From Eudorina sp. 2006-703-Eu-15 (taxonomy: Eukaryota > Chlorophyta > Chlorophyceae > Chlamydomonadales > Volvocaceae): a stretch of 64,000 bases of DNA. Position 1 is the first letter of the stretch; every line of letters starts with the position of its first letter. Below the pieces are notes generated by a model. The model searched no databases and was not told where the DNA came from. It saw only the letters and a program-made list of their open reading frames with translations. The DNA is taken from contig BDSI01000075.1 in the NCBI GenBank assembly GCA_003117195.1, positions 488,852-552,851 of the forward strand, written 5' to 3'. Made by a program: the position numbers and the translations under genes. This document shows, in pieces, positions 1 to 64,000 of the stretch.

Positions 1-250
1 CCGCGGACCTGACGGAGGCCAGCCATCTTGCCGTCCTGAGCCTGTGTATGGCCCGTACGGCACCATATGTCCTGAACCTAGGTACGGCCCGTACGGCACC
101 ATAAGTAATAATCTTGCGCGCTGCGAGGGTTCCTTTTGTCGTTTGCAACTTCCACTGCCGCACCCCACCCGTAAAAATCAAATTCGAAGTTTACCGCAAA
201 CAGTGAGGTTGAGTCCTGCGAGGGGTCGGCCACCTGGTGTGTTGGCCGGG

Positions 251-390
251 TGGCTGCACACCCCCCCTCTCCCCACCCATGGGTCATGGAGGATGGATGC
301 GCAATCCTTGGTAGGGGTTGATGAGATGAGTCTGGGCCCCGTTGGACGCCTGGTCGGGGACTCGGGTCCACCTTGTAACGGTTAGAATTG
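251..390 (+). repeat. Dispersed repeat R, copy 1
   Basis: This segment is clearly related to 10891-11052. Shared blocks include GCGCARTCCTTGGTAG, TCTGGGCCC followed by CGTTGGA, GGTCGGG, and a terminal CCACCTTGTAACGGTT. The second copy carries small insertions. Both lie outside genes, so a degraded mobile element or intergenic repeat is likely. The class is unknown. Confidence 0.7.
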
Positions 391-648
391 ATTTTGCATA
401 ATTTGCTTCATGAGTTCGTAAAAAGGTATCGGTGTCGGCCATTGGCTGCTTCAGAGTCCGTACGGCAGACGTACACCGGCGCACCGCGCGGCATTGGCCG
501 TGCCACTCTTTCTCGGGCATGGATATCCGCGTACGGTGTGATTGGATGGCTGCACTGGCGACGACGTAAACCACCACCATACCACCATAGCATCGGCTGT
601 CGCCGTTGGCTGTCACCGATTACCCAAGGGGTCCGCTGTAACATCCTT

Positions 649-692
649 AATAATAATACCACCACCACTACCACCATCACCACCACCACTAG
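649..692 (+). repeat. ACC/ATC-type trinucleotide microsatellite
   Basis: An imperfect run of TAA, ACC, ACT and ATC triplets in noncoding DNA. Confidence 0.8.
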
Positions 693-939
693 CCGATCTA
701 CCAGCTCCGCGGGCCGCGTTTCCCTGGGTGTTCAAGGTGGTAGACGTGGGTAGGTGCCGGTGCTAAGGGCGAGAGTCGTTCAGTGGGGAACAGCGGATGC
801 CCGAGCACGGAACGGAACAACACGTACGGTAATGAACAACAGTTTTACGGCGGGGACGCAGAGGCCGTACTCTGAACCATCATGCTTCTTAATTATCCAG
901 CCCCTCGCTCATCCCTATCGTAATTGAAGGTCATCCGAA

Positions 940-1046
940 TCACGATAGCGCGAAACCGAACTTGAAGCCACCGCCGAGCCCAGTCGGCTCCTCCTCCTTT
1001 ACATCTGCGGCACCTCCCACCGGCGCAGGCTTGCAGCCGCCCCCAC

Positions 1047-1112
<66 letters not shown>

Positions 1113-4100
1113 TGTACCCACCATCGTCACCACCGAAGCTGAACCCGAACGAGAACCCGCCTCGCACATCGCTGACCCCGTTGCAGCTTGCCGTGCTGGT
1201 GCCCCTCCCATCCGTCGAGGGGGTGTCTGCTGCATCTGCACACGCACAGATACCGTTGCCGTTACCGTTACTGTTACCGTTACCGACATGCGCGCGCAGA
1301 TGACCGTTGCCGTTGCAGGCGGGCCCGTCGCCCTGCAGCGGCTCCGCGGACTTGAACAGCGCAGCCAGCCTGGCGGGGCAGGGGTTAAGACACGTGGCGT
1401 GGGTGGCATCCTCTAGGACAGGTGAGGGAGTCAGGCAGTCGAATTCTGATCTCTGCCACCCAGGGCCCCGTATACATCCCCCTACGGCAGTAAGTAGGGT
1501 GGAGCGAGGCCCTTACCTCCCTCTCTCCCCTCCCTCCCTTCCTCCCTCGCTTCCTCCCTCCTCGCCCTTCCACCCTTCCCCCCTCCCTTCCCCTCCCTGG
1601 CCCCACTTGGCAGCTTCCCGAGCTCGCGACCGCGCCTGCTCCCGCCGGGCCTCCACCGCCGCCAGCACCTCGGGACGCTTCTCCCGGAGCGCCGCCACGA
1701 ACCTGTCGTACAGGTTACACCTGCAGTACGACAGGCAATCCAGCATGCAACCCGGCATGTGACCTACCACGGACCGACCACTAGTGGCGGAGGCGGCTGT
1801 GAGGGGGGCCCCGGACCGGGGCTGTGGTGGAGAGCCGCCCTTCATTGACAAAAAGGGGGGACCGCGGTTGCGGTTAAGGGCTGGTGACTTGGGGGCGGGC
1901 CGTCTCAGCCCCACCGTGGGTGGATGATTGGATGCCGGAGCCCCCCTTACAGCCCCCGCCGTAACGCCCTCCCTTCCTGCCCCGCCCGAGCCCGGCTACG
2001 GCTGCTGCTGCTGCTGGAGTCCCAACGGCATCCCAAGGGGCGCCTAGCGCTAGGAGCCCCCGGCCCCAAAGCCTCTGGACATCCCGGTTCGTGCAGTCTA
2101 TCCCTCGCGCCTTGCCGTCCACCTCGCGCGTTTCCAAAACTCAACCCTACCCCGCCGCTCCTCACACCCGACTTGCCCCCCACCCCTCGAACTACCCACC
2201 CATCCACCCACCCATCCAGTCCATCTGGTCTAAAAGCCCCCATTACCATCACAGTCAACGCAGCGAGACCCCAAACCCACAACTCCACCCCAGCCCCCGC
2301 CCTCACCTCATCATCCCCCGCCATCCCCACCTGTTCTCCATTGCGCACCCCGACACCAGCTCTGGCCTCCTGGACCTCAGGAAGGACAGGGTGGCGGGCA
2401 GGCCCACCTCGGACACAAAGTTCTGGGTCAGGGCGCAGCTCTCCTGTCGTATTTGTATATATAGGGGGGGTAGGGCGGGGAGGTAGGGGTCGGGGGGTAG
2501 GGTTGGGGGGTAGGCGAGTGGTTGCGGCGGTGGTGGTGGTGGTGGTGGTGGTGGGTCGGGGGAAGTGTTCACGGAGCCCACTGGTTCGAAAGCGGCCGGG
2601 GGCCGGGGGCCGGGGGCCGGGGAGGAGGGGGTCATCCGGCTCTTGAGGCACAGCTCAACGTGTCAAGCCCCCTGATTCCCAAATGACTCCCCCCCTTGAC
2701 CCCCCCTTGACCCCCCTTGACCCCCCCTTGACCCCCCTTGACCCCCTTGACCCCCCTTGACCCAGCCCCCCCCCCCCACACACACACAGGGCCCCTCTCC
2801 GGCCCACCTCGAGGTTGAGCGCGCAGTGCCACCAGCCCCGGGGGACGAACAGCAGCTCCCCCGGCCGAGCCACAAACTCCACGGGCCGCACCTGACGAGG
2901 GGAAGGGGGGCACCGGTCACATCTCGTACACCCAGTACATCCACGTACAGCTTGGTAGTCAGTACATGGCCGTGGCCCATTCGGTGCATCGAAGGCGCCC
3001 CCTTGTTGCACCCGCCAAGGGTAAGACGGGGGCCCCTGGAGGCTCTCAGGTCGGCAGGGCGCAGATCGGATCAGACCAGCTGGATTAGGTGGGTGGGTCT
3101 GTGGCCCGCAGCAGCAGCACCAGCAGCCGCGACGCCGAGGTTCTCAGCCAGGCGGACGCACCGCCGCAGCCCATCACACCCCACGTCCTGGGTGTGCCCG
3201 GGTTCGTTCTTCGGGTTTATTTATTTTTCTCAATTTAACCCCACGTCCCCACTCGACCGCACCGCAACACTCGAAGGGTCTCCCACCCCAACCCCGCAGC
3301 ACCCCACACCCCCCACCCCAACCCCCGCCCCGCATCACCTTTCCCTCCCGCGTCGCCGCGTAGAAGTTGACGAACCACTCCGTCAGCGACAGCGGGGTGG
3401 CCACATCCGCGCCGTCAGGCGAGGGATGCACCCCCGGGGGTACGGTGCCGGGCGGGTAGAGGATCCACTTCTTGGCGCCCCACAGCAGCGCGTTCCAGGC
3501 GGAGGTGGCGTTGGGGTCCACGTGGAAGGAGGAGCCGCTGCGGGCGGGGCCCAGGATGAGCCACCTGGGTGGGGGTGGGAGGGAGGGAGGGAGTGGGGTG
3601 GGGTGGGGTGGGGTGGGGGGAGTGAAAACGAGGGAGGGTGCGTGGGTACATCGCGGGGGAGGGGGATGTGTGTGCGTGTACCCGGGCATGTTGGTGTGCC
3701 GTACACGTCGCCGTCCCACGGGTACCATGCGTGACATGCCGGGGGGGAGAGGAGCAGCGCCCTGATGGTGCCGTACGCGTCGTACATTATCCCTGGTGTG
3801 TTTATGTTGGTAAGGGGGGAAGGGTGTGGCAGGTGGTAGCGTCGTACTTTGGGAGCGAAAGGAGAGCGTTGGGGGATGTGATGAGGCGACGTGGTTCAGT
3901 GCGACCCCACCGCCGTACAACCCCGGCCCCGCCGTCCCCCGCCCCCCACCACACACATACACAAACCTGGTAAGAATTATGGGCCTGGGTGGCTGGGCCG
4001 GAAACAGACACAAATATACATACACCCCGCACCCCCACCCCCACCCCCAACCCGCACCCCCACCCCCACCCCCACCCCGCACCCCGCACCCCCGCACCCC

Positions 4101-6629
4101 CGCACCCCGCACCCCCGCACCCCCGCACCCCCGCACCCCGCACCCCCGCACCCCCGCACCCCGCACCCCCGCACCCCCGCACCCCCGCACCCCGCACCCC
4201 CGCACCTGTAATCCGGGCGGCCCTCCTGACCCAGCAGTCCGAACAGGTCCTCCCCCAACTGGGGCGGGGCCCAGTAATCCGACTCCAGGGAGGGGGCTAC
4301 GGCCGCAAAGTGCTTGTCGAAGAGGTACAGCGGCATCTCGTCGCGGTTGGCCTGACTGTACGACAAGTAGGTGGTGAAGGGCATGGGCATGTTGCCTGCG
4401 GGGAAGCGGGTGCGGAGTGCGGCCACCACCAGCGCCGAGGGGGGGATGGGGGCCGGGGGACGCGGCGGGGTGGCGTGGGGTTACAATAATGAACTATGTG
4501 CCCAGGACTGAAGTAACCCGACACGTGTGGCGTGGGGTTGGGCGGGGCGGGCCGGAGTGGGACAGGTAAGGATCACGGGCAGGCGCGCGGGTTGGGCGTT
4601 GTACGTTGCGAGGCAGACGTCCGCAGCTCCGTACAGCGTACACCCCAACCGTCTCTAACCAGCTTCTAACCGACTCACCCACAATGACCTCCCGCTCTCC
4701 AAACACCTCCCTCAGGTAGCTGGGGCTCCACTTCCGCAGGGCGGGCCAGGAGGGCATCACGTCCTGGTGGGTGGGAGGGGGAAGGAGGGGAAGAGTGTGG
4801 CGGGGGTGCGGTGCCTCGTTTGCGGTGTAGCTGTCTTATGTGACATATGGGTTGGGGGAAAGGAGGGGAGGAGGGCGGCGGATTCCGGGGTCTAGGCGCT
4901 GTGCGCACTGGGAGAGAAGCTTCGCGACACAATTGCCGTACACCCTTTGCTCCCTTCCTCACCGTTAGTACGACGGGTCGGTTGGGTATCTCGTACTCTT
5001 GCCGAAACTGCGCCAGTGTCAGGCCGCTGCGCCTGCGTGTGTGTGTTTCGGAGGGGAGGGGTACCCGTGAGCACCATTGCGGCGGGGTCCCGGGGGGCCG
5101 CGGCGGCGGGGCCCCGGGGGGCCGAAGCCTGTCACCACACCCCTTGTGCGATGGGAAAACGAGAGGGGTGAAGGGGCCAACAATCACCCGCTTGCCGTAT
5201 TCAACCGCTTGCCGTACCTAGTCGTACTATACCGTACACGCACCTGTCGATGTTGTCCACCTCCAGCCAGTCGTACGGCAGCTCCAGAGTGGCGCAGAAC
5301 CAGGGCTGGTACAGCAGGTCCGAGTAGAACCCCCTCACCCGAAGGTAGCGCTGAGGGCCGCAGCCTCCGGGGATGCAGCGGAGCAGCCTCCGGCGCCGGC
5401 GGCTGCGTCGGGACCCCGGCCCCGGCTTCGCCACCGCCGCCGCTGCTGCTGCAGCCGCTGAGTACGGCCCCGGCCCCGCGACGGCGGCGGCGGCGGCCTC
5501 CTCTCCGTCAGGTGCCGTCGTACGCTCCTCCACCTCCACCTCCTCCTCCTCCTCCTCCTCCGCCGCCGCCGCCGCCGCCGCCGCTGGCGTGTTGTCACCC
5601 ATCGGCGGCTGGGTCCGACGCCGTTTGCTGCCGCGTTGCCCGTCCGCCTCCTCCGCCAGTACCGCCGCCGCCGCCGCGGACCGAGCGGCCGCGGCTCGGC
5701 CCTTCCGACCCCGTTCCTGTGCTCTGACGTCCTCGTCCTCCTCCTCCTCCTCCATGATAGCCACCTTCTCCCCCTCTCCCTCCTCCTCCTCCTCCTCCTC
5801 CTCGTCCTCTTCCGCGCCCTCGCTGCCTTCCTCCTCATCCTCCGCCGACCCGCTTTCCTCACCGCTGCTGGACCCCTCCCCCTCCTCCTCCTCATCGCCC
5901 TCCCCGCCGTCGTCGCTGCCGTCACCCCCCTCGTCGCTGCTGCTCCCCTCCATCTCCGAGCTGTCCGCCGCGCCGTCCCCATTGGCGGCGGCGTCCCCGC
6001 CGCCTCCGCCGCCACTGACCCGTGGGACCATGCCAGTGGAGACCAGGTAGGTCCGCTGCCAGGTGCCACACCAGGTGAACTGCCCGCCCAGCTCCTGAAG
6101 AGGGGGAGGTTCGTGGGGTTTTACAGGTGTGGGGTTCGGAGGTATGGGTTCCGAACCCCCGGGATGGGGCGATGGCGCGCTGCCCTAGGTCCGATCAAGT
6201 TCACAGATTCACTTCATTCAGATCTTCGATCCGGGAATACTCAAAATAGCATCCTGCCACGCCCCCATGAACCCTCCAGCCAGACCCGCAACGGCACATG
6301 GGCCCCCACCTGCGGGATCGGGCCCCCGGTCCCACAAGGGGGCCGCGCTGCCGCCCTGTCCTCCGCGCCGAAAAACAAAATCACACCGGGGGTTCCCGCT
6401 TCCCGGGGAACTCCTCGAGCAGCCACGCGACCCCTCCCCCCCGCTGACTGCAGCCCCAGGGGCCGCCTCACCTCGATGGCCATGCCCCTCCAGATCTCCT
6501 CCAGGTTGGCGAAGCAGTAGAGGGACTTGCTGGCCAGGGCCAGGCGACCCAGATCGCGGGCTCGCAGGGCCCCGCTGCCCAACACCTCCAGCAGCAGCGC
6601 ATCGCTCAGAACGGAGAGGGCGCCCAGGC
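940..6629 (-). CDS. JMJ22: F-box + JmjC protein, JMJ22/JMJD6-like (5' end incomplete)
   Basis: Exons (+ coordinates, read right to left) are 6472-6629, 5244-6094, 4963-5032, 4679-4763, 4206-4395, 3339-3564, 2808-2891, 2349-2443, 1607-1720 and 940-1369. All junctions keep frame, giving about 767 residues plus a missing N-terminus. The first listed exon encodes an F-box-like segment (LGALSVLSDALLLEVLG through FANLEEIWRGM). The JmjC core follows, with the iron ligands visible in SSFHVDPNATSAWN (His at 3522-3524, Asp at 3516-3518) and in GWWHCALNLE (His at 2826-2828). The tail ELVSG...FKFGF matches plant JMJ22. Relatives are Fe(II)/2-oxoglutarate oxygenases acting on histone arginine or on lysine, and an F-box suggests SCF ligase contact. 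Oddities are a long acidic insert with a KRRR nuclear-localisation-like patch and a C-terminal polyglutamine run. The first exon should end with one base of a split codon, and I could not place it. Confidence 0.9.
1048..1110 (-). repeat. (CTG/CAG)21 repeat encoding polyglutamine
   Basis: There are 21 uninterrupted CTG triplets on the plus strand, read as CAG on the coding minus strand. They form a Gln21 tract in the last exon of the JmjC protein, between a Gly/Phe-rich stretch and the conserved C-terminal FKFGF end. Confidence 0.95.
2689..2768 (+). repeat. CCCCCCTTGA tandem repeat in an intron
   Basis: About eight units of a 10-11 bp repeat (CTTGACCCCCC) lie in the JmjC gene intron between exons 2349-2443 and 2808-2891. 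Confidence 0.85.
3187..3240 (+). repeat. Intron motif family 2, copy in the JmjC gene
   Basis: Begins GGGTGTGCCCGGGTTCGTTC, continues through a TCGGGTTTATTT block, and ends CAATTTAACC. The same string recurs at 52488-52545, 58270-58320 and 61318-61369 in GRV2 introns. Here it is antisense to the host gene and near the 5' end of that intron (2892-3338). Confidence 0.8.
4022..4204 (+). repeat. CACCCC/CGCACCCC minisatellite in an intron
   Basis: Tandem units of GCACCCC and GCACCCCC fill the 5' part of the JmjC gene intron (3565-4205), directly after the donor site at 4205. On the coding strand they read as G-rich GGGGTGC repeats. Confidence 0.9.
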
Positions 6630-7504
6630 CTGTGTGTGGGACCAGGGGGGTGGGTGGGTGCGTGTGTGCGGTGAGCGGTGAGTGGGGCGGCGCGGAAGGA
6701 GGACTCCAAGATGGGGTTCGTGAGAGAATTGAGTGGTCGTTGCCTGATAGGAATCAAGATTGGGTGATAACCTGACAGGAGGTGTTCTTCGGGGAGGGAG
6801 AGGGGCAGTGCGGGTGATGGGACGGCAGGGCAATCGTCTGATGCGGTCTGATGTCGTGCGGGCCACCTCGCCGGCAGCCATGGAACGCCGAGATGCCGTC
6901 CGGGCACGGCGGACGTCTGAACCTAGTAATCGGGTAGCAGCAGTAAACGGTGGTAAGATTGCGTTAATGATGTGCAACAGACTCTTTTGTGGCGGCTACC
7001 GGGGTGAAATAAGGGAGCTGATGTACAAACCGGTCCATGGAGGTCATGTGCGGCAGGCAGGCACGCAGTGGCTTACGCTACATGACTTATGTTAATATAC
7101 CTGAGTCCCGTATATTAGGTCCACCGCCTTTCATGTAGTAGTTGCCCCATGGCTGTATGCCAGTGGGATGTTCCATGGTGACGGCGTGACTTGTAAGGGG
7201 GCAAGTTTCTAACTTACTTTTTATCAGGGAGTTTTAGAACTTAACGTATAACTCCAGTATGACGCTAACTAGGGGAACGCACTCACTCGGAGCTTCGGGT
7301 GTTTTAGTTCGGTTAGCGGCAGGTATCCTCCGAAACCTGGAAACAATTCGATAAACGAAATGCTTTCGCGGGATATGCAGCAAATCTGATTTACATGTAA
7401 CACGTAGGATATAGCTGTTGATATATATCTGCCACGAGTGAGTTATCATCCGGCGGCGCCTGGAATCGTAGGCGAACATTCCTTGACCCCTTACATCCGC
7501 ATCC
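6630..7504. other. Divergent intergenic region
   Basis: This is the spacer between the minus-strand JmjC gene and the plus-strand gene at 7505. It must hold the missing first exon of the JmjC gene and both promoters. Candidate minus-strand ATGs exist near 6880 and 6977, but none gives a convincing donor with the required one-base overhang. The right half is AT-richer than the surroundings. No RNA gene is recognised. Confidence 0.5.
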
Positions 7505-9780
7505 ATGAGCGCCAACGACGAAAATATCATCACCGATAATAAAATTTCCGAGCACCCATCGGAACGACATCCGCATATGGGACAGGCGGGTGTCGCCGCT
7601 GACACGACCGCGCCCGGCCCGGCTGATGCCGGAGTAGTGGGCACGTGCCCCAGCAATGACGGCGCGCGCGAGGACCTACCTTCACCTTCTAGCCGAGCAA
7701 CCCTTCCGCCCGGCTACCGGCTTGTGCGGGTTGAACTCCAGGGGGCCCAGACGGGACCGTCAAAACGCATCGTTGACGACCTGCCCGTGGAGGTACGGCC
7801 CTGTACGGCAAGGTACCTCCGACCCGCTGTCCCCCGAAACGAACGAATCCCCCGAGGGCCCCCGCCCAACCACCTCGACCTCAACCCTTAGACCCCCTAA
7901 CCTCCGTCTGGGTTGCGGAGCGCTCACCTCGCCACAAACCCTGGGACGTCTCCGCCGCCCCGACCCAATCCCCCCGCGCAGGTGCTGCCCCGCCACACCT
8001 TCCTGGAGCTGTGCGCCGCAGCGCTGGCGCGCGTGCCGGGCGCGCCCCAGGAGTACGGCGTGCAGGTACGGCACCCGTGGGCAAAAGGGCTCTTGCGCCC
8101 GCGCTGCAATATACTTTCAAACACAGGGAAGTAAGTCACCCCCCGGGGGGGTACGGCGGCTGTGTACGGGTCATGTACGACGGTCATGTACGACACCATC
8201 GCTCGAAGCTCCTCATTCCGGGACAGCACCGCTGAACCTGTCCTCGAGCGGACAGGAGCTCGAGCTCCCCGGTCACCAGTCGCCCCGAAACCAAACCGAG
8301 CAGAGCAAAGCTTGACCCCGGATCCCGGATCGCGCCCCCAGGCTTTCCTGGTGGAGGGACCTGTCCGCGTACCCCTGGCGGACCCCCTCACGCCCGCCGC
8401 CGACACCCTGCGCAGCTTCTCCCCCGCCGCCTCACTGCTCTTCCTCGTGGACCCGGACGCGCCGGTGCCGGCGGCGGGCCGCAGCGGCCTGCGGGTCAGC
8501 CCCCGCCTGACGTCGGCGCGGGGGCAGCGCCGGTGGCTGCGACGGCTGGCCGGGGTGGCGATCGGAGTGGCCAAGGTACGGCAAGTACGATACGAATACA
8601 AAATAGGTCGCCCCCAGCGCGCTCGTCTCTTCGGTCTTGGTTACTTGCTGTGCCGAGATGGGAAAGCTCTCCCTCCGGAAACCATTCAAACGCCTGCTCC
8701 TCGCGTGTTTGGCCCCCCTTCCGCCCTTCCCTTCCCTCCCCCCGCTCCGCGGCAGTTCGTTTTGGCGGTGGAGGTGGCGGCTCTGGTACAGGGAGGGCTG
8801 CGAGGCGCGCTGCGGCGACTGACGGGGCGCAGCGGCGGCGGCGCCGGCGGTCCGGACAGCGGCGTGGGCTCCGAAAGCGAGGCGGTATTGGACGCCGTGG
8901 CGGACTACGTCAGCGGGCGGGCGGACCTCCGCTCCCTGGAGCGTTTCGACCCGCGGGACGTTCGGGCCGCGTTGGAGGCCCTGGACACGGAGGTGCTCGA
9001 GCAGGTGGGGGGACGGACCCGGGGGCGCTCGGGGGGACAAAGGCCGGATCAGACTCCAGGGAGGAAGGGGGAGGGGATATTGCGGCCCCGGAACTCCCCG
9101 GGTCTCCACCACACACCCCGGCGGGCGTGGCCATCACCCGGCCCGGCCCTCACCACCGCCGACCGGTCGCACCACTGCCAACCGGCAACCTTTGCAACCC
9201 GCAAGGATGGCCCCCCACTGCGCACCGTTTCGTTACAAGTTGGGCCCTTCCAACCTCTTCCCTTCCCCCTCCTCCCTTCCCCCTCCTCCCTTCCCCCTCC
9301 TCCCTTCCCCCCGCGGCGCAGCTGGATGTGCCCGACCCCCGGGCCGCTCGGGCGGCCGTCTCCAACATCCTGCGACAGGTCCGGGAGCAGGAGCAGGAGC
9401 TCGCAAAGGAGCTCGCCGCAGCGACGGCCGCCGCAGACGCCGCCAACGCCGACGCCGCTGACGCCGACGCGGCTGATGCGGGTGCTGCGACCTCGGGTGG
9501 CAGTGGCAGGGAGGGTCCCATGGGCGGTGGCAGTAGCAGCAGCAGCAGTGCTGGTGGCAGCGGCAGTAGCAGCCACGGCAGTAGCAGCGGCCGGCCGTCA
9601 TTTCGAGCGACGGACTCAGCAGCAGCGGCGGCGGCGGGGGTTGCGGCGGGGGACACGGGGGACGCGCTGCCGCAGCCGATGCCCGGGTTCGGTCCCCCGC
9701 CGTCGCGCGTTGGGGTGGGTGCTGGAGGTGGAGGTGGAGGGCCAACTGGGGGCCCGAGCCGAGGGGTGAGTTCCCGGTAA
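7505..9780 (+). CDS. Unrecognised protein, five exons, about 437 residues
   Basis: Exons are 7505-7792, 7982-8065, 8342-8575, 8756-9004 and 9322-9780. Every intron is phase 0 with good GT-AG borders, and three donors read GTACGG. The start is the first in-frame ATG (MSANDENIITDN), followed by a Ser/Pro-rich region. More conserved-looking segments are PPGYRLVRVELQ, VLPRHTFLELCAAALARVPG, LLFLVDPDAPVP and an Ala/Val/Leu-rich helical stretch around WLRRLAGVAIGVAKFVLAVEV. A Glu/Gln/Ala coiled-coil-like segment (REQEQELAKEL) follows. The C-terminus is a low-complexity Ala/Asp then Gly/Ser tail. I recognise no family. Coding status rests on frame-consistent splicing and contrast with the flanks. A TGTAA signal lies at 9805. 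Confidence 0.65.
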
Positions 9781-9804
9781 TGGCGGTCTTCGAATGCTCG
9801 TTTT

Positions 9805-9809
9805 TGTAA
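9805..9809 (+). terminator. TGTAA polyadenylation signal
   Basis: TGTAA, the usual volvocine/Chlamydomonas poly(A) signal, lies 25 bases past the stop codon at 9778-9780. The short distance makes it a weaker candidate than usual. Confidence 0.45.
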
Positions 9810-10362
9810 CTTCATTAATTTCATGTCAACTTTCATGTTACCGTATCGGGAGGTAGAGAAGGGTCAGTGGGTGTCGTCTACATCGGATTGTGGCGGTCGG
9901 GGTCAGCTGTAGCCGGCAGTGCTACAGGGAGGGAAGACGGTCGTCGTACAAAACCGTACTGACGCGATGTGAACCATGGCGGTTGTTCCCGCGGGTGTGG
10001 GGCAAGGGCTCAAGACTGGCCGCGGTGGATGTCTGGGCACGATTGACTCGAATGCAACTCGTGACGTAATCGCGTGGTTGTCGTACAGCATACTGAAAGC
10101 ATCGCGCGGTTTGACATTCAAGTGCCTATATGCCGTACATGCCGTACATCGGAGCTCGCTGGCAATCAACGGGTGCCACCACCATTGCTCTTCACCATCA
10201 CGCTGGAGATCGAAGTGCCTGTCGTACATACCTCGTACCTACATCGTACCGATGTCGTAACCATCGTGCAGATTCTGCTCCTCCACACTTTGGTGGTACC
10301 AAATCTGCGGTATCTCGTGTCACATGGCTGGGGGCCGCTGCTGCCGCCCGGGAACCGGGGAG

Positions 10363-10429
10363 TTTTTCTTTCTTTCTTTCTCCCTCCCTCCCTCCCTCCC
10401 TCCCTCCCTCCCTCCCTCCCTCCGTCCCT
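10363..10429 (+). repeat. (TTTC)n(TCCC)n microsatellite
   Basis: A few TTTC units run into about twelve TCCC units in intergenic DNA. Confidence 0.9.
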
Positions 10430-10890
10430 GACCGCATATCCGCAGTACCCGCACCGCCAGACTCCAGACCTGCCCTGCTCTCTGGGTTTTGGAGGCGTTG
10501 GCTGTGGCAGGCTGGGGTTGCATTCCTGGATGCAGCCCCGCAGGCGTACTGCAAGCATTGAGGCAGTACGGCACCCCCAGGTAGCCCATGGGCCATTGCT
10601 TGTCTCATTCCACTGCTCCACTGGCCCTCACCTCCGACCGCACATCCCCGAAGCAGTCCCCGAAGCCGCATCGAAGGCACCCGAGCACCCTCGCTGGCCC
10701 CCACGGCACCCCGCACCGCAGACCCCGGGTCCCCCGCCCTCACCTCGTCACGTCTGGGGGAGTGTTGGAGGAAAGACGACGAAACAGTTACCTACCACCC
10801 AACCCAACACACGGGGTTGTCAAACCCAGTCACCCCCGCTGTCACCTGGTGATCCCGGCGCATCAGTCACCTATTGATGTGTGAGTCAGT

Positions 10891-11052
10891 GCGGCTGCAT
10901 GACCTCCCTCCCCCCCGCGGGTGGTGGAGGCTGGGTGCGCAGTCCTTGGTAGCAATTGATGGGGCGCCTACGACGCTAGCCGGGGCCCAGATTCTGGGCC
11001 CGTTGGATCGCCCGGTCGGGACTGAGGGTCCACCACCTTGTAACGGTTCTAC
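10891..11052 (+). repeat. Dispersed repeat R, copy 2
   Basis: This is the partner of 251-390. It shares GGCTGCA, GGTGCGCAGTCCTTGGTAG-like sequence, TCTGGGCCCGTTGGA, GGTCGGG and CCACCTTGTAACGGTT in the same order, with an insertion of about 20 bases after TTGATG. Confidence 0.7.
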
Positions 11053-11199
11053 GGATATGAAATATGATTGGCACCATCACAATCAGTACTACGACACGGC
11101 TCCCAATATGACACCAATATACGGTACATCACATCACCAGCAGTAGCAATGGACCCACCATCGGAATGTGGCCTCCCTGGTCCCCACCTCATCAAGGCC

Positions 11200-14100
11200 T
11201 CACCCGGGGCCACCCGGAGCCGCTCGCGGCCCCACCCCGCCGCCCCCCGCCGCAACCCGCGCCCGCCGCCGCAGCTCCGGCAGCATCCCCCCGAACAGCT
11301 GCCACAGCAGCCGCAGCCGCGGCCGCACCCGCCCGCCGCCCGCCGCGGCCAGCCGTACTGCCCGCCATTCCTGTTCGTACAGCGCAGTCTGGCAGGCCAC
11401 CGCGGCCTGCTGCGCGCAGGGCCGTCTCGCGGCGCCGGCGACTCGGCAGACCTCCGGGGGACACAGCGCCGCCGCCGCCGCCGGCGCCGCAGCCGGCGAC
11501 GACGATGGGGTGAAGCCATGGGTAGTGCCGGCGCCGGTGCCCCCGCCCCTGATGCCGCTGCTGCTGCTGCCGTCCTCCATCGGCCTAACCGGATATGTGC
11601 TCAGCTGGCTCGAAACTAATGGATCGAGTTGGTGAGCAAGTTCGCGGCCCGGGAGGTGGCGCTGATCAGGTGTACGGCAGTACGACTGTAGCATTCGCAT
11701 CCAGCACGGACAGCTCAGCTGCGCCGCCGCGCCGCCACCGCGGCCGCCGTCGCTGCGCTCGGCCTCCGCCGCCGTCACCGCCGCCGCTGCATCAGCATCA
11801 GCATCAGCAGCGGCGGCAAGAGTTGTGCCGCCCGGAGCAGCGCCGCTGATCTCTTGCAGCACCCTGACGTTCAGCTCATCCCCCAGCTGCTGCTGCGGCT
11901 GCTGCTGCCGGGGGGCCTGCTGCTGCTGCTGCTGCTGCGGCGGCGGCGGTGGCGGCGGTTCCAACGGGGGTTCCGATGGCTCCGAGACCGTCCCCATGAT
12001 GCGGTCGGCCCCTAGGAGCGCTCGCTGAAGGGCGCGCGCCGCCGCGAGGGCGGGTGAGGTGGCGGGTCCGCTCCCACCGCCCACCGCCGAGGCCCCGTCG
12101 CCGCCGGCGGACCCGGCGGCGGCGGGGGATCGGTTGCGGCTCAGCTGTTGGTGCTGGTATAGCAGGGAGGGGTCGGCGTCCTGTGGGACCGTGGGGGGTC
12201 ACGGTCGGTGGTTGGTTGTTGACGGTTGGTGGGAACCCTGGGGTGGCCGTACCAACCACCTACCGACCACCTAGCAACCACCTTCCGCTGCCCACCCACC
12301 CACCTGAGCGCGTAGAGCCGCCCAGCTGAGCTGCTCCCACTCCTGCGCCGCCGAGCACCAGTGCGCGCGCAGCTGGAAGCGCACAACCGACCCGTGGGTC
12401 GCTAGCACGGCTTCCGCGAGCCGCACGTCGGGCAGGTCATCCGCCATGACCCGTGGGTCCAACTGTGGCAGCCGGTACTCGGGCCGCTGCAGCAGCTGCG
12501 GATCGGATCCGAATGGAGGGAGGGGATGGGGAGGTTGAGGTTGGGGTGGCGGCGGGAGTTCCTACACTCTCAGGAAGGAGGTCTGCTCGTGGTGACCTGG
12601 GTAGGGTTATACACCGCAGGCATGGGGCATGGGGCATCGAGGTGGCCCACGGGTCTTCCGGGTCGCTGCGGGGTCGGTGTGTTGGGTTACACGGCACCGG
12701 AGCCTGCCCCGCAGGGAAGCGCGCGCCCGTCGGCGCGTGTCGCTCGTGGCGGGCAGATGTACGGTAACCGCGATAGACACCCGGTCGTACCTCGTACATG
12801 CGCGCCAGTATGGAGGTGGAGACGCGGACCTTCCTCCGCCAACCGGGTGGCAGTATCGGTTGAGCTCTGGGGTGGGCGCGGTGGCGCGAGGGGAGCCCGA
12901 GCAGAGGGGACGGTGGTTTTGAGGTGATGGTCCCAGGTGATGGTCGGGGACCCATGGGTCGGGTGGGCGCGCCCAAGGGGGCCCAGCCCTTGCACCCGCC
13001 CCATCAACACACACCCTGCCGGTGGGCCTCTCGCTAAACACACCCTGCCGCGCAACGGTGGGCCCCCCGCCCCCCTCACGACTCTTGACTCACCTGGCCT
13101 CAACAAAGCACTCTCCTCCAGCGGCACCGCCAGCCTCCCCCGGTCCTGGTCCCGGTCCCGGTCCCGGTCCGGGCAGGAAACCCGGTGGGCCGCCCTGGCG
13201 GACTCGCTGCCCCGCCGGCCCGCCACCGGTCAACCCGTCAGCGGACCCTCCGCCACCGCCACCACCACCGCCACCACCACCACCACCACCACCGACATCT
13301 CGTCGCAGGTGCGGCGGCGCCAGCGCGCGGCGGTTCCGGGCAGTGCCCCCCGCGGGGACAGCCCCGCTGGCAGGGGTCGCCCCATGTGTGGCGGCGGCTG
13401 ACTGGCAGGCCGGCGGGGGGTTCGTTCGGAGTGCCTCTTGAATCTGGCCCGGACCCGGACCCGGACCCGGACCCGGACCCGGACGCTGCAGTGATCGCCG
13501 GCGGTGGCCCGTGGACGCCGAGGCGCCCGGCGCCGGCCCGGCCGCGGCGGCGGCGGCGGCGGCGGCGGCGGCTGACACTGTGGCGGCATCGGATGCTGCT
13601 GATGCTGCTGCTGCTGCTACTGCTGATGACGACATCGATGATGATGACGAGGATGATGACGAGGAAGACGGCGGCGGCGGCGGCGTGGCGCCGTCGGCCC
13701 AGTGCGGTGGGCGGATCCTGTCCCGCAGGTGGTACGGCACCCGCCGGAAGGTGCCGGTCTTGGGCGCGTCCAGCGCCTCGTTGTACAACCTGTACTGCAC
13801 GGGGTACGACAGACAACAGCGAAGTGCGCGGGGTTACGGAGGCCGGGGCCGCGGCTGGAATCGCTGAAGGGCCGTCGTGCCGCCATCTACATGTGCCAGG
13901 ACATCAGGGTGTAGGAAGGTGCGACTCCATCGCCCTCCGTTGGTGCGCACCTGCACAGCATGATGCTGTACGGATGATCGGCGCCGTACTCATCCGCGCA
14001 CCAGCACCACAGCCGGTACGCCTCCTGCACCACGCCGGCGGCCTCGTGGCAGAACATATACCGCCGGGTGAGGTACTCCTCCTCCGCCTCCGCCTCCGCA

Positions 14101-17100
14101 TCCTCCGCATCCTCCCCCTCGCCTGCCGCCGCCGCCGCCCACTGCTTCCCTGCTGCCGCCGCCGCCGCCGCCCCGGCCTCTGCCTCCGCCTTGTCGCCGG
14201 GCGCCTCAGCGGCAGGCGGCGGCAGGGCCTCCCAGCCGGCCGGAGGCTCCAGAACCACCCGGTCCGCCGGGAACGGCTCCCCGTGGGAAGAGGATGATGA
14301 TGATGATGAAGAGGAGGAGGCGGAGGCGGACGACGAGGTGGTGGTGGATGAAGAGGCGGTCACGCGGGGTTCGGAGCGGAGGCGGTGTGTGCAGGTGCTG
14401 CGGGTGCTTGCCATGCCCCCGGACAGCCTGTCCTCCTCCCCCGCAGCCTGCTCCTCCACCTCCCGCCCCACACCGGGGTACTCCTCAAACTGGCTCACCA
14501 CCTGAGCTCACCACGATTGGGGGCAGGGGGTGGGTGGGCGGGGTGGGTATAGGACATTGGTATAGACACATTCAAACTGCGCTGCTGCCAGAGCAAAGGT
14601 CCGGTGAAGAATCAACTGTACCAGGATCAGGGGGTGGGCGGGGTGGGTAGGTGTGCGGAAGGGTGGGCGGGGTGGGTAGGTGCGCGGATGGGTGGGCGGG
14701 CAGTGGAGCCGACCCTCCTCCACGAGAGAGGAGGTCAGTGTATTGTGTTCTCCAGGGAGGGAGGGAGGGAGAGGCCTGGGCTCCAGGGGCGGGGGGTGGA
14801 TGCGCGAACGGCCTGGGGCTCCAGGGGGGGCGGGGACGGGACGAGGGTGTCCCGTGGGTCGGATCGTGGTCGGCAGCCGGTCGACCAACCGACTGCCCCC
14901 ACGTCCGCCCTAACGATGATCCTCCTCGCCGCCGGCCTGACGTCGTGTGCCTACCTGCTCGTCCCAGATCAGCGTGTACAGGTCGCCATCGTAGTCGCCG
15001 CCCGACATGTCGTGCACCGGCGGCGTCGATCCCGCCGTCGAGAAGATCAGGAGCCCGCCGCCGGCGCCGGCATCACCGCCGCCGCCGTCGCAAACGCTCC
15101 CATCCCGTGGGTCGGGCCCCTGCCGCCCGCCGTCCTGCCCGGCCCCGGCGGTTGGGAGGCCCATCTGCTGCAGCAGCTGCGGCGGCGGCGGCACCAGACG
15201 CAGCTTCCGGAGATCCCGAGGATGCAGTCCGGGAAACCTGCGACGAGGGTGCGCCAACGACCCGGGTGTTGCGGCTGTCCTTCACCCAGGTGAGGGGGAT
15301 GATGGGAGATGCGGCAGCGCCGACCCGCGGGTCACAAGCCCCCGGTGCGATCCGTACTCCTCCCTCCCAAGCTGCTAGAAGAGGGGAAGCCCATACTGGC
15401 AGTGTACGGCAGTGTACGGCAAACGGCTTTCTGCTACTAACCTGGATCGCTGGCTGGCTGCCTGGCTGACTGCCTTCCCCCGCTACTGGCCGTTCACGTC
15501 GAGCTTCGACTGCACTCACCCCGCACTCACCCCGCCCGCCGGCCCGCACCCGCTCGCCACCCACCGATACACCACGACGTCGCGGCCGCGCCGCTCCCTC
15601 GGGCACCTCGGACCACCGCCGCCGTCGACTGCTGCTCCGTCGCCGCCATCGGTTCCTCCACAACCAACCCCCAGCACCTCCGAAACCAGCCCATCGCGGC
15701 CACCCGAGCGCAGCTGCCCCCTCTCGTCCGCACCGCCCAGCTCCAGAACCAAACCCGGCAGCACCACGCAGCAGCAGCCCGCCGGCACGCTGCCGCTGGG
15801 GTCGGGCAGCCCCATCAGGGAGGCGCTCCACCGCAGCGGCAGCCGCAGCTCCTGCAGCTGTCGCCAGGCGCGCGTCGCTGCGGCCTGAGGGAGGCGGGAG
15901 GAGGGGCAACACGGGCGGGTCGTGATTGATGGCGGGCAAAATCCAACCCCCCAACCCCAACCCCAATACCGAGCCCCAGCGACCGCCCACAGCAGGCAGC
16001 TGTACCCCGGGTGCGGATGTGGCTGGGCGTGGGTGCGTGCACCGGTAGTGGCAGGGGTGGGGAGGTGGAGGTGTGTGGAGCGGCGTGGATGCCGCCAAAA
16101 CGGCGGGAGGGCTGTCATCCCTCCGCCCTCCGCCCTCCCCAGCGGCGGCCCGCAAGCCTCCCACCCCCGAGTATCGCACCAGCCCCCTGCCCCCGCGGAG
16201 GAAAGCATCATTCATATAAAAAAGCAACCCCGCCGTACCGTAGCCGTCGGAGGCGCGTTCCGTACAATGCCGTACTGTACGGCCGGGATGCAGCGCACCT
16301 GCAGCAACTCCCGGGTCCTGAAGTCCATTGGAGGTCTTCTCCCCGCGTCGCCGCCACCGCCGCCGCCACCGCCACCGCCACCGCCACCGCCACCGCCGCC
16401 GTCTGCTGCCTCTGCCGCCACTGCCGTCTGCTGCTGCTCCCCTTGCTGCTCTCTTGGAACCGCCTCGTACGGCGACCCGTCGTCGTACTCCGCCAGCGCC
16501 GCCGCCAGAGCGGCGTCGCCGCTGCGGGCAGCCAGCCCCCGCGCCGCCGCCAGGTCGCCTCGCGCCGCCGCCAGCACCCCACTCAACTCGGTGGTCAGTG
16601 CGGCCAGCAGCGGACGCCAGTCCACACAGCAGGCGCTGAGGAGCAGCAGCAACGGCCCGTTTAGGCGCGCGACTGCGCGGGGTCGAACTGGCGACTTGCG
16701 GACGACCTCCAGCGCCGCTGAGGTCGTCGCCGCCGCGGCCGGAGGCCGGGGTCTTGAAATCAGTGCTGAGTGGGTCGGCTCCCCGTAGAGCGAGGTGTTG
16801 GAGGAGGAGGAGGAGGAGGAGGGAGAGAAGGCGGGTGAGGAGGGGCCGAGCGAGCTGCGAAGGTCCCGGAGCCGGGTTTGGAGTTCGCTCCAGGAGGGGG
16901 CCTTCACCTGGGAGGCTCGCACCAGCAGCGACACGCCCGGCGGCAGCCCCGAAACCACAGGTGTGAAGGTGCCCTTGATGAGCGCACCGACCCGCGGGTC
17001 ATAGACCCGCAGCTGCACCGCCGGCTCCGCCCGCGCGACGCGCCCCATCGCCGCCCCCGTGTCGGCTGCCCCGGCTTCGCCGCCGTTGCCCACCCCATTC

Positions 17101-17352
17101 TGCGGACCCGACGGCTGTAGCTGTGACGCCGCCGGCGGCCGCGGTGGCTGTAGCTGCAAGGGCGCCGCCACCGGCACCCCTTGCTGGACGTACGGTATCG
17201 TGCCGGCGAGCCGCGCGCAAATGAGCCCGTTGCCGTCCGTCATCACGGAGCCGGTACACGACAACACGTCGTTCGTGTACGACACAGCGTCTGAGCTCAG
17301 CCGCATGGGCCAGGTGCCGCTGAGGAACAGCTCGGGCCGACTGGCGGCCTTG

Positions 17353-17385
<33 letters not shown>

Positions 17386-19858
17386 CCCGCGGTGTCGCTG
17401 GCGGCGGCCGACGCCCGCCGCGCCGCGCCCGCCGCCGTGTCCACGTCGGCCAGAAGCTGCCGTACCGCTGACGGCGGCCCCAGGCTCCGAAACCCATGTC
17501 GTACATCATCGTACGAAAGCGTATCAAGAGCGAAGAAGCAGATCTTCTCCCCCGCCTTACCGGCGTCCTTGACCACCAGTCGGCGGTAGCGACGGCCCGC
17601 CACCACCATCCCCTCCGTCAGCAGCGCCGCCAGGGGATCGTCGGCACCGCCGTCACCGCCAGCCTCCTCGTCGCCCGGCGACGCAGCTGCCGTTGCAGCT
17701 GCCGCTGCCGCTGCCGCTGGCGCGGACTGACGAGGCGCGGGCGCGGGCGCTGGGTAGCCTCCTCCCCGCCGGCGGTCTCGTTGGGGCCGCATGTCGGCAG
17801 TCAGTCGGAGGAAGAGCAGTCGGTCCAGGGAGGCTGCTGTGGGGGATTCCATCCGGGCCCCCACCCCGCGCGGGAAGACGGGGCGCGTGGGAGCGACAGG
17901 GAAAGAGTGAGATAGTGAGAACGAGAGGGTTAAGGGAAGCGGAAGAGGTATCTCAGCCGACGCATCATCATCACCATCATCAAAAGGGGGGCTGCGGTGC
18001 GAGGTGGCGATGCGAATTAACGAGTGGCAGCCGCTGGCCACAATGAACGAGTGCCGTACACCTGGGCCCTGCCCCATAACATCCGACATCCTAACACGCG
18101 CGGGGAGGGCCCGCAGCTTTAAGGAGGGGGCCCAGTGGGGCATCCCATGGGACTGACGGATCCCGTCAGCGCGGGGCAGGACCCCGGTGCGCCCTCCCGT
18201 CGAATCCGGCGCGGCTGGCAGCTATTCGTTGATTGTTCCACGCTTGCTTGTTTTTCATCCGTCCGTGGCATCGGCCGTCCGTTTGTGCCGTCCCCGTCCC
18301 AAGCCCCAGCCCCAGGGGCCCGCACCCACCCACCGAGCGGGTGTCGCTGCAAGTACGAGCCCGGGATGTCGTACATGTCGTACATCATGCGCTCGAGACG
18401 CGGCCGGGCCCCTCGAGGGCCCGCCGCGGCCATCCCGTCCAGCCCCACCACCGCCGTCAGCGCTCGGCAGCCGTACATCGCCTCCGCCTCTGCCGCTGCG
18501 TGTTGTCCGCCGCCGTCGCCGCCGCCGCCGCCGCCGCTGCTGACCTGGCCGGGTGTCCCCGCCAGCGCCGATTCGTCCGCCAGCCTGCTTTGCCACGCGG
18601 GCCCTGCTGCCTGCCCTGCCCCGGGCCACCCGATGGGGCGCAGCTCCGGGTTCCAGACATAGCGACACTCCCCCTCCGCCTCCGCCTCCCCTTCCGCCCC
18701 GCCACCTCCACCGCCGCCTCCGCATCCGCTGCCTCCTCCATCCGCCACATGAGCCTCAGCCGTTGACCCCTCCGCCGCCTCCCCGTCGGGCCACAGCACC
18801 TCAACCGCCGGCACTGCACCGTCGCTGGGCAGCCGTACCTCCGGCAGGTCCCGGAGCGGCGGCGCAGGCGCGCGCGCCCGCGCCGCTGCCTCCAGCCCCC
18901 GCCGGCCGCTGTCGTACGATAGCCACCCCGACGACAGGAACACCAGCAGGGCCTCCCCAGGGCTGAGGGTCCCCCGGGTGGTGCCGCCGGGGTGCATTGT
19001 CGCCGCCGTCGCCGCCACCGCGGCCATCGGGGCGGTCCCCACACCCCAACCCTGCCCGCCGGGCCCAACTGCATGGGGGGCAGTTCCGCCCCAGTTCCCG
19101 TCGGAGCTCGAGCTCGAGCTTGAGCCCGCGGCTGCGGCTGCGGCTGCGGCTGCCAGTTCATCCAACGCCGCGGCCAGCTGGTGTGGCGGTGCGTCCAGCA
19201 GTGCGGCCAGACGAGGCAGAGGGAGGGCGGACAACACGATGCTGTGCTGGTGGAGCAGCAGGCTGGGGGGTTGAGAGAGAGAGAGGGGCGCGGGGGGGTA
19301 GAGGGACGGAGGAGCGGGACGGGGCGGGGTGTTAGTGCACAGGGCAGCGGTGCAAGGACGAGGGCAGGGGCGAAGGCGTGCGCGGGTGTGACACGAGGCG
19401 AAGAGGGGTGGGAAGACACACGGAGCCGCTCGCGGGGCAGAGCAGTCGAGGCGATGTGGGAGGGGGGGGGCGGGGGTTGAGAGCAATGTGTGTGTCGGGG
19501 GGATAGCACGTCGAGGTGGGATGGGGCAGGTGTCGCGGAGGCAGGACGCAGGTCATCGCCTGTAGTGGTGTGGAGCTGTGATGGAGTACCGCAGGGGCAG
19601 TTGGACTATGATGACGCACCGTAGGGGCAGTGGGAGCTGCAGGTAGAGGCGGAGCTTGGCGGCGAGTTGCCGAGCGCGCGCGGGGTCGGGTTCGCAACCA
19701 TGCCGCTTGGCGAGCTGCGCCGTCAATGCCTCCGGCCCGCAGTTGCTGTTCCCAGTGATTGCCGATAGTACGTGCCAGTCTCCAAGTATCTCGTCCAGGA
19801 GGCGATGCTCCCGGTCGCTGCTTACGGCTGGCCGGGCCGATTGGCGCGCGTTGGCCAT
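11200..19858 (-). CDS. RNA-dependent RNA polymerase (eukaryotic RDR)
   Basis: Exons (+ coordinates, read right to left) are 19620-19858, 18334-19262, 16299-17836, 15565-15884, 14955-15237, 13951-14501, 13094-13789, 12791-12866, 12304-12495 and 11200-12180, giving about 1,934 residues in frame. RDR blocks appear in the expected order. TDGNGLICARLA (about 588-599) corresponds to the usual SDGIGKIS. VYDPRVGALIKG (about 667) follows. LPLRWSASLMGLPDPSG (about 917) is the double-psi barrel entry. VVVYR is spliced to FPGLHPRDLRKL (about 1005-1021), equivalent to NPCLHPGD. SGGDYDGDLYTLIWDEQ carries the metal-binding Asp 1090, 1092 and 1094 (bases 14982-14996). ALDAPKTG (about 1292) comes later. RDRs make dsRNA for Dicer in RNA silencing. 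There is no recognisable RRM, and large Ala/Gly/Ser/Gln inserts inflate the length. Start MANARQ at 19858 was chosen; an in-frame ATG at 19900 is possible. The exon ends at 12866 and 17836 are best guesses. Confidence 0.9.
14546..14590 (-). repeat. Intron motif family 1, copy in the RDR gene
   Basis: Read on the minus strand, this gives AGCGCAGTTTGAATGTGTC followed by an ACCAATGTCCTATACCC block. It sits near the 3' end of the RDR intron 14502-14954, in the sense orientation of that gene, as do most copies in GRV2 introns. Confidence 0.75.
14633..14706 (+). repeat. ~30-bp tandem repeat in an RDR intron
   Basis: Roughly two and a half units of GGGTGGGCGGGGTGGGTAGG plus GTGCGCGGA lie in the intron between RDR exons 13951-14501 and 14955-15237. 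Confidence 0.75.
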
Positions 19859-20172
19859 GCCGCAGGGACCCGGGAGCCGGCAGTTCGAAATGCTGTTCAA
19901 CTGGGTCTGCCTAAATACAATTTATTTATTGTATCAAGTGGTACCTGGCAAAATGCTCTGGCATTGTCCCTGCGTTCCTTCATGCAAGACAGACGTTGCG
20001 CCGTACTCATCTAAACCGAAAAAGGAGGTCAGACACTGCCTTGCTTTCACACTCTTGCAACAGCTGCAAATCATCTTACACGTCTGCGACCTAACACATA
20101 GGCAATTCGGCTGGCCTGAGCTGCGTCGGTTGCCTGCATAAAGTCTCTAGAAGCGAAGCATACGTGGCAAAA
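19859..20172. promoter_or_regulatory. Short divergent promoter between RDR and the FAM210-like gene
   Basis: Only 314 bases separate the chosen RDR start codon (minus) from the ATG of the FAM210-like gene (plus). Both promoters and 5' leaders must fit here. It is AT-richer than the coding flanks, including a TTTATTTATTG stretch near 19920. No specific box can be assigned. Confidence 0.5.
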
Positions 20173-22023
20173 ATGCAGGCACCCATGCAGCTGTCGCGCC
20201 GTGGCTCAATTGTGCGCCGATGTGAGCGCACTGCGTGCAGGTAGATATCTGTGAAGCAGCGCTCCACACGTTACCTTTTCGCTGCGGCGCCCAACCACCT
20301 TGCGTCCTATTTCATAGGCCATACACGCCGGTCCGGCCTTCGTGGCAAGTCGTTCGGTCATCCCCAACTACAAAGGTAATTCAATTTCGCCAGTCCTCCA
20401 TGTTTGCTGGCCGTGGTGCACTTCCTCCAACAGCCATGTTCGGCGGAACGCCTGCGCAGGAGCCCGAGGTGCAGGCTAAAAGCGAGGCAGAAATTGCCAC
20501 GGAGAAGTATGGTCTGGAGGCAGGCTTGTTCAAGGTGCGGTGTACCACCGTTTGGCTGACCATTCCCACGCTCTGACGTTCTCGGTTCACGAGCTATCCC
20601 GTGCCCCTGCATGTCCGCTTGCCCCAACACAGGCCCTCACCTCTAAGGACGGGGAGGGCAAGTTGAGCAGCACGGAGCAGGCGAAGCAGCTGCTGACCCA
20701 GTACGGCTCCGCGTACCTGATAACCTCCATCTCCTTCGCCATCGTCTCCTTTGCGGCTTGCTATTTTGCGGTCGACGCGGGTGGGTCTGAACCTGACATG
20801 ATGCGGCAGCGGTTTGCTGGACTGCACTGGTGCATCTGTGTTCTGCCTGCCACCACGCGGGTTACGGCAAGAAAGCTCGGTGCTCGCCGAACAACTCGTC
20901 CCACGTCCGCATTTCCACTTGGACGGAGCAAATGACCTCAGCCGGTTGTTGCCCATAAACTGCAGGCGTGGACGTAGCGGCGCTGCTGTCAAAGGTCGGC
21001 ATCCAGGTATCGGACACGAGCGAGAAGGTGCGTCCCCCGGGGGTGTGTATGGAAGGTCCACGGGCGCACATGCATGGGCTGTGCAGGATGCCCGGTGCAG
21101 GCAGGGTGCAGGGCAGGGTGCAGGGCACGCCGTGTTGCAAGGGGCATCCAGGCGCCCGAGTTGGGGCAGTCAGCCGAGGGGCTGCGGATGTGTTGTTGGT
21201 GGGTGGGACGACGCAAAGGAGCGCGTTGTGGCATCGTGGTTTCGGATCCACGTGGGTTTGGTTCACGTGGGCTGTTTCTCCGGGGGCAGCTGCCCTTGGT
21301 GCCATGTTGGTGTGGGGGGTCGCGTAAGCAGGGAGAGCTTATACAGGCTGGGATTTGGGGGGATGACAGAGAAGCGAACTGGCGGACGAGACGGCCCTTA
21401 AACCATCACGAATGCGCGGGGACGGAGACTGGCTGGGCGTGGATGCCTTGGCAGCGGGGATCGAGCCCTGCCTCAGCGGGCCGAAGAGCCCATGCCATAC
21501 AGGGCAGCTCCATGGGATGCCCATGCCATGGAGCTGACCTGTATGGCAGGCTCTTCGGCCCGCTGAGGCAGGGCTCGATCTCCGGGCGGGGGGGCACCGT
21601 TTCGGCTGGTCCAGTACTGCGCGGGAGGCAGTCTGGCGGTCCGCTGTCGTTGCGTGTCGGTACCCAGATGAGATGAGGATCGGGACGCGGGGTACGACGA
21701 CTCGGGACGGGGCGGTCGTCCCCCGGGGTCCGTGGGGGTGTCCCGGTGCCCCCGGGCCCCATGCTCAATCACCGTGTAATGTAACAAATAAAGCGGCCTG
21801 CTAGCGGTTTCTAAACTGAGGGGGCGCTTGCGGACCTGACGCCGTCTCCCCGTCGCGCGCTGCCCCTCTGCCGCTGCTCCCCGATGTGCAGGTGGGGACC
21901 TTTGCGCTGGCGTACGCGGCCCACAAGGCGCTGTCGCCCGTGCGCTTCCCGCCCACGGTCGCCCTGACGCCGGTGGTGGCCAAGTACTTGGGGAAGAAGA
22001 AGGAGTCGAGCGGCAGCCAGTGA
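20173..22023 (+). CDS. DUF1279 / FAM210-like membrane protein, probably plastid
   Basis: Exons are 20173-20240, 20318-20534, 20633-20780, 20966-21027 and 21892-22023, encoding 208 residues with consistent phases. The N-terminus (MQAPMQLSRRGSIVRRCERTACR) is basic, Ser/Arg-rich and free of acidic residues except one Glu, as expected of an organelle transit peptide. The DUF1279 pattern is visible: YGSAYLITSISFAIVSFAACYF (from about residue 119) forms a membrane helix, GVDVAALLSKVGI follows, and the last exon has AYAAHKALSPVRFPPTVALTP. FAM210 proteins are organelle membrane proteins of poorly defined function. Plant and algal members are mostly chloroplastic. The fourth intron is unusually long for this gene and contains a large hairpin. 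An alternative start at internal ATG 20401 would drop the transit peptide. Confidence 0.85.
21460..21579 (+). repeat. Long near-perfect inverted repeat (hairpin) in an intron
   Basis: Arms 21460-21515 and 21526-21579 pair around a 10-base loop. The outer 30 bases pair perfectly, from ATCGAGCCCTGCCTCAGCGG on the left arm inward. The inner part has only a two-base bulge and one mismatch. It lies inside the fourth intron (21028-21891) of the FAM210-like gene. A miRNA-type precursor or a small TIR element are the two plausible readings. Confidence 0.9.
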
Positions 22024-22688
22024 AATCGTGCGCTGCGGTGTGTAGCATTACGAGTATCGGCTGTGAGTGTGAGGACGCTGTACATTATTTGTGGAGTGTA
22101 TGAGAGTGAGCGGATGCGAGTCGCGTTGAGGCGTCGAAAGCAGCGGTGCCCCAGGCGGCACGAGCGTAGAGTGCAGAGAGGATTTACTATGGTTGGAGTT
22201 ATGACACAGCGTACGTATGCCGGGAGCAGTGGAACGCTTCCGACCGATGGATGTCTCGGCGCCCTTTCGAAGCCATCGGATTGATAATTGTTAGGTGTAA
22301 CGATTGGACGATCTCACAAATGCAAACTAGTAGGTCACCGCGTGCGCGTGGTAGACACCGACAGGCGCACAAGCGCCCGACGGCAGTTGAATGAAATCGA
22401 TTCCTTTTGTTATTCATATTGAGGAATGTAAATCTGAGCATTCTTCTGGTAATAATCGGTTGTCGTTCAACAACTATGGAGGGCACCTTCCGAGCGCTGT
22501 GAGTGGTGTCGTCCCTGCGCCGTACAAGGCGTCGCCCGGCCACTCAGTGACGCAACCGAGCGCCATAAAACCTCGGTTGGTGCAAGTCATGTACTATTTC
22601 GAGGTGAGATTTTGCCACTCAGTATTCTGGAGAACAGTTAGGTTGCTTTAATACACGAAACCTACTAGACCACCCACTCCAGATAACT
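22024..22688. other. Intergenic region, FAM210-like 3' end to FTSH1 start
   Basis: Holds the 3' UTR of the FAM210-like gene (TGTAA at 22296) and the promoter and leader of FTSH1. No other gene is seen. Confidence 0.6.
22296..22300 (+). terminator. TGTAA polyadenylation signal (FAM210-like gene)
   Basis: TGTAA lies about 270 bases after the stop codon, a normal 3' UTR length for this group. Confidence 0.6.
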
Positions 22689-26765
<4,077 letters not shown>

Positions 26766-27031
26766 ACACACGCAACCGACACAGCGCGTGACAAGCAAAG
26801 CGGTGATGAGCCTCCTGATCGTTGGTTGCCGCGTGAGCTGGGGGAGGTGAAGGTATGGCGGACGTTTTAGTGGTCCGGGATGTTATCTGCGCTTGGCGGA
26901 ACCTCGTCGTGTTTAGGGCTTGGTCGAGGGCTCTCAGCGACAAGCTCTGCTGCTGTTGTTTCCTCTGCTGCCAGCACGGAAAGAGGTATTGAGGAAGGCG
27001 GCAGGCCGCGCGAAGCATATGTACAGATATG

Positions 27032-27036
27032 TGTAA
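27032..27036 (+). terminator. TGTAA polyadenylation signal (FTSH1)
   Basis: The first TGTAA after the FTSH1 stop at 26765. A second lies at 27295, so alternative 3' ends are possible. Confidence 0.55.
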
Positions 27037-28269
27037 TGACGTTCCCTGGCGTGTGGTGTTCGCGCATTGGAGCAACCTTGTGTCGCGCTGGTGCTGCTGC
27101 GCCGCGAGTTTTGAGCTTTTAGGGTGCGTTTTCGGTGGGGGCATGCAACGAACACGCAATTTGCTGTATCATTATGGCCTCTGCCTCCGAAACCATCTGT
27201 TGACCATCCATGACAATATGACCTAGACATACGCGCAGTTATTTCGGTTTCCCTGCACAGCCGGGTTGGTGTTTGTGGCTGCAAAGGGGACTTGTGTAAT
27301 TATTCCAGTCTGCCAGCACGGCTAAGTGCACGGGGTGTGTGTGTGTGTGTGTGCTGCGTGCATCATCGGCCGTGGCCTCAAAGAGCGCCCCGGTATCGCT
27401 GGCGTGTAATGTGGCTGCACAACTGTGATGTTGGATGTGTGTGTGTGTGGACGCCTGGAAAGGCTCGTGCGCCATGCCCGTGAATGCAGCACGAGTGTAG
27501 GATGCAGGACCCGAACTGTGCTACGTTGCCGTTGGGTTGGCTGGCGAACATTTATCTAGCCGCAGGAGCGGTTCTCGGACCAAGCATTCACCAAATTATT
27601 CTCCAGGATTCTGTATTGCAGAGAGAGCGTGAATGTCCGCTTCGCTACGGAAACTGTGGCATGCATCGGAGAGAGGAGAGGAAGAGAGAGAGCGAGGGGA
27701 CGAGCTCCGTTCCCAGCCGCGCAGGAAGGAACAAGTTAGTACGGAATGCGCTGTAAAATTCGGCATATAATACAGAATCCAACTAATCCTGGCAAAATCA
27801 GACGGCACTACGACCTCAAAAGGCAAGATGGAGATCGCTAGCCAACTATCACAAGCATGCTCAAAGGCAAGCACATACTCCGCCCGCTCATTGCCAAATC
27901 TTAAAACACAACATCTCATCATCCACCCCAACCACACACAACCCAGCTCCCAGCATGGCCCTCATTCAACCCTGTAAAACACCCGATTAGGCCAAACCAA
28001 AACACCACCACTGAACTATGCAAGAACATCCAACACTGTCTGTCACTGTCCGTCTGGTCGACCGGGATCATCGCATAGCCCCAACCAAGTCACTCGACCA
28101 GCTCCGGCAAACACCACCGCAGGCGCTCGCCCCCGTCACCACTCCTGAGTCCTGACATGCTGTCCACGCGGTATGACACGGCCTGCTCGCTCGGGTCCAA
28201 CGACGAGCTGCGCTGCGCTGCGCAATCAGTCGCGCCGCAGCTGCCGCCTGGCCTCCGCCGCGCAGCCAT

Positions 28270-28318
28270 GTGTGTGTGCTCTCAGGCAGGCAGCGCAGGA
28301 GAGCGTGACATGCGAGGG
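28270..28318 (+). repeat. Dispersed element family 3, copy A
   Basis: GTGTGTG followed by GGCAGGCAGCGCAGGAG and GCGTGACATGC. It is nearly repeated at 62081-62153 and partly at 55409-55510. Confidence 0.7.
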
Positions 28319-28345
28319 GCCGAGTGGCGCCCAACTCTACATGTG

Positions 28346-28350
28346 TTACA
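28346..28350 (-). terminator. TGTAA polyadenylation signal (STEEP1-like gene)
   Basis: TTACA on the plus strand (TGTAA on minus), about 140 bases beyond the stop codon at 28492-28494. Confidence 0.5.
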
Positions 28351-28491
28351 TGGTGGGGGGGGGGCATAACCCCACATAACCTGTACATCTACCCATACGA
28401 GCCGTAGGCCCAAGGGCACGCGAAAACGCCTTAAAGCACGCGCATGACGATGCACTGGCAGGAAAAAAGGAGACTACTACCGTCCAAAACT

Positions 28492-30718
28492 CTACATGTG
28501 CCGCCGCTGCCGCTTCTCTGCACGGTGCGCGGCTTGCTTCTTCAGCGATTCCCGCAGCCGCTCGTAGACCTGCGCCGGGAGCAGGGACGGGGGGGAGGGG
28601 GGGGGTATACAGCCACCCATCCTTGTCGCCAACCTCACGACGTTGGACCCGCTGCGGAACCCCCCTTGGAACGGTGTGAGCTCACGGGGACCGAACCCAC
28701 CGTACCGTATCAAAGCGGCGGCAACACAGTCCAGCAAACGACACAGATCCCGAGGGGCGGTCAGAGGGATGCCCTGACGGGGGGGAGGGAGGGATGCCCC
28801 GGCCGCTCCGGCTGCAACATCAGCGCCCAGCCAGCAAAGAGGTGGCCTCTGGAACACCTTCCGTATGGCCTGCCCTGGAGCTCTACGCACACTCCTCCTC
28901 CTCCCCCGTGGCCCTCCCTCCCTCCCGTCCCTCCTCCCCTCCCTCCTCCCCTCCCTCCTCCCCTCCCTCCCTGGCGCCCGCCTCACCTGCTCGGGTGTCA
29001 GCGAGTCCACCGTCATGATGCGGTTGCGGCTGCTCTTGGCCCTCCGGATGTCCAGCTGGGACAACCGCACGTTCAGAACCTGAGGGGCGGAGCGGGGAGG
29101 GTTGAAGAAGGGAAAGGGGGGAAGTGTGGGTGGGGCAATCCAGTCCAGTCCAGTCCAGTCCAGTGTGCAGCGGGCGACAGACCCGGCGGGGCGGTGCTGA
29201 CAGCGAGGTCGTGACGCAAGGCATGTGAAGCTCAGCCGGGAGGGTGCGACGTCGGTGCGGAGGCGGAGGGGAGCAGGGAGCAAGGTGAGCGACAAAAGGG
29301 AAGATCTTCCTGCAGCTGCAGCTGCAGCTGCCAACTCGTCCTCGCAAGGCCCATGACCCCCCCTGGACGCGCAGCCGCCCCCGAGGCGCCAGCCGGCCAG
29401 CACCCCAGCCGCCACGTCCCACCCAGCTCCACCCTGCCCCTCCTCCCGCCACCCCTCCCCTCCTTCCCTCCCCCGCCTCCTCCCGCCCCTCCCCCCATAC
29501 CATCCCTCCTCCCCCGCCCCCTCCCCAAAAGTCCCCCCGCCCCCACCTTGGCGAACAGGTCGAACAGCTCCTCGTGCACCGCATCGTTAGCCATCAGCCC
29601 CGTCACGTGCACCCGCACCACGTCGGCGGTGACGCGGGACAGAGTGCAGTTGTGCGACCGGTCCTCCAGCTCCAGACGCATCTCCACCAGACCGCTGCGC
29701 TCGCTGCGGCTGATGCAGGGCGGCACCAGCAGCCGACCCTGGGGGTATGGTGTGTGGGGGGGGGGGCGGAGGGCGCCGACGGCGGTGGCGGCGAGGTGCG
29801 GCGGCGGAGAGGCGGAAACAGGGAAGGAGGGACCAAGGCAGGGTGGGTGCACGGGTTGGGTCGGGTTGGGTCGGGTTGAGTCGAGTTAGGTTGGGTTGGT
29901 TGACAAACTGCGCTGGCTGCCCCCGAGCCTGCCGGCCCCGCCTCCACCCGCTCAGTCCTTCGACTGCCAGCCGCAGCAGGGCCGGATGCGACGCGTAGCT
30001 GCCCAACCCGGACTCGGAACTCGGAACGAGGGAGCTGCTGCCTTCCGGCAACTGGGGGATGCAAAGGCCCCCGGATCACGACCCGGCCCCTCAGCCGGGC
30101 TCACCGCCCTGCGGGCGTTCTGGTTGCTGAAGGTGGTGACCGCTCCGTCCATGATGTAGAGCAGGTTGCTGTTCAGGTCGCTCTTGTAGGCGATGGGCAG
30201 CTGCCCCAGGTTGAGCCGGTACTGCTTCTCCACGGTGTTGTTCTGCCTGCAGGGGTGGGGCGGTGCGGGTGCGAGCGCGGGGGACTGGAGTTGGGGGTGG
30301 GTGGGAAGGGGGCGGGGTTTGACTGGGGAAGGAACGGGTGCTCAGGGCGCTGGTGTATGTCCGCGGCACAGTCTCGATGTAGTCCCCTCCCTGGCGTACC
30401 TCTTAATGAACTTGACGCCCCCGTCAGTAGTGTACAATTTTATGGTATGCTCGTCCGTGTTCACGACGTACGCCCCGTCGGTTCTCCGGCGCGGCATCTT
30501 CTTCAGGTCAGCATCTGCATCCAGCCATCCGGTATAGGTCCACATAGTGCCTACTCTCTGCAACAAGGAGGGTTTGGTCGAGTGGCGTAGATGACCACCA
30601 ACGTACCTATCGTGAACGCGTGACGACCCGAGTACTTGCAGTGATAAACATAAAGTTTGGCAGAGTCGATGCGCGGACCGTCCTCGCTCGTAAACGTAAG
30701 GGTGGTGCGCTTGGGCAT
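28492..30718 (-). CDS. STEEP1-like / UPF0235 (DUF167) fusion protein
   Basis: Exons (+ coordinates, read right to left) are 30607-30718, 30400-30514, 30105-30246, 29547-29738, 28987-29079 and 28492-28569, encoding 243 residues with phases closing. The first half resembles STEEP1/CXorf56 (MPKRTTLTFTSEDG, LYVYHCKYSG, DADLKKMPRRRTDGAYV, EKQYRLNLGQLPIAY, LYIMDGAV). The second half is a DUF167 domain (EDRSHNCTLSRVTADVVRVH, VLNVRLSQLDIRRAKSSRNR, VYERLRESLKK). The same fusion is known in plants (the At5g63440 type). Cellular function in plants is unclear; animal STEEP1 aids ER exit of STING. The cysteines that form CxxC pairs in relatives are mostly absent here: CKYS replaces CxxC, and RLNLGQL replaces the second pair. 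Acceptor 30514 was chosen because it restores family spacing. Confidence 0.9.
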
Positions 30719-32920
30719 GGTGCTGAGCGCCTAAGCCCCAATGAACGAAAGGTTTATGGAGTTTAGACCTGACTAGTGTTCTGTGCCCTCCGAAAATTGC
30801 TTAAATGTAACTGTATGGAGTCCAAGCTGACTTTGCGGCAAGCTTTTGTTAAGGCTGCAAATGACTACTCCACTACCTTATCTTGGGAGAAGCTGCATTC
30901 TGCAACATGTGAAGCCCTAGCGTCAACATACTAACTCGTCAAGGTCCCAACCTTACTAATGTTGCACACCGTACAATCGTACGCGTTGCGTGATTACAGA
31001 GCGATAACGAATACATGCTCACTGGAGATTCGGTGCTCGAAATGTCTGACGACGCTGGCATCATCGTTAATGTCCCGGCGGGTGTCGTCCACGCAGGCGT
31101 CCTAGCGGCCCCAAAAGCTATCCCCCCGCTCCGTATGCGCCCTCACAGCCTCCTGGCAGACCCTAAGACGCAACTGCACACGTACCTCTGTCACCACACC
31201 CTACTTAAGTACGGTAACTCGGAAAATCGGCGCTGAAGTTCCAGTGGGACTCGTCCCGACCTTTCTCAACCGGCCACGCACCTTTCTGCGCCCTAGGGCA
31301 TTCCCCTGCCTGCTGCATTACCGCATGTGCCTGTACATGTATCGGTATTACAGTCTTACGGCACCAAGACTGGCGGCGCGCCCCGCGTGCAGCCACCACG
31401 GCCCCCCCCAGGTGTTCAAAGTCATCAAGTACCCGAGTGTGGGAGATGGGGAAGCCCCGCTTGGGGCCCGTGGGACCCTGGCCTCATGAGCCGTGTTTTC
31501 TGTGTCCAGCAGCGCGTGAGATTGTGGCTTGCAGGACCAGGGTTCTGCGCTTCGTCATGGGCTGCTGGGTATGCGCGGGCTCGGATATCTTTACGAACTT
31601 GAGCGTCCAGCAGATCATGAATGTACCCATGAATGCACCTAAGAATTTACCTGGCTTGCTGGACATCCAGTGTCAGCGCGCCACAATGGCTTCACCGCGC
31701 GCTGCCGGGTCCTGCCGAGCATGCGCGGGCTCGCCAGAATGGTATCCGACGCGCTTTCATGGCAGCGACAACAACGAAAACCTCCCTTTTTTGACTTGTA
31801 CGTTCAACAACACCACCGCTCAGGCCCAACCGAGTCACCGGCCCAGCCCAACTGACCATGCACGTCAGAACACCGTGCAAGGTTGAGCGGGCGGGAAACG
31901 CCACCGCCTTGCAGGTCGTTATGGCTGCACAGCCGGACCGTCGCGCAGGCGGTCGGATTCGCAACCAAGGGCAGCCAGCAGCCACAACCCCTGGAGTGCC
32001 TTGTAACCGGAGGTACCCACCTCGTTCCGCACATTTGCAACGCCACAAAATTTGTGACCAAGCCTGACGTTCCCGGGCGCGCAGCCAGAAACACGCCCCA
32101 CTTCAAGCGCCACACAACCCTCTTCCCATCCGGTCCCCTAGTTTCCGTTTGTGCCTTTTGTGTCGCACGATGCCCGAGTCTGCGTTTGCCAGGATGATGC
32201 CAGCCATCCATGTTGCGCAGAAGAGATGGCCGGTTACGGCAACCCCTGTCCAACAGGCCGTGGTGCCGACTGTTGCCCCTTGCCGGACCGTCCTTCGCTC
32301 CCCCGCACTGCCCCGATCCCGCCTTGCCACCCGCCAACAGGTAGCCCGGAAGGTCCCACGTCCTAAGTCCTCCCCCCCCCGCCACACGGTCCTGTACCAT
32401 ACGTCCTGTGAAACAAGAACACCAACGACTTGGTGTGCGCCGCAGCAGCCACTGGTGCGCTGATTACCGCAGCAGCAGCAGCTGCCTGCAAGGCTGCCAC
32501 CAGCGTATTGCTGGGGGGGCCCACAGCCGCGAGTGCGCCACGCCGCGGCGCAGTCACGCGAACTGCTCCCGGACCCGCGGTTCAGAGATGCCCTGCGCTG
32601 ACCTGTCTCTGCGGCAGCCTACGGCAGCAGCATTATGCAGCTGGTGTCGTCACCGTGGACCCAACCGTCCCCCTCGCCTCAAGCGCGGCGCCCGTCCAAC
32701 TTCTTTTCGTTCCTCTGCCGGAAACGGCCCAGCACAACACACGCGCGGCCATCGCCGGGGCCCTGCCTGCTGTCCTGGGCGAGGCGCACACGCCGCGGCA
32801 GCCGTGGCAGTCCGGACTGTCCAGCCAATCCAGCACAGGTCCTTCTCTTCCTCCGGCCTGCTCCGGTGCTGCGCCCTGCCGGCCCTCCTCCCCCTCCCCC
32901 TCCTCGCCCTCCTCCTTCGC
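30719..32920. other. Intergenic region between STEEP1-like and WW genes
   Basis: About 2.2 kb holding the STEEP1-like promoter and the WW gene 3' UTR. The sequence is less GC-biased than its neighbours. Open frames exist on both strands (for example 31804-32400 minus), but they have no family resemblance or splice support. A degraded mobile element is possible but not shown. Confidence 0.5.
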
Positions 32921-33846
32921 TCAGCTGATCGGTGTGTCGTCCGTGGGGCGCTCCCACTGCACCTTTTGCGTCTTCTTGTGCCAGAAGTACTGCCGCCCGT
33001 TGGGGTCCGTGGCCACCGCCCAGCCGGGGGGCAGCGCATCGTCTCCACCTGCGGGGGCGGGGCCGGGGGGAGGGGAGGGAGGGAAACACAGATGGCACCC
33101 CCGACCCAACCTTTGTCGCCAGGCTGGGTGTGTCTGGGCTGTTGTTTCTTTTTAACCCCGACCCAACCTTGCCCGCTAAGCACAGCGCCGTGTGGTGGTA
33201 CCGCAAGGTGCCGCACCAGCCTTAAGGTGTTATGGACAGTACGCAGCGACCGGATCAACATAATACAACAACAACATCAACAGCAGCAATCGGTAAAGGC
33301 CAGAACTGGGGAGCGGCTGACTGATGAGCAGCGGCCGCGCTTCCGCTTCTCCAACAGCCCTGTCAAGGCGGTCGGCGCACCCCCGGGCTGTGCTGTCCCT
33401 CGCCCTCCTCCGGCCCTCACCGGCCGCGGGCGCCGCTTTGGGGATGACCTCCGAGGGGTCCTTGTTGCGCAGGTCTTCCGCCTTTGCCATGATGTCTCCC
33501 CAGTTCAGGCCCAGCTCCTCGGCTTTGGCCTGTTGAAGGGAGGTGAGCCAGGGCGGGGAGGGGGGGCGGAGACGGGGCCCTAGGACAAGTGACCGGACCC
33601 AGAACAAGTTACAAAGCATGCTTCGGCACTCTGCCCGTCACCAGCAGACTGCTCCCTCCGAGTGTCAAGCTGTTTGCCAGCCCCCACCGGCGGAACCTGG
33701 ACGTCAGTGGTACGGCACCTTAGCCCTGTAATGCCTACACGGCGCACCTTAGCGTACGCTTGAGCCCTCGCCTCCAGGTCCTTCATGCCATCCTCCTTGA
33801 ACTTTATCCGCTCCTGGATGTCGGAGTAGTAGATGGGCTGCCGCAT
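32921..33846 (-). CDS. Small WW-domain protein
   Basis: Exons (+ coordinates, read right to left) are 33748-33846, 33421-33529 and 32921-33048, encoding 111 residues with phases closing. The N-terminal two thirds are charged and helical (MRQPIYYSDIQERIKF, KDLEARAQAYAK, AKAEELGLNWGDIMAKAEDL). The C-terminus is a WW domain from LPPGW to VQWERP, with both signature tryptophans, the NGRQYFW core and the closing proline. WW domains bind proline-rich ligands, often in splicing or transcription complexes. No partner domain is present, so it is probably an adaptor. I do not recognise the N-terminal segment. A plus-strand frame covering the same region is an antisense shadow. Confidence 0.8.
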
Positions 33847-34506
33847 GATAAACGCCTCATCACCATAAATTTGACGCCAGTTAATAGTTCCATTTGGGCA
33901 ATTTGCTGCTTGGTGCCCCAGCTGTGCGACGGGGAAGGGGTCAACACGTTGTGGCGGTTAGACGGCAAGGTTGCATGAACAAAGCATAAACCTTGCCACA
34001 CCTGGCCGCAAAGGTTGCAGCCGTTGGGATGCCAGTTAGGGTCACGGCGAAGTAAGTGGTGCTTCTCCATTCGTCAGGCTGCAGCCGGCAAATGTTCCCT
34101 AGACAATAAGCAGTATCTGATGTATGATCTTCCAAACTGTTTATGTAAAGTAAGATTATCTATAACTATTGGGCAGACATGTAAATGTGCCACAAAGCCC
34201 CGGCCTTTTCTCTTTGTGCAGGTGGCCTCGGCTTACATTCAAGGAAAATAGCGTTCAGCGATCTGTTTAAATACACGAATTACTGTAGCTTGTTATGTTG
34301 CTGCATGTCCCGGCTTTCGTTGCGGGTTCCGTACAATTCGGGCTCCTGGCCGAACTGAGCCTCCTCCTCTGTACCTCTTGGGATTGTGCACTCAGGTTGA
34401 CTTTTGAGGGGTACCAGCTGCCCTGGGAAATCACGACGGCTTTTGGTGACTGCATCGGCTTATCCTGTACAGGGCTGCTAGGAGCTAGATAGTCGGTGCG
34501 ATCACC
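33847..34506. promoter_or_regulatory. Divergent spacer between WW gene and CLPP5
   Basis: 660 bases between the two start codons must contain both promoters. It is locally AT-rich (near 34090-34300). No defined box is assigned. Confidence 0.45.
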
Positions 34507-36664
34507 ATGTCTCAAATTGTTTTCCAAAGCAAATGCTCCGCTGCCGCTTCGGCGCGGACGACGCGTAGCCGGCGGGCGACGGTGCCCAGGGCTCAGTTGT
34601 GGATGCCGACATCGGAGGTCAAGTAAGTTACGAAGGGTGTACGTAGTCTTGTGGTGATCTGCACCTGGTGATGGACTCACGTTCGCGGCTGCGATACGCG
34701 ATGGCAAGGCGTACCACATCTTCACTTGGGCGGCGCTAAGAATGCACCTGTTGTATGTATTAATAACTTTAAGTTCTCATTCTCATGATTGGCATCATGC
34801 CGAACCACACTGACTCGTGCTCACGGACTGGCGGACTGGCCGGTCCCCTTACCACGCAGGCTGGCGGTCTCGTCGCGAAACCCGCACCCGCCAGTAGTCT
34901 GCCAGGGCCCGCCCCCGCCTAACCCCCTGGTCATCGAGCGCTTCCAGGGCGTCGTCTCGCAGCTGTTCCAGCAGGTAAGGCCCCTCCTCGCCTGGTATCT
35001 ATCGCTAGGGAATCCCCGAGGATATCGCGCGGTATGCCAGCCCGCCACGTTTTACACCATCCACCCGTTTGGTCTCCCATGGCGCCCGCGCATCCTCTCC
35101 CCCCTCAGCGAGCCAAGGGCGGCGCGAAGCATCTCCCCTCTAACCCTGCCATCTCCGTCTGCACCTGATCTGCACCCGATCTGATCTGATCTGGGTCCGC
35201 CTTCATCCACTCCCTCTCTCTCTCTCTCCCTCCCACTCCGTCCACGCACCCCGCACAGCGCATCGTGCGGCTGGGTGGTGCCGTGGACGACGACATGGCC
35301 AACCTGCTGGTGGCCCAGCTGCTGTACCTGGACTCGGTGGACCAGAAGAAGGACATCACCATGTACGTCAACTCGCCGGGTGGCTCCGTCACGGCAGGTG
35401 AGCCACCACCCTCGTTAAGACTGCTGCAGGGAAGCGTGTCCGCAGGAACGAATGAAAGGGGGGAGGAATAACGAATGGAGGAAGGAATGGGGAAGGAATA
35501 TGGGAAGGAGTGGGGAAAAAGGAAGGCGCGGCTGAGGTATCTGGTGCATGTCTCGGGCGAGAATCAGTTACCCCGGCAGGCTGGCAGGGGCCGAAACGGG
35601 AAGAGGCCCGCCACAGACGAACCGGGTGTATGTCACGGGGGTTGCCAGTGTACCGGTTCCCCGGATCGAGGTGTGGTCTGCTCTGTATGGTGAGCTGGGG
35701 GCAGCTACATCAGGACAGCGAAGAGCGGGAGCTGGGCTCGTTCCCGCGGGGGCGAGATCGGATGGGCATTTGTGGCGTACGCATTGTTTACAACCCGTCT
35801 CCTGCGGGGCTGGTAAGGCTTGGGAGGTTTCGTAGTAACCGGGTGCAGGGCCAGCGGGATGCGAGGTGGTGCAAGACGCCGTGGTGGTGTGAGACCAGAC
35901 TGCGCCAAGCAACGCAATGCCATGTGCGCTAGGATGCATCTAGACCTGGATCTTTGTATCGCTGGGCCGCGTGCCGCATTCATAGTGGAAGATGCGCACT
36001 GCCAGACGGGAACAGCGGATGCCGTCGGCGGACCGGTTAGCCATCAGCGGGTCCCCCTCGGCGGTTTTATGCCCGCCTCCGCTGTGTTGCGGCGCATCGG
36101 CGCATCGGCTGCCGGACATCGTCGGGCCACGCTGCTGGTCGTGACGCATGTAGCGCTGGCCAGGGCGACCCCGGGGCGGTGTCCGGTGTGGAAGTCTTCC
36201 CGACCGCCCGTGCCCAACGATACCTTAAAGCGATGCCACGTTGCGGATCTAGAACAATTTATGCTGATCTGGAACTCCTTGTACGGACCTAGAACCGACC
36301 TCTCTCCGGGAGCCGGGGTTCCCGCGTTCGGATCTGGAACCTGCGCCGTGCCACTAAGCCCTGGCTTGGCCGCCTTTGGCCATGTCCTGGTGCGCTGGCG
36401 GGATGGTGGCAACGCTGACACCGATATGTGGCCCGCCGGCACACGCACCCAAGCCCTCACACCCTCGCTCACTCACTCGCACCTCCGCCTGTCGGGCCCT
36501 CCCGCCCGCCCCCCCCGCCTGCCCCCTCCCATCGATCCGACCCAGGTATGGCCGTGTTCGACACCATGCGGCACATCCGGCCCGACGTGAGCACCTGCTG
36601 CATCGGCATGGCTGCGTCCATGGGCGCCTTCATCCTGGCGTCGGGGCAGCAGGGCAAGCGGTAC

Positions 36665-36699
<35 letters not shown>

Positions 36700-37227
36700 T
36701 CTGGGTGGTGCCCAGGGCCAGGCCACGGATATCGAGATCCAGGCCAATGAGATTCTGCACCACAAGCTGACGCTGAACGGCTACCTGGTAGGTGGCAACG
36801 TGTGTGTTGTGACGAAATCCGCCCGACCCAAACCAAGCACCAACATGTGGTTTTTTTCGGGGGGTTTGAATATACAAACAAGCCCAGTGTGGTGGGGGTT
36901 GGGGCGGGGTGATGGCAGGCCTGGGTCGGGTGGCAGACGACCAGGTGAAGCTCACATCACCCGCCTCAAGTCCTTGGGAAGGCGACGTCACATAGGCAGG
37001 CGTAGTCACATGAACTCATCCAAGTGCCGTCCTGACACGTGTCCCGTTCCTGTTGCGATACGCAGGCTCAGTTCACAGGCCAGTCGATGGAGACCATCAC
37101 CAAGGATACTGACCGCGATTTCTTCATGTCGCCTCAGGAGGCCATTGAGTACGGTCTCGTTGACGCCATCATCGCGAAGCCGCAGCTTCTGCAGACCCGC
37201 GAGGTCCCGGTTGAGGTGCAGGCGTGA
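34507..37227 (+). CDS. CLPP5: Plastid Clp protease proteolytic subunit ClpP5
   Basis: Exons are 34507-34622, 34860-34974, 35259-35397, 36546-36787 and 37066-37227, encoding 257 residues. The first exon is a Ser/Ala/Arg-rich transit peptide ([20 protein letters not shown]). The mature enzyme has the complete Ser-His-Asp triad: Ser148 in GMAASMGAF, His173 in MIHQPLGG and Asp222 in DTDRDFF. The Ser-His and His-Asp spacings equal those of E. coli ClpP. The phrase [20 protein letters not shown] and the region through [25 protein letters not shown] match nuclear-encoded ClpP5 more than ClpP4. It is a subunit of the stromal ClpP/R barrel that works with ClpC. The long third intron (35398-36545) shows no second gene. 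Confidence 0.95.
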
Positions 37228-37400
37228 GGGCCGTGAGATAGATTTTGAGCAGGGACCGAGATGCGGGGCTCGTCGTCTGTACTATTTCATTTTATGTGCC
37301 TTTGCTGAGGTGTTGTATGTGGTGCGTGCGGAGCTGAGTCGGAACAGCTGGGACCGTTACCGTACGATGCATCCCAGAACGGTTGATGGGGCCGATATCG

Positions 37401-37405
37401 TGTAA
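37401..37405 (+). terminator. TGTAA polyadenylation signal (CLPP5)
   Basis: TGTAA about 174 bases after the CLPP5 stop. A second TGTAA lies near 37574, just before the GRV2 start, so CLPP5 and GRV2 are close head-to-tail neighbours. Confidence 0.6.
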
Positions 37406-37633
37406 CGTGCAAGTGTTGCCTAAGCTTGCAGTGCGCAGTATCGAGTCTGTAGCGCTCACTTCAATCAAAATGACTGGCGAATGCCATCTGTAAGTCGATA
37501 GGCTCTCGGACATAACGTTCATCTGGTTGTCCAACTCCCTGAGACGACCAACTGGATCAATGCTCTATTTTTGTAAAGCAAGTGCGGTTGTCACGGGTTA
37601 AATCGTCGGTGAAAGGGTTCTCGATCGTGAAGG

Positions 37634-40600
37634 ATGGACTTGCTCAACTGGCATGCGCAGCCCCAACAAAAGCCTGCAAATTGCCTCGCCCGCTATGTCG
37701 TCACCAAACATAGCTGGCGAGGCAAATACCGGCGGATTATGTGCATCACACCGGATGCCATCGTTACTCAGAACCCTGAAAGTGGTATGGCGATTACGAA
37801 CACGTACGCGTTTACGGGGGACTCGGATATCGAAAGCATATCCGTTGGGCCTGGCAACGAGGCGGAGGGCGAGTTCAGCATCAGCGTGAGACAAGATAAG
37901 AAGGTGCGTCTCAGTGTCGTAGGCCCTTGGCACGCGCCTTCGCACTGCCCCACCACAAACCCATCACCCACACGGATACAACGCTGCACGTGTACACAGT
38001 ACTGCTTCCAAGGGAACGGTAAAGTGGCCGTCGTCTCGTGGCCGTCAACCCGTTCAACAGCTACTGCTTCACTTGCTGACTTGGATGACTCCCGACTGCC
38101 CCTCTCAGCGTGTTTCGATCACCTGCGCTGTGTTGAGCTGCATCGTAATGATCTCAGCTGACCGCACCCCAACACGTCCCAGTCCCACGTGTTACGTAGG
38201 GCGACAACCCAGATCCCCCCTGAACCCCTGAACCCCTGAGCCCCTGAACCCCTGAGCCCAAGCGTTACGACACACCCTCACGTCACCTCACATCCCCAAC
38301 GCCCTCAGAGCAAGTTCAAGCCCATCAAGTTCAGCTGCAGCCACCGCGCCCGGCTGCTGACTGACCTGTTCCACTCCGTGGCGGCGGCCCACCTGCGGGG
38401 CCGCTGCGGAGTGGCGCCGCGGCTGGTCGGGTGAGGGGGGTTCCCCACCCGGAAGAGGGGGGAGGGCTGGGGACTTGGACTGGGACTGGGACTTGGACTG
38501 GGAGAAATGCTGGCAGGGTGCTGCCAGAGGTGTTGGCGGCCCGAGCCAGTCACGGTTCGCAGTGGATGGGGTATGGGAGGGAAAACCCCGTGTACGGGGC
38601 AGTCCGGGGCAGTCCGGAGCAGTCCGGGGCAGCGGCACTCTGGCGCCCGCAGGTTAGATGCGAGGGTGTACGCCAACAGGAGCCTGCGTTTGTGTGTATG
38701 TGTGTATGTGTGTGTGGTGTGCGCAGGTCCCCCGACCATTTCCCCGGCTACGAGTGGTGGGGAGGGCAGTGGCGGGCCACCGCACTGCGGGTCACCGGCT
38801 TCGGCCTGGAGCTGGTGGACATGGAGGGTGAGGAGGGTGAGGGGGGGGGGCCCAAGGTCGGGGTCGGGGAGGGCGGGGGATGAAGGGGCAGAGAGGAGCC
38901 GGCTGGGCAGATGGGGTGCGATTGTGCGAAACACGGAGCACGGGGGCCGGGGCAGGAGCAGAGGGCGAGAGGTGGGAACAACGGGGTCGGGGGAAGGGGG
39001 TTTAGAGCCGGTGCAGCCGGGCACATGCCGACGGATGCCCGGTGATAAAAGAGGAAGGTTGACGGAGGTCCTGGAGGCGGGGTGCATCAGGGCCCATCAG
39101 ACCCTTGCTAGGTTCAGAAAAGGTACACCGGCAGGGTTCCTGTGGCGCTATGAGCCCACACGGGGACTTGGCGCTGCGACACGGCCCGCAGCCCTGACTC
39201 TCCTCCCGAGTGAGCCGCGGGCCCATGGGTCGCCGCCCGCAGGCACGCCCACCTGGCGGCTGGACTACTGCCTCATGAGCTCCGTGGCCTTCGCGCCGCT
39301 GGTTCCGGAGCCCCTGCCCGCCTCGGACGGACCCACGGGTCAGGGGCTCTCCACCTCGTCCTCCTACGGGCTGGGACCCACGCCCGAGGGCCCCTTCGCG
39401 GTGTTCAGCCGCTGCAGCCGGGCGCCGCGGCTGCTGGCGTGTCGTCAGCGGGAGGTGGTGCTGGGGCACTTGGCGGCCACGGCCCAGCGGCGGCTGGGGC
39501 TCAACATCGTGGGTGAGTGAGAGGGGGGTCGGGGCGGGGGTCGTGCGTCGTGGGTGGATGGTGGGGGTCATGGTTGGGCGGGGGATTAGGGTTGGTTGGG
39601 GGTTGGTGGGTGGGGTTTCGTGGATGGGGAGTAGCGGGTGGGTGGGTGGGTGCGAACCGGTGGGTGATCCGGAGCGCAGGTGGGGCTCTGTCAGAGGCGG
39701 CGCGTGGGTCAAGGGCGAGGTCGGGTGTTTGAGAGCGGGGGCCGGTCCATGGGCCCGGGGGGATGCGTCGGGAGGGTGTGCGAGGCGCAGGGTGTGTATG
39801 CGCCTGCTCTGGCATCAGTTGGGTACCTTCGGAGCGCTGCGCCTGGAGCGGGGAGCGGCAAGCTGGCATGTTGGGTGGCAAGCGCCGCCTGAGCTGCACA
39901 GGCTGCGCCTTGACAAACCCCCCCAACCCCGCCCTTCCCTCCGGCTGCTGGTTGTTGGTTGCCGGGCACCGGCCCCCCACAGCGGACACCGCCAGCGGCT
40001 GCTGCCCCTCGGCTCTGCTGGAGGCGGTGGCGCGGGGCGAGCGACAGGCGATCGGGGCGGCTGGGGAGGCCCCGGCAGCGGAGTGGGAGGTGGCGCGGCT
40101 GAGCCCCAGGTGCGGCCTAATTTCCTATACCCCACAATCCCCCAACCGATGGGCAATACCGAACGACACGTGTGGTACCTGGTACGGTACTGGCAATCGC
40201 TTGCATGTGGGTTGCCGGCACCTTTTGATTCTCGCGCCGGTGAGGTCCGTGGGGTCCCATGGGTCCACTCGGAGGGTGGTCGGCGAGCAGAAGCGGTCGG
40301 TCTGTCGTACTGTTTGTACTGCACGCGTGCCGCATGTGTAGGTACGACGCCCAGCCGCCCCTGGCAGCCTATCTGGAGCCGGGCATGCAGGCGCGCTGCC
40401 GCCCGCCGGCCACCCTGGACCCGGCGGCGCTGGCGGCGCAGCAGGCGGCGGCGGCGGCGCTGTCGTACAGCCCCGGGGCGCACACTGTCCCTCGCCGGCT
40501 GACGGTGACTCGGTCCTGGCTGCTGGAGCGCGACGCGACGACGTACGACGTCGAAGACCGGCGGCCACTGGGGTGAGAGACACGGGGGATGCACGTGGGA

Positions 40601-43349
40601 GACCCGTGGGTCACTTCTCGACTCCCGTACTCTGGTCCTGCGGACCCTGGCGCCGGTAACCGTGTATTTGACGCCGAGACCTCTTGGGCCCACACGCCGA
40701 GACATGCCACCGAGCCCTGCGAACTGGAGCCCTCTACTGAAGAAGGAGACGAAGAAGGACAGGAAGAAGTGGTTCCTGCAGCACTACCCCTTCTTACCCC
40801 CTCATCGTCACGCTGCAGGAGCGTCTCTGCGTTGCTGCGCTTCGCCGAGGAGCCGGGGCTGCTGGGGGTGGAGTGGGCGGACGGGGCGGCGCCGTCGCTG
40901 TACGTGGCGGGGGCGGCGCGGGACGGCGTGTTGGTGGCCCTGCTGGACCTGGCGCAGGGCGCGGCGGGGCGGCCGGTGGCGGTGCTGCCGGGGTTCACGC
41001 CCCCGGGGGACCCCATCGCGGGGGCCGCGGCGGCGCCGCTGTCCTGCCACTGCGCCATCACCGCCCGGGACCCGGAGGTGTGGGCGTGACACGCTGGGGA
41101 GGAAGGGGGGGCATAGCAAATTGGTAGGCATATTCAAACGGGAAAGGGGGGCCCGGGAAGGGGGGAGCGGGATGGGATGGGGGGTGGGGCGGGAGGGTGC
41201 CGGGGCCCGGGCACCGCTGCGGGGAAGGGGTGCGTGTCAGGGCGCCAGGCGGGGGAGGGCCGCGGGCTCGGTCATGCGGGCCAGGGGCTGAGACGCTGTG
41301 AATGTGTCTGTCGGGCGGGGTTGAGGATTTGGTGGTTCGGGGTTGAGGGCTTCGTATCATCTTCATCAGTACATCATCAGATGTTCCGGACGGCCGGTCC
41401 CCGCAGCGTCCGGTTCCTCCTCCCCGAGGGGCGCTCCCACCCGCGTGGCGCACCGGGAGCCGCCTCGTGCCCCGCCTTCCTCTCCCACCCCCCCCACCCC
41501 GCGGTTCTGTTTTTCTTTTTACCCCCCTTACATCCCCCTGCAGCGCAGTTTGAAAATGTCTACCATTTTCCTATACCCCTTCTTGTCCTCCCCTACCCTG
41601 GGCGGCCAAGTTTGGATACGTCTACCAATTCCCCACACCCCCCTACCCTGCCACCCACGCCCTCCGCAGACGGAGAAGTGGTGCGTGGATCAGCTGACAG
41701 CGCGGGCTCGGGAGGCCTGGCCCCACCTGTCCAACTCGGGTGAGGGTGGCGTGAGCCGTGAGGCGGCTGACAGGGGGAGTTTTCCGTACCCCATATTCCG
41801 TACCCCATACTCTGTACCCTCATACTCCGTACACCGTACACCGTACTCCGTACCCTGATACTCCATACACCGTACTCCGCAGGCCGCATGTTCTACACGC
41901 CCGACATCGAGTTCTCCACCTCCCCCACCCCCAGTACCCTGGAGAGCTTCGGCTCCCCCCTCTCACCCCGCCAGCAGCACCAACAGCAGCAGCAGCAGCA
42001 GCAGCAGCTACTGCAGCAGCGGAAGGCCGCAGGGCCGCAGGTGCCCGGTGAGGTGGCGGCGCCGGGAGGGGGGCCGACAGCCGCCGCGGCGGGGGCGCCT
42101 CCGCCGCCTCCCCCCCAGACGGGAGTGGTGATGTCCGGCAAGGTCAACACGGCCACTGCCGCGGAGAGCGCCCGGGTGGCGTCTGCCGTACTCATGGTGG
42201 GAGAAATTGCTTTCCGGAGGAGAAGAGGGGGGGATCTGGCAGGGAGGGGGGGTTGCGCGGGCAGAGAAGGAGGAGCCGCGCCAGGGGGGGGGCGAGGGGA
42301 AGTGAGCGGGGAACCAGGGGCGCTGGGTTTCCCGCTCGGGGGGGGGGGGGGGGGGGTACTCGGAGACCTCGGGGAGGTGGGGGAGGGGGGGAGGGGGGGT
42401 ATAGGAAATTGGTTGACAATTTCAAACTGCGCTGGGGGAGGTGGGGGAGGTGGGTGGTTGCCTGGTCTCACGTTCTACCCTACCCCCAACCTCCGGCGGC
42501 TGTGTTCTCTGTATGTGTGCGCGTGTGCTTGCGTGTGTGTGTGGGGGGGGGGCGGGGGAAGAGTGTCATCACCTCGCTTGCGGTGTACGGAACCCGACCA
42601 CACACAGTCACACACCCGCCCCCGCACAGGCCACGGAGTGCATGCTGGACGCGGTGTACGACTTCAACGCGTCGGTGCCGTACGCCGGCGTGGCGCCGGG
42701 CACCCGGCTGGACGAGCAGACCATGGCGTGCGTGCTGGCGCTGCTGCACCCGGACCTGGTTCCGGGGCCGATGACTGTCAGCCACATGTCACCGGATGAG
42801 GCCAAACAGAGCATCGCCGCGCTGCAGGTGGCTGGGTGGGGGGGGGGCGTCGGGTGGGGTGGAGGCACGGGGGGGGGTGGGGTGGAGGCGCACGGGGGTG
42901 GGGTGGAGGCGCACGGGGTGGGGTGGAGGCGCACGGGGTGGGGTGGAGGCACACGGGGTGGGGTGGAGGCACACGGGGGTGGGGTGGAGGCACACGGGGT
43001 GGGGTGGAGGCACACGGGGGTGGGGTGGAGGCACACGGGGGTGGGGTGGAGGCACACGGGGGTGGGGTGGAGGCACACGGGGGTGGGGTGGAGCACACGG
43101 GGGTGGGGTGGAGGCACACGGGGGTGGGGTGGAGGCACACGGGGGTGGGGTGGAGGCACACGGGGGTGGGGTGGAGGCACACGGGGGTGGGGTGGAGGCA
43201 CACGGGGGTGGGGTGGAGGCACACGGGGGTGGGGTGGAGGCACACGGGGGTGGGGTGGAGGCACACGGGGGTGGGGTGGAGGCACACGGGGGTGGGGTGG
43301 AGGCACACGGGGGTGGGGTGGAGGCACACGGGGGTGGGGTGGAGGCACA

Positions 43350-43383
<34 letters not shown>

Positions 43384-46300
43384 GGAGGCACACGGGGTGG
43401 GGTGGAGGCACACGGGGGTGGGGTGGAGGCACACGGGGGTGGGGTGGAGGCACACGGGGGTGGGGTGGAGGCACACGGGGGTGGGGTGGAGGCACACGGG
43501 GGTGGGGTGGAGGCACACGGGGGGGGGGGGGGGGGGGGGGGCACACGGGGGTGGGGTGGAGGCACACGGGGGTGGGGTGGAGGCACACGGGGGTGGGGTG
43601 GAGGCACACGGGGGTGGGGTGGAGGCACACGGGATTGGGTGGAGGCACACGGGGTGGGGTGGAGGCACGGGGGTGGGGGTGCCGTATCAGCTGACTCCCG
43701 CATCTGCCGTACCGTGCAGCCTTCACACACCCCTCGAATCACCCACGACCCACCCCGATTGGAGAATTTGTTAGGAGTTGTGTTCTCATTATGTCATGCC
43801 GGTCAGATACCGGCTCACTGTATCACGCTCGCCCCCCCCCCGCCATACACACACACGCAAGCCATCCCCCATTCCCCACCCCCACGCCCCATATGTCTAC
43901 CAATTTCCTATACCCACCCCCAACCCCCACACACATGTACACACACACACACACACTTCCCTCCCCCACACAGGCCCTCCAGCGACTGGTGTCCTGCCAC
44001 CCGCTGGCGGAGGCGTTCCTGGGTCTGCCCAACGGCGTGGGGCGGGTGGTGGCGGCGTACGGCTGCGGACATGACGGCGTGGCGGCGGAGGCGGCGCGGC
44101 TGCTCACCCGGCTGTGGGCGCCCGCGGCGGCGAGGGTGGGGGCAGGTGAGGTCGCGCTGGGAGGGGCAGGGGGAGGGGCAGGGGGAGGGGCAGGGGGAGG
44201 GGCAGGGGGAGGGGCAGGGGGCTGGGGAGGGAGGGGCCGGTTACCTCGGCCCGGGCCTGGGCCTCGACCCCGGGCCGGTGTCCGCTCCTCCCCGCGCAGA
44301 CCCCGGGGGAGCTACCGGACATGCACTGCTCTGACATGTGGTGTGCCTGACATGCCCGGTCTGATCTTTTTCGATCAAACCCACATCTCAGCCTGACGAG
44401 GTTTTCCCGCGAGGTTTGGTGGACGTGGTTTTGTCCGTGGTTTGTTCACCCAATCCAATCCAACCCCGATCCGATTCGATGGCTGCGTATATGTCTCTGT
44501 GTGTGTGTGTGTGTCACCGGTCGTTCGCAGCCCCCTGGAGCGGACTGCGCTCCGCCCCCACCACCCTGGCCTCGCTGCTGGCAGACCCGGACGACCCGCT
44601 GTCGGGATGTGACCCCGAGGTGGGGGGTATGGTGGGGTGGGGTGGGGTGGGGTGGGGTGGGGTGGGGTGGGGTGGGGTGGGGTGGGGGTGGGGTGGGGTG
44701 GGGGGTGGGGTGGGGGGGGGGGGGGGGGGGGGGGGGGTGGGGTGGGGTGGGGTGGGGTGGGGTGGGGTGGGGTGGGGTGGGGGGGTGGGGTGGGGTGGGG
44801 GGGGGGGGTGGGGTGGGGTGGGGTGGGGGGGGGGGGGGGGGGGGTGGGGTGGGGTGGGGTGGGGTGGGGTGGGGTGGGGTGGGGTGGGGTGGGGTGGGGT
44901 GGGGTGGGGTGGGTGGGGTGGGTGGGGTGGGGTGGGGTGGGGTGGGGTGGGGTGGGGTGGGAGGTGGACCTGAAGTTCTGGAGTCTTGGACCTGGACCTG
45001 GGTTTCGGAGCTAAGGGTTGGCGCTGAAGGGGAGGGGGAAAGGGAGGGAAGTATGTGGCGGCCTGCGAAGGGAGGACTGCAGGGGCATTGTCCCCCGCGC
45101 ACCGCCCGTTCAGCCCCTGCCCCCGGTGTCCTCTCCCGGTTTCCTCCTCCGCCGCCGCCGCCTCCTCCTCCTCCTCCGACGGCGACGGCGGCGGCTGCGA
45201 TGGTGCTGGCCGCGACCCTCGCAGGATCTTTCCCTGGCGCGGAACGCCAAGGCGCTTTGCTTCGGGCCCTCCCTTGTCGCCACCCGCTGCGCCGCCCTCC
45301 TGAGGCCGCTGCGGGGGGGCGGCACCGCGGGCGACGGCAGCGCCGGCCCGGGCAGCGCGGGCCGGGGCGGCGGCCGGATGCCGCGGCCGCCGTCCCTCAC
45401 GACGCTGGGGCCGAATTCAGCGGTCGGCGGTGGAGGTGGAGGCGGGCCCGGCAGCGGCGAGGGCGCGGCGGGTGCGCTGCTGGTGGCCTGTGCGTTGGAG
45501 GCGGTTGGGGCCGTGGCGGTTGAGCCGGGCTGCCGGTCAACCGATAACCGCCCGCTGGCCATCTTGTTACAGGCGAGTGTGTGGGGCTGTCAACTCACCC
45601 GAAGTCGTCAAAACACACACGGTTCGGTTCGGGCGGGCGGGTTGCATTTCTAAACACACGCTTCGGTCGGGTTAGTCGCGCTACGTACCCGAGGGGGGGC
45701 CGCGGGGGGAAGAGGGTCAGGAAGCGGCAACCTGCCCCTCCCCTCCCCGCTCCCATACGGTTGCGATCCCACACCCACACCTGCTGATGCCCGCGGCCCT
45801 GATGGCTCCGGCAGCTGGCAATCCGCCCGAGCTGGCCACCCAGCGGCTTCTCAACCTTCCCAGCTGCTCCTCCCCCCCGGCCACCCCGTCGGGTTCTGCC
45901 GCCCCTCCTCTCCCACACTCCTCCTCTCCCACACTCCTCCTCTCCCACACCCCTTCTCTCCCACACCCCTCCTCTCCCACACCCCTCCCGCCCCTTTTTC
46001 AATTTAACCCCCACACCCCTCCTATCCTATACCCCTCCTATCCCACACCCCTCCTATCCTGTACCCGTTTCCGGCCCCCCCCCTCGAGCAGGAGGCAGCG
46101 GCGCTGGGGCCTCCGCTGTTCTCCCTGTGCCACCACCCCGCCCCACGGGTCACTCAGGGCGCGGCGCTGCTGATGCGCGCCGTAGCGGAGAGCGGCGCCG
46201 CCGCCGCCGCCCCCATGCGCCAGGCGGCGCTGCGACACGGCGCCGTACTGATGCACCTGCACGCCGCGCTGTTCGCGGCGCCGGCGGGGGCGCCGGCGGC

Positions 46301-49300
46301 GGCGGCCGCCGCCGCCGGTGGCGGCGCCGGCGGGGGGCTGTTGGTGGTGACGGAGGGGGTGGGGTCTGGGCGGCAGCAGCTGGGTCGGGCGCTGGTGGCG
46401 TCCTGGTGTGATGAGTACGCGCCGGCGCTGGCGCTGCTTCGAAGGTGGGTCGTTGGGGTTGGGGCTGGGGTTGGGGCTGGGGTTGGGGTTGGGGAGAGTT
46501 GCGGGCATTGATTGGTTGCGGGTTGAGGTTGAGGTTTGAAGTTCCAGGAGCTTTGAAAGGGGTCCGCAACTTGACCTTGTCGGCACACACACGGCCGACC
46601 CGCCAGCCGAACCCGCCGCCCCCTGCCCACCTCGTCAGGATCTTCCCCCCGGGACTGGTGAGGTACCTCAACGCGCCACGGACGACAACCACCATAACCA
46701 CCACAACCACCAGCAGCAACAGCGTCGCCAGCCGTGGCCAAGCCAAGCCAGGCCACGCCCACGCGGCGGCGGCGGAGGCGGCGACGGCGGCGACAGACGC
46801 GACCGCAAGCCCGGCGGCGGCGCCATCGTCGCCGGCGCCGGCGCCGCCGGCACCGCACCGCACCTCCGCCAACGGCGGCGGCGACACCGCCGACCCAGCG
46901 GCGGCGGCAGCCCAGCCTTCAGGTCCACCTGCCGTACCCTCATCCGTCGCGCCAGGGGCAGTCCCCGGCTCCCCTCCGCCGGGTGCCGCCTCCGCCCCCA
47001 CCCCTGGAGCTGCCCTCGCCCCCGCCGTCCCCGGCCCCGCCTCCTCCTGGGGTCTTAAGGGCAACTGGGAGGCCTTTTGGGACGCGGCGGCGCGGGACCA
47101 CTGCCACGCGGGCCTTATCTGGCACGCGGGGTGCCGCCAGGTGGGTGGTTGGGGTGGTTGGGGTGGTTGGGTTTAGGGGCTAGGAAGGGCGTCAGGGCTG
47201 TGGGGCCGCAAACCCCCCACCCGCCATATTTTGGCTCAGGCCCTGGGACCCGACCCAACCCGACCCGACCCGACCCGACCCCTGGGACCCAACCGGGCCC
47301 GGGAGTTGCCTCTCGACGTGGACGCCTCGAGCTGCCTGTGCTTCCCACACCGGCGGCACAATGCACACTGACTGGAAACCCCCCTGAACCCGGTCCCCGG
47401 TCCTCCCCCGTGTGCTGTGCTGTCAGGAACTGCGGGAGGCACTGGAACGAGAGGAGGCGGGCCTCAGGTACGGACAGGCACACGTACAGGGGCCGTACGA
47501 TGTACGCCTGTACGAACTGCTGTGCGATTGTCCGGCAGGGTTTGTTGTGAGATATCATATGGCACCGTGCCTGTGCACAACCCAAAACCGGTGATGGTTG
47601 ACGGTTAACCGTTGTCCGTTAATCGGCGTCAACCGTTGTCCGTTAATCGGGACCGTTTGTCAACACAGCTACGGTGACCTCTTTCCCACCCACACCGCCT
47701 GCGGTGCACCTGGATCCAACTTGCCGTACTGGCCGCAGGGCCCGCCGGCAGCAGCTCGGCGGCGGCGGTGGCGGTGGGCGGCTGCAGCTGGGCTGGAATT
47801 ACGAGGAGTTCAGTGTGTCGTACCCCAGCCTGGCCAAGCACGTGGTGGTGGGGGGCATCTACGTGCGACTGCTGCTGGAGGGGGCGGACACGGGTGCGTA
47901 GTGTACCCCCCCCCTGTGTGTGTGTGTGTGTGTTTAAATAAGAGACCCGTGTGTGTATATATCGGGGGTTCATTCCTACGAGGGGGGGCGGTTGAGCGGT
48001 TGGGCATCTTCACGACACGCGGACACGGTATGGTTTCGGCGCGTGGCCGGGGCTGCGGCCCCCGTGGGCTGCTCCCGCGTCATTGGGCCCCACCTCAGGT
48101 CCCACATTGAGCACTGAGCTGCTACTACGTCCCGTGGAGCCCTTGTGGCGCTTCATGGCCTGTCGTCGTGGCTTGCTCCAGGGGCCTTGCTGCTCTTTGC
48201 AGTCGCCGTACCGATTCCCCTTCCCCTCTTCCCCCTTTCCCCCCTTCCCTCCCCCACCCCCCCGATAGCCGCCGTGGACAAGGTGCCCAACCCCCGCGAC
48301 CTCTTCCACTCCCTCCACCACGCCTTCCTCTGCGCCGCCGACCCCGTTACCCAAGACCTCCCCCCACCGCCATCATCCCTCACGGCCGGCGGCGGAGGCG
48401 GAGGCGGAGGCGGCGGCCAGCCCCCGGCGGCGGCGCCAGCCGCCGCCGCAGCGGCCGCGGCCGCGGCGGCGGCCGCGGCGGACGCCGCCGCCGCCGCCGA
48501 CCAGGAGCTGTGTGCGCGCGCCATGGCGGCGGTGTACCACGCGCATGCCGGCAGCATAGGGCCCGCGGACGGCCTGCCGCACCTCCTACACGTCCTGGAC
48601 TACACGCCGCGTCGGCCGCTGCGTCACGCGCTGATGGAGCTGCTGGCGGCGCTGCTGGCGCCGCGCTGCCTGACGGCGGCGGCGGGCACCGCCGCCGGCG
48701 CCGTCACCAGCCCCGCCGCGCGCGCGGTGCGGGCCAACAGCTACGCCTTCATGGACGCCGGCGGCCTGGAGCTGCTGACGGATGTGGTGGCGTACGCGCA
48801 CACCGGCGGCGCGGCGGTGGAGGGAGGCGGCGGCGGCGGCGGCTCCGCCGCCGCCCAGCGGCAGCAGCAGATCGGAGCGCAATCGGGGCTACTGCTGACG
48901 TCGGTGGGTCACGAGGATATGCCCAAGGAGTGGTACTTCTACCCAAGGGGGGTGGTACCGCCTTCGGCGGCCGCGGCGGCGCCGCCGCCGCCACCAGCGG
49001 CGGCGGCAGTAACCAAGGAGGTCCCCGAGGGGGAGTCGGCGTCGCCGGCCCATCCGGCGATGCCACCGCCGTCGCCGCCGCCGCCGCCGCCGCCGCCGCC
49101 CGGCTCGGATCCGTTGCTGGGGCGCAAGCCCGACGAGACGGGGCGAGTGGGGCCGTACACGCGCGACGAGATCCGGCAGCTGGTGACCCGTGGGTCAGTG
49201 GGCATGTCGACGCTGTGCGGCGCCGCCGGCAGCGAGCGCCCCGAGCCTCTGGGCGCCATTCGGGAGCTGCGGTGGATGCTGGCCAGGGGTGAGGGCGCTC

Positions 49301-52013
49301 TCTGGGGTAAAGCGTTACACTTCACTTCCCTCCCCAGCGTCGATGCGGTTTTCTTGGACGATACCGGTTTGGGGTTGTGGCTGCGCCCGCGTTTTGCCGT
49401 CAACCAATGGGCGCATTCCAACCAAACCGCGAACTCCCATCCCCCCTGCTCCCAATCGTTCAGTACCGTACTCCAGCCGGACCGTCGCTGTGGCAGCAGC
49501 AGCGCACCCTACTGTGTGTGCCAAGCCCAATGAGATACGGTGTGCGGCACCTGCCCGCCGTGGTGGTCCTGGCCCCTCCACTGGCCGCCCTCTTCACTTC
49601 TGCCGCAGGCCCCGGCCGCTTCAGCCCCTACGCCGCCGCTGAGATGTCGCTGCAGCTGCTGCTGCGGCTGGTGGCGCTACAGCCTGCGGTGGATGCGGAG
49701 GAGGGGCTGGTGCTGCAGCCGCTGCCTCGCGCATACCGCGTGCTGGCGGGGCCGAGATGCCTGCCGCATCTGTGCCAGGTGCGGGTGGGGAGGGTCAGCA
49801 GTAGCAACCCGGCCGCGCACTGGGCTGCACCCGCCGCCACCGTTGACTCACGCCCTTCGCGCCACATCCCTTACCCCCCCCTGATGGCGTCTCCACCGCC
49901 AAGTCGCATCTCCCTAGTGTCCCGTCCCTCCTTTCCCCCTCCCCCCAGTTTGAATATGTCTACCTATTTCCTATACCCTCTCCCCCCGTTCCTCCTACCA
50001 ATTTCCCATACCCCCCTCCACCTCAACCCCTTTCCCCACCTTTACACCCTCCCTCCCCCCTCCCTCTCCCCCTTTCAGGCCCTCCTCACGTTCCACCCTC
50101 CCCTGGTGGCCGCCTCCTGCGCCCTCCTCGACGCCCTCCTGACCCCCAACTCGGACGCCCTGGCCCGACTGCACCTCACGGGGGCGCTCTACTTCGCCCT
50201 GGCCTACCCGGGCAGTGACCTCGTGGCGCCCGCCAGGCTGCTGCACAGGTGCTCCAGGGAGGGGGGGGGGAGATTGGCGGGATTGGGGGGAGAAGGCGGG
50301 AGCTGGGGGCCGGGCGGGGAGCAGGTGCGTGCGTGCGGGTAGGTGCGTGTGTTTGTTGGGGGGAGGTGATAGAACACGGCCCGAGAGAGAGGGAGAGGGG
50401 GGGTGGCAAATGAGGCGGCCCGGGGGGGTCTGGGGGAAGGGAGGAGATGGGAGGTGGAAGGGGACGAAGACGAAGCTGCGGGAAGAAGATGGAGATCGGA
50501 CAGAGGTGACGCAGTAGGACAGGCGGGGGACGAGGGGGGGCAGGGGGGAGGGGGGGAGGGGCACGGGGGCCGCGGGCGGGTCCCTAGACACGCTTGGACT
50601 CCGGTGGGTGTGGGGGCGGAGGGGGGGGGTGCTGGGCACCGGAATAGGGGCGGTAAGGGGTTTATTTGCCCCCTGGGAGGGGGGGGGTGAGGGGTAGGGC
50701 AGCACTCCAGGAGCGGAACTGGTTGACGAGAGTGTGGGAGTCCAAACCAAGAAACGTGTCCCGGAAACTGCACCCGTGTATGTCGTACACTCGTACTGCC
50801 GCAGGGCCCACCTTGCTCAGGACTTCGCGGGGCTGTCGGGCGGTGCCGCGGCGGCCTCCGGGCTGCCCCTCCGCCAGCGGTCGTACCTGGGCCACGTGCT
50901 GCCGGAGAGCCTGCTGTACGTACTGGAGACCCAGGGGGCGGAGGCCTTCGCGGCGGCGCTGTGCGGTGCGTGCTGTGTGCTGGGCCTGGGCGCTGCTGCT
51001 GCTGCTGTGTGTGCTGCTGCTGCTGCTGCCGCTGCTGCTGTTATGCGTGCTGCGCCCTTGACGCGCCCTGTGACACGACGACACCGGAACACCGCGGCCC
51101 TGAAGAGGGTTGTTTAGAGGTCCGCAGGTTACAACCGACGATGACGGCGAAGCGACGCAACCCAGCAATCGCACCCTTCCCCCCCCCACACACACACACC
51201 GCAACCCACCCAAGTCCCCCCCTAAATGCCCCGGAACCACGCCCCACCCCCAAAAACCCCACACACCCAAACCCAAGAATAGCAGGCCCCCCAACCTTCC
51301 CCCCATCAACACACACACACACACACCACCTTTTCCAACACACACCACGACACCCCCATGGCACCCCTTCCCCCTCAACCTAACTCCCAACTCCCAACTC
51401 CCAACCCCCCCTCCCCCACACAAGGCGACCACGACACCCCCGAGCTCATCTGGACGCACGCCATGCGCTACGGCCGCCTGCTGCCCGCCCTGTCCGCCCA
51501 CCTGGGGGAGCTGCCGCTGCGGCTGGCCCAGCGGTGCGGGGCGGTGTGGGAGTACTCGCCCCTGCCGCCCCTGTCCTACCCCGAGCTGGAGGGGGAGCTG
51601 TACTGCCACCGCTACTACCTGCGCCACCTGGCGGACACGGTGCGGTTCCCCGCCTGGCCGCTGGTGGACCAGGTGCCGCTGCTGCAGGTGAGGGGGAGGG
51701 GGAGATGGGGAGGAAGGGGGGGGGGGTGGAGACGGAGGTGGGGCGCAGAGATGGGTGGGGCCATTTCTCTACACCCCCCTCCCCCTGCCCGCCAACAACG
51801 ACCGCACCCAACCCCCCCAACCCCCCGTTCCCCAGTCCCTGCTGGCGGAGTGGCGGTCGGAGCTGAGTCGGCAGCCGCTGTCGCTGAGCGAGGCGGATGC
51901 GTGTGCGGTGCTGGGGCTGTCGCGACCCCCGGGCCCCCCCCCGGGCGACACCGCGGCCATCGGCGAGGAGGAGCTGCGGAGGGCCTACCGGGCGCTGGCA
52001 AGGTGTGCGCGTG

Positions 52014-52075
<62 letters not shown>

Positions 52076-55000
52076 GCGGTGGCAGGGCAGGAATGCGTGT
52101 CCTGCAGGGGGCGCCCGGCCCCGGCCCCGCGCAGCCCTCCTCCTCAGAGAGGCCGCTGCAGGGACAACCCCGGGCAGGTGGGCATGGGGGAGGAGGAGGG
52201 GGAGGGGTGTGGTCCTAGCGCCTCCTTTCCTTTCCTGCACCAGCGGGTCCACCCCCCTCTGCCTCCGCCCCCTCTCATCCTCACACCTTCACCCCCTCCC
52301 GCTTCCCCAATCCCCCCCCCCCCCACCCCACCCGCACAGGAAGTACCACCCGGACAAGAACCCGCAGGGACGGCCCATGTTCCTAAAGGTGGGGTGGGGT
52401 GGGGTGGGGTGGGGTGGGGTGGGGGTTATAGTGGGGTCGGAGGGGGGGGTGATGTCTACCAATGTCCTAAACCTCCCCCACTCCCGTTTTTCTGGGTGTG
52501 CCTGGGCTTGTCTTTCGGGTGTATTTCTTTTTTCAATTTACCCCGACCCCCGTCCAGTTTGACATGTCTACCAATTTCCTATACCACCCCCCCACCCCCC
52601 CTTGTCCTGCTCCCCCCTCCCCCCAGATCCAAGCGGCCTACGAGCGGCTGCAGGCGGGGGTGGCGGGCGGGCAGGGGCCCCAGCCCTGGCGCATCCTGCT
52701 GCTGCTGCGAGCGCAGTGCGTGCTGTACGGCAGGTGTGGCAAGGAGCTGGCGCCGTACAAGTACGCCGGGTACGGCTTACTGCTGGACACCATCCGTGGG
52801 GGCACCGCCCGAGGTAGCACAGCGGCGGCAGCCGCCAACGGAGGCGGCGGCGGCGGTGTGCCCGGGGCGGCGGCGGCTGACGGCGCCAGCTCCGCTAGCG
52901 GCAGCGGCCCCGGCGGCTCGGCCGCTGCCCCGGGGAGCTTCTTCTCGGGGGAGGTGCTGGATCAGGTGGGTGTGTGGGTGGTGTGGGTGGTGTGTGGGTG
53001 GTGTGTGGCTGTGTGTGGGTGTGGGGGTGTTGGCGGGGAGGGAGGTATAAGGGAAACTGGTAGGCAACGATGAGCTGCGCTGACTGCTGCCCGAGCAAGG
53101 GTCCGTTGCATGGTGGTGCAAGGCGTTGGGGTGGGAAGGTGGGGGGCGGGGTTGGCCTGATGAAGCCACCCCCCAGCCATCAAGCGTCCGCCCTAGCCCC
53201 CTCCCCCCCGGCCTCCTTCCTTCCCCCTTCCTCCTCCCCGGCCCCCCCTCCCCCTCGGCCCCCCCTCCCCCCGCAGTATAAATATATAAATATGTCTACC
53301 AATTTCCTATATCCCTCCCTCCCTCCCGCCCCCACCCCCCCTCCACAGGTGACCAGCGCCGCACAGCTGTGTTGGCTGACGGTGCTGTCCTGCCGTCGCA
53401 ACGCTGAGGAGCTGGCGCGGTGCGGGGGGGTGGGCGTGCTGGCGGAGCTGCTGTCCAGGTAGGTGGTAGTGCGGAGGGTGGGGTGATTTCGGGGCGGGGA
53501 GGGGCGTCGTTGCGGGTTCGGAGCGGGGCAGGGGTAGCAGCCGGAGGGCAGGGGGTCGAGGGGGATATCCCCCACGGCGGGGAGAGGGGGTTGAATGGAT
53601 AGTCCACACACGCTCAGAACAAACCTCGGACATTCAAATCCTTGGAGAAGGGGGCGGGGGCGGAAGCCCGAGGAAGGGTGAAGGGCGGGTTAGTGTCAGG
53701 GCGGCGGCGCTGCTCCGAGACCACCATCGAGGCCGTGGACCCGCCGGGCTCCTCCTCCTCCTCCTCCCCCTCCTCCCCCTCTCCCTCCCCCTCCTCCCCC
53801 TCCCCCTCCTCCCCCTCCCCCTCCTCCTCCTCCTCAGCCTTTATGAGAATGAGATGTATGAGGAGGACATGATTTGATATGACATGACATGACATGTCGG
53901 TGTTACCCCTTTCCGTTCAGGGCGGTTGGCGTGCTGTCGCTCGATGCTGCGCCAACCGACCCAACCGCCACCGTTGCAACCGCCGCGCTGCGCTCGTTGG
54001 CGGGCCTGGCGGCGGTGGCGGAGGCGCGCGCGGCGATGGCGACGGTGCTGGCGGCGACGCCGTCGGCGCCGGCGGCGGGGCTGTGCCGGGACGTGCTGCG
54101 CTGCTGCCGCCTGCGCCGCTGCCACGCCGCCGTCGACGCGGCCCTGGTGGCGGTGTCGTACATGGCGGCGGCGCCGGAGCTGCAGGCGGCGCTGCTGCGC
54201 CGCGGGGCGCTGCAGGCGCTGGTGCCGCTTGTACTGCAGTACGACAGCACACTGCCGGACGATGTACGGGTGGGTATCCCGCGGCCGCGAAACGACTCTC
54301 CTCGCCCGTGTGTGTTTTACTCTGTCGGCGGGGCGGGACCTTGGCCGGGGTGGGGAAATGGGCGCGGAGGGGAAACAGCGGAGGGGGGTAAGGGGCGGAA
54401 GGGGGGGTAGGAGGCGGAGGGCCCGGGGATGGGATCTAGGAGAGGCGACCCCCAAGGGGGATGGGATGGGGAAGGGTTGTCCACATGGGGGTGGGGGGCG
54501 GGGGAAGTGCGCCGCGGGACGCCGCGCGGCAGATCTTCACGACATGGCCCCGACCGCCCAGACCCCCCCACACACACACACACACCCCACCCCACCCCAC
54601 CACGTCAGTCCGGCACTGACCTCTCCGCCAATGTGGGGTCTGGGCTGTGGGGCTGGTCCGCGGATGACTCTGACTCGACTGGGTCCGTCTGCGGGTCACT
54701 GCGCCGGGGGGGTGGCCCCCGGCCGACGCTGACGTCCCCCCCCCCGCCCCCCAACCCAACCCGGGTGGGCCCCCCCCCCTCCCCCCGCTCAGGCCTCCCT
54801 GGCGCCCCCTTTCTCCGGCCCCGACGACGCGGCGGCCCTGCCCCTCCTGGCACTGCCCGAGGACGCCCCCGCCCGCAGCAGCACCCCCGCGGCCAGGTCG
54901 CTGCATGCCGTACTGGCGGCGCAGGTGGGCGGGGCAGGGGGGAAATGGGAGCTGGGAGGCTTTCCCGAGGCGGCGCTGGGGGAAAGGGCGGGGGGGGGAC

Positions 55001-58000
55001 CTGGGGGTTAAGCCCCGACCTGATACGGGGCGGGGCAGAGAGGGGGAGAGGGAAGGGCTGGGCAGTATCGGGGGCCGGCGTGAGAAGTTCCGAACGCTCT
55101 GGTCCGATGTCTCACCTGCATTTGACCCACACAGTTGGCCCCATGACCCACGGCCGCGCCCCCCCTTTTCTGTCAGCCCTCGCCCCCGCCCCTCCCCCCG
55201 CAACCCCCGCCCCTCCCGGCCTCCCCCGCAGGCGCTCTCCCGCCTGGCGGGCCTGCTGCCGCCCCCCACGCCACCCCGCCTGCGCCCCGCCCGCGCCGCC
55301 CTGGCCGCCCTGCTCACCGAGCCGCTGGCGGGTCGCCTGGGGGAGGCCGACCCGCGGCCGCTGCTGGGGCTGCTCAGCGGCACCCACGAGACGTGTCGGG
55401 TGGGGGACGTGTGTGTGTGTGTGTGTGTGTTCAGATAAGAGACCCGCACGCGTGTGTATATGTGGTAGGCAGGCAGAACAGGAGTGTGTGTGTTTAGAAT
55501 TGCAACCCGCCCGTGTGTGTGTTGGCGGGGTAGCGGGCGGGGAGGCGCGCCTTCGTCAATCCCAACATCGGCGGTTATCGGTTTGTTGCTCTGTTGCGGT
55601 TCCGCTGTCTTCATTGACAAAGGGGGGCCGTGGACGGCAGGCCGCGAGGGAGGGAGTGGGTGAACCACGGGGGGAAGGGTGGGGGGGGAGTTCATACATG
55701 AAAAATCCAAGGCCGGATGGGGGGCCGCGACGGGCAGCGGCCAGGGGGGGGAGCCACCGGGGCCATCGAGGCGGCAGGCGGTCGAGGAGGAAGGGATCGG
55801 TCGCACCCTTCCTTCTGCAGTTAAATCCACAGTAGTAACAGCCCCTCCAGCCCCCCCCCCAAATGCACAGCCAGTCCTCTTACACACGCACACACACACA
55901 CACATATCGAAACACACACACACGCCAAAAATCGTCGGTATTCACCCTGTCCCTGTCCTCCGTGCCCTCCCTTCCCCCACCCACCCCCGGGGCCACCCAC
56001 GCACCCTGCCCTCCCGCCGCAGGCCATCTGGAACCCCGCCATGCGCCAAGAGCTGTTGGCCTTCCTGGACCACGACCAGGACAGGGTCGCCCAACCCCCA
56101 CCCGGGGCCGCCGGGGCCGCCGACGCCGACCTGCTCCTCCCCGAGGCGGACGGAGCGGCGGGCGACGCAGCGCACCACCCCCACCGCGGCGCCCCCCGCC
56201 CCAGCGGTGATGGAGGCGGCGGCGGCGAGGTGCTGTCGGGGCTGTCCTCCTTCCGTCACGCCGCGCTGGCGGGGGAGCTGGTGGTGGGGGGGGTGTTTGT
56301 GCGGGTATTCAACGAGCGGCCCTCGGAGCTGCCGCCGGATCCGCCCGCGTTCTGCAAGGCGCTGATCAGGTGGGGATGGGGGTGGCGGGTGGGCGGGGGG
56401 TGGGCGGGGGCCCGACAAGACAGGGGACGAGGGAGGGCTGGGCTGGGCTTGGCTTCGGGTGAGAGTTTGGTTGGGTTGGGTTGGGTTTGGTTTGGGGGAA
56501 GGAAATGTTTGGCAGGCAGTAGGGGGGGGAGGGGTTCATTTGGAGAAAGGAGGGGGCTTGGAGCCTTGGAGCTCGGGGGGGATGGCAGGGGTTACTGCGG
56601 GATGGGGCGGGTGAGCGGGTGCAGCGAGCTGCCAAATCTCCCCCCTCCTCCTCCCACTTCTCTTGACCCCCTCCCCCCCCCCGCCCCCCCGCGGTCGCCC
56701 GAGGTAACAGTGAGCGCACAATTCAGGTATGTATGGTAAGTAACTTGGGTCGCGTATTGACTCCTGTGCCACGTATCGGTTCCCCAATCCATACCCCCCG
56801 CCCCCCCGCCCCTCCCCCCCTCCCACCAATTGCCTATATTCCCCCCTCCCCCCTCCCCCTTCCCCTCCCCCCTCCGCGCCCCCCCCCATGTCCAGGTACC
56901 TGTTCGACGCGCTGCTCCCGCTGCCCCCCGGCACCCTGCCCCCCGGCCCCTCCCTGCCGCCCCTGCTGGCGGTGCTGGAGGCCACCGCCCACCTGCTGGA
57001 CGCGGAGCCGCGGCTGCTGGGGGTGCTGGCCTCCCGCTCCGCCCTGTCCCCCTTCGTGGCCTGTCTGCAGCCCGCAGCGTACCAGGCCCTCACCAGCGGG
57101 CCGGGGGGGCAGGGGCAGGGGCAGGGGGAGGGGGAGGGGCAGGGGCAGGCGGCTGCGGAGGCGCGGAGAAGCAGCGGCGGCGGCGGTGGCGGATCCGATG
57201 TTGGGCAGGCGGGGAGGAGGCTCCAGGGGGGCGACCAGCCGGCTTGGTACTGGTCGGACAGGCTGGCGGTGGCGGGCATATCGCTGCTGGCACGGGCGGC
57301 GCAGCACGGGGCGTGTCTGGAGGTGCGGGGAAGGGGGTTTCGGGGGGCCTAGCGATTGAGGGGTCAGGGGGGTGTTAGGGGGGTGGGGATTGGGAGGTCA
57401 GGGTGTGGAGCTTGGCGGCTGGGGGGTTCGGCGTTTAGGACGGTAAGGGCTGGAGTAAGGGCTGGAGAGTTTGGGGTTCAACACATCTGTACCCAGCACT
57501 GACCCCAACACTCCCAACCTCCCAACCACTGAAAACCCCCACCCCGGCCCCCCCACCCCACCCACCCCGCCCACCCACACACCCCAGGCCTTCGCCGACG
57601 AGCACTGTGCCCGGCTGCTGTTCTGGCTGCTGCACTGGTCCCCCTCCCTGGAGGCCCTGGCGGCGGCGCTGCGGCTGCTGAGGGCGGTGTGCGGCCAGGC
57701 GGCCTGCGCGGCGGTGGCGGCGCTCCAGGGGGGTTGGCTCTACCTGTTGGAGGTGCTACTGCACCGGGGGCCGTGGCCCTGGCAGCAGCACAAACAACAC
57801 CTGAAGGAGGCTACTGCTACTGCTACTGCTGGTGCTGCTGGTGTTACTGGTGCAGCAGCAGCAGCAGCAGCAGCCGCGACGGCGGCGGCGGTGACGCCGG
57901 GAGGAGGCAGCGGCAGTGGGTTGGAGGACGGGGGCCGGGGCGCGGCGGAGGCGGCGGAGGCGGCCGCGGCGGACGAGGCGCGCGGCGAGGCGGCGGCGCT

Positions 58001-61000
58001 GCTGGGGCGACTGATGGCGCACGCGTCCCATGGGTCGCTTGTACGGCTGTCGCTGCAGCGGCTGCTGCCCCCCGGGCTGGTGGCGGCGATCGCGGACGGC
58101 CCGCCGACTGTGGTGCTGCAGGTGGGTGGGGGGGTGGGGTAGGGTTACGGGGCAGTCCGGGTGGGGGCGGAGTTTGGACACCCATTCCCCTCCGCCCCTC
58201 CGCCCTCCCTCCCCGCTCCCTCCCTCCCTCCGCTCGTCACGTCACGCCACGTCAGCCTCCCGAGAACTTCTGGGTGTGCCCGGGTTCATTTCTCGACCTG
58301 GTTTTCCTTCTTAAACCCTCCCTCCCCCCTCCCTCTACGAACTTCCTGTACCCGCCTCCCTCCCTCCCCCCTCCCCCCCTACCCCCCGCACCCCCGCATC
58401 CCCCGCACCCTCCCGCACCCCCACACCCTCCCCGTTTTTTGGGTTAATTTCGTTTTTCAATTTAACCCTCCCCGCACCCCCCCACACCCTCCCCGTTTTT
58501 TGGGTTAATTCGGTTTTTCAATTTAACCCTCCCCACCCGATCCCTCCCCCCCTCCCCCCCCCAGGCCCTGACCCAGCGCGTGGAAACCCCCGAGTGCATC
58601 TGGGACGGCGAGATGGCGGGCAGCGCCGCAGCGCAGGTGGCGGTGCTGGCGGCCGACCTGCGCGCCCGCCAGGCGCAGGGCAACTACGACTGGGCGCTGC
58701 CGCCGGGGGCTGCCGTACAGTACGACAAGCTGCGTGGGGAGCTGTTCGTGGGCGGCGCCTACGTGCGGCTGTTCCTGAAGAACCCCAAGCACCCGCTTCG
58801 AAACCCGGCCAAGTTCGCCGAGGGGCTGCTGGAGCGGTGGGTTGGGGGTTTGGGGGTTTGGGGGGTCGGGGGCGGATTGGGGTTGGGGGGTTGGGGGGGG
58901 GGAGGAGGCGCTCCAGGGGAGGGTTTCGTGGCGGGAATACGTGAAGTGGAGGAATGTGATCTGCAGCCGACGCCCTGACCCGCCTAGCCTGCCTCAGGGG
59001 CCGGTGGGTGGGGACCGAAGGGGGGGAGGGCGCCAGGTCGGGGGACCCAGACGGCACCCCCCTTCCCTCGGCACACCCACGCATGCCACGTCGGTTCTTG
59101 TCGTACGGTGTCGTACGGTACCCAGACTTACGGTTTGCTGTCGGCCCGCCCCATCCTGCCGCACCGTTTAGGTAACTACACCCATTTGTGTTGATCATTG
59201 ATCCGTTATCCCAACAGTTAACTACGCCCAACCATATCACAGGGCCCCGCACCCCCCTTTTTGTCAATAAAGGCAGCACCCTCCCCCCCTGCTTGGGTTG
59301 TCCGCAGCTACCTGCCCGAGCTGGCCAGCCCCCACCGCGACCCGGACCTGTTGGTGCTGCTGGCGGCGGCCCTGGTGGCGCTGTTGAGGGTGGGAGGGGG
59401 GCAGGGGGTGGGGGCCGGGGGGGTGGGGGGTGGGGGGCAGGGGTGAGGGGGGCAGGGGTGTGGGGGGGGGCAGGGGGGAGGGGGGTGCAGGGGGGAGGGG
59501 GGGGCAGGGGGGAGGGGGGGCAGGGGGAGGGGGGGGGCAGGCAGGGGGGTAGGGGCTTGGGGGGAAGAGGGTGGGGGGGAGGGGGGCAGGCGGGAGGGGG
59601 CCAGGGGGTGGGGAGGGAGGAGGAATAGCGAATCGGTGGAGGTAGGAATGTATGAGGGGTGGAAGTGGGGGCAGGTCAGAGGTGTGGGTCTGTTTTTGAA
59701 TGCGGCTGCGGGTGACGCTGGCCTGGGGTGTCGCTGCCCGCCGTCTACGTTCTCCCAACTCCCCCCTCCCTGGCGCGGTTGCCTCAGGCCATGTTTCAAC
59801 CCCCGTTAAGTAGCAACTCGCCCATAGCCCAACGACGAGTGCAAGCCTGCCCCTATTTTGTAATCCCCTCATCTCCGTCGCCTCCACACATTCGCCTATA
59901 CCCCTCTCCTGCCGCCTGCCCAACCTCCCCCACCCCCCCTCTCGCCCCCGCCCCCCGCGCAGTCCCACAACCTGCTGGCCGAGCAGCTCTGCCGCGGCGG
60001 CTACGTCTCCAAGCTGCTGGCCCAGCTGGGGTCCCTCACCCGCCACCTGCAGCCGCTACAGCCGCTGCCGGGATCGCTCGCCGCCAGCGACACCACCGCC
60101 CCCGAAGGCGGCGGCGGCGGCGGCGGCGGCACGCCGCCGCCGCCGCAGGTGCAGTCGCCGTCCACGCCTGCTGCTGCCGCGGCCGCCGCCGCCGCGGCGG
60201 CGCCGCCGGCTGCGCCTGCGGGCCTGGCGGAGGCGTGCGGCAGCGCCCTCCGGATCCTGCACCAGCTGTGTGAGAGTCCTTCGGTGGCGGAGGCGCTGGC
60301 GACGTCGTCGCCTCCGGCGGTGGCGGTGCTGTGCGGCGCCATGCGTCTGGGTCCTGCGGCGAGGGTGTTGGCTCTGGAGGCGCTCAAGAGGGCGCTGGCA
60401 CCCGTCAACCGGCAGCGGGACGTGCTGGTGATGCAGGTGCGCCAGAGGGGGGGGCATGGGACGTGGGGCGGGGGGGGATGCAGGGGTGCGGGGGTGCGGG
60501 GGAGTCAGTCGTCGCTGTCTTGACTTGACGTCAGGGGTATCGGGGTATCGGGGTATCGGGGTATCGGGAGACCGGATACAAATTTTGCGCTGACTGTCCG
60601 AGGGGGATGGGCGGGGGAGAAGGGAGGGGGGACGCATTGCATGACGCGTGGGTTGTACTGGTGGGTTTAATTTCCCGCCATAACATTGAAACCGGTGTCA
60701 TGTCCGGTGCACGGTGGCCATGGGACGATCCGTACAATGCGTACAATGTACGACTGGGACCCTCGCAGGCGCTGCAGTACGGCCTGATCCCGGAGTTGCT
60801 GGCCTCCCTGGACTGGCAATCATCCGGCCGCCGGGATGCCGCCGGCCCGGCCGCTGGCGGCGGCGGCGGTGGCGGCGCGTCTGGCGGCGCGGCGCCCGGC
60901 GGCGGCGGCGAAGCGGACGACGCGGCGGTCCTGCGGGTGTTGGCGGTGGATGTGTTGAGGGCGCTGCAGCTGGAGGGGCTGCACTCGCAGCAGGTACAAA

Positions 61001-61583
61001 GGGGGGTCCGTGGGGGCCTCGCGGAGGGGGTGAGGGATGGGGAAATGGGGAAATGGGTAGAAGCACGGGGGAGCGGTTGCGGCCTCGACAGCGGAATCGC
61101 CGCCGAACCCTCTGCCTCCCCCTTCCCCCCAGCCCCCTACTGTCCACCTACGCCCTAAGTGGCAACCTGCCAACCTTATCCCCCCCACCTCCCCCTTCTC
61201 GGGTTGGGGAGGGTTCGCACCTTGCTTACTGCTGCACCGGCGGCAGCGCGGCCGCGCGCGGTCTCTGTCTTTCCATTGCTCTGCAGGTACCGCACCACGT
61301 AAGTATACTGAGTTATGTTGGGTGTGCCCGGGTTCGTTCTTCGGGTTTATTTCGTTTTTCAATTTAACCGCCTTCCGGCCCCCTCCCCCTCTCCCGGCTT
61401 TCCCCCCCCCCAAAGGTCAACAACCTGCTGGACGCCTCCGCGGTGTGGCAGGCCTACTGCCACCAGCGCCACGACCTGTACCTGCCGTCGGGGGCCTCGG
61501 CGCAGGGCAGTGTGGTGGGGCTGCTCACGGCGCCGGAGACGGCCAGGTTCGCACTGCCGCCCCCGGAGGCCCTGGGGCAGTAG
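37634..61583 (+). CDS. GRV2: GRV2 / RME-8 (DNAJC13-type) J-domain endosomal protein
   Basis: Exons: 37634-37903, 38309-38430, 38727-38827, 39243-39512, 39983-40109, 40342-40572, 40819-41077, 41670-41739, 41883-42196, 42630-42827, 43974-44145, 44531-44619, 45225-45572, 46092-46444, 46639-47140, 47427-47467, 47739-47893, 48269-49288, 49609-49778, 50079-50248, 50805-50965, 51425-51687, 51836-52002, 52340-52388, 52627-52965, 53349-53458, 53921-54269, 54793-54924, 55232-55399, 56023-56369, 56896-57322, 57588-58121, 58565-58836, 59308-59389, 59963-60436, 60769-60993, 61416-61583. All 37 phases close, giving about 3,082 residues (plant GRV2 is about 2,550). The N-terminus (ARYVVTKHSWRGKYRRI) is the family lipid-binding region. 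A GYF-like segment (KEWYFYPRG to VGPYTRDEI) starts near 1428. The J domain has HPD at 1861-1863 (RKYHPDKNPQG). Armadillo-like repeats continue to LLDASAVWQAY near the end. RME-8 recruits Hsc70 to endosomes for cargo sorting. Extra length is Ala/Gly/Gln insertions. Confidence 0.95.
38218..38262 (+). repeat. CCCCTGAA/G tandem repeat in GRV2 intron 1
   Basis: Five units of about 9 bases (CCCTGAACC, CCCTGAGCC) lie near the 3' end of the first GRV2 intron. Confidence 0.8.
41111..41141 (-). repeat. Intron motif family 1, inverted copy at 5' end of GRV2 intron 7
   Basis: GCATAGCAAATTGGTAGGCA then TATTCAAAC, beginning 33 bases after the donor at 41078. It is the reverse complement of the motif found twice near the 3' end of the same intron. 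Confidence 0.75.
41541..41579 (+). repeat. Intron motif family 1, direct copy in GRV2 intron 7
   Basis: CAGCGCAGTTTGAAAATGTC followed by TACCATTTTCCTATACCCC. It pairs with the inverted copy at 41111-41141. Confidence 0.8.
41608..41640 (+). repeat. Intron motif family 1, second direct copy in intron 7
   Basis: AAGTTTGGATACGTCTACCA followed by ATTCCCCACACCC, 30 bases before the acceptor. Confidence 0.75.
42399..42436 (-). repeat. Intron motif family 1, inverted copy in GRV2 intron 9
   Basis: GTATAGGAAATTGGTTGACA then ATTTCAAACTGCGCTGGG. This is the best preserved inverted copy, in the middle of intron 42197-42629. Confidence 0.8.
42828..43675 (+). repeat. 21-bp minisatellite in GRV2 intron 10
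   Basis: About 36 units of GGAGGCACACGGGGGTGGGG(T) occupy most of the intron, starting just after the donor at 42828. Two runs of more than 20 G (about 43350-43382 and 43519-43541) interrupt it. The frames it opens are not genes. Confidence 0.95.
43891..43915 (+). repeat. Intron motif family 1, copy near acceptor of intron 10
   Basis: ATATGTCTACCAATTTCCTA then TACCC, about 60 bases before the exon at 43974. Confidence 0.75.
44151..44223 (+). repeat. AGGGGCAGGGGG 12-bp tandem repeat in intron 11
   Basis: Six units immediately after the donor at 44146, again G-rich at the 5' end of an intron. Confidence 0.85.
44627..44961 (+). repeat. (GGGGT)n array in GRV2 intron 12
   Basis: About 335 bases of GGGGT units with interrupting G runs, starting within ten bases of the donor at 44620. 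G-quadruplex formation in RNA and DNA is likely. It is not at a chromosome end. Confidence 0.95.
45900..45990 (+). repeat. CTCTCCCACACYCCTC tandem repeat in intron 13
   Basis: Five or six units of about 16 bases, pyrimidine-rich, in the 3' half of the GC-AG intron, followed by a TTTTTCAATTTAACCCC motif-2 tail at 45993. Confidence 0.8.
47914..47980 (+). repeat. Dispersed element family 3, related copy in intron 17
   Basis: A GT run, then TTTAAATAAGAGACCCGTGT and GTGTATATAT. It shares AGATAAGAGACCCG-like sequence with 55430-55460. Confidence 0.6.
49946..49979 (+). repeat. Intron motif family 1, copy in GRV2 intron 19
   Basis: CAGTTTGAATATGTCTACCT then ATTTCCTATACCC. A truncated second copy (CTACCAATTTCCCATACCCC) follows at 49994. 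Confidence 0.8.
52003..52076 (+). repeat. (GT)n microsatellite starting at a 5' splice site
   Basis: About 30 GT dinucleotides with a few GC or GCGT variants begin exactly at the donor of GRV2 intron 23, giving many adjacent GT donors. Confidence 0.95.
52488..52545 (+). repeat. Intron motif family 2, copy in GRV2 intron 24
   Basis: TTCTGGGTGTGCCTGGGCTT, TCTTTCGGGTGTATTTC, then TTTTTTCAATTTACCCC. A family 1 copy follows directly, so the two motifs can be joined. Confidence 0.8.
52555..52588 (+). repeat. Intron motif family 1, copy in GRV2 intron 24
   Basis: CAGTTTGACATGTCTACCAA then TTTCCTATACCA, 38 bases before the acceptor and directly after a family 2 copy. Confidence 0.8.
53045..53090 (-). 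repeat. Intron motif family 1, inverted copy in GRV2 intron 25
   Basis: GTATAAGGGAAACTGGTAGG, then AGCTGCGCTGACTGC. It faces a direct copy at 53291-53313 in the same intron (52966-53348). Confidence 0.7.
53291..53313 (+). repeat. Intron motif family 1, direct copy in GRV2 intron 25
   Basis: TATGTCTACCAATTTCCTAT then ATC, 36 bases before the acceptor. It pairs with the inverted copy at 53045. Confidence 0.8.
55409..55510 (+). repeat. Dispersed element family 3, copy in GRV2 intron 29
   Basis: A GT run, AGATAAGAGACCCGC, GTAGGCAGGCAG, CAGGAGTGTGTG, then TTTAGAATTGCAACCCGCCC. The last block recurs inverted at about 45606-45662. Confidence 0.7.
58270..58320 (+). repeat. Intron motif family 2, copy in GRV2 intron 32
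   Basis: CTGGGTGTGCCCGGGTTCAT, then a CGACCTGGTTTTCCTTC variant and TTAAACC. Confidence 0.75.
58404..58533 (+). repeat. 60-bp tandem duplication containing motif 2 tail
   Basis: Two units of CACACCCTCCCCGTTTTTTG, GGTTAATTTCG, TTTTTCAATTTAACCCTCCC in GRV2 intron 32, just before the acceptor at 58564. Confidence 0.85.
59390..59620 (+). repeat. GGGGGCAGGGG-type G-rich repeat in GRV2 intron 34
   Basis: Irregular units of GGGGGGCAGGGGGGAGG start at the donor and run about 230 bases. Confidence 0.85.
60534..60569 (+). repeat. GGTATCGGGG 10-bp tandem repeat
   Basis: Four units in GRV2 intron 35. Confidence 0.9.
61318..61369 (+). repeat. Intron motif family 2, copy in last GRV2 intron
   Basis: TTGGGTGTGCCCGGGTTCGT, TCTTCGGGTTTATTTC, then GTTTTTCAATTTAACC. 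It is nearly identical to 3187-3240 in the JmjC gene, about 58 kb away. Confidence 0.85.
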
Positions 61584-62080
61584 CGGCAGCAGTAGCGGCA
61601 GCAGGTGCCGCGGAGCGGTGAGGGGCGGCGGGGGAGGATGGTCGTTTCCGGTCGCTCGCAAACATGTCCGCGGCCCTTCCGCCGCCCTCCCATGCCTCCG
61701 GCGACGGGAACACGACCCAACAAACTCGAAACCCTGTCAGAGCGTTTCCCTGCCCAGGACAGGACATGCCTTTCCTCTTTATCCTTTTTTTGCTGTTGCC
61801 GTGCACTTTGATGTGCCGTACATCTCAAGAGTGCCGTACGTATCTCTCTCACCAGGGGACGGTGGGGCCGCCGGGGCCGCGGGTGGTGGGGGCGGAAGCG
61901 GTGCCGGCGGCCTCGCAACTCCTTCCCTCCCTCCCTCCCTCCCTCCCGAGGCCATCTAGGGGTGATCCGTCCGACGGCCCCTTGCCCAGGGGGGGATGAG
62001 GGAGCGGCGGCGCCAGCGGGGCGGCGCAGGGCCCGCGGATCCCGTCGCGTGTTTTAGTGGGGAGACCCGCCTGACCCGGC

Positions 62081-62153
62081 GTGTGTGTGTGCGTGTGCGT
62101 GTGCGTGTGAGTTCGTAGGCAGGCAGCGCAGGAGTGCGTGACGTGCCATCAAG
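62081..62153 (+). repeat. Dispersed element family 3, copy B
   Basis: GTGTGTGTGTGCGTGTGCGT and more GT, then GTAGGCAGGCAGCGCAGGAG and TGCGTGACGTGCC. It is close to the copy at 28270-28318. Confidence 0.75.
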
Positions 62154-62405
62154 GGGGCATACCGTAGCTCCTTGCACGGCGAGGTCCGGGAATGGCCGTG
62201 CGCCACACGACGGCTACCCCTGCCCCAGCCCGTAGAACGCAAGTACGGTCGCGAGGTACCTGTGTGTGTGTGTGTGTGGGCGAGGGGGTGGGGGAGAGGG
62301 AGGGGAAGGGGTCAGGAAAGGCGGCATGCGGCGACTGTGGGGCGGCCGGCGGCCTCGCATGGGGGGTTTGCCCTGGAGCACTGCCGGGTGAAAGCACTGA
62401 CAGCA

Positions 62406-62516
62406 ATTCCAGGAGGAGATAGGAGGAGAAGATAGGAAGAGGAGAAGATAGGAGGAGGAGGAGATAGGAGGAGGAGGGGGAGATAGGAGGAGGGGGAGAT
62501 AGGAGGAGGGGGAGGA
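62406..62516 (+). repeat. GGAGATAGGAGGA purine-rich tandem repeat
   Basis: About ten irregular units of GATAGGAGGAGG in intergenic DNA. Confidence 0.85.
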
Positions 62517-63624
62517 ATTGAGGGTGGAGACCTCCGGGCTGCCCTCCTGCTTATCGGTTTCTGGGGCCCCTGGCTGGACGGAGCTTGCAGCGGAGTGGTG
62601 GTGGGTATGTGAGGACACCCGAGGGAGTGGGGGAGGATGAAGAGGGTAAGGAGGCGCCGCTGCGCTGTCGCGGTTTGTCACGGCGCGTCTCAGGGCGGTG
62701 GGTCACTGCGAGTTCGCGATGCCACGTCGAGCCGAGGTTGCCGCGGCCTGCGCGGCGTTGAGGACGGTAATCAATACGAATGGATGGTGTGACTGTTTTC
62801 CTCTGGGCGGCAGGAGGCGGCCGGCCTTCAACGGTTCGACCTAAGGACAAGTACGGAACTGAAGAGGTCGATGGACGTGGACGGTTTTCGAAAGGCGACC
62901 TTTAGGGCCCTCATTGCTGTAGCTGGTGTATCAGTTGATTTCAATTAAGGATGTCTCGAGGTGCCAGGCGACGTTCCTCATTCTCACGTCCGTGGTCGAG
63001 CGCGGCGCGATGCAGTACGGTTTCAGATAGGTCGGAAAGCTTTACGAAAGCTAGTATTGACCGGGCGTTCTATTAGCAAAGGCCAGACACGATGTGTTAC
63101 TGCGGATGCCCGCCGATTGTGTTGACATTATCGCACTGAAATTGCGACCACCCGTGCGCCAACCAAGTTCATGAGTTTCTTCCAGAGGAGGAGGGTAAGG
63201 AAAAGCATGAAACGGCAGTGTGACATCCTGTTGTTGGCCGTCGGGTGAAAGCACGGACTGACTACACATGTATACGGCCAGATGATGGCACACGCCGGCA
63301 TAAGGTTTCTCATTTATTACATACGGAGCGCTATGTGGTTCTTATTGCATGGGATATCAAATACGCACCGCGTGCATCTATAACCGTCGGCCCGTACTGT
63401 TCTGGGAAAAAGGTGCCAAGTGAGGACAGGTGTGGGGTAGGATGTTTCGAGCGTGTGCCTCCTCTTCTAGCTAGATTCAAATTCTCTATTACGCATCGAC
63501 AACACTTGCCAAGTTGTATGTACAAGAAACCGTAAGATAACTAAGATTTCCTCCCCCACCCCCCAAAGCCAACCCGTTTGACTGTGTCACTGAAGAGACC
63601 GTGCATGCTGGAACTGCCTAAAAC

Positions 63625-64000
63625 ATGGGCTGTGGTGCAAGCAAGAATGCCGAAGCAGTGGTGGCCCCTCCGCAGGAGAAGTCGTCTCAGTCCTTAAAGC
63701 AGGTGGGGTTTTCACCTTTCACAGTTAAAAATAATACGTTACGAAGGCAAATTGTATGGCCCAAGTCTTCTCAATTCTCCTGGATGCCCACGCGTGGCAA
63801 GCCAAAGGACATTTCCACTCCCCTGAAAGCAGGCCGCGGCCAACGGGCTGCCCGACAACCAAGTTCCTTCACGCATCAACAGCACGACGAAAAACGCCTG
63901 CGTCTCGGACGCTAATGCGGGGCCAAAGGCCGGCGACCTCGGGGCCAGCGCTGCGTCCTTCACAAAGCCAGAGCAGCCACGTGCATCCTCGCCTGACGGG
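63625..64000 (+). CDS. 5' end of a gene encoding an N-terminally lipidated protein (partial)
   Basis: Exon 1 is 63625-63702 and encodes MGCGASKNAEAVVAPPQEKS and six more residues, ending at a GT donor in phase 0. Exon 2 begins at 63833 (acceptor AAAGCAG) with AAANGLPDNQVPSRINSTTK and stays open to the window end. The MGCxxSK start is a strong N-myristoylation site, with Cys3 available for palmitoylation, as in many membrane-anchored kinases, phosphatases and calcium-sensor proteins. The remainder so far is Ser/Ala/Asn-rich and disordered-looking. The catalytic part, if any, lies outside the window, so no function is assigned. The exon 2 acceptor is inferred from phase and the open frame. Confidence 0.65.

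Follow-up and report, generated by a model that had tools for sequence, protein, structure and literature searches.

Two RNA-dependent RNA polymerases in the Eudorina genome

The genome of Eudorina sp. 2006-703-Eu-15 has two RNA-dependent RNA polymerases (RDRs): a canonical enzyme, RDRB, and a divergent one, RDRA, whose gene lies in the window (the whole 64,000-nucleotide stretch of DNA that was analysed). Because a canonical RDRB exists in the same genome, RDRA is the odd one of the pair. Such a second, very different version of the enzyme in volvocine algae appears to be undescribed. Overall, RDRA is in our view probably a cellular RDR that is resident in this genome, intact and most likely active, and it falls in a divergent clade with members in two or more species of Volvox.

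RDRA is a complete, intact gene, and an unusually divergent one. The original prediction of a full-length eukaryotic RDR over ten frame-consistent exons held: all ten exons follow GT-AG, their phases agree, and the 1,934-residue product has no internal stops. That prediction had proposed a Pfam search of the spliced protein, which matched the RdRP family PF05183 with 107.8 bits (E 8.2e-31; curated cut-off 23.8). Two of the ten unspliced open reading frames (ORFs) submitted also matched PF05183, at 14913-15281 (E 1.5e-11) and 16215-18221 (E 3e-8). A chance resemblance to the family is ruled out by these scores of ORFs and spliced protein. The coordinates are collected in Table 1.

Table 1. Position of RDRA, its exons and its conserved blocks in the window.
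Feature	Position	Strand	Basis
RDRA gene, ATG 19858 to TGA 11200; 10 exons, 1,934 aa	11200..19858	-	splicing, PF05183 match, alignment with 3 Volvox orthologs
Exon 1, aa 1-79	19620..19858	-	splicing; start lines up with Volvox starts
Exon 2	18334..19262	-	splicing
Exon 3, first conserved half of polymerase core	16299..17836	-	PF05183 match of ORF, splicing
Exon 4	15565..15884	-	splicing
Exon 5	14955..15237	-	PF05183 match of ORF, splicing
Exon 6	13951..14501	-	splicing
Exon 7	13094..13789	-	splicing
Exon 8, 76 bases	12791..12866	-	splicing; residues agree with V. reticuliferus
Exon 9	12304..12495	-	splicing
Exon 10, including stop	11200..12180	-	splicing; ortholog support ends about 75 aa before the C-terminus (V. 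reticuliferus record partial)
MTDGNG block, aa 588-593; corresponds to F[ST]DGxG (canonical RDRs) and MNDGxG (QDE-1)	17226..17243	-	alignments
KG of the QxR...KG block, aa 677-678	16971..16976	-	by eye; block poorly placed by aligners
FPGLHPRDLRKL block, aa 1010-1021; corresponds to NPCLHPGDIRVL	15201..15236	-	splicing, profile-profile alignment
Catalytic Asp-triad loop DYDGD, aa 1090-1094	14982..14996	-	splicing, alignments
PKTG, aa 1296-1299; Lys aligns with Arabidopsis RDR2 Lys-923 (putative trigger loop)	13753..13764	-	alignment stretch scoring -0.2 bits

Orthologs of RDRA in Volvox

The RDRA clade is, as judged by alignment, common to Eudorina and two or more species of Volvox. A search over 8,000 scored candidates found at least three orthologous proteins, all with a precomputed PF05183 annotation and one titled 'RDRP core domain-containing' in UniRef. 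Like RDRA, V. reticuliferus Vretimale_3370 (P0001, a partial record) and V. africanus VaNZ11_000802 (P0002, ending before the last exons) have MTDGNG, HPRDLRK, DYDGD and PKTG; V. africanus Vafri_4404 (P0003, also partial) has MTDGNG and HPRDLRK. Identity to RDRA is 52-55% overall and 68-69% in the polymerase core, and the poly-Ala, poly-Gly and poly-Ser inserts are longer in RDRA than in these orthologs. Their alignments, all from residue 1, cover the first four junctions of the model (P0003), the first six (P0002) and all nine (P0001). The three proteins were retrieved by a search with the RDRA model, but their gene predictions were made by others. The weakest junction is that of exons 2 and 3, where the model is one residue shorter than the Volvox proteins.

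These orthologs bear directly on whether the gene is native. Among the matches listed there was no close relative beyond Volvox, so an unsampled donor is still conceivable, and RDRA could have come from a recent transfer, a contaminant or a viral polymerase. We regard such a foreign source as highly improbable. The gene is spliced, and its orthologs in two Volvox species sit on contigs of 4.1-7.8 Mb, in agreement with the original view of a resident volvocine gene rather than contamination. Genes that are ordinary for a eukaryote are among its neighbours (FAM210-like, AAA, Clp protease and RME-8), a single RDRA locus was found in the genome, and six P0002 peptide patterns, whose reach is close relatives only, found no relative in viral contigs. 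The genome itself is volvocine, since it holds 166 matches to the pherophorin domain.

An enzyme of this family had been reported in Volvox before RDRA, and the original claim that Volvox lacks an RDR does not stand. For V. carteri, an excerpt of a 2016 report describes one RdRP alongside one Dicer and two Argonautes, and it records phased siRNAs (PMC5093975); compared by description and not by sequence, that RdRP may correspond to either RDRA or RDRB. Novelty with respect to Volvox is likewise lost, because the close orthologs from V. reticuliferus and V. africanus are already annotated with PF05183. In the RDRA searches (8,000 and 7,999 scored candidates) the matches listed were only the three Volvox proteins, none of them named V. 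carteri, and the RDRB search, with at least 31 matches among 8,000 scored candidates, likewise gave none of that name. Since an RdRP is reported in V. carteri and yet no protein under that name was among the matches listed, these protein searches are unable to show that other volvocines lack an RDR.

Conserved and altered positions of RDRA

By profile match and motif content, RDRA is a member of the eukaryotic cellular RNA-dependent RNA polymerase family (PF05183). It carries FPGLHPRDLRK and SGGDYDGD, the latter wholly within exon 5, and the block VVVYR/FPGLHPRDLRKL does form across the exon 4/5 junction, as originally proposed. The DYDGD loop is kept in RDRA, P0001 and P0002, while the P0003 record stops upstream of it. 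The DLDGD signature of RDR-alpha (RDR1/2/6, EGO-1, SAD-1) is not in RDRA, which has DYDGD instead. A VQL/M-R...KG stretch, the possible counterpart of the initiating-NTP Gln/Lys block QxR..G.KG, is present in all four of RDRA and P0001-P0003; it has an insertion and does not align cleanly to the canonical rows. An excerpt of PMC8713982 describes the role of RDR2 Lys-923 and reports the bridge-helix glycine (RDR2 G886) as conserved in nearly all RDRs. At the likely position of this glycine, examined by eye, RDRA has Gly and P0001 and P0002 apparently have Asn.

How far RDRA has diverged can be quantified in several ways. Against four RDR profiles it scored 27-43 bits, and RDRB scored 270-572 on the same profiles. 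The RDRA rows keep 40 of the 83 columns conserved in 31 canonical rows, leaving 43 not kept in all three. Of the positions common to canonical RDRs and fungal QDE-1, 32/47 are kept in all three RDRA rows; the same comparison gave 36/48 for a divergent Pleurotus RDR, 44/49 for RDRB and 36/48-45/48 for five canonical rows. About five of the 15 positions failed by RDRA sit in the QxR..KG block, which the aligner misplaced. For RDRA, a profile-profile comparison of the second half (209 columns) with 16 canonical RDRs gave a match with a probability of 98.3 (E 1.6e-14).

The altered positions (43/83 and 15/47) could mean that RDRA no longer polymerises RNA and is a scaffold, an RNA-binding protein or a decaying gene. 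Its large low-complexity inserts, the extreme length of its stem and the apparent loss of the bridge-helix glycine in the Volvox orthologs point the same way. Nevertheless, ten open exons, a catalytic triad present in RDRA and in both Volvox records that reach that far, and the level of core identity with the orthologs argue against these readings, which we judge improbable.

RDRB and the placement of RDRA in the RDR tree

The original prediction was right about a real RDR in this alga, but it missed the second, canonical one. RDRB (G000:C57:212863-217412, contig C57) has DLDGD and DPGDIR and scores 314.8 bits to PF05183. It shares the Pfam family and the host lineage with RDRA, yet the two are only 26% identical in the core. 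V. africanus holds both types as separate genes, its canonical paralog being Vafri_14238 (P0004), a partial record that stops before the catalytic loop.

We built two unrooted trees of 32 rows. The first left out P0003, P0004, P0024 and P0030; the second additionally left out P0031 and P0034, with QDE-1 and RDR2 added. A firm branch splits off the RDRA clade in both (support 100/100 and 100/99), with a stem of 2.9-3.1 changes per column. In a tree with RDRs from other groups, as first suggested, the clade is firm but its neighbour shifts: without QDE-1, RDRA falls on the plant-like side (90/89); with QDE-1, a branch separates the two from 28 canonical rows (92/93.7, below the starred level and with long branches). 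Overall, the sequences lean toward a kinship of RDRA with fungal QDE-1, with support short of decisive.

One explanation of this divergence is that RDRA is a fast-evolving copy of RDRB, duplicated within green algae. A joint clade of RDRA and RDRB survives the AU test (p-AU 0.243 and 0.145), as does one of RDRA with fungal rows (p-AU 0.222), and one pair of junctions, at RDRA aa 1009 (phase 2) and RDRB aa 491 (phase 0), is one alignment column apart. However, none of the nine RDRA junctions coincides in column and phase with any of the 16 RDRB junctions, the best trees place RDRB among the canonical RDRs with RDRA cut off from them, and V. africanus already has both types separately. We find an origin by such a duplication rather unlikely.

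Alternatively, RDRA may be an RDR-gamma enzyme of the QDE-1 type, the class to which an excerpt of PMC8713982 assigns fungal QDE-1. We consider this possible but less likely than not. If RDRA is of the QDE-1 type, then volvocines kept both ancient lineages, with RDRB representing RDR-alpha and RDRA representing RDR-gamma. With the RDRA profile, solved structures of QDE-1 scored 25.7, 22.3 and 22.2 bits and Arabidopsis RDR2 14.9, whereas a canonical profile gave the reverse order (RDR2 674.5, QDE-1 168.4). RDRA and both QDE-1 sequences (PDB 2j7n and 5fsw) have DYDGD and M-x-DG; the SQ of the RxSMxK block is common to RDRA and 5fsw, and IFST-x-G precedes SGGDYDGD in 2j7n but not in 5fsw. Arabidopsis RDR2 (PDB 7eu0) has the Asp triad and the KTG lysine like RDRA, but its loop is DLDGD; a Pfam search of RDRA at E 0.01 found no RRM, a domain that the excerpt of PMC8713982 describes for RDR2. 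Against a gamma assignment, long-branch attraction is possible, since no branches are longer than those of RDRA and QDE-1. At 38 columns that separate QDE-1 from the canonical consensus, RDRA has the canonical state in 7, is QDE-1-like in 6, neither in 13 and mixed in 12. Its identity to QDE-1 (5fsw), 24-25%, is not above that to canonical rows (22-30%). The kinship in the tree is suggestive only, and the gamma type was represented there by fungal QDE-1 and not by plant enzymes (DFDGD, RDR3-5). A PDB search with one RDRA exon ORF returned unrelated molecules (best 60 of 120), a Gly-rich stretch being matched in both alignments shown, and a search with P0001 alone returned no match. The fuller proposal, that a canonical RDR-alpha (RDRB) coexists in volvocines with a cryptic QDE-1-like RDRA easily missed by standard homology searches, seems to us doubtful.

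Silencing partners and possible function of RDRA

We located two Argonaute loci with a Piwi domain (C117:192925-194820 and C75:365420-367700); three of the seven Piwi matches contain a stop, perhaps an exon end. At E 0.001 the Dicer domains PF00636, PF03368 and PF14622 gave no match in the genome, PF03368 being silent in control genomes as well. A relaxed threshold yielded pieces of a Dicer-like RNase III locus (E 0.26-1.04; C103:226355-230077), where one exon ORF scored 35 bits and two others fell below the cut-off, hinting that the genome may have one Dicer-like locus.

With its core motifs and Asp triad, RDRA would copy single-stranded RNA into double-stranded RNA, which a Dicer would cut into siRNAs to be loaded on Argonaute. 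We infer that RDRA is most likely enzymatically active and is probably expressed, with a putative role in making secondary siRNAs or in silencing transposons. For C. reinhardtii, the original statement that it has no RDR agrees with an excerpt of PMC7676726, which describes it as lacking conserved RDRs; even so, phased siRNAs have been reported from this alga (excerpts of PMC7676726 and PMC4457045).

RDRA may help explain secondary small RNA production in volvocine algae. As a hard-to-recognise second RDR clade, it provides a specific candidate gene for small-RNA amplification in green algae, together with a profile to search with, and it suggests that 'no RDR' verdicts may be unsafe where they rest on plant queries. 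Because laboratory transformation of Volvox is possible, a direct test of the part played by each RDR in transposon-derived phased siRNAs is feasible.

The RDRA gene and its genomic context

Two of the ten minus-strand ORFs sent to Pfam matched the RdRP family PF05183 singly (see table). When the exons were joined on GT-AG sites and phase, we obtained a model of ten exons running from 19858 to 11200, which encodes 1,934 aa with no internal stop and has a third-position GC of 0.795. The spliced protein matched PF05183 with 107.8 bits (E 8.2e-31), the sole Pfam family at E 0.01, confirming the full-length RNA-dependent RNA polymerase (RDR) gene of the original prediction; we call it RDRA. Among 8,000 scored candidates, three Volvox proteins matched it: P0001 (V. 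reticuliferus Vretimale_3370), P0002 (V. africanus VaNZ11_000802) and P0003 (V. africanus Vafri_4404). Since they were predicted by others, they serve as a check on the model. All three align with RDRA from the start codon at 52-55% identity, P0003 to exon 5, P0002 into exon 7 and P0001 into the last exon. The exon 2/3 junction is the least certain, because the Volvox proteins have one more residue there.

The window lies at G000:C75:488852-552851 in an assembly (G000) of 181.2 Mb and 3,033 contigs. Pherophorins are a volvocine hallmark, and 166 pherophorin-domain (PF12499) matches in a whole-genome profile search identify the genome as volvocine. Five of 10 neighbouring ORFs passed the Pfam cut-off; by eye, the AAA ATPase exons near RDRA look FtsH-like.

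An interspersed repeat with the core ATGTCTACCAATTTCCTATACCC was also observed. A 27-base form of it occurs 6 times in the window at ≤3 mismatches (0 in 100 shuffles). Genome-wide, the repeat was matched at 1,657 places at ≤1 mismatch, some of them tandem (reversed control, 0). By eye, it also lies within the Dicer-like locus, and a degenerate copy lies in RDRA intron 5 near 14580. It is possibly a transposable or introner-like element.

Features of the window and related loci of the genome
Feature	Location	Strand	Remarks
ORF	window 16215-18221	-	PF05183 E 3e-8, profile positions 60-178
ORF	window 14913-15281	-	PF05183 E 1.5e-11, profile positions 417-450
F-box-like ORF	window 6247-6753	-	Pfam, below cut-off
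FAM210-like domain	window 20480-20932	+	Pfam
AAA ATPase exons	window 24010-25263	+	Pfam
Clp protease	window 36419-37402	+	Pfam
RME-8 N-terminal domain	window 37631-38158	+	Pfam
Repeat copies	window 41109-41135, 41552-41578, 42397-42423, 43889-43915, 49952-49978, 53288-53314		
RDRB	G000:C57:209500-219400 (region), 212863-217412 (PF05183 matches)		canonical RDR, DLDGD
Argonaute (Piwi) locus	G000:C75:365420-367700		same contig as RDRA, ~132 kb away
Second Piwi locus	contig C117		
Dicer-like locus	G000:C103:226355-230077		pieces of two RNase III domains ~3.2 kb apart; below detection at default threshold

A second, canonical RDR

Genome-wide, PF05183 matched two loci, RDRA and the canonical RDRB (6 exon matches in total, 7 candidates scored). 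Spliced, RDRB has 17 exons and 917 aa without stops, both ends being incomplete; its SGGDLDGD loop is interrupted by an intron, and it scores 314.8 bits against PF05183. Its 31 matches among 8,000 scored candidates were fungal, animal, plant and metagenomic RDRs plus V. africanus Vafri_14238, whose record is partial and lacks the catalytic loop. Because Vafri_14238 matches RDRB and RDRA orthologs also occur in V. africanus, this species has both RDR types. Among these matches, P0006, P0009-P0013, P0015, P0017 and P0018 form a tight family of ~960-aa RDRs, nine clusters of 1 to 57 member sequences each, which is one starred group in the 32-row tree.

Divergence and affinity of RDRA

In the 32-row tree (450 columns), the stem of the RDRA clade (support 100/100) measured 3.07 changes per column; with the fungal RDR QDE-1 included (303 columns), it measured 2.88. 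On plant-like, fungal, animal-type and fungal plus animal RDR profiles, RDRA scored 30.5, 27.4, 38.1 and 43.3 bits, and RDRB 269.9, 379.4, 509.4 and 571.7 bits. In 31 canonical rows, 83 columns reach a conservation of 90% or more; 40 of these are retained throughout the three RDRA rows, counting the trivial start-Met column and with the QxR..KG block misaligned. Universal columns were those where the 80% consensus of 28 canonical rows agrees with QDE-1 (n = 47). Of these, 32 are retained across the three RDRA rows, among them the catalytic Asp triad; counted alike, five canonical rows keep 36/48 (Pleurotus), 40/48, 42/49, 44/49 (RDRB) and 45/48. Because only 32/47 are kept, the explanation that RDRA is an inactive protein gains and that of an active enzyme loses a little; inactivity nevertheless seems quite improbable to us.

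Against solved structures, the RDRA profile scored best on QDE-1 chains (25.7, 22.3 and 22.2 bits) and lower on Arabidopsis RDR2 (14.9 and 14.8), while the canonical profile showed the reverse (RDR2 674.5; QDE-1 168.4 and 154.2). In Arabidopsis, RDR-alpha is characterized by DLDGD and RDR-gamma by DFDGD (PMC7960677). RDRA shares DYDGD and MxDG with both QDE-1 sequences, and SQ in the RxSMxK block with QDE-1 5fsw. In an unrooted tree, QDE-1 and RDRA fall on one side (92/93.7). Together these sequence comparisons are suggestive of a QDE-1 leaning, and perhaps of a QDE-1 type. However, RDRA and QDE-1 are both long branches, their identity of 24-25% is not above that of other rows, and 38 diagnostic columns divide into 7 canonical, 6 QDE-1-like, 13 neither and 12 mixed. 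Without QDE-1, RDRA moves to the plant-like side (90/89). A union of RDRA and RDRB was not rejected (p-AU 0.243 and 0.145), which also fits RDRA being a duplicate of RDRB. Duplication gains further weight because one RDRA junction (aa 1009, phase 2) lies a single column from an RDRB junction (aa 491, phase 0); still, 0/9 RDRA junctions share column and phase with the 16 of RDRB, and we consider this origin unlikely.

RDRs in green algae and a predicted role in silencing

The original interpretation is partly supported. Its RDR in a volvocine alga stands; its statement that Volvox has none does not: PMC5093975 (2016) gives V. carteri one Dicer, one RdRP, a HEN1 homolog, VcAGO3 plus one further AGO gene, and phased siRNA loci. 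For C. reinhardtii the same statement agrees with PMC7676726, which describes it as lacking conserved RDRs, reports phased siRNAs and poses a non-canonical RDR as a question. Coccomyxa has an RdRP (PMC3446292), and chlorophyte or green-algal RDR-like homologs separate from land-plant groups (PMC7994812, PMC5569507). The RDRA family is known and already annotated in Volvox. In the literature searched, we met no account of volvocines with two RDR types; the coexistence of the two is apparently an undescribed point, as is the extreme, possibly QDE-1-like character of RDRA.

PMC8713982 reports the triad as essential in RDR2, and that Lys-923, in a putative trigger loop, may replace the Pol II histidine in function; RDRA retains the triad, and one of its lysines aligns with Lys-923. 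Two Piwi loci are present in the genome; of their 7 matches, 5 exceed the cut-off and 3 have a stop within the match. At the Dicer-like locus, one exon ORF cleared the Pfam cut-off with 35 bits, and two others fell below it (18.3 and 16.3 bits), making a Dicer plausible, if weakly supported. Judged from its sequence, RDRA is probably an active RDR that makes double-stranded RNA for Dicer: it would copy single-stranded RNA into double-stranded RNA, which would pass to Dicer and then to Argonaute.
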